Assembly (NCBI GenBank): GCA_022432975.1
Contig: CM039510.1
Coordinates: 9,206,414-9,270,413, forward strand
From: Begonia masoniana
Taxonomy: Eukaryota > Streptophyta > Magnoliopsida > Cucurbitales > Begoniaceae
Reading direction: 5' to 3'
DNA: 64,000 nucleotides
Below are positions 1-64,000 of this stretch, in pieces (the first letter of the stretch is position 1; every line of letters starts with the position of its first letter). Below the pieces are notes generated by a model. That model saw nothing but the letters and a program-made list of their open reading frames with translations, searched no databases and was not told where the DNA came from. Made by a program: the position numbers and the translations under genes.

Positions 1-689
1 AGATTTAAAGAAGTCACCTTGTCTCTGATACCACTTGTTGGGAAAATAACGATAGCAGAAGCGATCCGAAAAATACCAGGAATATTTTCCATGCCGTAAG
101 ATTATAATGGCCAAGAAATAAGAGAAATAATGGCTAAATGAACACCGAGAATTTTACGTGGAAACCCAAATCGGGAAAAACCACGGGGACCGAGTCTAGA
201 AAGATCTCACTATAAAAAATAAGATTTACAATATTTTTCTAGATATCAAATATTCTAGAAGATATTCACTAAGAGAAATTACCACTCTTAGAACTCTCAA
301 TGTGCACAAAAGCACGACACCTATTTTTTCTCTCACACCTTTCTTTTCTCTCCCAAAAATAATACTCTCTTATTTTCTCTCTTTCTCCACTCCACTTAAA
401 AAATTGCTTCGGATGATTCTCAAAGGTTTGGTTAAAGCCTCTATTTATAGAGGCTTCAAGAGACACCTTCCTTAAAGGAAGGTGAGCGCCGAAGGAAAGA
501 AGTTCTTCTTTCCTTCATATTTTCCAATAACATTAATAAGATGGGTCCCTCATTATAATGGAGGGACCCCACAAATCCTAATCTAATAGTAATCAATATC
601 ATATGTTCTACTTTTAACGATGATTTATCAATCATCTCTTTTACATATGTATTGTAATTTTTATTAGATTCAATAAAAAAACAAAACAC
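1..689 (-). mobile_element. Element J: 5' LTR of a minus-strand LTR retrotransposon, cut by window edge
   Basis: Read on the minus strand, an LTR ends in CCCAACA at position 36 and is followed by a primer-binding site matching initiator-Met tRNA (TGGTATCAGAGAC, within 21-34). The internal region therefore lies to the left, outside the window. A TATA box (TATAAATAG, 450-442) sits in a context expected for the U3/R boundary. The outer LTR edge near 689 (minus strand starting TGTGTTTTG) is a guess, because the matching LTR and target duplication cannot be seen. No coding sequence of this element is in the window, so copia and gypsy cannot be separated. Confidence 0.7.
464..569. repeat. Three perfect palindromes in the U3 of LTR J
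   Basis: Three inverted repeats sit just upstream of the TATA box in the minus-strand sense: 464-473 with 475-484 (10 bp, 1-nt centre), 491-502 with 505-516 (12 bp, 2-nt centre) and 543-551 with 561-569 (9 bp, 9-nt loop). All arms are perfect. They may be protein-binding sites or may only reflect cruciform-prone DNA. Confidence 0.75.
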
Positions 690-1194
690 ATGATTTTTTT
701 TATTAGATCTAGAAGTCAGTTAGAATTGGGAGATAAATAAGTCACTTGTATTCTCCGTGACAAAGTAATGACAAAGATATATTTGTTATAGTAAAAAAAT
801 TGAGATTTATTTTGTTAAAAAGAAATCAAACTATTTGGTTTAAATGTCACATCAAGTCATGGTTTAAATTTAGATTTGGGCTCGCAAATCTGCCTACCAC
901 CAAGCAAAACATGTCGACCTAGCAAGCCGACTCACCGAGCTTGCAATCTCCTCTCCCCTTCCTTTCCCTCTATTTTCTCCCTCCTCTCTTTCTTCCTCCC
1001 ACTTTGATTACATGTCCACTCCTCTTCCTTCATCCCCTTTCTTTGTTTTATAAAGGATAAAAATCAAATTCAACCCTAAATTATGAATTGTTTTTAAATC
1101 AAATCTTAAACTATCAATTCTAACAATCAAACTCTTAAACTATTTGAAATGTAACAAATCAAACCCTGGAGGGCGACCGATCACCCCCCGTTCA
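690..1194. other. Intergenic DNA without recognisable gene
   Basis: This stretch is AT-rich and holds a C/T-rich tract at about 945-1060. No open frame longer than background and no RNA gene is visible. Confidence 0.5.
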
Positions 1195-1210
1195 TTGTTT
1201 CTGGTCCCTG

Positions 1211-1823
1211 GAACGGATGTCCGTTCTAAAGATAACGGACATCCGATCTCTATTTAGCTTCGTTTTATAAATTAATTTTAAAAAAATATTAAAAAATATT
1301 AGAATTACTTAAAAATTTTACCACATGTTCACCACATCATGAAAAGATAATTTAAAAATTTTCGTGATTTTTTAATACTTGTAAGATTTATTGTAATTTT
1401 AGTTAATTATTTTATAAAACAGATGTAAAACAATTATAATAAATCCTACAAATGTTAGAAAATAACAAAATGTTTCAAATTATCTTTTCATGATGTGGTG
1501 AAACTTTCAAGTGAATCTATTATTATTTGTATGTTTTTAAAATAACCCTCGTTCATTCTTTATTTTAAAAATTAAATTAAAAAAAAAACAATTAAGAACT
1601 GGGGCCATTCCCTGAAACTGATGACCGTTCTAACGAGAACGGGCGACCGATCTCTATTGACCCACAATTATACGTGTGGTAGGACTGGGGGCCAGTCCTA
1701 GGAATGGAAGACCGTTTTAAAGAGAACGGACGACCTATTTCTATTTACTCCCGTTTTATAAATTAATTTTAAAAAAATAGCAAACGATATTAGATTTATT
1801 TGAAAATTTTACCACGTATTCAC
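1211..1823. repeat. Three related dispersed modules around a GAACGG core
   Basis: The segments 1211-1332 and 1702-1823 align over their whole length (GACCGTT/AACGGAC core, CGTTTTATAAATTAATTTTA, then TTTTACCACRTRTTCAC). A shorter third copy lies at 1618-1660. In the first copy the core is a perfect 12-bp inverted repeat (1214-1225 with 1234-1245). This suggests an old, partly duplicated non-coding element that I do not recognise. Confidence 0.6.
1327..1506. repeat. Imperfect foldback, about 75-bp arms
   Basis: The left arm (about 1327-1400) and right arm (about 1431-1506) are imperfect reverse complements; the best part is CACCACATCATGAAAAGATA against its complement at 1478-1502. About 30 AT-rich bases separate the arms. 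The shape fits a MITE or other foldback element. No terminal duplication could be confirmed, so the family is open. Confidence 0.65.
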
Positions 1824-2503
1824 TTGAAAAGATTTGGATTTGTGGGTAGTTCGACCCATAACATTTGGATTTTCATTGTTTAGTGGTGCTAATCAGATAG
1901 CAACTATTATCGATCTTGTAAGGTAAATTGATTTCTCTTGGCATTGTTCTCTCAAGTTTTAACATTTTATTAGGGATTAAAAATATGATATGAAATCCAG
2001 AGAGTTTTGGTTAATTCTATTGCGTTTTTTGTTGGATTTCGTATGGTTTGTATCAAAATTCGAAGTTTCATTAAGGGTGAAAGGAATATATGTAGATTTT
2101 TTAAACTTCATTGGCAAAAACTTCAAGATCGACGCTGACGACGTAGAATTAGACTAGAATTTCACCCAGTACTTGAGAAGATATTTCAACATTGATCAAT
2201 CATGAAGATCTTGTTTCTTTTGCGCATATTCGACCATTAAAAAATGTGTTTGTTTGTTTTGATCAGAGTAATGAAATAACTGACTGTTCTGTGTCATTAA
2301 CTACAAAATCCTAAACCTGATCAGAGTCTTTCATAGCTTTTGCGATTGTCAAATATCACCTTTATATTTATTGTTTATGACAGAGTATGTATGGAGTCCG
2401 TGAGTGATTTTATTTTCACTTAAACGCGTTACAGTACAAAATTATTTTAATTATAAACTGCACTGTATGATTTCTAACTCTTGCCTACAAAACGTTTTAT
2501 AAA
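1824..2503. other. Intergenic DNA, nothing recognised
   Basis: The stretch is AT-rich host DNA up to the insertion site of element A. I see no gene, repeat array or RNA gene in it. Confidence 0.5.
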
Positions 2504-2653
2504 AATTTTGTAACACCCGGTTTCTATTAACCGATTTACCTTTTTCCAATTATAGAGAATGTTGTAAAATTGAAATTTTGGGTGAATTAGTGATTAGGTT
2601 AATAGGTGAATGAGTAAGGACAAAATGGTAAATTGAAATTTATTGTGGATAAC

Positions 2654-2663
2654 GTATTTAAGG
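2654..2663 (+). promoter_or_regulatory. Putative TATA-like box of LTR A
   Basis: GTATTTAAGG is preceded by GGATAAC. The same block (GGATAAC then ATTTAAGGAA or ATTTAAAGAA) recurs in LTRs B and E at the same place. It is followed 30-130 nt later by C/T-rich sequence ending in a CTAG|GTAAGT donor, as expected of a plant 5' leader. A second candidate, TTTATATAG near 6388, would put the start much closer to the LTR end. Confidence 0.45.
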
Positions 2664-2781
2664 AAGGGTTTAATAAGGTTTAGCCGCCACTGTTCCTTCA
2701 TTTTTCCTTCTCGGTATTCAGCTCAAACTCAACAGAGCTCCAGACGATTTTCCCCCTCCGATCTCCATTTCCTCAAACTAG

Positions 2782-3573
2782 GTAAGTTTTCCCTTCGTTT
2801 TCTCGAGATTTAGTGGCTAGATAGCAAATAGAGTGCAATGTGTGTATTTTTGAGAATGCTGTGAGTGAGTTGAGTTTAGGTTAGTGTTGAATCAGGAGTG
2901 TGCGATGATCCGAACTTCTAAACTAGCTCCTTAGGTTTGTGAATGGTGTAGGATGAGGATTAGTGAAGATCTGAATGGTATTTTGTTTATGACATTAGGT
3001 GAACATGACTTCCAGAGTAGTTGAAACCGAGCGACTTTCAAGAGACCAGGTAAGTGAAGTTTGCTTGTGCCTTCGAGCCTACATCACAAAACATTAGGAT
3101 TATGTTTATTTGAAAGTGTCTGTGTATTATGTATCATGTTTTAAAAATATACGAAAATGAATTTGAATGCATGTTGGCATGGTAAGGAATGAACATATTG
3201 AAACAGCTATGTGAATAGATACACTGTTAAGGGAAATAATCCGCCCCTTAATGAGACAGTGGATGCATATACTTTGGAAAAATTGATTAAATTCCCAATT
3301 TCACAAGGGGATCTGAACAGTTATGTGCATCATATTTACTGTTAAGGGAATTAATCCAACCCTTAATGAGTCAGTGGATACTTGTACTTTGGGAGAAGTG
3401 ATCCAACTCCCAATTTCACAGGGGGATCTGAACAGTAACGAATGCAAATGCAACTGAGATGAGAAAGTAGAAATTTGCATGTTTAGGAATTTATGATTCA
3501 GCATTTTAGCATTTCATTTTCTTACTGCTTTACTTACTTAGCATTAGGCTAATAGATGAGTTTTGTGATGTAG
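2782..3573 (+). other. Putative two-intron leader with a 51-nt micro-exon
   Basis: Intron 1 would run from the donor CTAG|GTAAGT (GT at 2782) to the acceptor ATGACATTAG (AG at 2997-2998). The micro-exon would be 2999-3049, ending CCAG before GTAAGT. Intron 2 would be 3050-3573, with a CTAAT branch-like site about 20 nt before the acceptor GATGTAG. The same sites in the same order occur in LTRs B and E, C2 has a weaker first donor (TTAG|GTTAGT), and G matches in reverse orientation. Splicing is inferred; no transcript data are available here. Confidence 0.5.
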
Positions 3574-3574
3574 G
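3078..3574 (+). other. Predicted structured RNA domain: closing stem plus 7-bp/11-nt hairpins (copy in LTR A)
   Basis: A perfect 15-bp inverted repeat (3078-3092 with 3560-3574) encloses the segment. Inside lie hairpins with 7-bp stems and 11-nt loops at 3227-3251 (TTAAGGG/CCCTTAA), 3342-3366 (TTAAGGG/CCCTTAA) and 3389-3413 (TTGGGAG/CTCCCAA). A decayed one lies near 3275; its 3' LTR counterpart near 11998 is intact (TTGGGAA/TTCCCAA). Loops fit AANTRATCCRM. The right arm of the closing stem contains the putative acceptor AG. Further copies are described under the other LTRs. Confidence 0.6.
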
Positions 3575-4000
3575 TGTTGAGGAGACTGCAGGTGAGTTCC
3601 TTGAGTGCACAGATGAATAGATTGGTTGGGTACATCCATGTTTCGGCCTGGTAAACTGATGAGGCGGATTAACTAATGTCTGTAGTTGGAATGGTTTAGT
3701 TGACAGTGTCTCAATCTGAGTATGCTAAGTTTTCATGACAGTAATGTTTTTTTTTAATATTTTGAATAACGTTTGAGATTTTCTGATGGGTAGTATTCTG
3801 TGAGTTTAAATGTTCGTTCTTGCTGGATTTGAGTAATGCAATAATTTGAATTGTTACTGAATTGATTCAGTAAAGTGAGTAAATTCTTTTCTGTAGTTAA
3901 GAGTTGTTGTTCTGTTCTCTGTCGGTAGATGAAGTCTATCGCAGATGTTGAGTTGTTAATCTGTTCTCTATTGGAAGATGTCCTCATTGAGAACTCGATG

Positions 4001-4997
4001 ACGTCACCGGTGGATGTATGATAAAGTCGATCGGATGAATGAATCATCCAGCTGACGTCACCGGTGGATGTATGATAAAGTCGATCGGATGAATGAATCA
4101 TCCAGCTGACGTCACCGGTGGATGTATGATAAAGTCGATCGGATGAATGAATCATCCAGCTGACGTCACCGGTGGATGTATGATAAAGTCGATCGGATGA
4201 ATGAATCATCCAGCTGACGTCACCGGTGGATGTATGATAAAGTCGATCGGATGAATGAATCATCCAGCTGACGTCACCGGTGGATGTATGATAAAGTCGA
4301 TCGGATGAATGAATCATCCAGCTGACGTCACCGGTGGATGTATGATAAAGTCGATCGGATGAATGAATCATCCAGCTGACGTCACCGGTGGATGTATGAT
4401 AAAGTCGATCGGATGAATGAATCATCCAGCTGACGTCACCGGTGGATGTATGATAAAGTCGATCGGATGAATGAATCATCCAGCTGACGTCACCGGTGGA
4501 TGTATGATAAAGTCGATCGGATGAATGAATCATCCAGCTGACGTCACCGGTGGATGTATGATAAAGTCGATCGGATGAATGAATCATCCAGCTGACGTCA
4601 CCGGTGGATGTATGATAAAGTCGATCGGATGAATGAATCATCCAGCTGACGTCACCGGTGGATGTATGATAAAGTCGATCGGATGAATGAATCATCCAGC
4701 TGACGTCACCGGTGGATGTATGATAAAGTCGATCGGATGAATGAATCATCCAGCTGACGTCACCGGTGGATGTATGATAAAGTCGATCGGATGAATGAAT
4801 CATCCAGCTGACGTCACCGGTGGATGTATGATAAAGTCGATCGGATGAATGAATCATCCAGCTGACGTCACCGGTGGATGTATGATAAAGTCGATCGGAT
4901 GAATGAATCATCCAGCTGACGTCACCGGTGGATGTATGATAAAGTCGATCGGATGAATGAATCATCCAGCTGACGTCACCGGTGGATGTATGATAAA
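4001..4997. repeat. 54-bp tandem array 1, about 18 copies
   Basis: Near-identical 54-bp units each carry TGACGTCACCGGTGG and two GGATGAATGAATCATCC-type palindromic words. The unit length is a multiple of three, which creates a long but meaningless open frame on the minus strand. The copies look almost identical, so the expansion is recent. The matching part of the 3' LTR (29975-30130) has only about three copies. Confidence 0.95.
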
Positions 4998-5408
4998 GTA
5001 CGAAAATGAATTGAATGCATGTTGGCATGGTTAAGGAATGAAAATATTGAAACAGCTATGTGAATAGATACACTATTAAGGGAAATAATCCGCCCCTTAA
5101 TGAGACAGTGGATGCATATACTTTGGAAAAATTGATTTAAATTCCCAATTTAACAGGGGATCTGAACAGTTATGTGCCTCCATATTTACTGTTAAGGGAA
5201 TTAATCCAACCCTTAATGAGTCAGTGGATACTTGTACTTTGGGAGAAGTGATCCAACTCCCAATTTCACAGGGGGATCTGAACAGAACGAATGCAAATGC
5301 AACTGAGATGAGGAAAGTAGAAATTTGCATGTTAGGAATTTATGATTCAGCATTTTAGCATTTCATTTCTTACTGCTTTACTTACTTAGCATTAGGCTAA
5401 TAGATGAG
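4998..5408 (+). repeat. Second copy of LTR segment 3152-3557
   Basis: The segment starts at TACGAAAATGAATT and ends at AATAGATGAG. It repeats the hairpin row of LTR A with small indels, and is embedded between the two 54-bp arrays. It lacks the CCTACATC left arm of the closing stem, so this copy cannot form the full domain. Confidence 0.9.
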
Positions 5409-6170
5409 TGAATCATCCAGCTGACGTCACCGGTGGATGTATGATAAAGTCGATCGGATGAATGAATCATCCAGCTGACGTCACCGGTGGATGTATGATA
5501 AAGTCGATCGGATGAATGAATCATCCAGCTGACGTCACCGGTGGATGTATGATAAAGTCGATCGGATGAATGAATCATCCAGCTGACGTCACCGGTGGAT
5601 GTATGATAAAGTCGATCGGATGAATGAATCATCCAGCTGACGTCACCGGTGGATGTATGATAAAGTCGATCGGATGAATGAATCATCCAGCTGACGTCAC
5701 CGGTGGATGTATGATAAAGTCGATCGGATGAATGAATCATCCAGCTGACGTCACCGGTGGATGTATGATAAAGTCGATCGGATGAATGAATCATCCAGCT
5801 GACGTCACCGGTGGATGTATGATAAAGTCGATCGGATGAATGAATCATCCAGCTGACGTCACCGGTGGATGTATGATAAAGTCGATCGGATGAATGAATC
5901 ATCCAGCTGATCGGATGAATGAATCATCCGGCTGACATCACCGGTGGATGTATGATAAAGTCGATCGGATGAATGAATGATCCGACTGATGTCACCGGTG
6001 GATGTATGATAAAGTCGATCGGATGAATGAATCATCCAGCTGACGTCACCGGTGGATGTATGATAAAGTCATCGGATGAATGAATCATCCGGCTGACGTC
6101 ACTGGTGGATGTATGATAAAGTCGATCGGATGAATGAACCATCCGGCTGACGTCACCGGTGGATGTAGGA
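5409..6170. repeat. 54-bp tandem array 2, about 9 clean and 5 diverged copies
   Basis: The units match array 1 to about 5909. After that, copies carry changes such as CATCCGGCTGACATC and CATCGGATG, giving an older-looking edge of the array. The array ends at a GGATGTAGGAAGTGTTTTGTCG block that is also present at 30124 in the 3' LTR. Confidence 0.9.
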
Positions 6171-6578
6171 AGTGTTTTGTCGTTTTGTGACCGGATGATG
6201 TAGCCAAAGTTTTGTCGCTTTGTCACCAGGGAAGCCTTCTGGTTCCCGTTTCAGCCTCTTCCGTTGACTATTGCTCGGCGGTAGATATGTTTGACTTCTG
6301 TAACCTTTCAAGTATTTCACGATTTAAACCCTTATCTCCTTTGGCCGATTGTTTCTTAATATTCCAACCGATTATTCAACATTTCTTTATATAGTTTTGT
6401 TTAACACTATTTTTGCTTAAATGATTTCCGCTGCTAGTTCTTTTTAGATATTTCAAGGTTTTAGAAAAATGTCAAATTTTGACTTTCGAGCGAAACTTTA
6501 AATTTGGTTCAAAGTTTCTTAGTTATATTCGGGTTATAAGTAGCGAACCGGGTTCAGAAAACTCGGAGCGTTACAGTA

Positions 6579-6591
6579 TGGTATCAGAGAC
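6579..6591 (+). other. Primer-binding site of element A
   Basis: TGGTATCAGAGAC starts three bases after the LTR terminus and matches the 3' end of initiator-Met tRNA over its first 11 bases. The same site and flank occur in element B. Confidence 0.9.
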
Positions 6592-6730
6592 ATTCAGTTA
6601 AACCGTTCAAAAGATTACTCATCAGTGCCAATTGTTACATGAGAGTACTTCAACAACTGTAAGTGTTTATGTTAACCTTAGTTATTAGATATTTAAGAGT
6701 ATAATTAACCCTGTACAAGAATTAAGTGCA

Positions 6731-7790
6731 ATAGCCAGACGCCCAGGGAGACCTAGAGTGCCAAGAGAGATGCCTAATGTGAGAAGTGAAGAGGAGCCTA
6801 GTGTGATTAGGCAGCTGACAGATTTAGTTCGTCAGCAAACTGATTTAGTGCGCCAACAGTCTGACCAACTAGGAGTACTGCTGAACCGAGAGGTGTTAGG
6901 AAGTGCCAACTCGGGTTCTAGCAATGAACATTCTGGAGACAGATTCCGGAGACTAAGACCACCCACGTTTGATGGATAGTCATCTGATCCAGTTATTGCT
7001 GATGGATGGCTTAGGAAGATTGAAAGCATGTTTAGGTGTGCCAACATTGGAGAAGGAGACAAGGTCACGTTGGCAACATTTCACTTGGCTGGTGAAGCTC
7101 AAATCTGGTGGGAAACATTAGAGACCACCACTGATGTTTTGGCGATACCTTGGTCACAATTCAAGGACTTTTTCTGTGAGAAGTATTTTAGCAGCACAGT
7201 CCAAACCACGAAGAAATTGGAGTTTCTAAACTTGAAGCAAACAGGGTCTGTGGTCGAATACAGTAGGCAATTTGAGTCCTTGTCCAGGTTTGCTGGACAT
7301 TTCGCTCACAAGGACGAGGATAAAGTGTTTAAATTTGTGCATGGACTGAAGCCAGAAATCTACCGAGGGGTTAAATTCTGTGGTATTAAAGGTTTGACAT
7401 TCAGTGATGTTGTGTCCACTGCTCTGGAAGTGGAAGAAGCTGAAGGGAAGTGTGCTAGACCAAAGGAGGTCCCACAAAGGTTCAACCAGCCCCACCAATT
7501 AAGAGGAACGAAGAGGCCAAGTGAAGGCCAAAATAGCAAAGGAGCAGGAGGGAAGGTACAGAATGTCAGGAAATTTCCCCAGTGTCCTAAGTATTTGAAG
7601 AGCCACCCGGGGGAATGCAGACTGGGCTTTGGGAAGTGTTTCAACTGTGAGGAGGTTGGACACACGTTCAAGGAATGCTCGAAGCCTAGAATCACCAGAT
7701 GCTACAATTGTAACAAGGTCGGCCACGTTAGCAGGGATTGTCCTGTTCCTAAGAGTGGCCCTGCTATGATTAAACCAAGAATATTCTCCA
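6731..7790 (+). pseudogene. Element A gag (capsid/nucleocapsid), broken
   Basis: This encodes the structural polyprotein that would form the particle and bind element RNA. The family start codon is ATA at 6731 (compare the ATG of B at 37217, followed by the same ARRPGRPR residues). A TAG at 6977-6979 interrupts the frame, which continues in the same frame afterwards. A retrotransposon gag domain follows, with residues such as [10 protein letters not shown]. Two CCHC zinc knuckles start at about 7637 ([14 protein letters not shown]) and 7702 ([14 protein letters not shown]). No product of full length can be made. Confidence 0.88.
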
Positions 7791-9655
7791 TGACGGAGTC
7801 GGGTGAGGAACAGCTTGCTGTTGTGTCAGGTACTATATTGATCAACTCTGTGCCTGCTTTTACTTTAATAGATTCCGGTGCAACGCATTCATTTATAGCC
7901 TCTGCATATGCTGATAAGTTGGATGTACAGTTTACTCCTTCCATGCATATGTTTAATGTTACATTACCCTCTGGTGAACGTATGCACTCTAACCAAGTGA
8001 TACTTGACAGTGATGTGTTAGTAGGGAACGTAAGTTTACCTGCTGATCTTATTATTATGGATATTATAGGATTTGATGTAATCCTAGGAATGGACTGGTT
8101 GTTTAAACACCACGCCACAATTGATTGTAGAACTGGAATAGTTAGCTTTCAACCCCCTGGTAAATTGAAACATACCTTTCAAGCTTCAAAGAAGAGTAAG
8201 GAAATGTTTGTAATGACTTCTATTAACACTAAACCTTCCCTATGTGTAGAGTACTTGTGCTTCTTAGCTAGTGTTTTAGACACACAACGTATAGGAAAAG
8301 TAAATCCTCAAAATGTCTTGATTGTCCAAGACTTCCCTGGAGTATTTTTAGATGACCTTCCTGGTTTACTGCCAAACAGGGAAATTGAATTTATTGTAGA
8401 TGTTTACCCCGGAGCCGAGCCTGTGTCTAAAAACCCATATAGATTAGCTCCAAACGAACTTAAGGAATTAAAGAAGCAGTTGGAGAATCTGTTGGAGAAA
8501 GGGTTCATACGCCCAAGCTTCTCACCGTGGGGTGCGCCTGTCATTTTTGTCAAAAAAAGAGATGGATCAATGCGTATGTACGTTGATTATAGGGAATTGA
8601 ATAAGTTGACTGTCAAGAATAAGTATCTATTGCCGAGAATTGACGATTTATTTGACCAACTTAATGGTGCAAGAGTTTTCTCTAAGATTGACCGTAGGTC
8701 CGGTTATTATCAGTTGAAGGTTAAATCTGAAGATATCCCAAAGACTGCCTTTCGCACAAGGTATGGACATTATGAGTTTTTGGTTATGTCCTTTGGATTG
8801 ACAAATGCGCCTTTATGGATCTTATGAATAGGGTGTTTCATGAATACCTAGATAAATTTGTCATAGTGTTCATTGATGATATTCTGATCTATTCCCGTAC
8901 TAAAGATGAGCACGCTAGGCACCTGACCTTGGTGTTGGAAGTGTTAAAACAGCACCAACTTTACGCCAAGTTTTCTAAGTGTGAATTTTGGTTGGACTAA
9001 GTTCACTTTTTAGGACATGTTATCTTTGGGGATGAGATATCTGTTGATCCAGCTAAGGTTCAGGCAGTTAAGGAATGACCCCAACCAAGGAATGCTACCG
9101 ATATCAGGAGTTTTCTTGCACTTGCTGGGTATTATAGAAAGTTCATTAAAGGATTTTCGAAGATTGCTACACCTCTTACTAAGTTAACATGGAAAAATGT
9201 GAAGTATATATGGACTGATGAATGTGAACATAGTTTCCAGACCTTGAAACAGAAACTGACCAATGCCCCAATTTTAACCCTTCCAGTTGAAGATGGTAAA
9301 TTTAGTATTTATTGTGATTCTTCCAAAATTGGTCTTGGTTGTGTGTTAATGCAGAATGGAAAAGTGATAGCTTATGCCTCTAGACAATTGAAAACACATG
9401 AGAAGAACTATCCTACACCTGACTTAGAATTAGCTGCAGTGGTATTTGCACTTAAGATTTGGAGGCATTACTTGTAAGGACAATCTTGTGAGATATTTTC
9501 GGATCATAAGAGCCTGAAGTATATTATCACACAGAAGGAACTAAACATGAGGCAGCGTCGATGGTTGGAATTTGTCAAGGATTATGATTTTGAGATAAAA
9601 TACCATCCGGCAAAGCAAATGTTGTGGCAGATGCTTTGAGTAGAGTAACAACATT
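7791..9655 (+). pseudogene. Element A protease-RT-RNase H, broken
   Basis: This part would cleave the polyprotein and copy the RNA into DNA. The protease motif [10 protein letters not shown] starts near 7865. RT follows with the YRELNKL block and the catalytic FIDDIL box near 8865-8890. RNase H begins near 9300 ([12 protein letters not shown] reads CDAS). Breaks: a small deletion near 8810 that shifts frame, TAA at 8998-9000, a TGA replacing a Trp codon near 9077, TAA at 9475-9477 replacing Tyr, and a one-base loss near 9610. The number of lesions says this copy has been dead for long. Confidence 0.9.
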
Positions 9656-11203
9656 AACCCCATCTATGATTTTTGATATGTCATTAGTCTTAGAGACAGA
9701 ATTTCAGAGGTTTAATCTAGAAGTAGTATCCAGTGTATCAGCTATACTCTCAGCCATTACCTTAAGGCCCACCATTCTTGAGAAAATAAAGGAAGCTCAG
9801 ACGAATGATGAAGAGTGTAACAAGTACAAGTTAAGCATGGATTCTACGGACAAATCAGATATTAACCATTCTGCCGATGGAATCCTTAAGTTTAGAAATA
9901 GGTGGTTTGTTCCTGCCATTAAGGAACTCCGTGATGAGATTCTTTCTGAAGCACACTCTTCCAAGTTCTCTGTTCACCTTGGGAGTACAAAGATATACAA
10001 GGATCTTAGACAACATTATTGGTGGCCAGGTATGAAACGAAGTGTGGCAGAACATGTGGAATCGTGCCTTGTTTGTTAACAGGTTAAAGCTAAGCATCAA
10101 AGACCCTCTAGAACATTGCAACCTTTACCAGTTCCTGAGTGGAAATGGGAACAAATAACGATGGACTTTGTTGTAGGACTGCCTAGAACAGCAAAAGGAC
10201 ATGATGCAATTTGGGTGATAGTTGACCGCCTAACCAAATCAGCTCACTTCCTACTGATAAAGGTGACTTACTCGATGGATCAGCTTGCTGAGTTGTATGT
10301 GCACGAAGTTGTTAGACTACATGGAGTTCCAAGTTCTATAGTTTCAGACCGAGACTCTAGATTTACATCTAAGTTTTGGAAGAGTTTGCACGAGGCTATG
10401 GGTACGCAGCTTAGTTTTAGCACAGCTTTTCACCTCAAACAGATGGACAGTCCGAGAGAACCATTCAAACATTAGAGGATATGCTTCCTGCATGCACATT
10501 AGATTTTCAAGGTTCCTGGAGTAAGTACCTACCCTTAGTAGAATTCTCTTACAATAACAGTTTTCAGGCAACAATAGGAATGGCACCTTATGAGGCATTG
10601 TATGGACGAAAATGCAGATCACCTTTGTACTGGGATGAAGTTGGTGAAACACAGTTGCTTGGTCCTAACATTGTGCAACAAACTGTTGAGAAGGTTGCCC
10701 TCATCCGACAGAGAATTTTTGCAGCTCAGAGCCGACAGACAAGCTATGCAGATTGCAGGCGTAGAGAATTGGAATTTGAGGTAGGTGATGAAGTTTTTCT
10801 CAAGGTGTCACCATTCAAAGGAGTTGTCAGATTTGGGAAGAGAGACAAGCTGAACCCCAGATTTATTGGACCGTTCACTATTCTGAAAAGAGTTGGGAGA
10901 GCAGCCTATCATTTGCAGTTACCGGCTTCTATGGAGGGAGTACATAGTATGTTCCATGTTTCTATGTTGAAGAAATGCATAAGGGATCCATATTAGATTG
11001 TGGAACAGCAGAACATCGAAATTCATCCTACTCTTACCTATGAGGAGAAACCAGTAAAGATCTTAGACTATGCAGTTAAAGTATTGCGCAACAAAGAGGT
11101 TCCTCTAGTGAAAGTCTTATGGCACAACCAGAACATAGAGGAGAAAACCTGGGAGCACCAGCAAGACATGATGGACCAATATCCAAAATTATTCAGGTAC
11201 TGA
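9656..11203 (+). pseudogene. Element A integrase with chromodomain, broken
   Basis: Integrase inserts the DNA copy into the chromosome. The zinc-binding HHCC part ends CLVC at 10077, followed by TAA. The catalytic core shows [10 protein letters not shown] and SDRDSRFTS (two catalytic Asp). A one-base loss near 10432 shifts frame before the Glu region. The C-terminal part ends with a chromodomain (VLWHNQNIEEKTWE) and the natural stop at 11201-11203. A TAG at 10994-10996 lies before the chromodomain. The chromodomain marks it as a chromovirus. Confidence 0.88.
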
Positions 11204-11218
11204 ATTTTAAAATTCTTT

Positions 11219-11232
11219 TAAGGAGGGTAGAT
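11219..11232 (+). other. Polypurine tract of element A
   Basis: TAAGGAGGGTAGAT directly precedes the 3' LTR and would prime plus-strand DNA synthesis. Element B has the same purine core. Confidence 0.85.
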
Positions 11233-12228
11233 TGTAACACCCGGTTTCTATTAACCGATTTACCTTTTTCCAATTATAGAGAATGTTGTAAAATTGAAAT
11301 TTTAGGTGAATTAGTGATTAGGTTAATAGGTGAATGAGTAAGGACAAAATGGTAAATTGAAATTTATTGTGGATAACGTATTTAAGGAAGGGTTTAATGA
11401 GGTTTAGCCGCCACTGTTCCTTCATTTTTCCTTCTCGGTATTCAGCTCAAGCTCAACAGAGCTCCAAACGATTTTCCCCCTCCGATCTCCATTTCCTCAA
11501 ACTAGGTAAGTTTTCCCTTCGTTTTCTCGAGATTTAGTGGCTAGATAGCAAATAGAGTGCAATGTGTGTATTTTTGAGAATGCTGTGAGTGAGTTGAGTT
11601 CGGGTTAGTGTTGAATCAGGAGTGTGCGATGATCCGAACTTCTAAACTAGCTCCTTAGGTTTGTGGATGGTGTAGGATGAGGATTAGTGAAGTTCTGAAT
11701 GGTATTTTGTTTATGACATTAGGTGAACAGGGCTTCCAGAGTAGTTGAAACTGAGCGACTTCCAGGAGACCAGGTAAGTGAAGTTTGCTTGTGCCTTCGG
11801 GCCTACATCACAAAACATTAGGATTATGTTTATTTGAAAGTGTCTGTGTATTATGCATCATGTTTTAAAAATATACGAAAATGAATTTGAATGCATGTTG
11901 GCATGGTAAGGAATGAACATATTGAAACAGCTATGTGAACAGATACACTGTTAAGGGAAATAATCCGCCCTTTAATGAGACAGTGGATGCTTATACTTTG
12001 GGAAAATTGATCCAATTCCCAATTTCACAGGGGAATTTGAACAGTTATGTGCATCATATTTACTGTTAAGGGAATTAATCCAACCCTTAATGAGTCAGTG
12101 GATACTTGTACTTTGGGAGAAGTGATCCAACTCCCAATTTCACAGGGGGATCTGAACAGAAACGAATGCAAATGCAACTGAGATGAGAAAGTAGAAATTT
12201 GCATGTTTAGGAATTATTATTCAGACTT
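11233..12228 (+). repeat. 3' LTR of element A, first piece
   Basis: It is nearly identical to 2509-3500 of the 5' LTR, including the GTAAGT donors, the micro-exon and the left arm of the closing stem (11802-11816). Hairpins lie between 11948 and 12144. The piece ends at ATTATTCAG, where a 13-bp array begins. The right arm of the stem now lies at 29538-29552, beyond the nested insertions. Confidence 0.93.
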
Positions 12229-12232
12229 AAAC

Positions 12233-12724
12233 ATTTGACTTAAACATTTGACTTAAACATTTGACTTAAACATTTGACTTAAACATTTGACTTAAACATT
12301 TGACTTAAACATTTGACTTAAACATTTGACTTAAACATTTGACTTAAACATTTGACTTAAACATTTGACTTAAACATTTGACTTAAACATTTGACTTAAA
12401 CATTTGACTTAAACATTTGACTTAAACATTTGACTTAAACATTTGACTTAAACATTTGACTTAAACATTTGACTTAAACATTTGACTTAAACATTTGACT
12501 TAAACATTTGACTTAAACATTTGACTTAAACATTTGACTTAAACATTTGACTTAAACATTTGACTTAAACATTTGACTTAAACATTTGACTTAAACATTT
12601 GACTTAAACATTTGACTTAAACATTTGACTTAAACATTTGACTTAAACATTTGACTTAAACATTTGACTTAAACATTTGACTTAAACATTTGACTTAAAC
12701 ATTTGACTTAAACATTTGACTTAA
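12233..12724. repeat. 13-bp tandem array, about 38 copies of ACTTAAACATTTG
   Basis: The units are perfect or nearly so. The same word occurs twice at 13049-13075, at the edge of LTR C1, which is the likely source of the unit. The array gives no meaningful reading frame. Confidence 0.97.
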
Positions 12725-13048
12725 ATATACGAAAATGAATTTGAATGCATGTTGGCATGGTAAGGAATGAACATATTGAACAGCTATGTGAACAGATACA
12801 CTGTTAAGGGAAATAATCCGCCCTTTAATGAGACAGTGGATGCTTATACTTGGGAAAATTGATCCAATTCCCAATTTCACAGGGGAATTTGAACAGTTAT
12901 GTGCATCATATTTACTGTTAAGGGAATTAATCCAACCCTTAATGAGTCAGTGGATACTTGTACTTTGGGAGAAGTGATCCAACTCCCAATTTCACAGGGG
13001 GATCTGAACAGAAACGAATGCAAATGCAACTGAGATGAGAAAGTAGAA
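12725..13048 (+). repeat. Second copy of A 3' LTR segment 11873-12195
   Basis: It starts at ATACGAAAATGAATTTG and ends at GTAGAAATTT, again carrying the hairpin row. The segment start is the same as that of the duplicated segment at 4998 in the 5' LTR, although the arrays next to the two copies differ in sequence. Confidence 0.9.
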
Positions 13049-14239
13049 ATTTGACTTAAACATTTGACTTAAACATTTTGAGCGTAAAACATTTTGACTT
13101 TTAAAACATTTAGAACTAGACTAAAACCATTAATAACTTAAAACAATTAACACTTAAAGTAAGATCAATTAAAACAAAACACTAATATAACCTATACTCA
13201 AGAAAACAAACTGCGTGGATCGCTCTAAAAATCGAGCATATCCTTACCTGTTTTAAAATAACCATACATTTCAAAATACCCAAACAGTTCTAGTATATTC
13301 TCCAAAATAAAGACTTCACATTTTAAACAATCTACTACCACTACATATACATCATTCTAAACAATCTACTACCACTACATATACATCAAAACTTGACTTT
13401 TCGTACATTTTCTATCAAAACCAATCGATCCACATACGTAACATTTTCATTCTCTTTCTTAATCAAAACGACACGTAAACATACCCAAAACAGACACGTC
13501 CACATACTAACCATAGACACCTACTAACCACGGTCGGAATCGCCCTAACAATATTGCCGGGTTGCCGCCATGGTCGTACTCCAACAACTGCATCCGTAAT
13601 CCTAGCATGCTCATGAAATCTCACCGTACCTGTTCTTCTGCACCTACATCACAGAACTCAAACTATAAGCCTAATGCTTAGCAAGTAGTGACTATATGAA
13701 TTTAAAACATTTTACTTAACATATGCAGTTTCTACAGTTTCATCGTACATAATCATTTCGTTTCGTTTCATCGTTCATATTCATTTCATTTTGTTTCATC
13801 ATACATATTCATTTCATTTCGTTTCATCATACATATTCATTTCATTTCCATCGTACATACATGTAATCCTCTACCAATGGAGGGCGGATTAGTTTCTCCA
13901 TCTCTAGACGTTCCACAACTTCATCTGAAGGGTGAACCACTTCCTTCAGACGTTCTATATTTTCTAGACGTTCCACAATTTACATCTGAAGGGTGAACCA
14001 CTTCCCTCAGACACTTTACATTTTCGTTTTACATCGTTGTCGTTTCTACGTTCAAATCGTGAAAACATATGCTAAAACATTTTCGTACTTTTTCTAAAAC
14101 ATGATGCATGAGAAAGCTAAACATACATAGAAACATGCAACCTAACCTAGCGTTCCGTGATGTAGGCCCGAAGGCAACACGCATGCAACACTACTTACCT
14201 GACGTCCTTAGTAATTCGTTTCTATCTGAAATCTTAACC
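13049..14239 (-). mobile_element. LTR C1 (minus), 3' portion
   Basis: In reverse complement this is the R/U5-like half of an LTR of the same family as C2: GGTAAGGATATGCTCGATTT at 13251-13232, then toward higher coordinates the GATGTAGGTG acceptor block near 13650, a TTAGCATTAGG-like block, and hairpins with GTGGTTCAC loops at 13924-13950 and 13985-14011. Its outer end is obscured by the 13-bp array. C1 is a solo or truncated LTR, since no internal region is seen. It continues at 17741 and 29307. Confidence 0.8.
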
Positions 14240-15344
14240 GTGGATGTAACACCCGAGTTTTTCGGGTTTTCGCTCCAAGGCTATTTTCGTAAATAAGTAA
14301 ATTAGGTCCGTTTTGCGAGCGGATCGTTTTATTAGGACCCTAGAAATTTACGGGAATTTGTAGAAGAATAAGTAAAAGTTTAGAAACCCAAATCGAGAAG
14401 AGTAATACTAGAGTTCCCGTTTTAACCTTTTAATGTATCAATTTGTAAAAATAGCAAAGTAAGTCCGTTTTGGAAACGGTGAGTTTTGTTAGAACTCTAA
14501 GATTAAATTGGAATTTGTGGAGATATACAGGATTTAACAGGATTACGGAGAGCGTATTCATCGTTCATATCATTTATGTTTCATCATACATATTCATTTC
14601 ATTTCGTTGCATCATACATATTCATTTCATTTCCATCGTACATACATGTAATCCTCAACAATGGAGGGCGGATTAGTTTCTCCATCTCTAGACGTTCCAC
14701 AACTTCATCTGAAGGTGTGAACCACTTCCTTCAGCAGTTCATATTTTCTAGACGTTCCACAATTTACATCTGAAGGTGTGAACCACTTCCCTCAGACACT
14801 TTACATTTTCGTTTTACATCGTGTCGTTTCTACGTTCAAATCGTGAAAACATATGCTAAAACATTTTCGTACTTTTTCTAAAACATGATGCATGAGAAAG
14901 CTAAACATACATAGAAACATGCAACATAACCTAGCGTTCCGTGATGTAGGCCCGAAGGCAACACGCATGCAACACTACTTACCTGACGTCTTTAGTAATT
15001 CGTTTCTATCTGAAATCTTAACCGTGGATGTAACACCCGAGTTTTTCGGGTTTTCGCTCCAAGGCTATTTTCGTAAATAAGTAAATTAGGTCCGTTTTGC
15101 GAGCGGATCGTTTTATTAGGACCCTAGAAATTTACGGGAATTTGTAGAAGAATAAGTAAAAGTTTAGAAACCCAAATCGAGAAGAGTAATACTAGAGTTC
15201 CCGTTTTAACCTTTTAATGTATCAATTTGTAAAAATAGCAAAGTAAGTCCGTTTTGGAAACGGTGAGTTTTGTTAGAACTCTAAGATTAAATTGGAATTT
15301 GTGGAGATATACAGGATTTAACAGGATTACGGAAGAGCGAAACG
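13776..15344. repeat. 784-bp tandem duplication spanning the C1/C2 junction
   Basis: About 13776-14558 is repeated at about 14560-15344 with an offset of 784 bp. The unit includes the end of LTR C1, the GTGGA target site and the first 315 bp of LTR C2 (both copies begin TGTAACACCCGAG, at 14245 and 15029). The duplication therefore happened after C2 inserted. The copies differ by only a few bases. Confidence 0.88.
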
Positions 15345-17740
15345 GTATTTTAATAGGAATTAGGATTATTATATTATTATTATTATAATAATTATTATTA
15401 ATAATAATTATTAAAAACAACAGAATGGTTGAAAACCATTCTGTCGTTTTTACGCTCGAGCTCGAGCCCGAGCTACGCAAGCGAAGAACAGCGGCGACTC
15501 CTCCGACGAACGCCGACGTCCAACCTCGACGTTTTCCGGCCAGACATCGTCGGCGACTCCCGGGCCGCCATTTCTGACCGTTTTCGCGTATCAAACCCGA
15601 CCGGTATGCTCGTTTTCCTCCTCTGTTTCGGTTCGGTTTTGGGTTGTGCGTGACGAGCTCGATTGAGCTCCGATCTCCGGCCGTTTTAGGTCACTTCCGG
15701 CGTGGGTTTGCCAACCCTGGGGCCGGCTATTGTTGCTCGGCCGTGGAGTGCTCGAATTGAGCATAAAACAGTGAATGCCCGATTTGGGCAACTCGGGTTT
15801 TGCTTATTGGAACTTCGATTTTAGGTTAGTTTATGTTAATTGGATGTTAGGAGGATAGATTGGTGAAGAAATTGATGGAATTTGATGAAAAATCGAAAAA
15901 GGGGAATTTTCCGAAAAAGGGCAGTTTCGGGTTTTTGATAAATTGACCTAGCTCTGGTCATTTGTTTTCAAATTCCTTTTGGCAGATTAAAATAGGTTAT
16001 TAGAGGAGTACGTGGCCGCTAGAATCGTTCGATTCCGATAACCGACGCGAAAGTTACGCGCGTTCGAAGTTTTAGGTCGGTTTTTACCGAACCCAAATTA
16101 GTGGCCCATTTAATTAGGTTTTAGTTGGATTTGGCTAGAGACTTAGTTTAAGTTTAGAGTTCGCTTAATTAAGATCGATTTTAATGCCTCTATTTATGAA
16201 ATGCTTTAGGTGGAGACGACTTTTGGACGGTGCTCGGCTAGCTACGGACGCCAGGTAAGTGGATGTTAGGCTTCCGGCCCTTAAGGCCCTACATCGTGTC
16301 AACGTTAGGTTTTTCTGTTTTGATGATGATTTTCTGACTGTGGGTTTAATGTGTCGGGTAGCCCAGGTTATTAGTTAATAGTTGTTTGTTAGGTTTTTAG
16401 TGATTAAAGCATGTCTAAGTATGTTATGCACTGTTTGATGATATGTCTTGATGATATGTTATATGTAAAGTCCTCATGCATCATGTTTTAGAAAAAGTAC
16501 GAAAATGTTTTAGCATATGATTTCATGATTTAAACGTAGAAACGACAACGATGTAAAACGAAAATGTCTGAGGGAAGTGGTTCACCCCTCAGATGTAGAT
16601 TGTGGAACGTCCAGAAAATGTATGATATCTGAAGGAAGTGGTTCACCCTTCAGGTAAAGATTTATATGTGGAACGTCTAGAGATGGAGAAACTAATCCGC
16701 CCTCCATTGGTAGAGGATTACATGTATGTACGATAGAAACGAAATGAACGATGTATGATTCTCACGTGTATGTTTCTCACGGGACTAAACGAAATGAATA
16801 TGAACGATGAAACGAAACGAAACGAAACGAAATGAATATGAACGATGAAACGAAACGAAACGAAATGAATATGAACGATGAAACGAAACGAAACGATTAT
16901 GTACGATGAAACTGTAGAAACTGCATATGTTAGGTAAAATGTTTTAAATTCATATAGTGCATCCCCTTACTAAGCATTAGGCTTACTGTTTATGTTGCAT
17001 GATGTAGGTGACAGGTGAGAGTTTCCCTTGATGACAAAGAACAGGTGGTCGACGGATGGTGCTCGTGGCGGCGGAGCATGTTTTGGCATGGTTCAGTGAC
17101 ATGGGTGTGCGCCGGGTTGTTTTGTGGTAATTGAATGTGAGTTAGAAGGTTACCAGTTGTTTGGAAGATTTTAGGGTGTACATTGAAGTTTGACATTTTT
17201 ATGGTTTTATAGTGGATATTGGTTTGGAGTTAAGTGTTAATTTGAATGAATTGATTAATGAATTTGTTTTAAGAGAAGTTTAGGGGTTTAAATGTTTATA
17301 TTCACGTTTGATTGGGGATTTGATTGGATTATCTTTGGAGGAGTTTAGGTGTCTTTATTTTAGAAATATACTGGAACTGCTTGGGTTATTCTTAACAGGT
17401 AAGGATAAGCTCGATTTTTAGAGCGATCCATGCAGTTCGTTTTCGTAAAATTTGGAAGAGTTTAGATTAAGTTAGAGTTGTGTTTATTAATGAAAGGAGT
17501 GGTTGTGTTTTGGGTGTGAGAATGAATTTATTGCTGAATGAAGGAAGAATAGGGAGCAGAAGAAAAATTTACGCGGTTACGAGAGTTTAAAGTTAAGGTT
17601 ACGTTATAGTTAGTTTGTTTAAGGGTTTTGGGAAATGTTTAAAGTAAAAATGAAAAAGTTTAAGTGAAAATACGAGGGCTTAGGTAATGATTATGTCATG
17701 GCAAGTCCGTGGCGGCCCTGATCGGGTTGGGGTCGTCACA
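15029..17740 (+). mobile_element. C2: solo LTR of a Ty3/gypsy family (2712 bp)
   Basis: Ends are TGTAACACCCGAG and GGGTCGTCACA, flanked by the duplication GTGGA (15024-15028 and 17741-17745). No internal region is present, so recombination between two LTRs probably removed it. It carries a micro-exon-like block ending GCCAG|GTAAGT at 16253, the CCTACATC arm at 16288-16295 and the GATGTAGG arm at 17001-17008. Hairpins CTGAGGG/CCCTCAG and CTGAAGG/CCTTCAG with 11-nt loops AAGTGGTTCAC lie at about 16567 and 16630. A GAAACGAAACGAAACG-type repeat lies at 16800-16905. Confidence 0.93.
15421..15443. repeat. Perfect 10-bp hairpin after a TTA/ATT microsatellite
   Basis: CAGAATGGTT and AACCATTCTG are separated by three bases. 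It follows an ATT/TTA-rich tract at 15363-15417 inside LTR C2. Confidence 0.85.
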
Positions 17741-18795
17741 GTGGAACCTGGAAAAACCAAATATCAAAACATTGCATTAGAACTCGCTCGGCATAACTAA
17801 ACTCTCATTTTCGTGAAAACATCTTAAACTACTATTTCTAGCCTAATCTTACTAAAATCTAACTAAATGGGCTACTATTTTGGGTTCGGTAAAAACCGAC
17901 CCGAAACTCAAACGTGCATAACTTTTGCGTCGGTGGTCGGAATCGAACGATTCCAGTGGCCACGTACTCCTCTAATAACCTATTTTAATCTGTCAAAAGG
18001 AATTTTAAAACAAATAAACGGAACTAGGTCAAAAAGGGCAAAACCCGAACTGCCCCTTTTTCCCAAAATTTCTCTTTTTCGATTTTTCATCAAAACTCTC
18101 TCAATTCCTCACTAATCTATCCTCCTAACATCCAATTAACATAATCTAATAAGAAAACCCAGAATTCCACACGAAAACCCGAGCTCCAAAAACCTAGCCC
18201 TCGGTTTTTCCCCAAATCCGAGCTCCCCATTGCTCGGCAATCCATGCCAGCACCGAGCTCGGTTATTTGACACCGAGAGCAACCAGAAACAGCCGGCAAT
18301 CGGAGCCCAATTGAGCTCAGCGACCCACGGCCACAACCAAGCAAGAAACATGGGAGAAACTCAACCTGTTTTTGGTCGGGTCTGGCATGGAGAAAGCTGA
18401 ACCGAGCTCTGGCTTCAGCTCGCCGGAGTTCGCTCATCTGAACGGTGGTCGGAGCTGTGGTCGCCGTCGGAGGGTCGCGCGTCTCCCTTCTCTCTCGGCA
18501 TCGGGCTCGCTTTGGCGTCGGGGAGGAATGGCTTCATCGTGAAGCCATTCAATTTTTGTATAAAAATTATAAATAAAATTATAATTTTTACTTACCAAAT
18601 TACTTAAATGCCCCTCCATCAATTTTATGCTTAATTCTTCAATTAGTCCATCCATTCGGTTTCTCTGCAATTTCCTTATTTCTCCAAATATTCCAATTTA
18701 ATCTTAGAGTTCTAACTAAACTCACCGTTCACAAAACGGACTTATTTTGCTATTTTTACAAATTAACATACTAAAAGGGTAAAACGGGAACTCTA
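17741..18795 (-). mobile_element. LTR C1 (minus), middle portion
   Basis: Reading resumes in reverse complement after the C2 target duplication. Shared blocks with C2 include the segments aligned with 15300-16090 (for example the GGTAGTAC-free AATAACCTATTTTAATCTG region at about 17975). The piece ends at the CTCTA target site of element D (18791-18795) and continues at 29307. Confidence 0.8.
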
Positions 18796-20229
18796 TGTTG
18801 ACTTAAATAATGTTTAAGTCTTAATTTGTTTTTGATGATGAATTTGTCTGCTTAATATTGTAATTTGATTATGTCTATTAATTGAATTTAATGAAATGCA
18901 TTGGAGTTAGATTTGTTGGAGATACCCTTAAAAAGGGTATTTTAGTTTTTAATGCATATGATTAAGTGTACAGGGCTGAAATGTGTTAAGCAAAAGAATC
19001 AGTCCACCGGTCACAAAACGACAAGAACGGAGTCGTTTAAAAGGGTCAGTCCACCGGTCACTAAACGACAAGGCGGATGACTAAATGGAATTAGTCCACC
19101 GCTCACTAAAAGACAAGGCGGATGAGCTAAAAGAAAATACCCCACCGCTCGCTAAACGACAAAGGCGGATGTTCGAAAAGAATCAGTCCACCGCTCGCTA
19201 AACGACAAAGGCGGATGTTCGAAAAGAATCAGTCCACCGCTCGCTAGACGACAAAGGCGGATGAGTAAACCAAAATGCTCTTCCGGCCACAAAACGACAA
19301 AGGCGGAAGACTTCAACAAAATGCTCTTCCGGCCACAAAACGACAAAGGCGGAAGACTTCAACAAAATGCTCTTCCAGCCTCAAAAATTACTCTTCCGGT
19401 CACTAAACGACAGAGGTGGAAGACAACTACAAATCAATCATCCGACGCCGGTTCAAGCGTTTTAAGCTTCATCATCCGACGCCGGTTCAAGGGTTTAAAG
19501 CTTCATCTTCTGTTGGCGGTTCAAGACTATAAGTCAGCTTTGTCTTCCGCCAGAATTCAAATTAGCCGCGAAGCTACAGTGACGTCGTTTTCAGCCATAA
19601 CTCCAGAACATTAATGGCGACGACGATTTGCAACTACAAACGGCAACGGCTACCTGATCTTGTACGGAAGCTGCTCCAACGGTAACTAAACTTCTATTAT
19701 TGGATAAGGAGCATTGAAGCCAAGCCTTAATGAAGACAGAGTATATAAGCTGAGCTTAGAGCACGAAGTCCCAACTTTTGCCAATTTGAATTCTGAGCCC
19801 TAGCTGCGAAAGTTTGAACTCTCTGTATTTCTCTCTACATCTCTCAATCCTAACTTGAGATTCATCTTGTGAGATTGTAGTGTGAGCTTAATATTTTACA
19901 AACTCAAATCTGATTAAGGCAGTGGATTGACGCCCGTAAAGTTCAATCCAGGATTGTGTAAGGTTGTGGATCGACACCCGAAAGCTCGATCAAGTTTTCT
20001 CGTTGAGGAGAAGTAAGGAATCTTCAAGGGGGTGCCTTGGAGCGTGGACGTAGGCAGTTTGGCCGAACCACGTAAAAATACTGGTGTCAAATTTCTCTCT
20101 CTCTCTCTTTACATTATATTGATTACTTGTGTTAAATCTAAGTTTAATCAAGAGAGAAATTGGTTAGATCAGAAATTAAAATTAAAAAGAGTCTAATTCA
20201 CCCCCCTCTTAGACAATACCGATCCTACA
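18796..20229 (+). repeat. 5' LTR of element D
   Basis: It begins TGTTGACTTAAATAATG and ends ACCGATCCTACA. A tandem region (about 19000-19420) lies in the upper half. TATATAAGC at about 19743 is a good TATA box and places U3 to its left. The lower part is C/T-rich and ends in CACCCCCCTCTTAGAC. Confidence 0.95.
18999..19425. repeat. 46-bp-period tandem repeats with CACNAAACGACAAAGGCGGA core
   Basis: About nine units in two sub-types carry CCGCTCGCTAAACGACAAAGG or CTTCCGGCCACAAAACGACA. CGG/CCG words at both ends of each unit make it weakly palindromic. The first unit contains an 18-nt word (19007-19024) found exactly, in the reverse direction, in gypsy LTR A. The same array is in the 3' LTR at about 28075-28500. 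Confidence 0.9.
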
Positions 20230-20231
20230 AT

Positions 20232-20243
20232 TGGTATCAGAGC
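20232..20243 (+). other. Primer-binding site of element D
   Basis: TGGTATCAGAGC, followed by GAGG, lies two bases after the LTR end and is complementary to initiator-Met tRNA. Confidence 0.93.
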
Positions 20244-20295
20244 GAGGTTGAATATTGTCTAAGTAGTTTATCTAGTAAATACTGTGATATCTAAA

Positions 20296-21870
20296 ATGGC
20301 ATTCAACACACACTCCACACAAATGGAAGGTCAGTCTACCACCAGACCTCCATTCTTCGATGGTAATGATTATGTGTATTGGAAATCTAGAATGAGAATT
20401 TATATTCAGGCTATGGACTATGACATATGGAACAATATAGAAAATGGTCCATACATAGCCTTTAAAACAGAAAATGGTATTAGGATTCCCAAAGCTTCAC
20501 ATGAACTAAATGATACAGATAAGAAGAACCTGAGCCTGAATGCCAAGGCAATAAACACCTTGTACTGTGCTTTAAATAGAGACGAATTCAATAGAGTACA
20601 AGGATGTGAGAGTGCCCAAGAGATCTGGCATCTATTAGAAGTCACACACGAGGGCACAAACCAGGTGAAAGAGAGTAAATTGAGCATGTTAGTTCATGAA
20701 TATGAACTGTTTTCCATGGAAAAAGGAGAAACCATTAGTTCTATGTTTACTCGATTTACTAACATCACTAATGGTCTTAAAGCTCTTGGTAAGCTTTACT
20801 CAGGTGAAGAACAGGTAAGGAAACTTCTGAGATGCCTACCTAGAGCATGGCAACCTAAAGTGACTGCCATTCAGGAAGTAAAAGATCTCAAATCCTTAAA
20901 GCTGGAAGAGCTCATTGGATCTCTCATGACACATGAGATCACAATGAGGGCAAATGACAAGGAGGATCTCAAGGAAAAGGAGATCTCCAAGAGAAAGGAC
21001 ATAGCCCTCAAGGCCTCTTCGAGCAAACCTGATGAATCTGAAGAAGAAGAAGAAGATGAGGACATTGCCCTTATAACCAGGAGATTCAGCAAGTTCCTGC
21101 AACGGAAAAGGATGCAGGGAAAAAGATTTCCAAAGGGTGAGAAGTCTCAAAAGGACAAAGAGATCACATGCTTTGGATGTGGAAAGCCTGGTCATATGAA
21201 GGCAGACTGTCCACTAGCAAAGAAGTATCCCAAGAAGTTTAAGAAAAAGGCTATGAAGGCTACTTGGGATGATAGTGAAGAAGATACCTCTTCATCAGAA
21301 GATGAGGAAGTAGCAAACCTGTGCTTCATGGCGCATGAAGAAAAGGTTAGTACTTCTTCTTCAAGTATATTAAGTGACAGTGACAGTGATAATGAAGAAG
21401 GTGATCTGATTGATGCTTTTAACGATTTAGTTAAACAATTTAGCTTGCTAAAAGTCAAATATAATTTGCTGAAAAAGGAAAATGCAAGCTTAATTGAAAA
21501 GCATGCTAATGAAGTGAACTTGCTTGAAAAGGAGATCACTGAACTAAACAGGAAAAATGAATCTTTGAATAATGTTGTTCAGAAATTTACCTACAGTAGT
21601 AAACAACTGAACATGCTGATTAGTGATCAAAGAATGACTTTTGATAGAGCAGGCATTGGATACAATGGAAGTAGTAAAAAGAAAGTTTACAAAAATTTCT
21701 TTGTTAAATCTACTATTTGTCATGCATGTAATGAAGTAGGACATAAATCCTTTGAGTGTCCACTTAAATCAAACAATATGAAATATAACAGTAAAGTACA
21801 ATGGGTTCCCAAGGGAACCAGACCTAACACTAGGACCCAAAAGATTTGGGTACCTAAGAAGACAAATTGA
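20296..21870 (+). CDS. Element D Gag polyprotein
   Basis: This 524-residue frame would form the particle and bind element RNA in the cytoplasm. I chose ATG at 20296; an upstream in-frame GTG is less likely. The N-terminal part has the copia Gag pattern ([19 protein letters not shown]). A basic/acidic middle part (EEEEEDED) is followed by a CCHC knuckle [14 protein letters not shown] (near 21170), a second acidic-serine region, a likely coiled coil (21420-21590), and an unusual second knuckle [14 protein letters not shown] (near 21718) close to the C terminus. It ends in TGA at 21868-21870, 13 bases into the pol frame. No break is visible. Confidence 0.93.
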
Positions 21871-24800
21871 TTACTGTTTTGCAGGTTGAATGCTCTCCCG
21901 GGAAGTATCAGTGGTACCTTGACAGTGGTTGTTCAAGGCATATGACGGGAGACTCAACCAAGTTTGCTGTTGTCAACAAGAAAAAGGGCAGTGTCACTTT
22001 TGGTGGAAACCAAAAGGGCAAAATTGTTGGCATTGGCAACATAGGTAACCCTATCAATCCTCTTATAGAAAATGTTTTATTAGTTGATGGGTTAAAACAC
22101 AATTTGCTTAGCATAAGTCAATTATGTGACAAAGGGTATGAAGTGATATTTAAATCAGACTCATGCATAATTAAAGATGCTGCAAATGGCAAAATTCTGT
22201 TTACTGGCTTTAGGAAAGAGAATATTTATGTCATTGACATTGATGATATTGATATGCATGTTGATGAAAAATGTTTTAATGTTAAATCTTCTAATGATTC
22301 TTGGATCTGGCATAGGAGATTAGGACATGTAGGGATGGATACCTTAGCTAAGATTACTAAGGAGAACCTAGTTAGAGGAATCCCTAAGATATCCTTTGAA
22401 AAGGATAAGGTCTGTGAGGCTTGTCAAATGGGCAAGCAGATCAAAAGCTCTTTTGCATCAAAGAGTGCAATCTCCACTTCTAAGCCGCTCCAACTCCTTC
22501 ACATGGACCTCTTCGGTCCTTCTAATATAGCAAGCTTAGGAGGAAAATTCTATGCTTTTGTCATTGTTGACGATTTCTCTAGATTCACTTGGGTTTATTT
22601 TCTGAAGTCAAAGGATGAAACCTTTGATACTTTTTCTAGTTTTAGGAAAAGAGTTCAGAATAAAAAGGAGCTCACCATAATTGCTATTTGTAGTGATCAT
22701 GGTGGAGAATTCGAAAATGAAAGATTTGATCTCTTGTGTCTCAAACATGGAATTGAGCACAACTTCTCCTCTCCTAGAACCCCTCAGCAAAATGGTGTTG
22801 TTGAGAGGAAAAATAGGTCCCTTCAAGAGTTAGCTCGAACTATGCTAAATGAAAATGTTCTTCCTAAGTATTTCTGGGCTGAGGCTGTTGCCACAGCATG
22901 CTATGTGCTTAATCGGGTCTCCATAAGACCTATTCTAGAGAAAACTCCATATGAGCTCTGGAGTGGAAAAACTCCTTCTGTTAAGTACTTTAGAGCCTTT
23001 GGCAGTAAATGCTTCATCCTTAACACTAAGGATAACATAGGGAAATTCGATTCCAAATCCGATCTTGGAATTTTTCTTGGTTATTCCTTGACCAGTAAAG
23101 CATATAGAGTTTTCAATAGGAGAACTCTAGTTGTTGAGGAATCTGTTCATGTCAATTTTGATGAGACTCCTCAACCAATAATTAATGTGGATGAGGATGA
23201 TTCGTTGGACAAACAATTGGATTCTCTTTCTTTAGAAAAGCCTACTGTTCCCTCTCAAATTGAGAAATCTCTAGAACCATACTCTAATTCCCTAGATATA
23301 GTTCCTGTTAAAAATGAGTCTGTTGATCTACCTAGAGACTGGAAGTATATTAGAAACCATCCAATAGAAGAAGTCTTAGGTGATCCCTCTTTAGGAGTTA
23401 AGACTAGATCCTCTCTTAGGAATCTCTGTGCCAATGTGGCATTTATCTCTCAAGTAGAACCTAAGAAGTTTGAAGAGGCCGAGAGTAATGAAAATTGGAT
23501 TATGGCCATGCAAGAAGAGTTAAATCAATTTGAAAGGAGCAAGGTATGGGAACTTGTTCCGAGGCCTAAGGATCATCCCATTATTGGAACTAAGTGGGTT
23601 TTTAAGAATAAATTGGATGAAAATGGGATTGTTATTAGGAACAAGGCTAGACTTGTTGCTAAGGGGTACTCTCAAGAAGAGGGTATTGATTTTGAGGAAT
23701 CGTTTGCCCCTGTAGCTAGATTAGAGTCAATAAGAATGCTTTTAGCTTTTGCTTGTTTCAAGAACTTCACACTCTTTCAAATGGATGTAAAGAGTGCATT
23801 CTTAAATGGATATATTAATGAAGAAGTTTTTGTTGAGCAACCCTTAGGTTTTGAAGTTTTTGATAAACCCGATCATGTCTATAAGTTAAGGAAAGCTCTT
23901 TATGGTCTAAAGCAGGCTCCTAGAGCATGGTATGACAGATTGAAGAACTTTCTTGAGGAAAGAAATTTCATAAAGGGTAACTCCGATTCAACTCTGTTTA
24001 CCAGGCAAAAGGTCAATGATATTCTGTTGGTTCAAATTTATGTCGATGACATTATATTTGGCTCAACTAATGTCAACATGTGTAATGAGTTTTCTTCCCT
24101 CATGCAAAGTGAATTTGAAATGAGTATGATGGGGGAGTTAAAGTTTTTCCTAGGATTCCAGATTAGTCAATCTCTTGATGGAATTTTCTTCTGTCAAGAA
24201 AAGTACATTAAGGAACTCCTTAAGAAATTCGAATTAGAGAATGTCAAATCTTCTAAGACTCCCATGAGTACCACAACTAAATTGGATAAAGATGAAAAAG
24301 GAATTAATGTAGATATCAAGAAATATCGTGGTATGATTGGTTCTCTGTTGTATCTGACTGCAAGTAGGCCAGATATATTCTTTAGTGTTTGTCTCTGTGC
24401 TAGATTTCAAGCTGCCCCTAAGGAATCTCACTTATCGGCTGTCAAAAGAATTTTCAAATACTTAAGTGGGACTCAAGATTTAGGATTATGGTATCCAAAG
24501 GGCACCTCCTTTGATCTTGTAGGCTATTCAGATTCTGACTATGCTGGTAGTCTTATTGATAGAAAAAGCACCAGTGGCACTTGTCAATTCTTAGGAGAGT
24601 CTCTAGTGTCTTGGTATTCTAAGAAACAGAATTCTGTTGCATTATCAACTGCTGAAAGTGAATATATTGCTGCTGGCAGTTGCTGTGCACAAATGTTATG
24701 GATGAAACAGACTCTAGAAGATTATAATCTGTTTTATAATAGGATTCCTATTCGGTGTGATAACACCAGTGCTATAAACATCTCTAAAAATCCTATTCAA

Positions 24801-24989
24801 CATTCTAGAACAAAACACATAGATGTCAGATATCACTTCATTCGTGATCATGTTCAAAAAGGTGACATATCTTTAGAGTTTGTCAATTCCGAAGACCAAT
24901 TGGCAGATATTTTCACAAAGCCTTTAGATGAGAAAACATTCTGTGGTATTAGAATAAGATTAGGTCTTCTCAAGTATGAGAAAAGTTAA
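21858..24989 (+). CDS. Element D Pol polyprotein (protease, integrase, RT, RNase H)
   Basis: The frame is open from after a TAA at 21855-21857 to the stop at 24987-24989, about 1040 residues, in the -1 frame relative to gag. No ATG lies at its start, so expression needs a frameshift in the 13-base overlap or another route. Order of domains is that of copia: protease ([12 protein letters not shown]), pre-integrase [12 protein letters not shown], integrase core ([25 protein letters not shown]), RT ([11 protein letters not shown] and the catalytic YVDD near 24040) and RNase H ([30 protein letters not shown]). All expected catalytic residues are seen. Confidence 0.95.
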
Positions 24990-25277
24990 GTCTTTTTTTT
25001 TATTTTTCTGTCTTTATTGTTCACATCCTCCGGTCCTTTTTCATTTTTTTTTTCACTGGAAGATATACATCATCCACTGACCGGATGATACTTTTTCTAA
25101 TCTGTCAACACGTGTCTTTAATCGGACAATATGAATCTTACACGTGTGATTTCCGCATGTCGGGCGTAGTTCTCTCTCGTTTAAACTTGGCTTTCTCTTC
25201 GAAACGCTTCATCTTTCGCGCCCTTCCTTTCTATCGACAACCCTTGCTCTCTAGGTCGTCTTCCCAAAATTTCTCCA

Positions 25278-27575
25278 ATGGACCAAGCTTTTGCACACGA
25301 TCATGAGGCTTGTTCTTCAAGGGGTGGTGCTGATCCTGTGAAAAAGAAAGCCAAACCCAATCCTAGACCGGCATGGGTGCTCCCTCGGGGAACCAGTTGG
25401 CCGTCGCTCTACTTCATATCTGAGGCGGCTGAAATCCAATATCACGGCGACTTTAAGGACAAAAAGTTGATTCCGGGTCGTGGTATGGTTCCTGACGAAC
25501 ATGTTTCTTTAAATATTGTAGCACCCCTGGCCGATATTGGATTACTAGGACTGTTTGAGGTTGAATCCTTCTATTTTCCCTCTGCCATTAGGATGTTCTA
25601 TGCTAATCTTAGCGCTACTTCTGATCAGTCAGTAATATCTAGCTATGTGCATGGGAAAACCATAGAGCTTACCTCAAAATCCATCAATGAACTTTTGGGA
25701 GCCCCCCAGTTGGATAATCACCCTAAAATTTATTCTATTGGCCAAGAAATTCCGTTTCTAAAGCTTTCTGATGGCCAACAATTCCTAAAGGAAATTGCTC
25801 TAGATCCGAGCAATATTCCAAACCCTCTCAAAAGCAAGCATCTAACCATTAGAGCTAGGCTGCTTCATCAAATGATCTGCTACAATGTCATTCCTAAAGG
25901 GGGACATTATGATGACATTAGCAGCATGGAGCATGTCATCCTTTATGCTATCTATATGAAGTTCCCTGTAGATATTGGATACATCATCCTGCGAAGGATG
26001 ATTCAGAGTGTTTCATCAGGGACCACATCCTTTCCCTACAACCTCCTACTCATGAAGATTTTTCAGAAGTATCAGGTTGAATTTCCTGAGGATGAGCATC
26101 CCACCTGTCTGAAACATACCAGTTATTACTCCAAGGATACCTTGTCCAGGATGGGAATTAAGAAGAACCGTCAAGGGGTTTTTGTCTTGGATCAGTCCAA
26201 GCAGAGGGTAGCTAAGGTCAAAGCTGCCAAAAAGGGCAAACAGGACGTGTGTTTGGATGCAGAATCATCTGTTCAAGAAGGTGGTGGTGATTCTGAGATC
26301 CCTGCCTTTGATCTTTCCCCTCCTAGTCCTAGGGTCACTCGGCCTAAACGTCCTCCACCATTGACCAGCCGCCGTGCCCCTTCTACAAGGATTAGCCAAC
26401 CTGCTCCAATAGCTTCTGCACATCCATTTGAGGCTATTTCTGCCCCTTCTGCACCTAGCCTACCTTCACCTCCTTCTCCTCCACCTTCTCTCACACTGCC
26501 TTCACAGCCTGCTCTTCCTTCCACCTCTCCGGTGTTTCGAGCCATTTCCTCGATCATCAAATATGGTCCACCAGTTCCCTCCACCTTACCCACTCTGCCT
26601 CCACCTGCCTCATCTGAGCACCCTCTGCCTGCAGCCCCTTTGGCAACTGCTCAGGCCGAAGTTGTTCCAAGGAGGAAAAGAAAACTTGTCCTGGCAGAAG
26701 AGTCTGATCAGGATAATGTGGATGCTCCTTTGTCTCCTACTGCTCAATCTTCTACTCCCACACCTCTCCTTCCTCCCACAGTTCAACAACCAGTGTCTCC
26801 AGTCCTTCTCCCTGCTCCAATAGCTTCCCTACCTCTTACAGTTCATGGTACCTCACCAATTCCTACTGTCACTCCTGCCACTCCTATCCTTTATAAGAGG
26901 AGATCATCTATCAGTGAGGAACAGTACCTTGAGCTGAAGTCATGCCTTGCAAATCTAAAGACAGACTTCGATTCAAAGTTAAATAAACTCAAGGTGGATT
27001 TGCAAGAAGCTGCTGTGGTGGAACGGGGTCAAATGGATCAGAAATGGGACAGGCACACTAAAATCTTCTCTCGTGATCTTAAGGCTCTCTAATCTAAAGT
27101 TGAGGGTCTTTGTCCTGCACCTCATATTCCTCTCAGACCTTCTAAGCCTACTTATGAAGACCTCCTCCTTCCTTTCTCCAGATCAGAGGTTGTTACAGAT
27201 TCTAGAGTGCTGCCTTTGGATTTACAAGAGTCTGAACTAGCATTCTCTACCTCTGCTGCTCTTTCAGTACAGGAGCCATCTTTAGAGCCCTCCAGTCCAA
27301 TGGATACAACCCCTATCGCTCCTCTGGAAGTGCCTCAATCTCCTGCTGCTCCTCAAATCGTGCCTTCTCCAAGTCAGGATCTGGTGGTTTCTCCAGAACA
27401 AGTTCCCATTGTCAATTCCTGCACGGACTTGGTGATCTATCAGGCACCTCTACCTCGTGATCTTGATACACTTCAAGCTCTAGTGGATGCCTACTTCAAT
27501 CCTGCACTCACATTGCCCTCTTGGGCTATTCATGCTTTTTGGAAGAGATTTTTAGAGTCCTGTCATAAAAGATGA
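25278..27575 (+). pseudogene. Element D third ORF in env-like position, one in-frame stop
   Basis: The frame starts at ATG 25278 and is open for 604 codons to TAA at 27090-27092. The same frame then stays open to TGA at 27573-27575, giving about 765 codons in all. The N-terminal third resembles the putative plant transposon domain seen in retroelement ORFs (VSLNIVAPLADIGLLGLFEV, LTSKSINELLGAP). The middle is rich in Pro, Ser and Ala. A likely coiled coil precedes the stop (EEQYLELKSCLANLKTDFDS). I see no clear signal peptide or transmembrane segment, so a true envelope role is doubtful. It may be a recent mutation or a readthrough site. Confidence 0.75.
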
Positions 27576-27704
27576 TTTTGTTTTATCTGTATACAGTTTC
27601 TTTATAGATCTCTATTTTGAATCAGGAACTCTTTCTCTTTTAATATTCTTGCGTTGAATGCCATGTTTTCTGCTGTCTTTCTCTGTTTATTGTTTTTGAT
27701 AATG

Positions 27705-27871
27705 TCAATGGGGGAGACATGTATGCAAAATGTGTTGTATGATTTAGTTCTGGATATGCTCTCTGTTTGTTCTTTTGATATCAGATGCATATATTATGGG
27801 GGAGCTTAAATTATGGGGGAGTTTTACGTAATCAAATTTTGATAGGTTGTCATCATCAAAAAGGGGGAGAT
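27705..27871 (+). other. Multiple polypurine tracts of element D
   Basis: ATGGGGGAG-type tracts occur at about 27709, 27796 and 27813, and AAAAAGGGGGAGAT (27858-27871) directly precedes the 3' LTR. Repeated tracts of this type are a known Sirevirus signature. Only the last is at the LTR boundary. Confidence 0.88.
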
Positions 27872-29306
27872 TGTTGACTTAAATAATGTTTAAGTCTTAA
27901 TTTGTTTTTGATGATGAATTTGTCTGCTTAATATTGTAATTTGATTATGTCTATTAATTGAATTTAATGAAATGCATTGGAGTTAGATTTGTTGGAGATA
28001 CCCTTAAAAAGGGTATTTTAGTTTTTAATGCATATGATTAAGTGTACAGGGCTGAAATGTGTTAAGCAAAAGAATCAGTCCACCGGTCACAAAACGACAA
28101 GAACGGAGTCGTTTAAAAGGGTCAGTCCACCGGTCACTAAACGACAAGGCGGATGACTAAATGGAATTAGTCCACCGCTCACTAAAAGACAAGGCGGATG
28201 AGCTAAAAGAAAATACCCCACCGCTCGCTAAACGACAAAGGCGGATGTTCGAAAAGAATCAGTCCACCGCTCGCTAAACGACAAAGGCGGATGTTCGAAA
28301 AGAATCAGTCCACCGCTCGCTAGACGACAAAGGCGGATGAGTAAACCAAAATGCTCTTCCGGCCACAAAACGACAAAGGCGGAAGACTTCAACAAAATGC
28401 TCTTCCGGCCACAAAACGACAAAGGCGGAAGACTTCAACAAAATGCTCTTCCAGCCTCAAAAATTACTCTTCCGGTCACTAAACGACAGAGGTGGAAGAC
28501 AACTACAAATCAATCATCCGACGCCGGTTCAAGCGTTTTAAGCTTCATCATCCGACGCCGGTTCAAGGGTTTAAAGCTTCATCTTCTGTTGGCGGTTCAA
28601 GACTATAAGTCAGCTTTGTCTTCCGCCAGAATTCAAATTAGCCGCGAAGCTACAGTGACGTCGTTTTCAGCCATAACTCCAGAACATTAATGGCGACGAC
28701 GATTTGCAACTACAAACGGCAACGGCTACCTGATCTTAGTACGGAAGCTGCTCCAACGGTAACTAAACTTCTATTATTGGATAAGGAGCATTGAAGCCAA
28801 GCCTTAATGAAGACAGAGTATATAAGCTGAGCTTAGAGCACGAAGTCCCAACTTTTGCCAATTTGAATTCTGAGCCCTAGCTGCGAAAGTTTGAACTCTC
28901 TGTATTTCTCTCTACATCTCTCAATCCTAACTTGAGATTCATCTTGTGAGATTGTAGTGTGAGCTTAATATTTTACAAACTCAAATCTGATTAAGGCAGT
29001 GGATTGACGCCCGTAAAGTTCAATCCAGGATTGTGTAAGGTTGTGGATCGACACCCAAAAGCTCGATCAAGTTTTCTCGTTGAGGAGAAGTAAGGAATCT
29101 TCAAGGGGGTGCCTTGGAGCGTGGACGTAGGCAGTTTGGCCGAACCACGTAAAAATACTGGTGTCAAATTTCTCTCTCTCTCTCTTTACATTATATTGAT
29201 TACTTGTGTTAAATCTAAGTTTAATCAAGAGAGAAATTGGTTAGATCAGAAATTAAAATTAAAAAGAGTCTAATTCACCCCCCTCTTAGACAATACCGAT
29301 CCTACA
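27872..29306 (+). repeat. 3' LTR of element D
   Basis: It is 1435 bp and almost identical to the 5' LTR (two differences noted by eye). It is followed by the CTCTA duplication. Confidence 0.95.
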
Positions 29307-29484
29307 CTCTAGCATTACTCTTTTCGATTTGGGTTTCTAAAATTTCACTTATTCCTCTAAAAATCCCTATAAATTTCTAGGGCTCTAAGGAAACATCCTG
29401 CTCAAGAAAATACTTTAATTTTCTATTTACGAAAATAACCTAAGAAATTAGAAAATCCTAAGATCCGAAAACCCGGACGTTACA
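29307..29484 (-). mobile_element. LTR C1 (minus), U3 terminus
   Basis: In reverse complement it begins TGTAACGTCCGGGTTTTCGG, similar to the C2 start, and continues toward the D target site. At 29485 the sequence returns to LTR A (CAGCATTTCATTTTC). Confidence 0.8.
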
Positions 29485-30479
29485 CAGCATTTCATTTTCT
29501 TACTGCTTTACTTACTTAGCATTAGGCTAATAGATGAGTTTTGTGATGTAGGTGTTTAGGAGACTGCAGGTCATTTCCTTGAGTGCACAGATGAATAGAT
29601 GTGGTTGGAGGAGTACATCCATGTTTCGGCCTGGTAAACTGATGAGGCGGATTAACTAATGTCTGTAGTTGGAATGGTTTAGTTGACAGTGTCTCAATCT
29701 GAGTATGCTAAGTTTTCATGACAGTAATGTTTTTTTTTAATATTTTGAATACGTTTTGAGATTTTCTGATGGTAGTATTCTGTGGAGTTTAAATGTTGGT
29801 TCTTACTGGATTTGAGTAATGCAATAATTTGAATTGTTACTGAATGGTTTCAGTAAAGTGAGTAAATTCCTTTCTGTAGTTAGAGTTGTTGTTCTGTTCT
29901 CTGTTGGTAGATGAAGTCTATCGGCAGATGTTGAGTTGTTAATCTGTTCTCTATCAGAAGATGTCCTCAGTGAAAGTCGATCGAATGAATGAATCATCCG
30001 GCTGACGTCACCGATGGATGTATGATAAAGTCGATCGGATGAATGAATGATCCGGCTGACGTCACCGGTGGATGTATGATAAAGTCGATCGGATGAATGA
30101 ATCATCCGGCTGACGTCACCGGTGGATGTAGGAAGTGTTTTGTCGTTTTGTGACCGGATGATGTAGCCAAAGTTTTGTCGCTTTGTCACCAGGGAAGCCT
30201 TCTGGTTCCCGTTTCAGCCTCTTCCGTTGACTATTGCTCGGCGGTAGATATGTTTGACTTCTGTAACCTTTCAAGTATTTCACGATTTAAACCCTTATCT
30301 CCTTTGGCCGATTGTTTCTTAATATTCCAACCGATTATTCAACATTTCTTTATATAGTTTTGTTTAACACTATTTTTGCTTAAATGATTTCCGCTGCTAG
30401 TTCTTTTTAGATATTTCGAGGTTTTAGAAAAACGTCAAATTTTGACTTTCGAGCGAAACTTTAAATTTTATTCAAAGTT
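29485..30479 (+). repeat. 3' LTR of element A, second piece
   Basis: It matches 3510-6512 of the 5' LTR but without the arrays' expansion: it has about three 54-bp units (29975-30130). It contains the right arm of the closing stem with the acceptor (29538-29552). The piece ends at TCAAAGTT, the insertion site of element B. Confidence 0.93.
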
Positions 30480-32700
30480 TGTAACGCCCCGAGTTATCTA
30501 AACCCGGTTCGTCACACCAAACCCGTATATGACTAAAAATTTCAACCGTATTATTTTATTTAAAAAAAACTTGCAGCGGAAATCATCTAAGTAAAAATAG
30601 AGTTAAACAAAACTATTGTACAATGCTTGAATACTCAGTTACAATTTTGGGGAATAATTGGCAAAAGGAATAAAGGATTAAATCGCAAAACACGTCATAA
30701 GTTTCAAAAGTCAAACGCATTGCCCGCTGAACAAAGTCAACAAAAGGGGCTGAAGCAGAAAATGGAAGACATCATCCGGTGGCAAAACGACAAAATGCAC
30801 TCTACATCTTCCGATGACGTCAGCCAGATGATTTCCTTCATCCGATCGACTTTGTTCTACATCCACCGGTGACTAAACGACAAAATACTCTCTACACCTT
30901 CCGATGACGTCAGCACGCATCTGCCGATGAGTTTACTGAGACATCATCCGATGGACTTAAACCTACACCTTCCGATGACGTCAGCACGCATCTGCCGATG
31001 AGTTTACTGAGACATCATCCGATAGACTTAAACCTACACCTTTCGATGACGTCAGCACGCATCTGCCGATGAGTTTACTGAGACATCATCCGATAGACTT
31101 AAACCTACACCTTTCGATGACGTCAGCACGCATACGCCGATCACTAAACGACAAACTCTCTACTTATATCTTCCGATAAAACAAGTTACATATACCGATC
31201 ACTAAACGACAAAGTTTGTTCTATATCATCCGATAGCTTCCACTGAAGACATCTTCCGATAGACACCAAAACAACAACTCAACCTCTGCCGATAGACTTC
31301 ATCTAACGATAGAGAACAGAACCACATCCCATCTACTCCTTGGTATACAAACACGGCTCTACCACAGAAAGGAATTTACTCACTTCACTGAAACTATTCA
31401 AAAACATTTCAAACCATTGCAATACTAAAAATTCAGTGAGTGCCAACATTAAATCCCAACCGACTACTATTAACAGGAAAATCTCGATGTTGTATTCAAA
31501 ACATTGAAATCACTACTGTCATGAAAACTCAATATACTTAAATTGAAACACTGTCAACTAAACTTTCACACCAACAGACATCAGTTAATCCGCCTCATCA
31601 GTATACCAGTTCGAGACAGAGAAGTGCTCCTCCAACCCCATCTATTCGTCAGTAAACTCAGGGAATTCACCTGCAGTATCCTCAACACCTACATCACAAA
31701 ACTCATCTATTAGCCTAATGCTAAGTAAGTAAAGCAGTAATGAAATGCATTGCTGAAACATAAATTCCTAAACATGCAATTTCTACTTTCTCATCTCAGT
31801 TGCATACACATACGTTCATAAACTGATCTAATCCCTTGGTTCCCTTGGGAGTGGGATCAATCCTCCCAATGTCATACATCCTCTACTCGATTAAGGGGCG
31901 GATGAATTCCCTTAATAGCTGATCTGATCCCATGGTTCCCTTGGGAGTGGGATCAGTTCTCCCAATGTCATACATCCTCTACTCGATTAAGGGGCGGATT
32001 AGTTCCCTTAATAGTTTGTCTGTCACGTTCAGTTCATACCTTACCATTCTTACATGGAAATTCATTTTCGTAGTCTTTCAAAAACATGATGCATGACATA
32101 CAAAAGCATTCACAAAATGCACAACCCTACTGTTTTGTGATGTAGGCCCGAAGGCACATGCATACTTTATTTACCTGGCTCTCCTGGAAATTCTCGGTTA
32201 CAACTGCTCCAAAACTCGCTCACCTAAGGTCATGACTGTACGTTAATCCAACCCTTACTAAACCTTACCAAAAATCAATAATATTTTTGAGGAAATCGAT
32301 TTGAAACTCTACTACCCGTGCATTGCCATTTATCACCAAGAACTTGAACCCACCCTCAATCACAGAAACCTCGAAATTTTCACATTGTATTCTCTCAGTA
32401 AACTAATCGCTAAAATGCAAGAAAACAAGACTTACCTAGGTTGAAGGAGAATCTGGCGAGAGAATCGCCTAGAGAGTTCTACTGCTCGAGTTGAAAACTG
32501 AAAGAGGAAAATGGGGATAGTGGCGGCTACTCTCACTGGACTTTTCCTTAAATGTGTTATCCATTATGTAAAATCCTAATTACCATCATGCCCTCGCCTG
32601 ATCATTTATTAACCTAATCAATAACTCTCCCCAACCCTTCTATAAAAGTTCATCACTAATAATAGATTAAATTTTTGGTTCAATGGAACCAGGTGCTACA
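30480..32700 (-). repeat. 3' LTR of element B
   Basis: Contains the closing stem (31688-31702 with 32132-32146, perfect 15 bp) and two pairs of 7-bp/11-nt hairpins between about 31850 and 32010 (TTAAGGG/CCCTTAA and TTGGGAG/CTCCCAA). The GTAAGT donors lie near 32175 and 32437 in reverse complement. A tandem array lies at 30912-31135. Confidence 0.95.
30912..31135. repeat. 71-bp tandem repeats in LTR B, about three copies
   Basis: Units contain CATCTGCCGATGAG, ACATCATCCGATRGAC and TTCCGATGACGTCAGCACG. Each has a TGACGTCA-type bZIP site (GATGACGTCAGC). The same array is in the other LTR at about 37807-38030, and a related one in solo LTR E at about 48840-49070. Confidence 0.9.
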
Positions 32701-32714
32701 ATCTACCCTCCTTA
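32701..32714 (-). other. Polypurine tract of element B
   Basis: In reverse complement TAAGGAGGGTAGAT lies directly before the LTR start, as in element A. Confidence 0.85.
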
Positions 32715-32736
32715 AAAGCATTTTGTCCTCAAAATT

Positions 32737-34317
32737 CAGTACCTGAATAGTTCTGGATATTGGTCCATCATGTCCTGCTGGCGCTCCCAAGTTGTCTCCT
32801 CAATGTTCCGGTTATGTCATAAGACTTTTACCAGTGGAACTTCTTTGTTGCGTAACACCTTTACTGCATAATCTAAGATTTTTACTGGTTTCTCCTTATA
32901 AGTAAGAGCAGGAAGAACTTCGATACTCTGCTGTTCCACAATCTGGGAAGGATCTCTAACACACCTCTTTAGCATGGAAACATGAAACACATTATGAATT
33001 CCCTCCAAGGAGGCTGGTAACTGAAGTTGATATGCCGACTTCCAAATTCTCTTCACGATTTGGAAAGGTCCAATATATCTGGGGTTCAACTTGCCTCTTT
33101 TCCCAAATCTCACAACTCCTTTGAAAGGTGACACCTTAAGGAAAACTTCATTACCAACATCAAATTCTAATTCTCTTTGTCTTTTGTCTGCATAGCTTTT
33201 CTGCCGGCTTTGAGCTGTCAAGATTCTTTGTCGGATAAGAGCAATCTTCTCCACTGTCTGCTGCACAATATCAGGACCAATCAATTGTGCTTATCCAACT
33301 TCTTTCCAATATAATGGAGATCTGCACTTTCGTCCATACAATACCTCGTACGGTGCCATGCCTATTGTTGCTTGAAAACTATTATTATACGAGAATTCAA
33401 TCAATGGTATATACTTACTCCAACAACCTTGAAATTCCAGTACACATGCACGAAGCATATCCTCCAACGTTTGGATAGTTCTCTCGGATTGTCCATCAGT
33501 TTGAGGATGAAAGGCTGTGCTAAAACTAAGCTGTGTTCCCATAACCTTGTGCAAACTTTTCGAAAACTTAGATGTAAATCTGGAGTCTCGGTCTGAAACT
33601 ATGGTGCTTGGAACTCCATGCAGTCTAACAACCTCGTGCACATACAACTCAGCCAATTGATCCATCGAGTATGTTATCTTCATCGGCAGAAAGTGAGCTG
33701 ATTTGGTTAAACGATCAACTATTACCCAAATTGCATCGTGACCTTTTACTGTTCTAGGTAATCCTGTAACAAAATCCATAGTTATTTGTTCCCATTTCCA
33801 TCCGGGAACTGGTAAGGGTTGCAATGTTCCAGCAGGCCTTTGATGTTCAGCTTTGACTTGCTGGCAGACCAGACATGACTCCATATACTCCGCCACACTT
33901 CTCTTCATACCTGGCCACCAATAATGTGTTTAAGATCTCTGTACATTTTCGTACCTCTAGGATGAACAGAAAGTCTGGAGGAATGTGCCTCAGATAGGAT
34001 TTCCTTTCTAAGTTCAGCATCAGCGGAACAAACCATCTATTTCGAAACTTGAGAATTCCATCAGCTGAGCAGTTGAAATCCGACTTGTCAGTAGAATTTA
34101 TGCACAACTTATACTTATTACATTCAACGTTATTCATTTGAATTTCCTTTATTTTCTCCAAAATAGTTGGCCTCAAGGATATGGCCGAAAGCTTGGCTGA
34201 CACACTAGACACAGCTTCCAGGTTAAATCTTTGGAATTCTGTCTCTAAAGCTATCGATATTTCTAGAATCAATGTAGAGACTGAAGGAGTCACTCTACTC
34301 AAGGCATCAGCCACCAC
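32737..34317 (-). pseudogene. Element B integrase with chromodomain, broken
   Basis: The frame after RNase H starts VADALSRV at 34314. A frameshift near 33940 separates it from the zinc-binding part (YMESCLVCQQVK). The catalytic core shows [19 protein letters not shown] and the [12 protein letters not shown] block with the Glu. A TAA at 33291-33293 and a TGA at 32817-32819 (replacing a Trp inside the chromodomain) interrupt the rest. The natural stop is at about 32737. Confidence 0.88.
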
Positions 34318-36160
34318 ATTCGCCTTGCCAGGGTGGTACTTAATCTCAAAATCATAATCTTTGACAAACTCTAATCACCTACATTGCCTCATATTCAGTT
34401 CTTTTTGCGTGAAATGTATTTCAGGCTTTTATGATCCGAAAATATCTCACAGGTTTGTCCATACAGGTAGTGCCTCCAAATCTTTAATGCAAAAACCACA
34501 GCAGCTAATTCTAAGTCATGTGTGGGGTAATTCTTTTCGTGTACTTTTAACTTCCTAGAAGCATAAGCTATAACCTTTCCGTCTTGCATCAAAACACAAC
34601 CAAGTCCAATCTTGGAAGCATCACAATAGATACTGAATTTACCATTTTCGACAGGAAGAGTTAAAATTGGGGCATTGGTCAGTTTCTGCTTCAAGGTCTG
34701 GAAACTAGATTCACATTTATCAGTCCAATTATACTTCACATTTTTCCTTGTTAACATAGTAAGGGGTGTGGCAATCTTTGAAAATCCCTCGATGAATTTT
34801 CTATAATACCCTGCTAGTCCAAGGAAACTTCGGATATCAGTGGCATTCTTCGGTTGAGGCCATTCCTTAACTGATTGAACCTTGGCTGGATCAACAGATA
34901 TCCCATCTTCAGAGATCACATGGCCAAGAAAGTGAACTCTGTCCAACCAAAACTCACACTTAGAAAATTTGACATAAAGTTGGTGCTGCTTCAGTAATCC
35001 TAACACCAAATTTAGGTGTCCTGCATGCTCATCCTTAGTTTTAGAATAGATTAGAATGTCGTCTATGAATACAATGACAAACTTGTCCAAATACTCGCGA
35101 AAAACCCTATTCATAAGATCCATGAAGGCTGCTGGCGCATTTGTCAAACCAAAAGACATAACCAAAAACTCATAATGTCCATACCTTGTGCGAAAGGCAG
35201 TCTTTGGGATATCTTCAGATTTAACCTTCAACTGGTAATAACCGGACCTAAGGTCAATTTTAGAGAAAACTCTTGCACCCTTAAGCTGATCAAATAAATC
35301 ATCAATCCTCGGCAGTGGATACTTGTTCTTGACAGTTAGCTTATTCAATTCTCTATAGTCTATGCACATACGCATTGATCTGTCTTTCTTTTTGACAAAA
35401 AGGACAGGTGCACCCCATGGTGAAAAGCTAGGGCGTATGAACCCCTTCTCCAACAAATCCTCTAACTATTTCTTCAATTCTTTAAGTTCTGTTGGTACTA
35501 GTCTATATGGATTCTTAGATACAAGCTCAGCGCCGGGGTAAACATCTACCACAAATTCAATTTCCCTATCTGGTGGCAAGCTAGGAAGGTCATCTAGAAA
35601 TACCTCTGGAAAATCTTGGACAACTAAAACGTTTTTGGGGCTTGATTTTTCTACTTGTTGGGTGTCCAAAACACTGGCCAAAAAGCACAAATACTCTCTG
35701 CAAGGGGAAGGTCTACAACTAACAGAAGTTATTACAGTCATTTCCTTACTCTTCTTCAGGGCTTGGAAGGTATGGTTTAAACCACTAGGGGGTTGAAAAC
35801 TAACAATTCCAGTTCTACAATCTATTGTGGCATAATGCTTAAACAGCCAATCCATTCTTAGGATCACATCAAATCCCATTATGTCCATAACAATGAGGTC
35901 AGCAGGTAAATTCATATTCCCTACTAACACCACACTATCAGGCATCATTTGACTAGAGTGCATGTGCTCTCCAGAAGGTAATGCTACGTTATACACATGC
36001 TCAGAAGGAGTAAACCGTACATCTAACTTATCAGCAAATGCAGAGGCTATAAAAGAATGAGTTGCACCCAAATCTATCAAAGTAAAAGCAGGTACAGAGT
36101 TAATCAATACAGTACCTGACACTACAGCAGGCTGGTCCTCATCACCTGACTCCATCATGG
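34318..36160 (-). pseudogene. Element B protease-RT-RNase H, broken
   Basis: The protease motif reads LIDLGATHSF (near 36075), with Leu replacing the residue after the catalytic Asp, so the protease would be dead even in frame. A TAG at 35466-35468 interrupts the linker to RT. RT follows with YRELNKL and FIDDILIYS. RNase H shows [12 protein letters not shown] one-base loss near 34405 and a TGA near 34371 end the useful frame. Confidence 0.9.
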
Positions 36161-37217
36161 AGAATATCCTTGGCTTAATCCTGGCAGGGCCACCCTTCAA
36201 AGCTGGGCAGTCTCTGTTGACATGGCCAACCTTATTGCACTGGAAACATCGAACGATCCGGGGCTTTGGGCAATCCTTGTACAAGTGTCCAACCTCATCG
36301 CAGTTGAAGCACTTACCCGATCCAAATCTACACTCGCCCGAGTGATTCTTCGAACATTTTGGGCACTGAGGAAACGTCTTGGTATCTGGTACCTTCTTTC
36401 CTATCCCTTGGCTGTGCTGGCCTTCATTGGATCTCTTCACTCCTCTCTGCGGTGATGGTTGAACAAACTTTCTCGGGGCTTCCTTTAGTCCAGCGCATTT
36501 CAATTCAGCTTCTTCCACTTACAATGCTGTGGACACAACATCACTGAAGGGCAAACCCTTATAACCCGAAAACTTGACCCCTCTATACATTTCTGGTTTC
36601 AATCCATTCATGAATTGAAACACCTTATCTTCATTTCGGTGAATAAAGTGTCCAGCGAATCTGGACAGGGACTCAAATTGTCTAACGTACTCAGCCACAG
36701 ACCCTGTCTGCTTCAAGTTCAAAAACTCTACCTTCTTTGCTGCCTGGACTGTGCTATTAAAATATTTCTCATAGAAAATGTCCTTAAACTGTGACCAAGT
36801 CATAGTCAGGATGTCAGTGGTGGTCTCAATTGTCTCCCACCAAAGCTGGGCGTCTCCAGCAAAATGAAAGGTCGCCAAGGTGACCTTGTCTCCTTCTCCG
36901 ACGTTGGCACACCGGAGCATGCTTTCAATCTTCCTCAACCACTCTTCAGCAACAATCGGGTTAGATGATTTTCCATCAAACGTGGGCGGCTGAAGTTTCC
37001 AGAATCGGTCCCCTGAATGCTCATTGCTAGAACCTGAGTTGGCACTCCCCTGTACCTCTCGGTTCAGTAACACCCCCAACTGATCGGACTGCTGACGCAC
37101 TAAGTCTGTTTGCTGACGTACCAAGTCTGTTAATTGTCTGATAACACTAGGTTCCTCCTCGCTCCTCAAATTTGGCATTTCCCTCGGTATCCTAGGTCTT
37201 CCTGGGCGTCTGGCCAT
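36161..37217 (-). pseudogene. Element B gag, broken by one stop
   Basis: The start is ATG at 37217, giving MARRPGRPR. The frame is open to TAA at 36519-36521 and then continues in the same frame through two zinc knuckles (CFNCDEVGHLYKDC and CFQCNKVGHVNRDC). The stop replaces a Glu codon found in A at the same place. This copy preserves the start codon that A has lost. Confidence 0.9.
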
Positions 37218-37356
37218 TAAACTCACTTCCTGTACAAGGTTAACTATGTTCATAAATATCTCATTACTGAGGCTAACATAAACACTTACAGTTGTTGGAG
37301 TACTTCCATGCGACGATTGGTACTGATGAGTAATCTTTTGAACGGTTTAACTGAAT

Positions 37357-37369
37357 GTCTCTGATACCA
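37357..37369 (-). other. Primer-binding site of element B
   Basis: In reverse complement TGGTATCAGAGAC follows the LTR end by three bases, identical to element A. Confidence 0.9.
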
Positions 37370-37372
37370 TAC

Positions 37373-39591
37373 TGTAACGCCCCGAGTTATCTGAACCCGG
37401 TTCGTCACACCAAGCCCGTACATGACTAAAAATTTCAACCGTATTATTTTTTTAAAAAAAACTTGCAGCGGAAATCATCTAAGTAAAAATAGAGTTAAAC
37501 AAAACTATTGTACAATGCTTGAATACTCAGTTAGAATTTTGGGGAATAATCGGCAAAAGGAATAAAGGATTAAATCGCAAAACACGTCATAAGTTTCAAA
37601 AGTCAAACGCATCGGCCCGCTGAACAAAGTCAACAAAAGGGGCTGAAGCAGAAAATGGAAGACATCATCCGGTGGCAAAACGACAAAATACACTCTACAT
37701 CTTCCGATGACGTCAGCCAGATGATTTCCTTCATCCGATAGACTTTGTTCTACATCCACCTGTGACTAAACGACAAAATACTCTCTACACCTTCCGATGA
37801 CGTCAGCACGCATCTGCCGATGAGTTTACTGAGACATCATCCGATGGACTTAAACCTACACCTTCCGATGACGTCAGCACGCATCTGCCGATGAGTTTAC
37901 TAAGACATCATCCGATAGACTTAAACCTACACCTTCCGATGACGTCAGCACGCATCTGCCGATGAGTTTACTGAGACATCATCCGATAGACTTAAACCTA
38001 CACCTTCCGATGACGTCAGCACGCATACGCCGATCACTAAACGACAAACTCTCTACTTATATCTTCCGATAAAACAAGTTACATATACCGATCACTAAAC
38101 GACAAAGTTTGTTCTATATCATCCAATAGCTTCACTGAAGATATCTTCCGATAGACAACAGAACAACAACTCAACCTCTGCCGATAGACTTCATCTAACG
38201 ATAGAGAACAGAACCACATCCCATCTACTCCTTGGTATACAAACACGGCTCTACCACAGAAAAGAATTTACTCACTTCACTTAAACCATTCAAAAACATT
38301 TCAAACCATTGCAATACTAAAAATTAAGTGAGTGCCAACATTAAATCCCAACAGACTACTATTAACAGGAAAATCTCGATGTTGTATTCAAAACATTGAA
38401 ATCACTACTGTTATGAAAACTCAATATACTTAAATTGAAACACTGTCAACTAAACTTTCACACCAACAGACATTAGTTAATCCGCCTCATCAGTATACCA
38501 GTTCGAGACAGAGAAGTGCTCCTCCAACCCCATCTATTCGTCAGTAAACTCAGGGAATTCACCTGCAGTATCCTCAACACCTACATCACAAAACTCATCT
38601 ATTAGCCTAATGCTAAGTAAGTAAAGCAGTAATGAAATGCATTGCTGAAACATAAATTCCTAAACATGCAATTTCTACTTTCTCATCTCAGTTGCATACA
38701 CATACGTTCATAAACTGATCTGATCCCTTGGTTCCCTTGGGAGTGGGATCAATCCTCCCAATGTCATACATCCTCTACTCGATTAAGGGGCGGATGAATT
38801 CCCTTAATAGCTGATCTGATCCCATGGTTCCCTTGGGAGTGGGATCAGTTCTCCCAATGTCATACATCCTCTACTTGATTAAGGGGCGGATTAGTTCCCT
38901 TAATAGTTTGTCTGTCACGTTCAGTTCATACCTTACCATTCTTACAAGGAAATTCATTTTCGTAGTCTTTCAAAAACATGATGCATGACATACAAAATCA
39001 TTCACAAAATGCACAACCCTACTGTTTTGTGATGTAGGCCAGAAGGCACATGCATACTTTACTTACCGGCTCTCCTGGAATTGCTCGATTACAACTGCTC
39101 CAAAACTCGCTCACCTAAGGTCATGACAGTACGTTAATCCAACCCTTACTAAACCTTACCAAAAATCAATAATATGTTTGAGGAAATCGATTTGAAACTC
39201 TACTACCCGTGCATTCCTATTTATCACCAAGAACCTGAACCCACCCTCAATCACAGAAACCTCGTAATCTTCACATTGTATTCTCTCAGTAAACTAATCG
39301 CTAAAATGCAAGAAAACAAGACTTACCTAGGTTGAAGGAGAATCGGGCGAGAGAATCGCCTAGAGAGTTCTACTGCTCGAGCTGAAAACCGAAAGAGGAA
39401 AATGGGGATAGTGGTGGCTACTCTCACTGGACTTTTCCTTAAATGTGTTATCCACTATGTAAAATCCTAATTACCATCATGTCCTCGCCTGATCATTTAT
39501 TAACCTAATCAATAACTCTCCCCAACCCTTCTATAAAAGTTCATCATTAATAATAGATTAAATTTTTGGTTCAATGGAACCGGATGCTACA
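37373..39591 (-). repeat. 5' LTR of element B
   Basis: It matches 30480-32700 closely. The closing stem arms are 38580-38594 and 39024-39038; hairpins lie at about 38750-38905; the 71-bp array lies at 37807-38030. Confidence 0.95.
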
Positions 39592-39655
39592 AAATTTCTT
39601 AGTTATATTCGGGTTATGAGTAGCGAACTGGGTTCAGAAAACTCGGAGCGTTACA
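39592..39655 (+). repeat. 3' LTR of element A, last piece
   Basis: It matches the last 60 bp of the 5' LTR and ends CTCGGAGCGTTACA, followed by the AATTT duplication at 39656-39660. Confidence 0.95.
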
Positions 39656-39660
39656 AATTT

Positions 39661-40318
39661 GCATACTCAAATGTTATTTAATTCAATGTTGAACGTAAAG
39701 CTTAATCCTTATTGAATTTAATCAACTCACTTCAAATGACTTCCTCTTTTCAAGACATACTCCGAGTGATCTCCAGTTGCCATCGTAGAAGTAGATTAAA
39801 TACTTTACTTCTTGAAGTTTTTGTTTCCTGAAGAGTTTTTATTTTCTTTTGTAAGGTAAGAATAATTTTAAAGGTTTCTTTTTTCAGACTATGTTTATTT
39901 TTATTTTTCTATAATTATTGGACTTATATTGTTACACTATCAAAATGTCACTGTTGGACTTTTAGTACGTCATTGTTTTTTAGAGCCCTAGTTTTATCTA
40001 TTAATCAAATCTTTCGCTGCTAAATCAAGAATTTAAATTTAAGAATTGGATAGTCGGGTTCATTTTGAGTCGAGTCATTCCTCGTTATGTCTCGGATCTC
40101 TTGTGAGTCGTGACACGTGTACCAGTACAACACGAACCATATTTAACATTAAGTCTTTGTAAAGTGGGTTATATTAAATGTTCTAACTTCATGTACTTTG
40201 AAATAGCTTATTCTTTAATTTTAATTTCTTTTGATTTATCTGCCAACCTATCATATTAAAGATGACTTAGAAACTAACTAGGTGAAAATTAAGTTACAGC
40301 TTAACCATTTAAAATATA
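39661..40318. other. Host intergenic DNA 3' of the chitinase gene
   Basis: AT-rich DNA without a recognisable gene. It would have been contiguous with 2503 before element A inserted. Confidence 0.5.
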
Positions 40319-40440
40319 TTTGACGAGTCAACCAACACTTCCATTCAATTAAATTATGTTTGACGAGTCAACCAACACTTTTCCTCGTACAATTAAATTA
40401 TGTTTAACGAGTCAACCAACGCTTCCATTCAAAGTCTTTC
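40319..40440. repeat. Three tandem units with paired W-box cores
   Basis: Three units of 41-44 bp contain TTGACGAGTCAACC (the third is TTAACGAGTCAACC). Each of the first two pairs TTGAC with GTCAA, the WRKY-binding core, on both strands. The repeats lie about 200 bp after the chitinase stop codon. A regulatory role is inference. Confidence 0.65.
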
Positions 40441-40642
40441 AAAGACTTTAACGTCTCAAAGACTTCAAAAAAGAAAGCAAATATGAAAGTCTCTGTTTAG
40501 TAGGCAAAGACATTTATGTTTATCTTACTGCCAACCTATAACATTGAGCTTAGAAAATAGGAAAGGACTCATTGCAAAAGTCTTTCACGTCTAGAAGACT
40601 TACAAAAGTCTTTATTTTTATTTAGTCCGAGACAGATTGTGA

Positions 40643-41776
40643 TTAAAAATGCTTTTGATTGTAGCAATCAAGGTTGGCTCCATAGCTCACTCCCAACAGG
40701 TCGCAGTACCTCTTGTAGAACCCAATCCTGCTAACTACCCTGCTATCTTGTCCAATTCCACATTCCAATCCGCCATTGATGATATTGGTGATTACTCCAT
40801 ATCCGGGGAGGCGTCCTGCTCCTCTGTCGGCAGCCGAGGGTGTCCACCGACCTATGATAACATTGTGGCTAGAGGGCTTGTTCCCTTGTGGAGTCATCCA
40901 GAACCAGATGGCTGTTTTGAAAGATGTCACTGCATTTGTCGCAACTTGATCAGGATTGTTTATCAGGTCCAGTCGCAGGGCTTTTCCGGCTATACCGTAA
41001 TTGTTGTTGCTGCCGGAGAAACCCACCAGTCAAATAATAGTTTTATACACTAATCTGTTAAATTTATATTCATAAATGGAGGGAAGAAATGAAAGAGAAG
41101 GAAACGAGAGGCTAACTGGGTAAGTTGAATTGGTCCTCGACCATAGTACATCTTTCCTGCAGGGCAGGGCCATTCAGTAGACGTGCAATAAGCTCCAGGG
41201 TTATTTCTCTCCCTAACGAAGCAGTATCCCCATGCATACGGGCCATCTGGTGCCTGTGGCCATCCTCCTGTGCACCATATTTCTAACGTGAGAATGGATC
41301 TCATGACTTTATTAAACCCTAGAGGACGAAAGCAAACCTGTAGTTTCGTGGGAAGTCTGCCCTAAGAAAGCAGCAAGTTCTCTCTTCCGTGTATTAAGAT
41401 CACCAGTAGTGCCGAATCCACTGAAACTGCTCGCAGCAGTAATGAAAGCGCTGTAAGTGTAGAAGCCATTGCTGGGGCAGCGTCGGTCGTTTCTGTATTT
41501 AAGCATTTTGTTGAAAAGTGCTTCCGTTATGATGCTGCCCACACCATTGCCGCCGCCGCTAGGGGTTGTTGGGGTGGGAGTTGGATTAGAACCAGAACAC
41601 TGGCTCTGGCAACCTTCTCCGCAGTGCTCTGGTGTCGAGCCACACCACCCGAACTTGCTACAGCACAGTCCGTTTTGGCAGAGAGCGTTCCCTGCTTGGC
41701 TACCGCAATTTTGAGCTGTCGAGCTGCCTATGAACAAAGCTACGACAAGGAGAACGAGAACTTCGATTTTCGCCAT
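40643..41776 (-). CDS. Class I endochitinase (GH19), three exons
   Basis: Cleaves beta-1,4 bonds in chitin, a defence enzyme against fungi. Exons by GT-AG rule: 41776-41338, 41267-41117 and 41009-40643; introns of 70 and 107 bp. The joined frame encodes 318 residues, normal for the class. A signal peptide ([20 protein letters not shown]) precedes a hevein-type chitin-binding domain with eight Cys, then a Pro/Thr/Gly hinge and the GH19 domain. Both catalytic Glu are present: HETT at the exon 1/2 junction and CFVRERN. The substrate-groove motif [10 protein letters not shown] ends exon 2. The C terminus extends six residues past the last Cys, with no obvious typical vacuolar peptide. It is the only intact host gene seen; nested elements lie 987 bp after its stop and a solo LTR 753 bp before its ATG. 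Confidence 0.95.
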
Positions 41777-41825
41777 GTTTCTCTTAACTATGAAGTTTGG
41801 GTGGTTTCAATATTTCTGAGGATGG

Positions 41826-41832
41826 ATTTATA
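41826..41832 (-). promoter_or_regulatory. TATA box of the chitinase gene
   Basis: TATAAAT in reverse complement lies 50 bp upstream of the ATG, leaving room for a short leader. Confidence 0.75.
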
Positions 41833-41957
41833 GAGAAGTGGTCTCTTTGCTCATGAATCCTTTTTTCCTTTAACCTTAACTTTTCAAACTAGGTTGGCGG
41901 ATCATTGGACTTACAACAGTAAGAACCAGTTATCTCTATAATCTATTTCTTGTCCAG

Positions 41958-41985
41958 AAAAAAAAAAAAAAAAAAAAAAAAAAAA
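41958..41985. repeat. A28 homopolymer run
   Basis: An uninterrupted run of A, 180 bp upstream of the chitinase ATG. Length is likely to vary between individuals or by sequencing error. Confidence 0.9.
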
Positions 41986-42330
41986 GGTAATTTAAAGATG
42001 ACAGGCAGTTCAATCACGGCAAGTGCCTACTTAAAGCTATTGCTTAGTTTGGCATTTAGTACGTTTACGCGTTTAATTATATACCTAACTGACCCATATT
42101 TGCGACCAATGAATTCTATTTCAAAGTTCAAACCAATACCCGAAACACTATGATAATATATGTCCTGACACAGCACGTGGAAAAAAAAAATTGACAATTC
42201 CAGATCTCTTATATTTTAGAAAATCAAATAAAAAAAAAAAAATCTAACTAAAATTACTTTGAGAATAAACTTCAACTCAGAAATTGAGAAGCAAAACGAC
42301 TGTTTTTTAGCCTGAAAGTGATCGATCACA

Positions 42331-42482
42331 GTCAAATCCTGAGACAAGTTGTGAGCATCTGAGGGATTACTTGGTCAATCTCTGTCACAATACACAAGAA
42401 TAAGATGTTCAACACGGCTTCGTTTCATCTCCTCCCATGTCTAGAATCAATTAGAAAATGACTAGTCAAATCTTTAGGTCAA
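42331..42482 (-). promoter_or_regulatory. Cluster of four W-box cores upstream of the chitinase
   Basis: GTCAA on the plus strand (TTGAC in the gene's direction) occurs at 42331-42335, 42374-42378, 42465-42469 and 42478-42482. WRKY factors are known regulators of plant chitinases. Four cores in 152 bp is suggestive, but 5-bp words also occur by chance. Confidence 0.45.
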
Positions 42483-42529
42483 TCACACATTGTAGAGTTA
42501 CCCGGTCATTGAACATCATACTAGATTTG

Positions 42530-44661
42530 TGTTTGGAATAATGTGCCCAACAAGCAAATGGTATGAACATTTTTATTGCTGTAATTAATAAATAAATTTT
42601 ATGATTAATTTTTATGTATGCATTAATCGATATGCTTTATGAATTCAAAGAAAAATCCTTGATTATTTATGCAATTTTAAATTTACATATATGCTGATAT
42701 ATGTGGGATTAAATTTAAAAAAAAAATAATCACAATAGTCCATGACTTATATTTGAAGTAAAGGATCTTCAAATTAATAAAGTCATAAATACAGTTCACT
42801 TCGTTGAGAACGTGTAGTCATATCCCGACTATATATGTAGTGACATAAAGTGATTGTATTTTATATAATATGATTATATAGGACTGGACCAGATGAAATT
42901 ATATTGTTCTTGTAATATCCGTTAAATAAAGAACAATTAATTTTATCATAATGATAGTCATATATGTATGATCTTAATTCATTGTATTTAGTAGACTCCT
43001 ATTTCATTATAATTTATTCTTTGATTTACTCGGTACAGTTTTGCATGAGTTGCATTACATAAACCTTGTATTTTGGGAATAAATTAAATGAGTAGCTGGG
43101 AATGCCAACATTGATACAATGAAATCCATAATACAAGATTCCCTTGTTTGTTAATTCAGGGATTGAATAATTAGCGCGCAAATTCATAAATGTTATGAAT
43201 TAATTATTCAATAAAGAACTAATGGTAGTCAAGGATAAAGATGTAATATGAGAGGTTAACGGATTTTATACCTAGCTCTATTACGAATCTTAATGGAGGA
43301 TTAATACATATGTAATGACTATATCAATGGACATTACTTTGAGTAAATATACTTTATAGTTTTAAGAGTGCAACTCTAGGTATTTAGTGGAATTACTCTA
43401 GAGTTAATAATTATGTTATTTAATATAAAGAGTTTATATTAATTAACAAATATTATTGGAGCTTAGAACTATAGGTCCATCGGTCCCTCTGTTATCTTAT
43501 ATCACTATTTAATTTCCATGTTATAATAATAAATATATAAATGATTAATAATGATTAATCATTTATAAACACTCAAATGAATATATTGTTATTCAAAATA
43601 TATAAATAGTTTTTATATTTTGAATTCAAAATAAAATATCTCATTAGATGAGATATTTTTAAGGGATTTGAATTAGATTTGAAGAATCTCATCAGATGAG
43701 ATTTGAATTAGATTTAAAGAATCTCATCAGATGAGATTTGATCTTCAAATTTAAAGTGGTTATGTAACAAACTATCAAATCAGATTTTTGAAATTTGAAT
43801 AAAAGTAGATCTGGAAAATCTGATTACATTAGATTCGATCTACAATTGACTTATAGTTTGTTTACTATTTAAAAGTAGATCTAAAGAATCTCATAAGATG
43901 AGATTATCTTGAAAAGTAGTTTTCATAAATATATTCTAAAAACTGTTTTTAGATTATATGATTAATTGATTTATTGGATAAATCAACATCTAATCAAATT
44001 AGATTTGATTAGATAAGATTTATTTTTTAAAAATTAGTTTTTATTAAAATAAATCTAAAAATTAATTTTAAAACAGATCTATAAAAATTGTCAAATGTGA
44101 TTTGACAGTAGACGAACCAAAAAGAACGACGGTGAACGACCGAGAAACAAATCCCTAGAGAGAAAAGGTGTGACCTTTCCGTATTCGGTTTTAGAAAACC
44201 GTTTTCTAAGATCGAAGAGAGACGTCTCATGTGTTGAGAACACGTCTCTCCACAAATATAAGAGTGTGTTATTCTTGTAAGAGAGACGCCCACACGTCAG
44301 GAGATTTAAGTGTAAAGATCTTCAGAGAAGCCTCGACGGTATCAAAGTCTTCGGGAAAAACACCTGATCCTGAGTTAAAGCTGTTAAGATCAGACGGGAG
44401 TACCTGAGTAAAAGCGTTGCTCCAAAAAGGTATTTCCTTTTATTATTTCCCAATCTAAATTCTAATAATTTTTCTCAATGTAAATTGTTTACATTTTGAA
44501 AAATTACATATTTATCAAAAATAATTTCTTTTAGACTAACGATCCAATTTATGATTTTTTTGATGATTTTAAAATAGTTTTAAAGTCACAGGGTAACACA
44601 TGTCACTATTATTATGAATAATAGTGAATTCCGCCATGCGTAGGGACCTAGAAAACCAACA
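42530..44661 (+). mobile_element. H: solo LTR (2132 bp) upstream of the chitinase
   Basis: Ends TGTTTGGAATAATG and CCTAGAAAACCAACA are flanked by ATTTG at 42525-42529 and 44662-44666. No internal region or second LTR is seen. The terminal TGTT...AACA form suggests a copia-type LTR. Orientation is chosen from a CAAATATAAGAG box near 44255 and is uncertain. Several AATCTCATCAGATGAGATTT palindromic words occur at 43630-43740. Confidence 0.8.
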
Positions 44662-44666
44662 ATTTG

Positions 44667-46092
44667 GATCTAGCTCTTGCTAAAACTTACCAAACCGAAT
44701 TCACTGAACCATGACAAATATGATTTAGTATGCTTACTTAATCTGATTAGCATACAACTGAGAATATACCAAACTCACATACAATTGGTTTTTTATAGCT
44801 TATATCTTATATCCGGTGGGGGATATTTTTATTTTCTACTTTGTTGAATCCATGATATTAAAAATGGTTTTGAAATCAGAAAACCAAATAAGGTATATCC
44901 TTAGTGTAGTAATAACAAATACTTATAAAGAAAAGAGAATTAATGTGTTAAATTTATAACACACCTTCATAGTTCACAGACTTTGAATCATGATCTTCTA
45001 TGAAAAGAATTTTAAGCATAACACTCTTAATTTAGGTGAAAGAGTCATCTACTCAACACATGAGGCCAAGCAATTACCCACCGCCCAACTCAAGGTTTAT
45101 GGTATGTAACAAATTTAATATTAACCATAACAAACATAAAATGGATAGATGTCTGCCTAGTAATTATAATAATTATATAATTAAGTTGGAACAAAATTAA
45201 CTTTTTAAAACTAAAATGAAACACTCATACACATCAACAAAAGGGAACCCCAACATCTCGATCCTTAGTCCTACTTTGGTTCTTACCCAGAAAAAAATGT
45301 AATTATTTGGGATGAGTTAATTAAACACAACAGAGGATTCATAATGCTTAAAGTTAGAAAATGTTTCCAAGTATGAATTAATATTCAAAATAATATCATT
45401 TTAAAAACAAGTTCTATGAACAGTTGGCAAACATACTATACTGTAGCCTATAAAGAAACCATCACCACTATCATTTTTAGTCAAAAAATAGTCTCGTGAA
45501 ATAAATTAATTCGTGCTCAATAAAAAGTTCACAATAAACAAGTGGCATAAAAAAATGGATAAGATGAACATCAAGATTTTAGTGTGCATTTGGTTGACTG
45601 AGCCATAGCAACCGTCGACCATAGACCAACCAAAACCTGAATCCACAGAGATTTTAAATGACAGATTTTGCAAAAAAGTCCATTTCCATTGATCCTTGCA
45701 TCCAATTGCTTTTAAAACCCATAGAACATCGTTATATGCCTAAATCAGGTAACACAGTTAAAAATAATTAAGAGTTTTGACTTTCCAACGTTGAAATCAA
45801 AGTTACAGTAAAAACCTTTGATACTGATTGAAGAAACACGTCCCTAACTCGAATCTAATGTGGAAATGGCTTTTCCTTTGCCGTATACTTTTGCCTTCAC
45901 TATGCTCTTATATATGAACTGTGACATACAGACACTTTAATGTTTGTATGAGTTGCCTTTATTGTGTTTCTCATTTACACGGTAATAAAATAATTTACGA
46001 AAACTTTATACTAATTTCTGAATAATTTTACACATGCATGCTCATATTAAGTTTGAGATTCAATTTTGAGATACCAAGTTCAATGTGTATTG
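44667..46092. other. Host intergenic DNA, nothing recognised
   Basis: AT-rich sequence between solo LTR H and element F. I find no gene, RNA gene or repeat array. Confidence 0.5.
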
Positions 46093-46097
46093 ACGAC

Positions 46098-46444
46098 TGT
46101 TGAAAATAAGCTTAAATAAGATAATTGGTTAATGTATGTTTTTATTATGCTCTTAATTTAAGTCAATGAACTTGTGAAAGGATGTCTAGAAAGTTGTGAT
46201 TCGTGTATGTTTAAGTACATTGTTCCATGTACTTAGGTGTTTTATTTAAGTGTTTGTTCATGTATTGAATTAAATAGATGGTTCATGTATCGCCTTATAC
46301 ATGTACCAAATAGTCATATAAATAGGATCTATGTATATGAGGTCTTTGAGAAGAAGTGAATTCTACAATCTAGTTTGCTCTCTAGTTGTATTTTTTCCTC
46401 CTCCTACTTCCTTTCTCTTAAAATCCCTCTTCCTCATTCCAACA
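46098..46444 (+). repeat. 5' LTR of element F (347 bp)
   Basis: TG...CA ends. CCTATAAATAGG-like sequence (here CATATAAATAGG, about 46316) is a good TATA box. The primer site TGGTATCAGAGCTC begins at 46448. Confidence 0.93.
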
Positions 46445-46482
46445 AATTGGTATCAGAGCTCGAATTTTTCGATCTTGTAGAA

Positions 46483-47334
46483 ATGTCGAATTCTACATTT
46501 CCTTTCCATTTCCCTCAACTTACAAAAGATAATTACGAGAATTGGTGCATTCGTATGAAAGCTTTGCTTGGATCGCAAGACGTATGGGAGATTGTTGCTA
46601 GAGGCTTCGAGGAGCCTCGTGATGATTTCGCCATGACGCCTAATCAAAGGGAGACGCTACAAAAATTGCGTAAGAGAGACCAACAAGCTCTCACCCTTAT
46701 TCATCAATGTCTAGATGAAGTTACATTTGAGAGAGTTTCAAATGCGATCACCGCCAAGCAAGCATGGGAGATTCTACAAAATTCTTATCAAGGAGTTGAT
46801 AAGGTTAAAAAGGTACGTCTTCAAATTTTACGAGGAGAATTTGAAGTGTTACGAATGCAGGAATCCGAGTCCATAGCAGATTTTTTTTTCAAGGGTTTTG
46901 GCGATCGTAAACCAAATGAAGAGATATGGAGAAAGAATAGAAGATGTTCGCATCAATGAAAAGATTCTTCGCTCGTTGTATTCAAAGTTTGATTACGTGG
47001 TTGTAGCTATCGAGGAGTCCAAGGATTTAGCTACCATAACGGTTGACCAACTCATGGGTTCTTTACAAGCTCATGAAGAGAGAATCAACAAGAAGAAAGA
47101 GGAGCCAATCGAGCGAGTTTTGGCCACCAAACTCTCCGTGAATGAAAAGGAGAATGAACGTGGGAGAAGTCAACGAGGAAGAGGACGGGGACGTGGACGA
47201 GGTAGAGAAAGAGGTCGAGGATGGCAAAATTTTGACAATAGAGAGAAGAGTCAAGAGAACAATAGAGGAAGCAACTCAAAGAGAAATGATAAATCAAGTG
47301 TTCAATGCTACAATTGCCAAAAGCACGGACATTT
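46483..47334 (+). pseudogene. Element F gag, frameshifted and interrupted by solo LTR E
   Basis: The start is ATG at 46483, just after the primer site ([10 protein letters not shown]). The copia Gag pattern follows ([20 protein letters not shown]). An extra base in the T run at 46879-46887 shifts the frame, which continues in another frame from about 46898. An Arg/Gly-rich segment precedes the zinc knuckle [10 protein letters not shown], which is cut after its His by LTR E. The knuckle resumes at 49397 (49397-49449) and is cut again by element G. Confidence 0.9.
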
Positions 47335-49396
47335 TGTAGCACCCGGTTTCAATTGCAATTTCATGGTAGAATTGAGAGAGAATTGTTGGCTAGGTTAACG
47401 GGTGGCTAAGCAAGGGCATTTATGTAAAAGGGCAATTTAAAAGCGGATAACGTATTTAAAGAAAGAGAGATTGGGTTTAATGAACTGTAGCCGCCACCAT
47501 TTCACATTTCTTTTCTCTTCCTCTTCGGGTTTTCAGCGAGCAGTAGAGCTCTCTTGGCGATTCTCTCGCTCGATTCTCCTTCAACCTAGGTAAGCTCTCT
47601 TAGTTTGTCTGTGATTTTAACAACTAGATAGCTGAGGGAGTACAATGTGTGAAGTTTCGAGGAATACTGTGAGAGGGTCGAGCTCGGGTGTAGTGTTGAA
47701 TCGGAAATGCACAATGAACTAAGCTTCCAAGCTAGTTTCCCTTGATTTCCCGAACAGATTAGAATGAGGTTTAGTAGAAATCTAATTGACATCCTATCTA
47801 TGACCTAGGTGAGCAGACTTCTGAAGTAGATTGAAACCGTGCATTTCCAGAGGAGCCAGGTAAGTAAAGTTTGTTTGTTTGCCTTCGGGCCTACATCACA
47901 AAACGTTAGGGTTGTGTTTACTTGGATGTGTCTGTGTGTGTGTTATGCATCATGTTTTAAAAGTATACGAAAATGAATTTGAATACATGTTGGCATGGTA
48001 AGGAATGAACATACTGAAACAGTGAATCAGCTTTACTGTTAAGGGAGCTAATCCAACCCTTAATGAGACAGTGAATATTTATACTTTGGGAGAGTTGATC
48101 CAACTCCCAATTTCACAGGGGGATCTGAATAGTGAATCAGCTTTACTGTTAGGGGAGCTAATCCAACCCTTAATGAGACAGTGGATATTTATACTTTGGG
48201 AGAGTTGATCCAACTCCCAATTTCACAGGGGGATCTGAACAGAAACAACGCATGAACAACTGAGAGGAGAAAGTAGAAATTGCATGTCTAGGAATTTATG
48301 TTCCAGCATTTCATTCTTTTCTTTTCATCATTGCTTTGCTTACTTAGCATTAGGCTAATAGATGAGTTTTGTGATGTAGGTAAAGAAGTGACAGCAGGTG
48401 ATTCTTCCGAGTTCATTGAGGGATAGACTGGTTGGGGGAGCACACTCATGCCACGAACCTGGTGAACTGATGAGGCGATTTAACTGATGTCTGTTTGGTG
48501 AGAAGGTTTAGTTGACAGTGATTAAAACTTAGAAATGCTAAGTTTCCGTAGCAGTAGTGGTTTCAGTATTTTAAACACGTTTTGAGATTTTTCTGATAAC
48601 ATGATCTGTTGTGTTTTAAATGTTATTTTTACTGGATTTGATTAATGTAGTGGGTTGAGCTGTTTCTGAATGGTCTTGGAAAAGTAAGCAAATTCCTTTC
48701 TGTAATCAGTGTTGTGTATGTTTTGTGAAGAGTCGTTGAAATGTACTCAGTTTTCTACCGGTAGATGATGTCTATCGGTAAATGATGAGTTATGTTGTCT
48801 ATCGGAAGATGTCTTTAGATGAGCCACCGGATGATACAGGTTAATTCTATCGGAGGGTGTAGGTTTAAGTCTATCGGATAATGTCTTAGTAAACTCATCG
48901 GCAGATGCGTGCTGACATCATCGGTAGATGTAGGTATAAGTCTATCGGCTGATGTCTCAGTAAACTCATCGGCAGATGCGTGCTGACGTCATCGGTAGAT
49001 GTAGGTTTAAGTCCATCGGTTGATGTCTTAGTAAACTCATCGGCAGATGTGTGCTGACGTCATCGGAAGATGTAGGAAGTGAACTGTCGTTTAGGCATCG
49101 GCAGATACAGTCTACCGAGAGATGTCTTTGGTTTTTCATTCGGGTGACGTCTTCGGCAGGAGTCTTCTATTTTTCCTGTTTTCTGCTTCTTCCGTTGACT
49201 TTACTCATCGGCAGGTGCGTTTGACTTCTGCAACTTTTAAAGTGTTTTCACGGTTCAAACTTCTAATTCTTTTGACCGATTATTTCTTAATATTTCAAAT
49301 GATTTCCGCTGCAAGTTTTAAAATATATGGTAGAAATTTTAGTCATGTACGGGCTTTTGGGTAACGAACCGGGTTCTGATAACTCGGGGCGTTACA
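47335..49396 (+). mobile_element. E: solo Ty3/gypsy LTR (2062 bp) inside F gag
   Basis: Ends TGTAGCACCCGG and CTCGGGGCGTTACA, flanked by CATTT at 47330-47334 and 49397-49401. The family is that of A and B. It carries donors GTAAGC near 47589 and GTAAGT near 47860, the closing stem (47890-47904 with 48366-48380, perfect 15 bp), and hairpins TTAAGGG/CCCTTAA and TTGGGAG/CTCCCAA at about 48038-48225. Tandem units with ATCGGCAGATGCGTGCTGAC lie at 48840-49070. Confidence 0.95.
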
Positions 49397-49449
49397 CATT
49401 TTGCTCTCGATTGTTGGAGTCCCAAAAATATCAAAGAAACAGCTAATTA

Positions 49450-51817
49450 TGTGGCGACCCCAAACCGATCAGGGCCGCCACGGAAGGACCATTACGTAAT
49501 CTTAACTTTAAACCCTCAATTTGACGTACTAGGTTACTACTTTTTTTTTTTTTTTTACACTTCCCTTAACACTTTAACAAACTAAAAGGAGACCAAATAA
49601 CAAGCTCAATAAAAACAGGGAAGTCAAATCGTCAGAGAAGGAAACGCGAAGGGCGATCAATCGCCCAAATTTAGGGCTATTGCTCGCCCCGTATGAACGC
49701 CCAGCGATCGCGAACGCCTAGCGTGCGATCGAGGCGATTGCTCGCCATGAGTGGCGAGCAATCGCCACCTTCTCTGGAATTGGCAACCAATTCCAGCCAA
49801 AAATCCAGAGGGGGTGGCGAATAATCGCCACCCCAGGCGATTGCTCGCCAGCCAGCACACTGGCCAGGCGTACCCACCTACGCCCTTTCCCTTCCATTCT
49901 ACACTTAACCAATTCTTCTTTTTTCCATTATCTCCTCTTCACCTCAACCTTCCAAATACATTCCTAACCATATCAAACACTCAATAATTCAATCTCTCGA
50001 GCAAAACTCAACTCTAAAGCTTACCTAAATCCATAACTAAAATTTATGACAATAAACCGCGTGGATCGCTCTAAAACCCGAACACATCCCTACCATTTAA
50101 CACCTAATAACATCAAACATAATCCAACCAAATCCACAAAACAACATCACCATAAACATTTAAATCCTTAAATCTTCTCCAAAACGTATTCATTGGTCAA
50201 TCATTCAAATAACACTTTACTCAAACCATTATCCACTATATTCATCAAAATATCGAATTTCTCTATACACCCTAAAATCCTTGAAACAACCTATATTCTT
50301 CTAATTCACAACTAATTACCACAAAACGACTCGGAGCACACCCACGGTCATCACGCCTAGCCAAAACACATCCCGTCGCCACGAGCTCCGCCCATCGATC
50401 ACCTATGCCTGATCATCAGGAGGAAGTTCCTCACCTTCGTTATCGTCACCTACATCATACGATAAACACATTAAGCCTAATGCTTAGTAAGGAGGTGCAC
50501 TAAAACATGAGAATACATAATGCATGGTCTTTAAAAAACATGTTCAATTTTCGTTTGTTTGTTTACTTTACATAACATATACATATATATCATTAGGCAT
50601 GTGTAGGCACGGGCACCACTCCTCTACCCAGTAGACCAAACACTTGCCCTGAGTTGCCATTATCATATTTTCGTGCCCTGAGTTGCCATTCGCGTACCCC
50701 GTGCCCTACTCATCCTCCAGTTTCATTTACTTTACTTCGTTTACTCGAAAACGTGCATGCCAAACATTTTATTAAATCATAAGGGAAAAACATGATGCGT
50801 GAAGAAAAAGACTCCGAACAATCATCTAACCATTCATGACACACATAAACGAATCTTACTCATATACGAACCTAACTGAGTACTACTAGGAAACATCCTA
50901 GACTACCCGGTTAGTTTAAGCCCCACAATAGAAAACATCATAAAACCTAACATCGATACAATGTAGGGCCTGAAGGGCCGGAAACCTAACACCCACTTAC
51001 CTGGAGTCCTAACTATGCCGAGCACCGTCCTTTGAGAGCTTGGGTTACCTAAGGCGTTTCATAACACGTCATTAGTATCAACCCTATGTTATAAAATCAA
51101 AACTAAACGAAACCCCTAGCTAAGACAATCTTCCCTAAGACTCTTATTCACTTCGTTTGGGCATTCCGTCGAGCACATTATGCTCTCTAACTCAAAGGCT
51201 CCATTAATGGCTCCCAACAACCTTCCAACAACCAAAACCTACCCTTAAGCATTAACCCACACCATTAATTCACACCAACTACCACCACAATCATAAATAC
51301 AACATTATTAGGCATTAATATTGTCAAACTACCGATTTCTACCAAAACCAACGATTTCACAACAAACCCTAATTCGACTAACACCCTAAAACGACGATTA
51401 AACTAGTCTAAAGTATCAAACTTACCTAGAATGTCGATTAAGGGAAGGAAACTCGAAGGAAGATGGCCGGAAATCGGAGAAGTCGGTGGTGTTGGAGAAT
51501 CGGCGAAGGAGGAGAAAAGAAATCGCAAGGGAGAGGGAAGTCGCGTAGGGAGAAGAGGGAAAGTGAGGGAAAATGAGGAATTTTTATAATTTATAACTAT
51601 TTTGACTTGAAAATTACCTAAATGCCCTCCCTTTATATTCTTGTCTAAACTCATAATTAACCTACTGATTTGGTTTCTCCAAAAATTTCTTATTTCTCCA
51701 AATATTCATACTTATTCCTAGGGTTCTAACGAAACCTTCCGGTTGCCAAACGGACCTAATTTACTATTTTTACGCAAATAACTTTGGAGCGGGAACCTGA
51801 AAAACTCGGGTGTTACA
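49450..51817 (-). repeat. 3' LTR of element G
   Basis: Compared with the other LTR it lacks about 70 bp near 49637 (a GCGACTGATCGCC-type stretch). It carries a micro-exon block in reverse complement (about 51055-51001, CCTTAG before it and CCAG|GTAAGT after it) and short closing arms CCTACAT at 50449-50455 and ATGTAGG at 50961-50967. The 7-bp/11-nt hairpins are not recognisable here. Confidence 0.93.
49733..49870. repeat. Cluster of GC-rich hairpins in LTR G
   Basis: A perfect 15-bp stem with 4-nt loop (49733-49747 with 49752-49766) is followed by CTGGAATTGG/CCAATTCCAG with 3-nt loop (about 49775-49798), a GGCGAATAATCGCC palindrome and GCCAGC...GCTGGC-like repeats. In the other LTR the first stem is broken by two G-to-A changes at CG sites (about 56935-56952). 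Confidence 0.8.
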
Positions 51818-51832
51818 TTTTACCCTCCTTAT

Positions 51833-53086
51833 TTAGAATTTTGTCCCCAAAATTTTGTACCTGAACAACTCTGGATATCTATCCATCATGTCCTGTTGGC
51901 GCTCCCACGTTGCTTTTTCTACATTTTGGTTCCTCCATAACACCTTAACCAGTGGAATCGACTTATTGCGTAAAACCTTCACTGCATACTCCATAATTTG
52001 CACTGGCCTCTCTTCATAAGTTAAGGTCGGCTGTATCTCAAGACTAATCGGTTCTACCACGTGCGTCGGATCTCGTACACATTTCCTCAACATCGACACG
52101 TGGAAGACATTATGAACACCCTCCATAAACAGCGGCAACTGAAGCTTGTAAGCTGTAGCTCCAATCCTTTCTGTAATCGGGAACGGTCCAACAAACCGTG
52201 GATTCAACTTCCCTCTCTTACCAAAGCGAACCACGCCCTTGAACGGTGAAACCTTCAAAAATACTTCATCACCAACTACAAACTCCAAATCTCGTCTCCT
52301 TCGATCTGCATAGCTCTTCTGGCGACTCTGTGCAATTTCCATTCTTTGCCTGATCAGTGCAACCTTCTCAGATAGCTGTTGTAAAATTTCCGGTCCAATC
52401 AACTTAGCTTCGCCTACCTCATCCCAGTACAATGGCGACCTACACTTTCTGCCATATAACGCTTCGTACGGAGCCATACCAATCGTGGACTGATAACTGT
52501 TATTATACGCAATCTCAACCAACGGTAAATATCGGCTCCAAGATGCTTAAAACTCTAGCACGCACGCTCTCAGCATATCTTCAAGTATCTGAATCGTCCT
52601 TTTAGATTGTCTGTCGGTCTGTGGGTGGAAAGCCGTGCTAAAAGTTAACTTAGTACCCATGGGGTTTTGTAAACCTTTCCAAAACCTTGAAGTAAATCTA
52701 GGATCCCGGTTTGAAACAATTGAAACAGGAACCCCGTGCAACCTTATAATCTCCTGAACATACAGCTCTGCAAATTGATTCATCGTGTCAGTCATCTTTA
52801 CTGGAAGGAAATGAGCCGTCTTCGTCAATCTATCGACTACGACCCATATACTGTCATGCCCTTTTATTGTCCTCGGCAATCCAACTACAAAGTCCATTAT
52901 AATGTGATCCCATTTCCACTCGGGAATCGGTAGAGGTTGTAACATCCCACCTGGCCTCTGGTGTTCTACCTTAACTTGTTGACAGACAAGGCAGGACTGT
53001 ACATAACTGGCCACATCACGCTTCATATTCGGCCACCAATAAAGCACCTTCAGATCTCGGTACATCTTGGTGTTACCCGGATGCAC
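51833..53086 (-). pseudogene. Element G integrase with chromodomain, broken
   Basis: The zinc-binding part ([21 protein letters not shown]) is in a frame different from RNase H. The core shows [10 protein letters not shown] and the second Asp in SNRDPRFTS, where Asn replaces the Asp found in SDRD of A and B. A TAA at 52547-52549 replaces a Gln codon; the frame then continues to the chromodomain (VLWRNQNVEKATWE) and the stop at 51833. Confidence 0.88.
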
Positions 53087-55016
53087 TGAGAATGACTGAA
53101 GAGTGTGCCTCCGCCAAAATCAATTTCCTCAACTCTTCATCCTTTGGAACATACCAACGGTCCCGAAATTTCAAAATGCCATCCTCCGAGCAACTGAATT
53201 CGGAAGGCGTATCGGTCAACTTAGTCACAATAGCTTCCTTTTCTTCTGAATCCATCTGCTGAGCCTCTTTAATTTTGTCCAAAAGGGTAGGCTTTATAGT
53301 CAAATCAACAAGTAGGGCCGAAAGCTCTGAAACTACTTCGAGTTCATGCCTCTGAATCTCCTTTCTCAATGAAGCTGGCATACAGCAAACAACTGACTCC
53401 TTGGTCTTAGGCATCCTACTCAATGCGTCTGCCACCGTATTCGCCTTCCCAGGATGGTACTTGATTTCAAAGTCGTAATCCTTCACAAATTCCAACCATC
53501 TCCTTTGCCTCATGTTTAAATCTTTCTGCGTAAAGAGATACTTTAAACTCTTGTGGTCTGAAAACACTTCACACTTTTGACCGTAAAGATAGTGCCTCCA
53601 TATTTTCAACGCAAATACTACCGCTGCCAATTCTAAGTCATGCGCCAGATAGTTTTTCTCATAAGCCTTCAACTGCCTAGAGGCATAGGCAATCACCTTT
53701 TCGTCCTGCATCAATACGCACCCCAATCCTACTTTAGATGCGTCACAATAGATACTGAATGTTCCATTCTCCACGGGTAGAATCAACAATGGGGCTGTGG
53801 TCAACTTTTGCTTCAAGGTCTGAAAACTTTCCTCACATGCCTTAGACCACACGTATTTCACTTCCTTCTTAGTTAAATTCATCAAAGGCTTGGCTATGAT
53901 TGAGAACCCTTCAATAAACTTCCGATAATACCCAGTCCGGCCAATGCAACTTCGTACTTCACTTGCATTCCTCGGCTGAGGCCACTCCTTCACGGCTTGA
54001 ACCTTAGATGGATCTACCGAAACTCCTTCTTTCGAAATGATGTGGCCTAAGAAATTCACCTGATTCAGCCAAAATCCGCACTTGGAAAACTTAGCATACA
54101 ATTGGTGTTGCTTCAATGTATCCAAGACAGCCTTTAAGTGATTCGCATGTTCTTCGTCATTTCGGGAGTATATCAGAATGTCGTCTATGAATACTATCAC
54201 AAACTTATCCAGAAACTCCCGAAACACCCTGTTCATAAAATCCATAAAAGCAGCCGAGGCATTCGTCAAACCGAAGGACATAACTCTAAATTCATAGTGC
54301 CCATAGCGCGTTCTAAATGCGGTTTTTGGTATATCCTCGGCCTTAATCTTCAATTGGTGGTACCCGGACCGCAAATCAATCTTTGAGAACACACTGGCCC
54401 CCTGCAACTGGTCAAACAAATCATCAATCCTCGGTAGCGGATACTTATTTCTGATGGTTAATTTGTTTAGCTCTCGGTAATCCACGCACATCCTCAAAGA
54501 GCCATCTTTCTTCTTTACGAACAAGACCGGAGCGCCCCAAGGAGAAACGCTCGGCCGTACAAAACCCTTGTCTGTTAGTTCCTTCAGCTGAACATGCAAC
54601 TCTTTCAGTTCAACCGGTGCCATTCTATAAGGATTTTTAGATACTAGCGCCGAACCAGGCATAATCTCAATCGTGAACTCTATTTCTCGATCTGGAGGCA
54701 AGCCGGGCAACTCGTCCAGAAACACTTCTGTAAAGTCCTTAACTACCGGAATATCACATAACTTCAACTCATTTTTCATGTTCACTTCCTCAACGCTTGC
54801 TATAAATCCAAAACATCCATGCTTCATCGAATATAGGGCATTCACAGGCAAGCTGGGCAACTCTTCTAAGAACACTTCCTCAAGGTTGTTAATTGCCGAA
54901 ATGTCACATAGCTTTAACTCATTTTGCATTCTCACATCCACTATACTCTCTACAAAACTGAAACATCTAGGTTTTACCGAGTACAGAGCACACATCGACG
55001 TTACTAGAGGCATCAT
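53073..55016 (-). pseudogene. Element G RT-RNase H with a duplicated linker
   Basis: The open part encodes about 647 residues. RT motifs YRELNKL and FIDDILIYS are intact, and RNase H shows [11 protein letters not shown]. Before RT, a 50-residue segment is present twice in tandem (residues 10-59 and 60-109; 54989-54840 and 54839-54690): [20 protein letters not shown] and [22 protein letters not shown]. The frame ends in a shift near 53086 before the integrase zinc motif. Confidence 0.9.
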
Positions 55017-56399
55017 ACTTGAACGGAGGGTTGCTCAAAAGAAATAATCCTCTACTCCTGGGGGTCTAAAATCTACCACACCCGACCGGCAATTGATTGT
55101 AGCATAATGCCAAAACAACCAATCCATGCCCAAGATTACATCGTACCCTTTCATACATATGACGATCAGGTTCGCATAAAGCTGCCGACCACCAATAGAT
55201 ATAACCTCCCTTGTATTGCTTGGTCGGAATCTAAAAGTTCCCCGGAGGGCAACATGACACTATAACTACGATCAGCTGGGGCAGAATGTAGTTTCCACTT
55301 AGATACATAATACTGTGCTATGAATGAGTGGGTTTACCCCCGTGTTAATTAAAACGTGAGCTGAATGTCCACAAACCAGAACAATACATGAAACAACAGA
55401 AGGCTGAGCGGCTTCCTCATCTTCGATAAGAGCAAAGATCCTAGGAGGACCACCCGGGGGTCTCTTGGCCGATCCAGGACAATCCACGGCCTTATGTCCC
55501 ACCTTATCACACCTAAAGCATCGGCCCGTATATAATTTACAATCGCCCAGATGATACTTCTGACAGATAGAGCACAAAGGAGCCAATGGTGCCCCTTGCG
55601 GGCGTTTGCCCTTGTCTTGAGCTCTAGGCGTCTCATTAGCCCGTTTGACACCACGTTGTGGTTGTGGCTGCCAACCTCGGTTCTGCTGTGGCTGTACTTC
55701 CCTAATAAACCTCCTCGACACTTCTCTCTGCCGCTGCAGTTTCATTTCAATGTCATCAAGCTCGAGGGCCTTGGCTATAACTCGATGATACGGCATATCC
55801 TCAACTTCTGCCATTTTCACCCCCTTCAAGATCTCCAATTTCAAACCTTGAACAAACTGGTATATTTTATCTTCCTCATCGCTGACCATCATACCTGCGT
55901 ATCTGGACAAGGATTCAAACCTGCGCACGTACTCGGCCACAAATCCTGTCTGGCGTAGCTGAGAGAACTCGGCCCTCTTGTTGGCTCGAAGGCCACGATT
56001 GAAATACTTATTGTAGAATATTGTCTTAAACCTCTGCAATGTCTTGACCCCTACATCTGTAGTAACCATCACTGAATCCCACCAGAACACGGCATCCTTC
56101 TCCAAATTGAACACTGCACATATTACCTTGTCCGCTTCTTCTATTTTTGCATAAGCGAACATGCTTTCAATTTTACGGATCCACTCTTCATCACTAGTGG
56201 GATCCGAGGACTTTCGGTCGAAAGTTAGGGGCCTAAGCCGTCTGAACCTCTCTCCACTTAGTTCACGGGAAGTGCCACCTTGTCCCCCACCGTTTCCATC
56301 CCTGTTAAGTAAGATTCCTATTTGTTCGGACTGTTGACGCACTATTTCCATTAGTTAGGTATTAGGGATCTCATCATCTTGTCTGGGTGCTCTCGGCAT
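55017..56399 (-). pseudogene. Element G gag and protease, broken
   Basis: The likely start is ATG at 56399 (MPRAPRQDDE). TAA at 56357-56355 stops it after 14 codons; the same frame is then open to 55299. A zinc knuckle CFRCDKVGHKAVDC lies near 55510. The protease motif is decayed (LINTGVN where LIDTGAT-type is expected) and frames change between 55299 and 55016. Confidence 0.85.
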
Positions 56400-56545
56400 T
56401 TTCTCCTTCCTAAGCACATTAGACAATTTAACAAAATAAATATCTAGGAATCATACTTAAACTTAAACACTTACAGTCGATGGAGAGTTCCCGTGCGGCG
56501 GTGTGTTTTGGCAGGCAATCTTCAGAATCGCTTTTAAAACTCAAC

Positions 56546-56558
56546 CTCTCTGATACCA
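56546..56558 (-). other. Primer-binding site of element G
   Basis: In reverse complement TGGTATCAGAGAG follows the LTR end by a few bases; a good match to initiator-Met tRNA. Confidence 0.85.
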
Positions 56559-56562
56559 TAAC

Positions 56563-59009
56563 TGTGGCGACCCCAAACCGATCAGGGCCGCCACGGAAGG
56601 ACCATTACGTAATCTTAACTTTAAACCCTCAATTTGACGTACTAGGTTACTACTTTTTTTTTTTTTTTTTTTACACTTCCCTTAACACTTTAACAAACTA
56701 AAAGGAGACTAAATAACAAGCTCAATAAAAACAGGGAAGTCAAATCGTCAGAAGCCAGCCAAAAGGAGGGGCGACTGATCGCCCATCCTTACTGGCGATC
56801 AGTCGCCAGAGAAGGAAACGCGAAGGGCGATCAATCTCCCAAATTTGGGGCGATTGCTCGCCCCGTATAATCGCCTCAGCAGTCCGCGAACGCCCAGCGA
56901 TCGCGAACGCCTAGCGTGCGATCGAGGCGATTGCTCACCATGAGTGGCAAGCAATCGCCACCTTCTCTGGAATTGGCAACCAATTCCAGCCAAAAATCCA
57001 GAGGGGGTGGCGAATAATCGCCACCCCGGGCGATTGCTCGCCAGCCAGCACGCTGGCCAGGCGTACCCACCTACGCCCTTTCCCTTCCATTCTACACTTA
57101 ACCAATTCTTCCATTTTTCCATTATCTCCTCTTCACCTCAACCTTCCAAATACATTCCTAACCATATTAAACACTCAATAATTCAATCTCCCAAGCAAAA
57201 CTCAACTCTAAAGCTTACCTAAATCCATAACTAAAATTTATGACAATAAACCGCGTGGATCGCTCTAAAACCCGAACACATCCCTACCATTTAACACCTA
57301 ATAACATCAAACATAATCCAACCAAATCCACAAAACAACATCACCATAAACATTTAAATCGTTAAATCTTCTCCAAAACGTATTCATTGGTCAATCATTC
57401 AAATAACACTTTACTCAAACCATTATCCACTATAATCATCAAAATATCGAATTTCTCTATACACCCTAAAATCCTTGAAACAACCTATATTCTTCTAATT
57501 CACAACTAATTACCACAAAACGACTCGGAGCACACCCACGGTCATCACGCCTAGCCAAAACACATCCCGTTGCCACGAGCTCCGCCCATCGATCACCTAT
57601 GCCTGATCATCAGGAGGAAGTTCCTCACCTTCGTTATCGTCACCTACATCATACGATAAACACATTAAGCCTAATGCTTAGTAAGGAGGTGCACTAAAAC
57701 ATGAGAATACATAAAGCACGGTCTTTCAAAAACATGTTCATTTTTCTTTTGTTTGTTTACTTTACATAACATATACATATATATCATTAGGCATGAGTAA
57801 GCACGGGCACCACTTATCTACCCAGTAGACTAAACACTTGCCCTGAGTTGCCATTATCATATTTTCGTGCCCTGAGTTGCCATTCGCGTGCCCCGTGCCC
57901 TACTCATCCTCCAGTTTCATTTACTTTACTTTGTTTACTCGAAAACGTGCATGCCAAACATTTCATTAAATCATAAGGGAAAAACATGATGCGTGAAGAA
58001 AAAGACTCCGAACAATCATCTAACCATTCATGACACACATAAACGAATCTTACTCATATACGAACCTAACTGAGTACTACTAGGAAACATCCTAGACTAC
58101 CCGACTAGTTTAAGCCCCACAATAGAAAACATCATAAAACCTAACATCGATACAATGTAGGGCCTGAAGGGCCAGAAACCTAACACCCACTTACCTGGAG
58201 TCCTAGCTATGCCGAGTACCGTCCTTTGAGAGCTTGGGTTACCTAAGGGGTTTCATAATACGTCATTAGTATCAACCCTATGTTATAAAATCAAAACTAA
58301 ACGAAACTCCTAGCTAAGACAATCTTCCCTAAGACTCTTATTCACTTCGTTCGGACATTCCGTCAAGCACATTATGCTCTCTAACTCAAAGGCTCCATTA
58401 ATGGCTCCCAACAACCTTCCAACAACCAAAACCTACCCTTAAGCATTAACCCACACCATTAATTCACACCAACTACCACCACAATCATAAATACAACACT
58501 ATTAGGCATTAATATTGTCAAACTATCGATTTCTACCAAAACCAACGATTTCACAACAAACCCTAATTCGACTAACACCCTAAAACGACGATTAAACTAG
58601 TCCAAAGTATCAAACTTACCTAGAATGTCGATTAAGGGAAGGAAACTCGAAGGAAGATGGCCGGAAATCGGAGAAGTTGGTGGCGTTGGAGAATCGGCGA
58701 AGGAGGAGAAAAGAAATCGCAAGGGAGAGGGAAGTCGCGTAGGGAGAAGAGGGAAAGTGAGGGAAAATGAGGAATTTTTATAATTTATAACAATTTTGAC
58801 TTAAAATTACCTAAATGCCCTCCCTTTATATTCTTGTCTAAACTCATAATTAACCTACCGATTTGGTTTATCCAAAAATTTTTATTTCTCCAAATATTCA
58901 TACTTATTCCTAGGGTTCTAACGAAACCTTCCGGTTGCCAAACGGACCTAATTTACTATTTTTACGCAAATAACCTTGGAGCGGGAACCTGAAAAACTCG
59001 AGTGTTACA
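56563..59009 (-). repeat. 5' LTR of element G
   Basis: 2447 bp, nearly identical to the left LTR apart from the extra stretch at about 56755-56815 and scattered substitutions. Confidence 0.93.
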
Positions 59010-59552
59010 AATTATGCTCAAAACGAAGAGGTAGAAGAAAATTTGTTTCTTGCTTACAAAGAGGGAGAAGGAAGCAAGAGCAATATGTGGTATCTTGACA
59101 ATGCTGCAAGCAATCACATGTGTGGTAACAAAAGCAAATTCAAAGAGATCGACAACTCAGTGACTGGATTAGTCACATTTGGAGATGACTCCAAAGTTCA
59201 AATTGAAGGCAAAGGTACGATTATAATTCGTATGAAGAATGGTGATCATAAACTCATTAACAATGTCTACTATGTTCCAAGTATGAAGAGCAACATATTG
59301 AGTTTAGGGCAACTCTTGGAGAAAAACTATGAAGTTCACATGAAGGATTGTACTCTCCTACTTCAAGATGATAGAAGAAATGTGATCGCGAAGGTACCAA
59401 TGACTAAAAATAGAATGTTCATGCTAGATATTCAAGCCGATGTTGCTCGATGTTTGAAGACTTGTACAAAATACATCTCATGGCTTTGGCATTTGAGACT
59501 TGACCATCTTAACTTAGGTGGTTTATCTCACCCCATTTCTCATGAACCATGA
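59010..59552 (+). pseudogene. Element F protease and pre-integrase fragment
   Basis: The frame continues copia element F after element G. The protease motif is WYLDNAASNHM, in which the usual D-S/T-G is D-N-A, so activity is doubtful. The pre-integrase block WLWHLRLDHLNLGGL is followed almost at once by a stop at 59550-59552. The rest of pol is missing. Confidence 0.88.
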
Positions 59553-59926
59553 AAGCCTGGGCCAAGGCCCAATAAAGGAGAAGCAGGGCTTCTCCAATAG
59601 TGCGCTAAAATCAGCTAAGTGCGATGGACACTTTGTTGGGCATGCTAGGCTGCATTTGAGGCGCAGTCCATAAGTTAACTTCAAAAGAGTGAATCTAGCC
59701 AAAGGTAAGCAGGCTAGAATGTGGGTGCAACAAGGAGATGTGCATCGAAAAAATGAAGCAATGCGATCTGTGATGTAAGATCAGATCGAAGGAGAAGCTG
59801 GGCTTTCTCTTAAGGTAAATCAAATCAAGAAGAGAATTGAAGGACTCTTCAAAGACTCGCTTGAAGGCGGAGTCAATGAATCTTGCAGCATACCAAGGAT
59901 AATGCTAAATTAAGCTTGTGGGGGAA
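59553..59926 (+). other. Element F non-coding tail and polypurine tract
   Basis: No integrase or RT homology is seen. Short hairpins occur (GGAGAAGC/GCTTCTCC with 3-nt loop at about 59577). TTGTGGGGGAA directly precedes the 3' LTR. The deletion that removed most of pol lies at the left edge of this stretch. Confidence 0.7.
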
Positions 59927-60913
<987 letters not shown>

Positions 60914-60918
60914 ACGAC

Positions 60919-63009
60919 AGTATACATAAGATTGATTACACATGGATGAGATGCATATTGTATCTTGGAGAATCTGTAAATCGTAATCCGAGCTTGAAAG
61001 GTTCCAGTTTGTCGGGTTGTGACAAATAAAGTTAGGTAGAATGTGTTACCTCATACTTTTAACATCTTAGAACACAAATTTTTATTGTTAACATATATAT
61101 ATATGTATATGTACCGATTGTAGTTTTTGAGTATTTACTCAGACATGGGTAAATTAACACAGAATGTTCAATTAGATTTTAATGCGGAAGAAAGTTAAAT
61201 TTTTAAAATAAAAAAAAAAAAGTAAAAAGGTACTTAAATTTGGTAAATGAGGATAAAAGTATATTAAGAGAAATGAGTGGTTATTTTGGTGATTTGGGTT
61301 TATGGGTTGAAAATGCCAAATGGCTTTTCATGGCCATTTTTCAACAGAAGCACGAGAAATAGAGATTGAAGGAATTCATCGTTAATTAAGTGTATAGAAG
61401 TATGGTTTGATTTGTTGGAGGATCCAGGATTAAGAAAGAAGATCACCAAGTCCTACTCGAACGCAGTTCAAATCACTCACCACATGCAATAATCCCATCC
61501 AAACTCAATCTCAAATGCCTATATTCAATAAGATTAATTTTATTTTTATTTCATAATCAAACCAGAACGTAATTTTTTTCCTAATATCAACAGTTCAAGT
61601 TGCAGGTCAAGAATCTAGCAACTGTTAGATTCATAGTTTAGTTTAGTTTTGCTAAAAATGGGGCCATGCCCACCCTTACCATTGATTTAGGGCTATAGCC
61701 CTGGGTTGACAAGTTGATCTCGGGGCCTGAGAGTGTCTCATTCTGCATATTGGATTGTCAAGTCCAAATGAACATGAATATCCCTCTTTTTCTACACATT
61801 GAATTCATTTCACTACAATACAGTAAACATGGTCGTGAACATAAAATAGCATGTTTGACATGTCTCATTTGCTAGGTTGCTAGATGTGCATGGTCTTGAG
61901 ATGAGACACAGGGTAAAAAATTACTCGCTTTTAAAATAGCACTTAACGATTAGGTCATGGATATTAATTCTCATATACATTTTCTTTTATAATAGGATGA
62001 AAGTATAAGGTTATGGTTAAGCAATCTAGTTAATTAGCTTACAAGGCTCAAAGTAACTTTGTTAAATGTTGTAGTTTGTTGCTCATGCCTACCCGTGGCT
62101 GAGTGTTGAGACCAACTCAAATCCTTATCACATATAAAATCTTCTAGTAAGGCTCGAGTGACCTCGAGTGATCAAACATCCATAAAAAGACTAGTTTAAC
62201 GTTGTGATGGTCTGGTAGACAAATTAGTGAAAATAGATTTCTTCGGCAACCATCATGTCAAGAGCATTGTGGACAAGCCATGAATAGACATCGACCTCAC
62301 TTTCAGTTGTTTGATCTTTCACAAGTATAGATTGATTTGCATTCGAAATCTCAGGTAATGAACATTCATGTCAAATTGGTTTGAACACAATAATCTAATT
62401 AAATTTCAACACTAAAATAAAATCACGAATTAACCAACTAGTGTCATCAACGAGATACTCTCAAGTTCAGTTGGATCAAAATAATCAAAACCCATTGATA
62501 AGGTTGTAAAACCAATGTGTTTTGAAAAATTCTAATCTCAACAACATTTATACGATATTCCAATATGAAAATCAGCATACCAAGACAATCATAAAATGTA
62601 ATTATGATTAGTATAAGTTCCAAAATATTAACCAAGATTTGTCATCAATTTAGACAAATCCGAATATAACAAACCAGAAAGAGGAATAAACTTGAATATA
62701 TCATGGATTCAAATCTCAAAGATAACAAAATATCCAACCAACCTGATTTTTTTAAATAAGTTTTTCAAGAAAAAAAAACACATAACAAAAATCACGATTT
62801 TTCTCAAAAGATCGAAGAAGTAAAAGTTGAACTAAAAGACCATTTATTATGTGACCAAAAGATGGAAGAAAGTGTTGATGATCTTGTTATCTTGAAGGAA
62901 GCAGTCACAAAGATCAATGAAATTGGCGACGCAAGATTTGTCTACTTGCAAACATCCTTTTATTCATCCAATCATATTTTTCCACAACATTTTGTGCACT
63001 TGAGATTAA
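60919..63009. other. Host intergenic DNA
   Basis: AT-rich DNA with a short AT repeat at 61090-61112. No convincing coding region or RNA gene is seen. Confidence 0.5.
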
Positions 63010-63284
63010 TGTAGTGAAAGGTAAAGCTGAAACAAAAGGTGATGAAGAAGGTGATGATGAAGAAGATGAAGACAGTGGTGGTACTGAGAGAGAAAGTTTT
63101 GATGATTTCTCTGCTAACTTCTATTATCAAAACCTGTTTTACATGTATATACAATAGGGCTCATCATGAGTATTGAGAAAAGAATAGAGTGCTAACTAAA
63201 CTAAAAAAATTAGAATCCAACTGAACTAAACCCTGTACATATACTCTAACAAACTGAACTAAACACTATATGTATACTCTAACA
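63010..63284 (-). repeat. 3' LTR of element I (275 bp)
   Basis: On the minus strand it begins TGTTAGAGTATACATATAG and ends CTTTCACTACA. A TTGTATATACATG box lies near 63155. The purine tract TAAGTGGGGA (63294-63285 in reverse) precedes it. The matching 5' LTR is beyond the right edge. Confidence 0.75.
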
Positions 63285-64000
63285 TCCCCACTTAAGAGCA
63301 AGGCCGTAGGTCGAAGATCTTGAACAGAAATGTCGAAAAGGAGAATGGAGAAAGAGGCTTTGTGAGAGTGTTTGTAAGTTGAATTTCTAAATGAGTGAAT
63401 TTTACCGACAAAGTTTTTTTAAGGACTTTTTCATATACAAAGTGAAAATTGATCTCTACGTGTTTAGATTTAGAGTGTAAAACTGGATTGGAGGTGAGGT
63501 AACTTTGCAGTCAAATAATCATAGAGTATTTGGGGTACCTTGGTAGATACAACACCCAATTATTTTAGTAGAAATTGTAGCCATAAAACTTCTGCTGCGC
63601 CATTCGCAACACTGCGATATTCGAATTCAGTGCTCGATCTTGAAACAACTTTTTGTTTACTGGAAGACCAAGATATAAAATTTGATTTAAAGAAAAATAC
63701 AGAATCTACTGGTACTCTTACAGTCATCCGGGTAGGAGGCCCAATTGACATTTGTATAACATGTCAAATTGCAAGATGAAGATGGCAAAAAGGAGATACC
63801 CAAAGAAGAGGTACCCTGAAGATATCAGAGAATTCGCTTGATTGCTTGCCAATGAACGTCTGAAGGTGAATGCATAAATTGTGAGACTTTGTTGATAGCA
63901 AAAGCAATGTCCAGTCAAGTAAGATAACAATACTGCAAAGCACCAACAATGTTGCGGTAGAGAGATTCATCACGTAGAAGGGTACCAGAATGTTTAGACA
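63285..64000 (-). pseudogene. Element I Ty1/copia pol remnant (RT end and RNase H)
   Basis: In reverse complement the copia RNase H motif [20 protein letters not shown] lies at about 63665-63605 (usual STEAEY). Nearer the edge are the LYRNIVGALQY block and a FAINKVSQF block in changing frames, with a stop between. Downstream the NPVLHSKSKHVEI-like block and C-terminal part reach the LTR. Frames change several times, so it is dead. Confidence 0.82.

Follow-up and report, generated by a model that had tools for sequence, protein, structure and literature searches.

What do small hairpins of one fixed geometry, lined up inside the long terminal repeats (LTRs) of plant retrotransposons, contribute to the elements that carry them? 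The row that raises this question lies in a 64-kb stretch of Begonia masoniana DNA, hereafter the window, which on self-comparison proves to be crowded with nested LTR elements (Table 1). A domain search detected gag and RVT_1 in A, B and D; an rve match in B stayed below the cut-off, and the end of D gave SH3_Tf2-1 (1.1e-24) plus a weak Chromo match (8.5e-4) below its cut-off. The B LTR starts with TGTAGCA and ends with GTTACA, followed by the primer site TGGTATCAGAG; going by LTR ends and size, we presume that these elements belong to a Tekay/Del-like lineage. The LTRs of A and D have a TATA-like word, at positions 147 and 221 respectively, and the pattern used found none in the B LTR. The copia element F has LTRs that are 99.9% identical and an extra ORF 3' of pol (25278-27092) matching Pfam Transposase_32, while a repeat pair at 46095-46445 and 59924-60914 (98-99% identical, with a primer-site word at 46448) has one copy interrupted by a 502-bp TA repeat. 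Tandem arrays of 54-bp and 71-bp units occupy the 3' part of LTRs (3999-6167, 30892-31141, 37785-38034, 48858-49076), their units centring on TGACGTCA, presumably a bZIP-like site, and on GATGA/TCATC words; at 12224-12725, within LTR A, a 13-bp unit GACTTAAACATTT is present in 38.6 perfect copies.

Table 1. LTRs, introns and hairpin rows discussed in the text (window positions; ^ marks a splice site; 7/11, 7-bp stem with 11-nt loop)
Feature	Position	Strand	Remarks
LTR A	starts 2508	+	self-comparison
LTR A (5') intron 1	2782-2998	+	CTAG^GTAAGT...TTAG^G; splicing shown in retrocopies of relatives
LTR A (5') intron 2	3050-3573	+	holds the row; CAG^GTAAGT...GATGTAG^G; homologous intron excised in L167/L168
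Hairpin A.1	3227-3251	+	perfect; TTAAGGG/CCCTTAA; loop ATCCGC can pair with GTGGAT 7 nt 3' of stem
Hairpin A.2	3274-3298	+	decayed, 6/7 pairs
Hairpin A.3	3342-3366	+	perfect; loop ATCCA can pair with TGGAT
Hairpin A.4	3389-3413	+	perfect; TTGGGAG/CTCCCAA; loop GATCC can pair with GGATC
Second row copy in LTR A	5076-5263	+	3 perfect hairpins: 5076, 5192, 5239
A 3' LTR	starts 11232	+	self-comparison
Row in A 3' LTR	11951-12137	+	perfect hairpins 11998, 12066, 12113; intron 2 5' splice site at 11774
Repeated A row	12804-12989	+	perfect hairpins 12850, 12918, 12965
C, inverted partial LTRs	13641-17010		self-comparison
C1 intron 2	13644-14198	-	hairpins 13877, 13925, 13986
Duplicate C1 row	14661-14795	-	hairpins 14661, 14709, 14770; last two imperfect
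C2 intron 2	16255-17007	+	hairpins 16568, 16629, 16683
Copia element F	18796-29306		self-comparison
B LTRs	30480-32701 and 37373-39592	-	97.7% identical to each other
B 3' LTR intron 2	31689-32174	-	four hairpins; perfect ones at 31845-31987; 5' splice site reads GTAAAT
B 5' LTR intron 2	38581-39066	-	four hairpins; perfect ones at 38737-38879
B 5' LTR intron 1	39115-39326	-	
E LTR	47380-49396	+	self-comparison
E LTR intron 1	47590-47808	+	
E LTR intron 2	47860-48379	+	four hairpins: 48039, 48086, 48149, 48196; all but 48149 perfect
D LTRs	49450-51817 and 56563-59009	-	self-comparison
D 3' LTR intron 2	50450-51000	-	no 7/11 row
D 5' LTR intron 2	57644-58194	-	same splice signals; no 7/11 row
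Branched-hairpin LTRs			L042, L043, L047, L048, L060, L062, L063, L066, L068, L069, L075

The initial annotation had described hairpins with 7-bp stems and 11-nt loops in LTR A, and the same geometry in B, E and C. Perfect hairpins are present where it had placed them in A, B and E, and C follows with perfect ones at 13925 (minus strand), 16568 and 16629, although the H3 stem there consists of 6 bp and an A.C mismatch. The G-U pair reported for one C1 stem is present at 13986 (CTGAGGG/CCTTCAG), and the loop said to be common to C and B, AACTAATCCGC, occurs at 31994 and 38886 in B and at 13884, 14668 and 16690 in C. The proposed loop consensus AANTRATCCRM holds less well for the H1 and H2 loops of C (AAGTGGTTCAC), which agree with it at only 9 of 11 positions, and the hairpin of LTR A at 3274 forms only 6 of 7 pairs and has a decayed loop. 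The hairpins are real, and they are located not in independent LTR families but in homologous LTRs of one plant gypsy lineage, A, B and E aligning with each other at about 69-78% identity.

The window contains 46 perfect 7-bp stems that enclose 11-nt loops, compared with counts of 6-34 at the remaining odd loop lengths (a TA repeat inflates the counts at even ones), and a looser scan for stem plus loop gave 91 matches against 25-45 in 20 base shuffles, about one third of the 91 being supplied by one satellite unit. The case therefore stands on the clustering of the hairpins, their shared loop and their recurrence. Of 39 LTRs of the A/B/E type taken from other parts of the genome, 37 contain one or more perfect hairpins. 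A covariance model of the 25-nt hairpin, constructed from the stems of the initial annotation, recovered them in sense orientation in A, B, C and E and gave no match in the D LTRs. Rfam families gave no match at the gathering threshold in the 64 kb and none at E<=1 in two row regions; the initial annotation likewise knew of no named family of this shape.

The interval to which the hairpins had been assigned, 3078-3574, coincides almost exactly with what we identify as intron 2 of LTR A. The exact 9-mer CAGGTAAGT, the word that holds its CAG^GTAAGT site, occurs eight times in the window, in all eight cases within LTRs and in LTR sense. Among 70 sampled LTRs, 51 also contain it, at a distance of 358-704 nt upstream of the anchor, and six control words looked for in the same stretches appear in 0-1; this sample is not random, comprising the first 30 places listed for the intron 3'-end word plus 40 picked by hand among the matches listed, on contig 1 only, with 17 of the first 20 selected for non-A anchors. 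The word on the 3' side of intron 2, ACTWAGCATTAGGCTWA N(8-30) GATGTAGGTG, has 7,932 + 7,844 = 15,776 exact matches in the 795-Mb genome, where the reversed control of the pattern has none. A further intron, intron 1, precedes intron 2 in A, B and E (CTAG^GTAAGT to TTAG^G) and has a similar counterpart in D; its signals are less uniform than those of intron 2, since of 30 loci 8 have the exact CTAGGTAAG and 13 a correctly placed 3' splice site word. The putative exons 1 and 2 have a GC content of 46-54% against 34-40% in the introns. Exon 1 contains no ATG in the five window LTRs scored, where composition predicts only 0.1, and intron 2 holds more ATGs than its shuffled versions in C2 (46 vs 25.2), the 5' LTR of D (31 vs 13.3) and the 5' LTR of B (23 vs 15.4), the 5' LTR of A being not clearly enriched (20 vs 16.8). 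Outside the LTR, an intron-like segment ACT^GTAAGTGTTTA...AG^GA between primer site and gag is common to A, B and D (6540-7060 on the plus strand in A, with a decayed 3' end; 37100-37400 and 56300-56600 on the minus strand); one exact word for this gag-proximal junction returned no spliced retrocopies, and a third intron is a prediction.

In retroviral-type replication the RNA 5' end serves as the template for U5, so that spliced RNA, once copied, gives rise to intron-less LTRs. The junction CTTCAACCTAG^GTGAGC has 68 matches in the genome, and the sequence downstream of all 68 was inspected: in 30 of them exons 1 and 2 are joined with single-base precision, and the remaining 38 read through into intron 1 as a GTGAGC form of the unspliced site. 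Among the exact joins, 26 have the 5' splice site of intron 2 intact, some 61 nt downstream of where the word begins (these spliced-type matches were defined by that site after exon 2, the other 42 being read by eye), two continue past a mutated site (L118, L153) and two end in other sequence (L154, L155), intron 2 being retained downstream in 28 of the 30. The hairpins are kept in L101, L106, L107 and L108, which were followed to the 3' end of intron 2. Same-strand neighbours 6.5-9.2 kb apart are found among the 26 (L108/L109, L119/L120, L121/L122, L125/L126, L156/L157 and L165/L166), a distance that, judged from spacing alone, fits LTR pairs. As intron-less copies can multiply, 30 LTRs do not equal 30 splicing events, and those without intron 1 may descend from few events.

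For intron 2, a first junction word gave no matches and fits only 2 of the 70 sampled LTRs, which makes the zero hardly informative. A second one, AGGANNCCAG^GTGWWGARG, fits only 16 of the 70 and has two matches in the genome, L167 and L168, two LTRs that share 98.1% identity at a distance of 6.1 kb; an apparent pol end and a purine tract precede L167, and L168 has a primer site downstream. In both, exons 1, 2 and 3 are contiguous, the two introns are absent at their exact ends and no hairpins were found; fully spliced RNA has therefore been copied at least once. The hairpins are thus shown to lie within a GT-AG segment that was precisely removed, along with the preceding intron, in one retrocopy, and intron 2, row included, is a genuine spliceosomal-type intron. 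That an element without intron 2 did retrotranspose also means that the row is not strictly required. It is the one known case of an intron-2-less template among the LTRs detectable by the word, very roughly 16/70 of 15,776 if the 70-LTR sample is taken as typical.

Templates without intron 1 were copied with intron 2 kept, and either splicing of intron 2 is a rare event or RNA lacking it serves poorly as a template. The scarcity of intron 2 loss may be a sign of the former. The row itself could act on splicing, as a folded string that slows the removal of intron 2 and sets the ratio of genome to mRNA with no need of a binding partner. The retention of intron 2 in 28 of the 30 exact joins is in line with such a role, as is the position of the row, which in most A/B/E-type loci precedes the branch/3' splice site word by about 130-300 nt. 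For a brake of this kind, however, stability would suffice, and neither the conserved loop core nor the near-fixed linker of 9-10 nt described below would be needed; we consider it unlikely.

The loop core ATCC is complementary to a GGAT 3' of the stem. We collected 127 distinct hairpins from the window and 70 further LTRs of the same genome; those sampled were chosen by at least 6 of 7 pairs plus the loop word, and their pairing percentage is therefore ascertained. Of 111 hairpins sampled outside the window, 97 have a GGAT that starts 8-13 nt 3' of the stem, and in 91 the distance is 9-10 nt; the motif also occurs 7-17 nt upstream (65 counts for the 111 hairpins) with a wider spread than on the 3' side, many hairpins having an upstream copy because the units are tandem. 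Of the 34 window hairpins, 28 allow five or more consecutive pairs (G-U included) between the loop and the 22 nt that follow the stem on its 3' side, compared with 12 for the 5' flank as a control. The loop-flank duplex energies of the 15 window types add up to -103.2 kcal/mol, a total that none of 500 flank shuffles reaches (-64.8 ± 7.3); the 5' flanks give -53.4 kcal/mol. Swapping flanks among the 15 types gave p 0.005; taken singly, three of the 15 pair with their 3' flank better than shuffles do at p<0.05. These observations support the prediction that each hairpin is the first stem (S1) of a compact H-type pseudoknot, which would combine a 7-bp stem, an L1 of about 4 nt and an S2 of 4-9 bp formed by the loop RATCC with the GGAT 9-10 nt 3' of the stem, and the bare hairpin is probably only half of the structure. 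Inverted repeats acting at the level of DNA, whether by binding protein or by forming cruciforms in the LTR, and without a role in RNA, would account for the symmetry of S1, which taken alone reads identically in DNA, and for hairpins that have GGAT on both sides; this is very improbable given the tighter spacing and better pairing of the 3' flank, the retention of pairing although half-sites vary, and the fact that the segment belongs to a spliced transcript.

Loop-flank duplexes stand at -9.5 kcal/mol in H2 (-4.8 when shuffled) and -5.0 in H1 (-3.75), and flank swaps within a class cost little pairing (z -1.8 for H1, -1.1 for H2), indicating weak covariation of S2. The H2 loop of B, CTGATCCCA, can form 9 bp with TGGGATCAG, and the C H3 loop TAATCC can pair with GGATTA. 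At loop position 5, in a table that leaves out the 16 of 127 hairpins without GGAT, pairing is kept for G-C in 53 of 55 cases and for C-G in 10 of 10, and for A-U in only 12 of 46. C-type H1 and H2 have a GTTC loop and a GAAC flank in place of the ATCC and GGAT of the others. Across 38 aligned introns, the majority frequency is 0.907 in the stem, 0.932 at loop positions 4-9 and 0.934 in GGAT, with the fast sites at 0.629 (L3) and 0.769 (other loop positions); unnamed intron sites stand at 0.793, computed without four blocks outside the row that are equally or more conserved (0.907, 0.912, 0.930 and 0.981), so that the row is not the sole constrained part of the intron. Conserved parts joined by fast linkers match the pattern of an H-type pseudoknot, which supports the predicted fold.

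A row of plain hairpins, with a protein binding the loop cores and the GGAT motifs serving as a second binding site, would explain why within-class swaps barely reduce pairing and why GGAT is also found upstream of many hairpins, and it would accommodate the H1 S2 of just 4 bp in B.1 and the broken S2 of A.2 and E.1. We nevertheless find it doubtful, as the parts of S2 are conserved together at near-fixed spacing between fast linkers, S2 reaches 9 bp in B H2, and both of its halves differ together in the C type. A pairing of the H1 loop with exon 3 (GCGGATTA) looked exact in A and B and was rejected, the site not being kept across loci.

The initial annotation had taken covarying stems as the mark of a selected structure. 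Across 17 distinct hairpins, standard pairs fill 98.3% of pair cells, both sides have changed in six of the seven pairs, and the covariation score of 0.689 exceeds that of column-shuffled alignments (0.344 ± 0.039; none of 500 as high). The number of pairs with double changes is not outstanding (27 of 500 shuffles equal it) and the number of pair types is not raised (496 of 500). Stem changes are moreover not independent, because A, B and E are alignable relatives and the units are tandem duplicates. Under a tree-aware null from our own simulation no single pair reached E<0.05 (best E 0.32); this set excluded four hairpins without a GGAT-like word and contained 98 distinct rows plus 4 C-type rows, with alignment columns 28-31 anchored on GGAT. 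Stem and S2 pairs make up eight of the top 16 among 465 pairs in this simulation (hypergeometric 1.5e-9, the pairs not being independent), and S2 pairs rank 5, 13 and 16, each with E above 4. The covariation argument thus stands against column shuffles and, pair by pair, falls short of the tree-aware null. What upholds the claim of a selected RNA structure is that stems, loop core and 3' partner motif are kept while linkers vary, in a segment of a spliced transcript. Were the row a passive relic, in which a palindrome duplicated in tandem was merely passed on by descent and kept by recent amplification only, one would expect its units to be tandem duplicates (96-116 bp), the sampled LTRs to be related and the tree-aware test to be without a significant pair, as observed. 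One would not expect stem, core and GGAT to be far more conserved than the linkers within the same copies, nor different stems in the C type that still pair, and we hold a relic to be highly unlikely.

Sister LTRs with an ACTAAGC...GCTTA anchor have the same splice signals and mostly lack the row, which matched in one of 28 sources (L050); the row is present too in L044 and L061, which are of C type. In one sister group the same intron slot is occupied by one large branched hairpin closed by GGATTAAG...CTTAATCC; an alignment of 11 of its 12 matches has 92% of cells paired and double changes in 5 of 30 pairs. With yet other structures in D and other LTRs, the intron slot is often structured, its architecture varying between families.

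The H2 pattern had no matches in viral contigs, and the two matches of the H1 pattern there (L001 9769-9793 and L002 13292-13316) share a phage-like hairpin beside small ORFs that is probably an unrelated, terminator-like structure and was taken as chance. RT-based relatives were found neither in viral contigs nor in phages, and plasmids gave one Wolbachia record at 44.8%. A scan of genome contigs beyond this genome produced 82 pattern matches, among which four contigs encode relatives; only one of the four, L004, a plant-like contig in a Mycobacterium assembly, extends usefully into an LTR, with an LTR-like end TGTAACA at 4121 and CAG^GTAAGT at 5342, and stops before any row position. The R1 search of 26 loci from these and other records returned just the L001/L002 hairpin and one chance-level match. 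L003-L006 are chromovirus-like contigs of plants or other eukaryotes in Streptomyces, Mycobacterium, Trichormus MAG and Labilibacter assemblies, probably through contamination.

We suggest, at even chances, that the row is a string of compact pseudoknots which is confined to RNA retaining intron 2 and favours that RNA as the genome. It would constitute an RNA domain in the second intron of a leader encoded by chromovirus-type LTRs, whose transcripts we infer to start near LTR position 150-220. Splicing would strip the structured, often AUG-rich intron 2 from RNA destined for translation; RNA that retains it would keep the pseudoknot string and become the preferred genome through recruitment of Gag or of a host export factor. 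Such a string would fit a splicing brake as well as an export or packaging mark, and the conservation of the loop core, with a linker of almost constant length, speaks for a structure that is recognised. A fuller, retrovirus-like economy of two RNAs within the LTR, the string licensing only intron-2-retaining RNA for export or packaging and splicing providing the translated RNA, is put forward more tentatively, as something short of an even prospect; if true, it would give plants an LTR-encoded counterpart of psi or of a transport element. The 3'-end word of a leader intron that can be spliced is present in thousands of LTRs, and in many of them the intron contains a conserved RNA domain. LTR sequence in genomes of this kind is therefore in part intron, which is relevant to LTR annotation and to chimeric host transcripts. 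The natural spliced retrocopies make the role of the intron testable. How plant LTR elements discriminate genome from mRNA is known for a few cases such as BARE.

Retroviral psi offers a parallel in position, as its stem-loops lie 3' of the major splice donor in a leader part that is spliced out, and only genomic RNA has them. Psi and the row are both structured and both occupy a part of the leader that splicing removes, in our case the inside of intron 2; unlike psi, the intron of the row lies wholly in the LTR leader, with its 3' splice site still in the LTR, and a packaging role here would be one by analogy. In architecture there is a likeness to tobamovirus 3' UTRs, which contain tandem small H-type pseudoknots; the row would likewise be a series of these, at a different place in the genome. 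Ogre, EVADE and the sunflower elements Tyran and Varan also show that plant LTR elements can have introns, those of Ogre and EVADE (PMC12786077) and those implied by the spliced isoforms of Tyran and Varan (PMC7730604). These introns are not known to lie in the LTR or to hold structured rows. Plant LTR elements are generally without introns according to a review that names Ogre and EVADE as exceptions (PMC12786077), to which the BARE paper adds its own BARE intron and Bagy2 (PMC3735527). The sunflower Tekay clade is described as huge yet missing from the expressed set (PMC7730604), and among the titles and abstract openings listed by searches of the open-licence PMC literature, none names LTR introns or pseudoknot rows for plant LTR elements. 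The musD MTE of a mouse LTR retrotransposon is likewise a pseudoknot/kissing-loop RNA and is needed for RNA export (PMC5767303, PMC12786077); here, in contrast, the row is intron-borne and made of small units, and in plants TREX is said to serve instead of NXF1 (PMC12786077). In the barley copia element BARE1, splicing and separate promoters separate translated from copied RNA (PMC3735527). The BARE intron, of 104 nt, is near the end of gag, whereas the introns described here are in the LTR leader, and spliced DNA copies, which the available excerpts of the BARE paper report as not found (PMC3735527), are present here in the genome.
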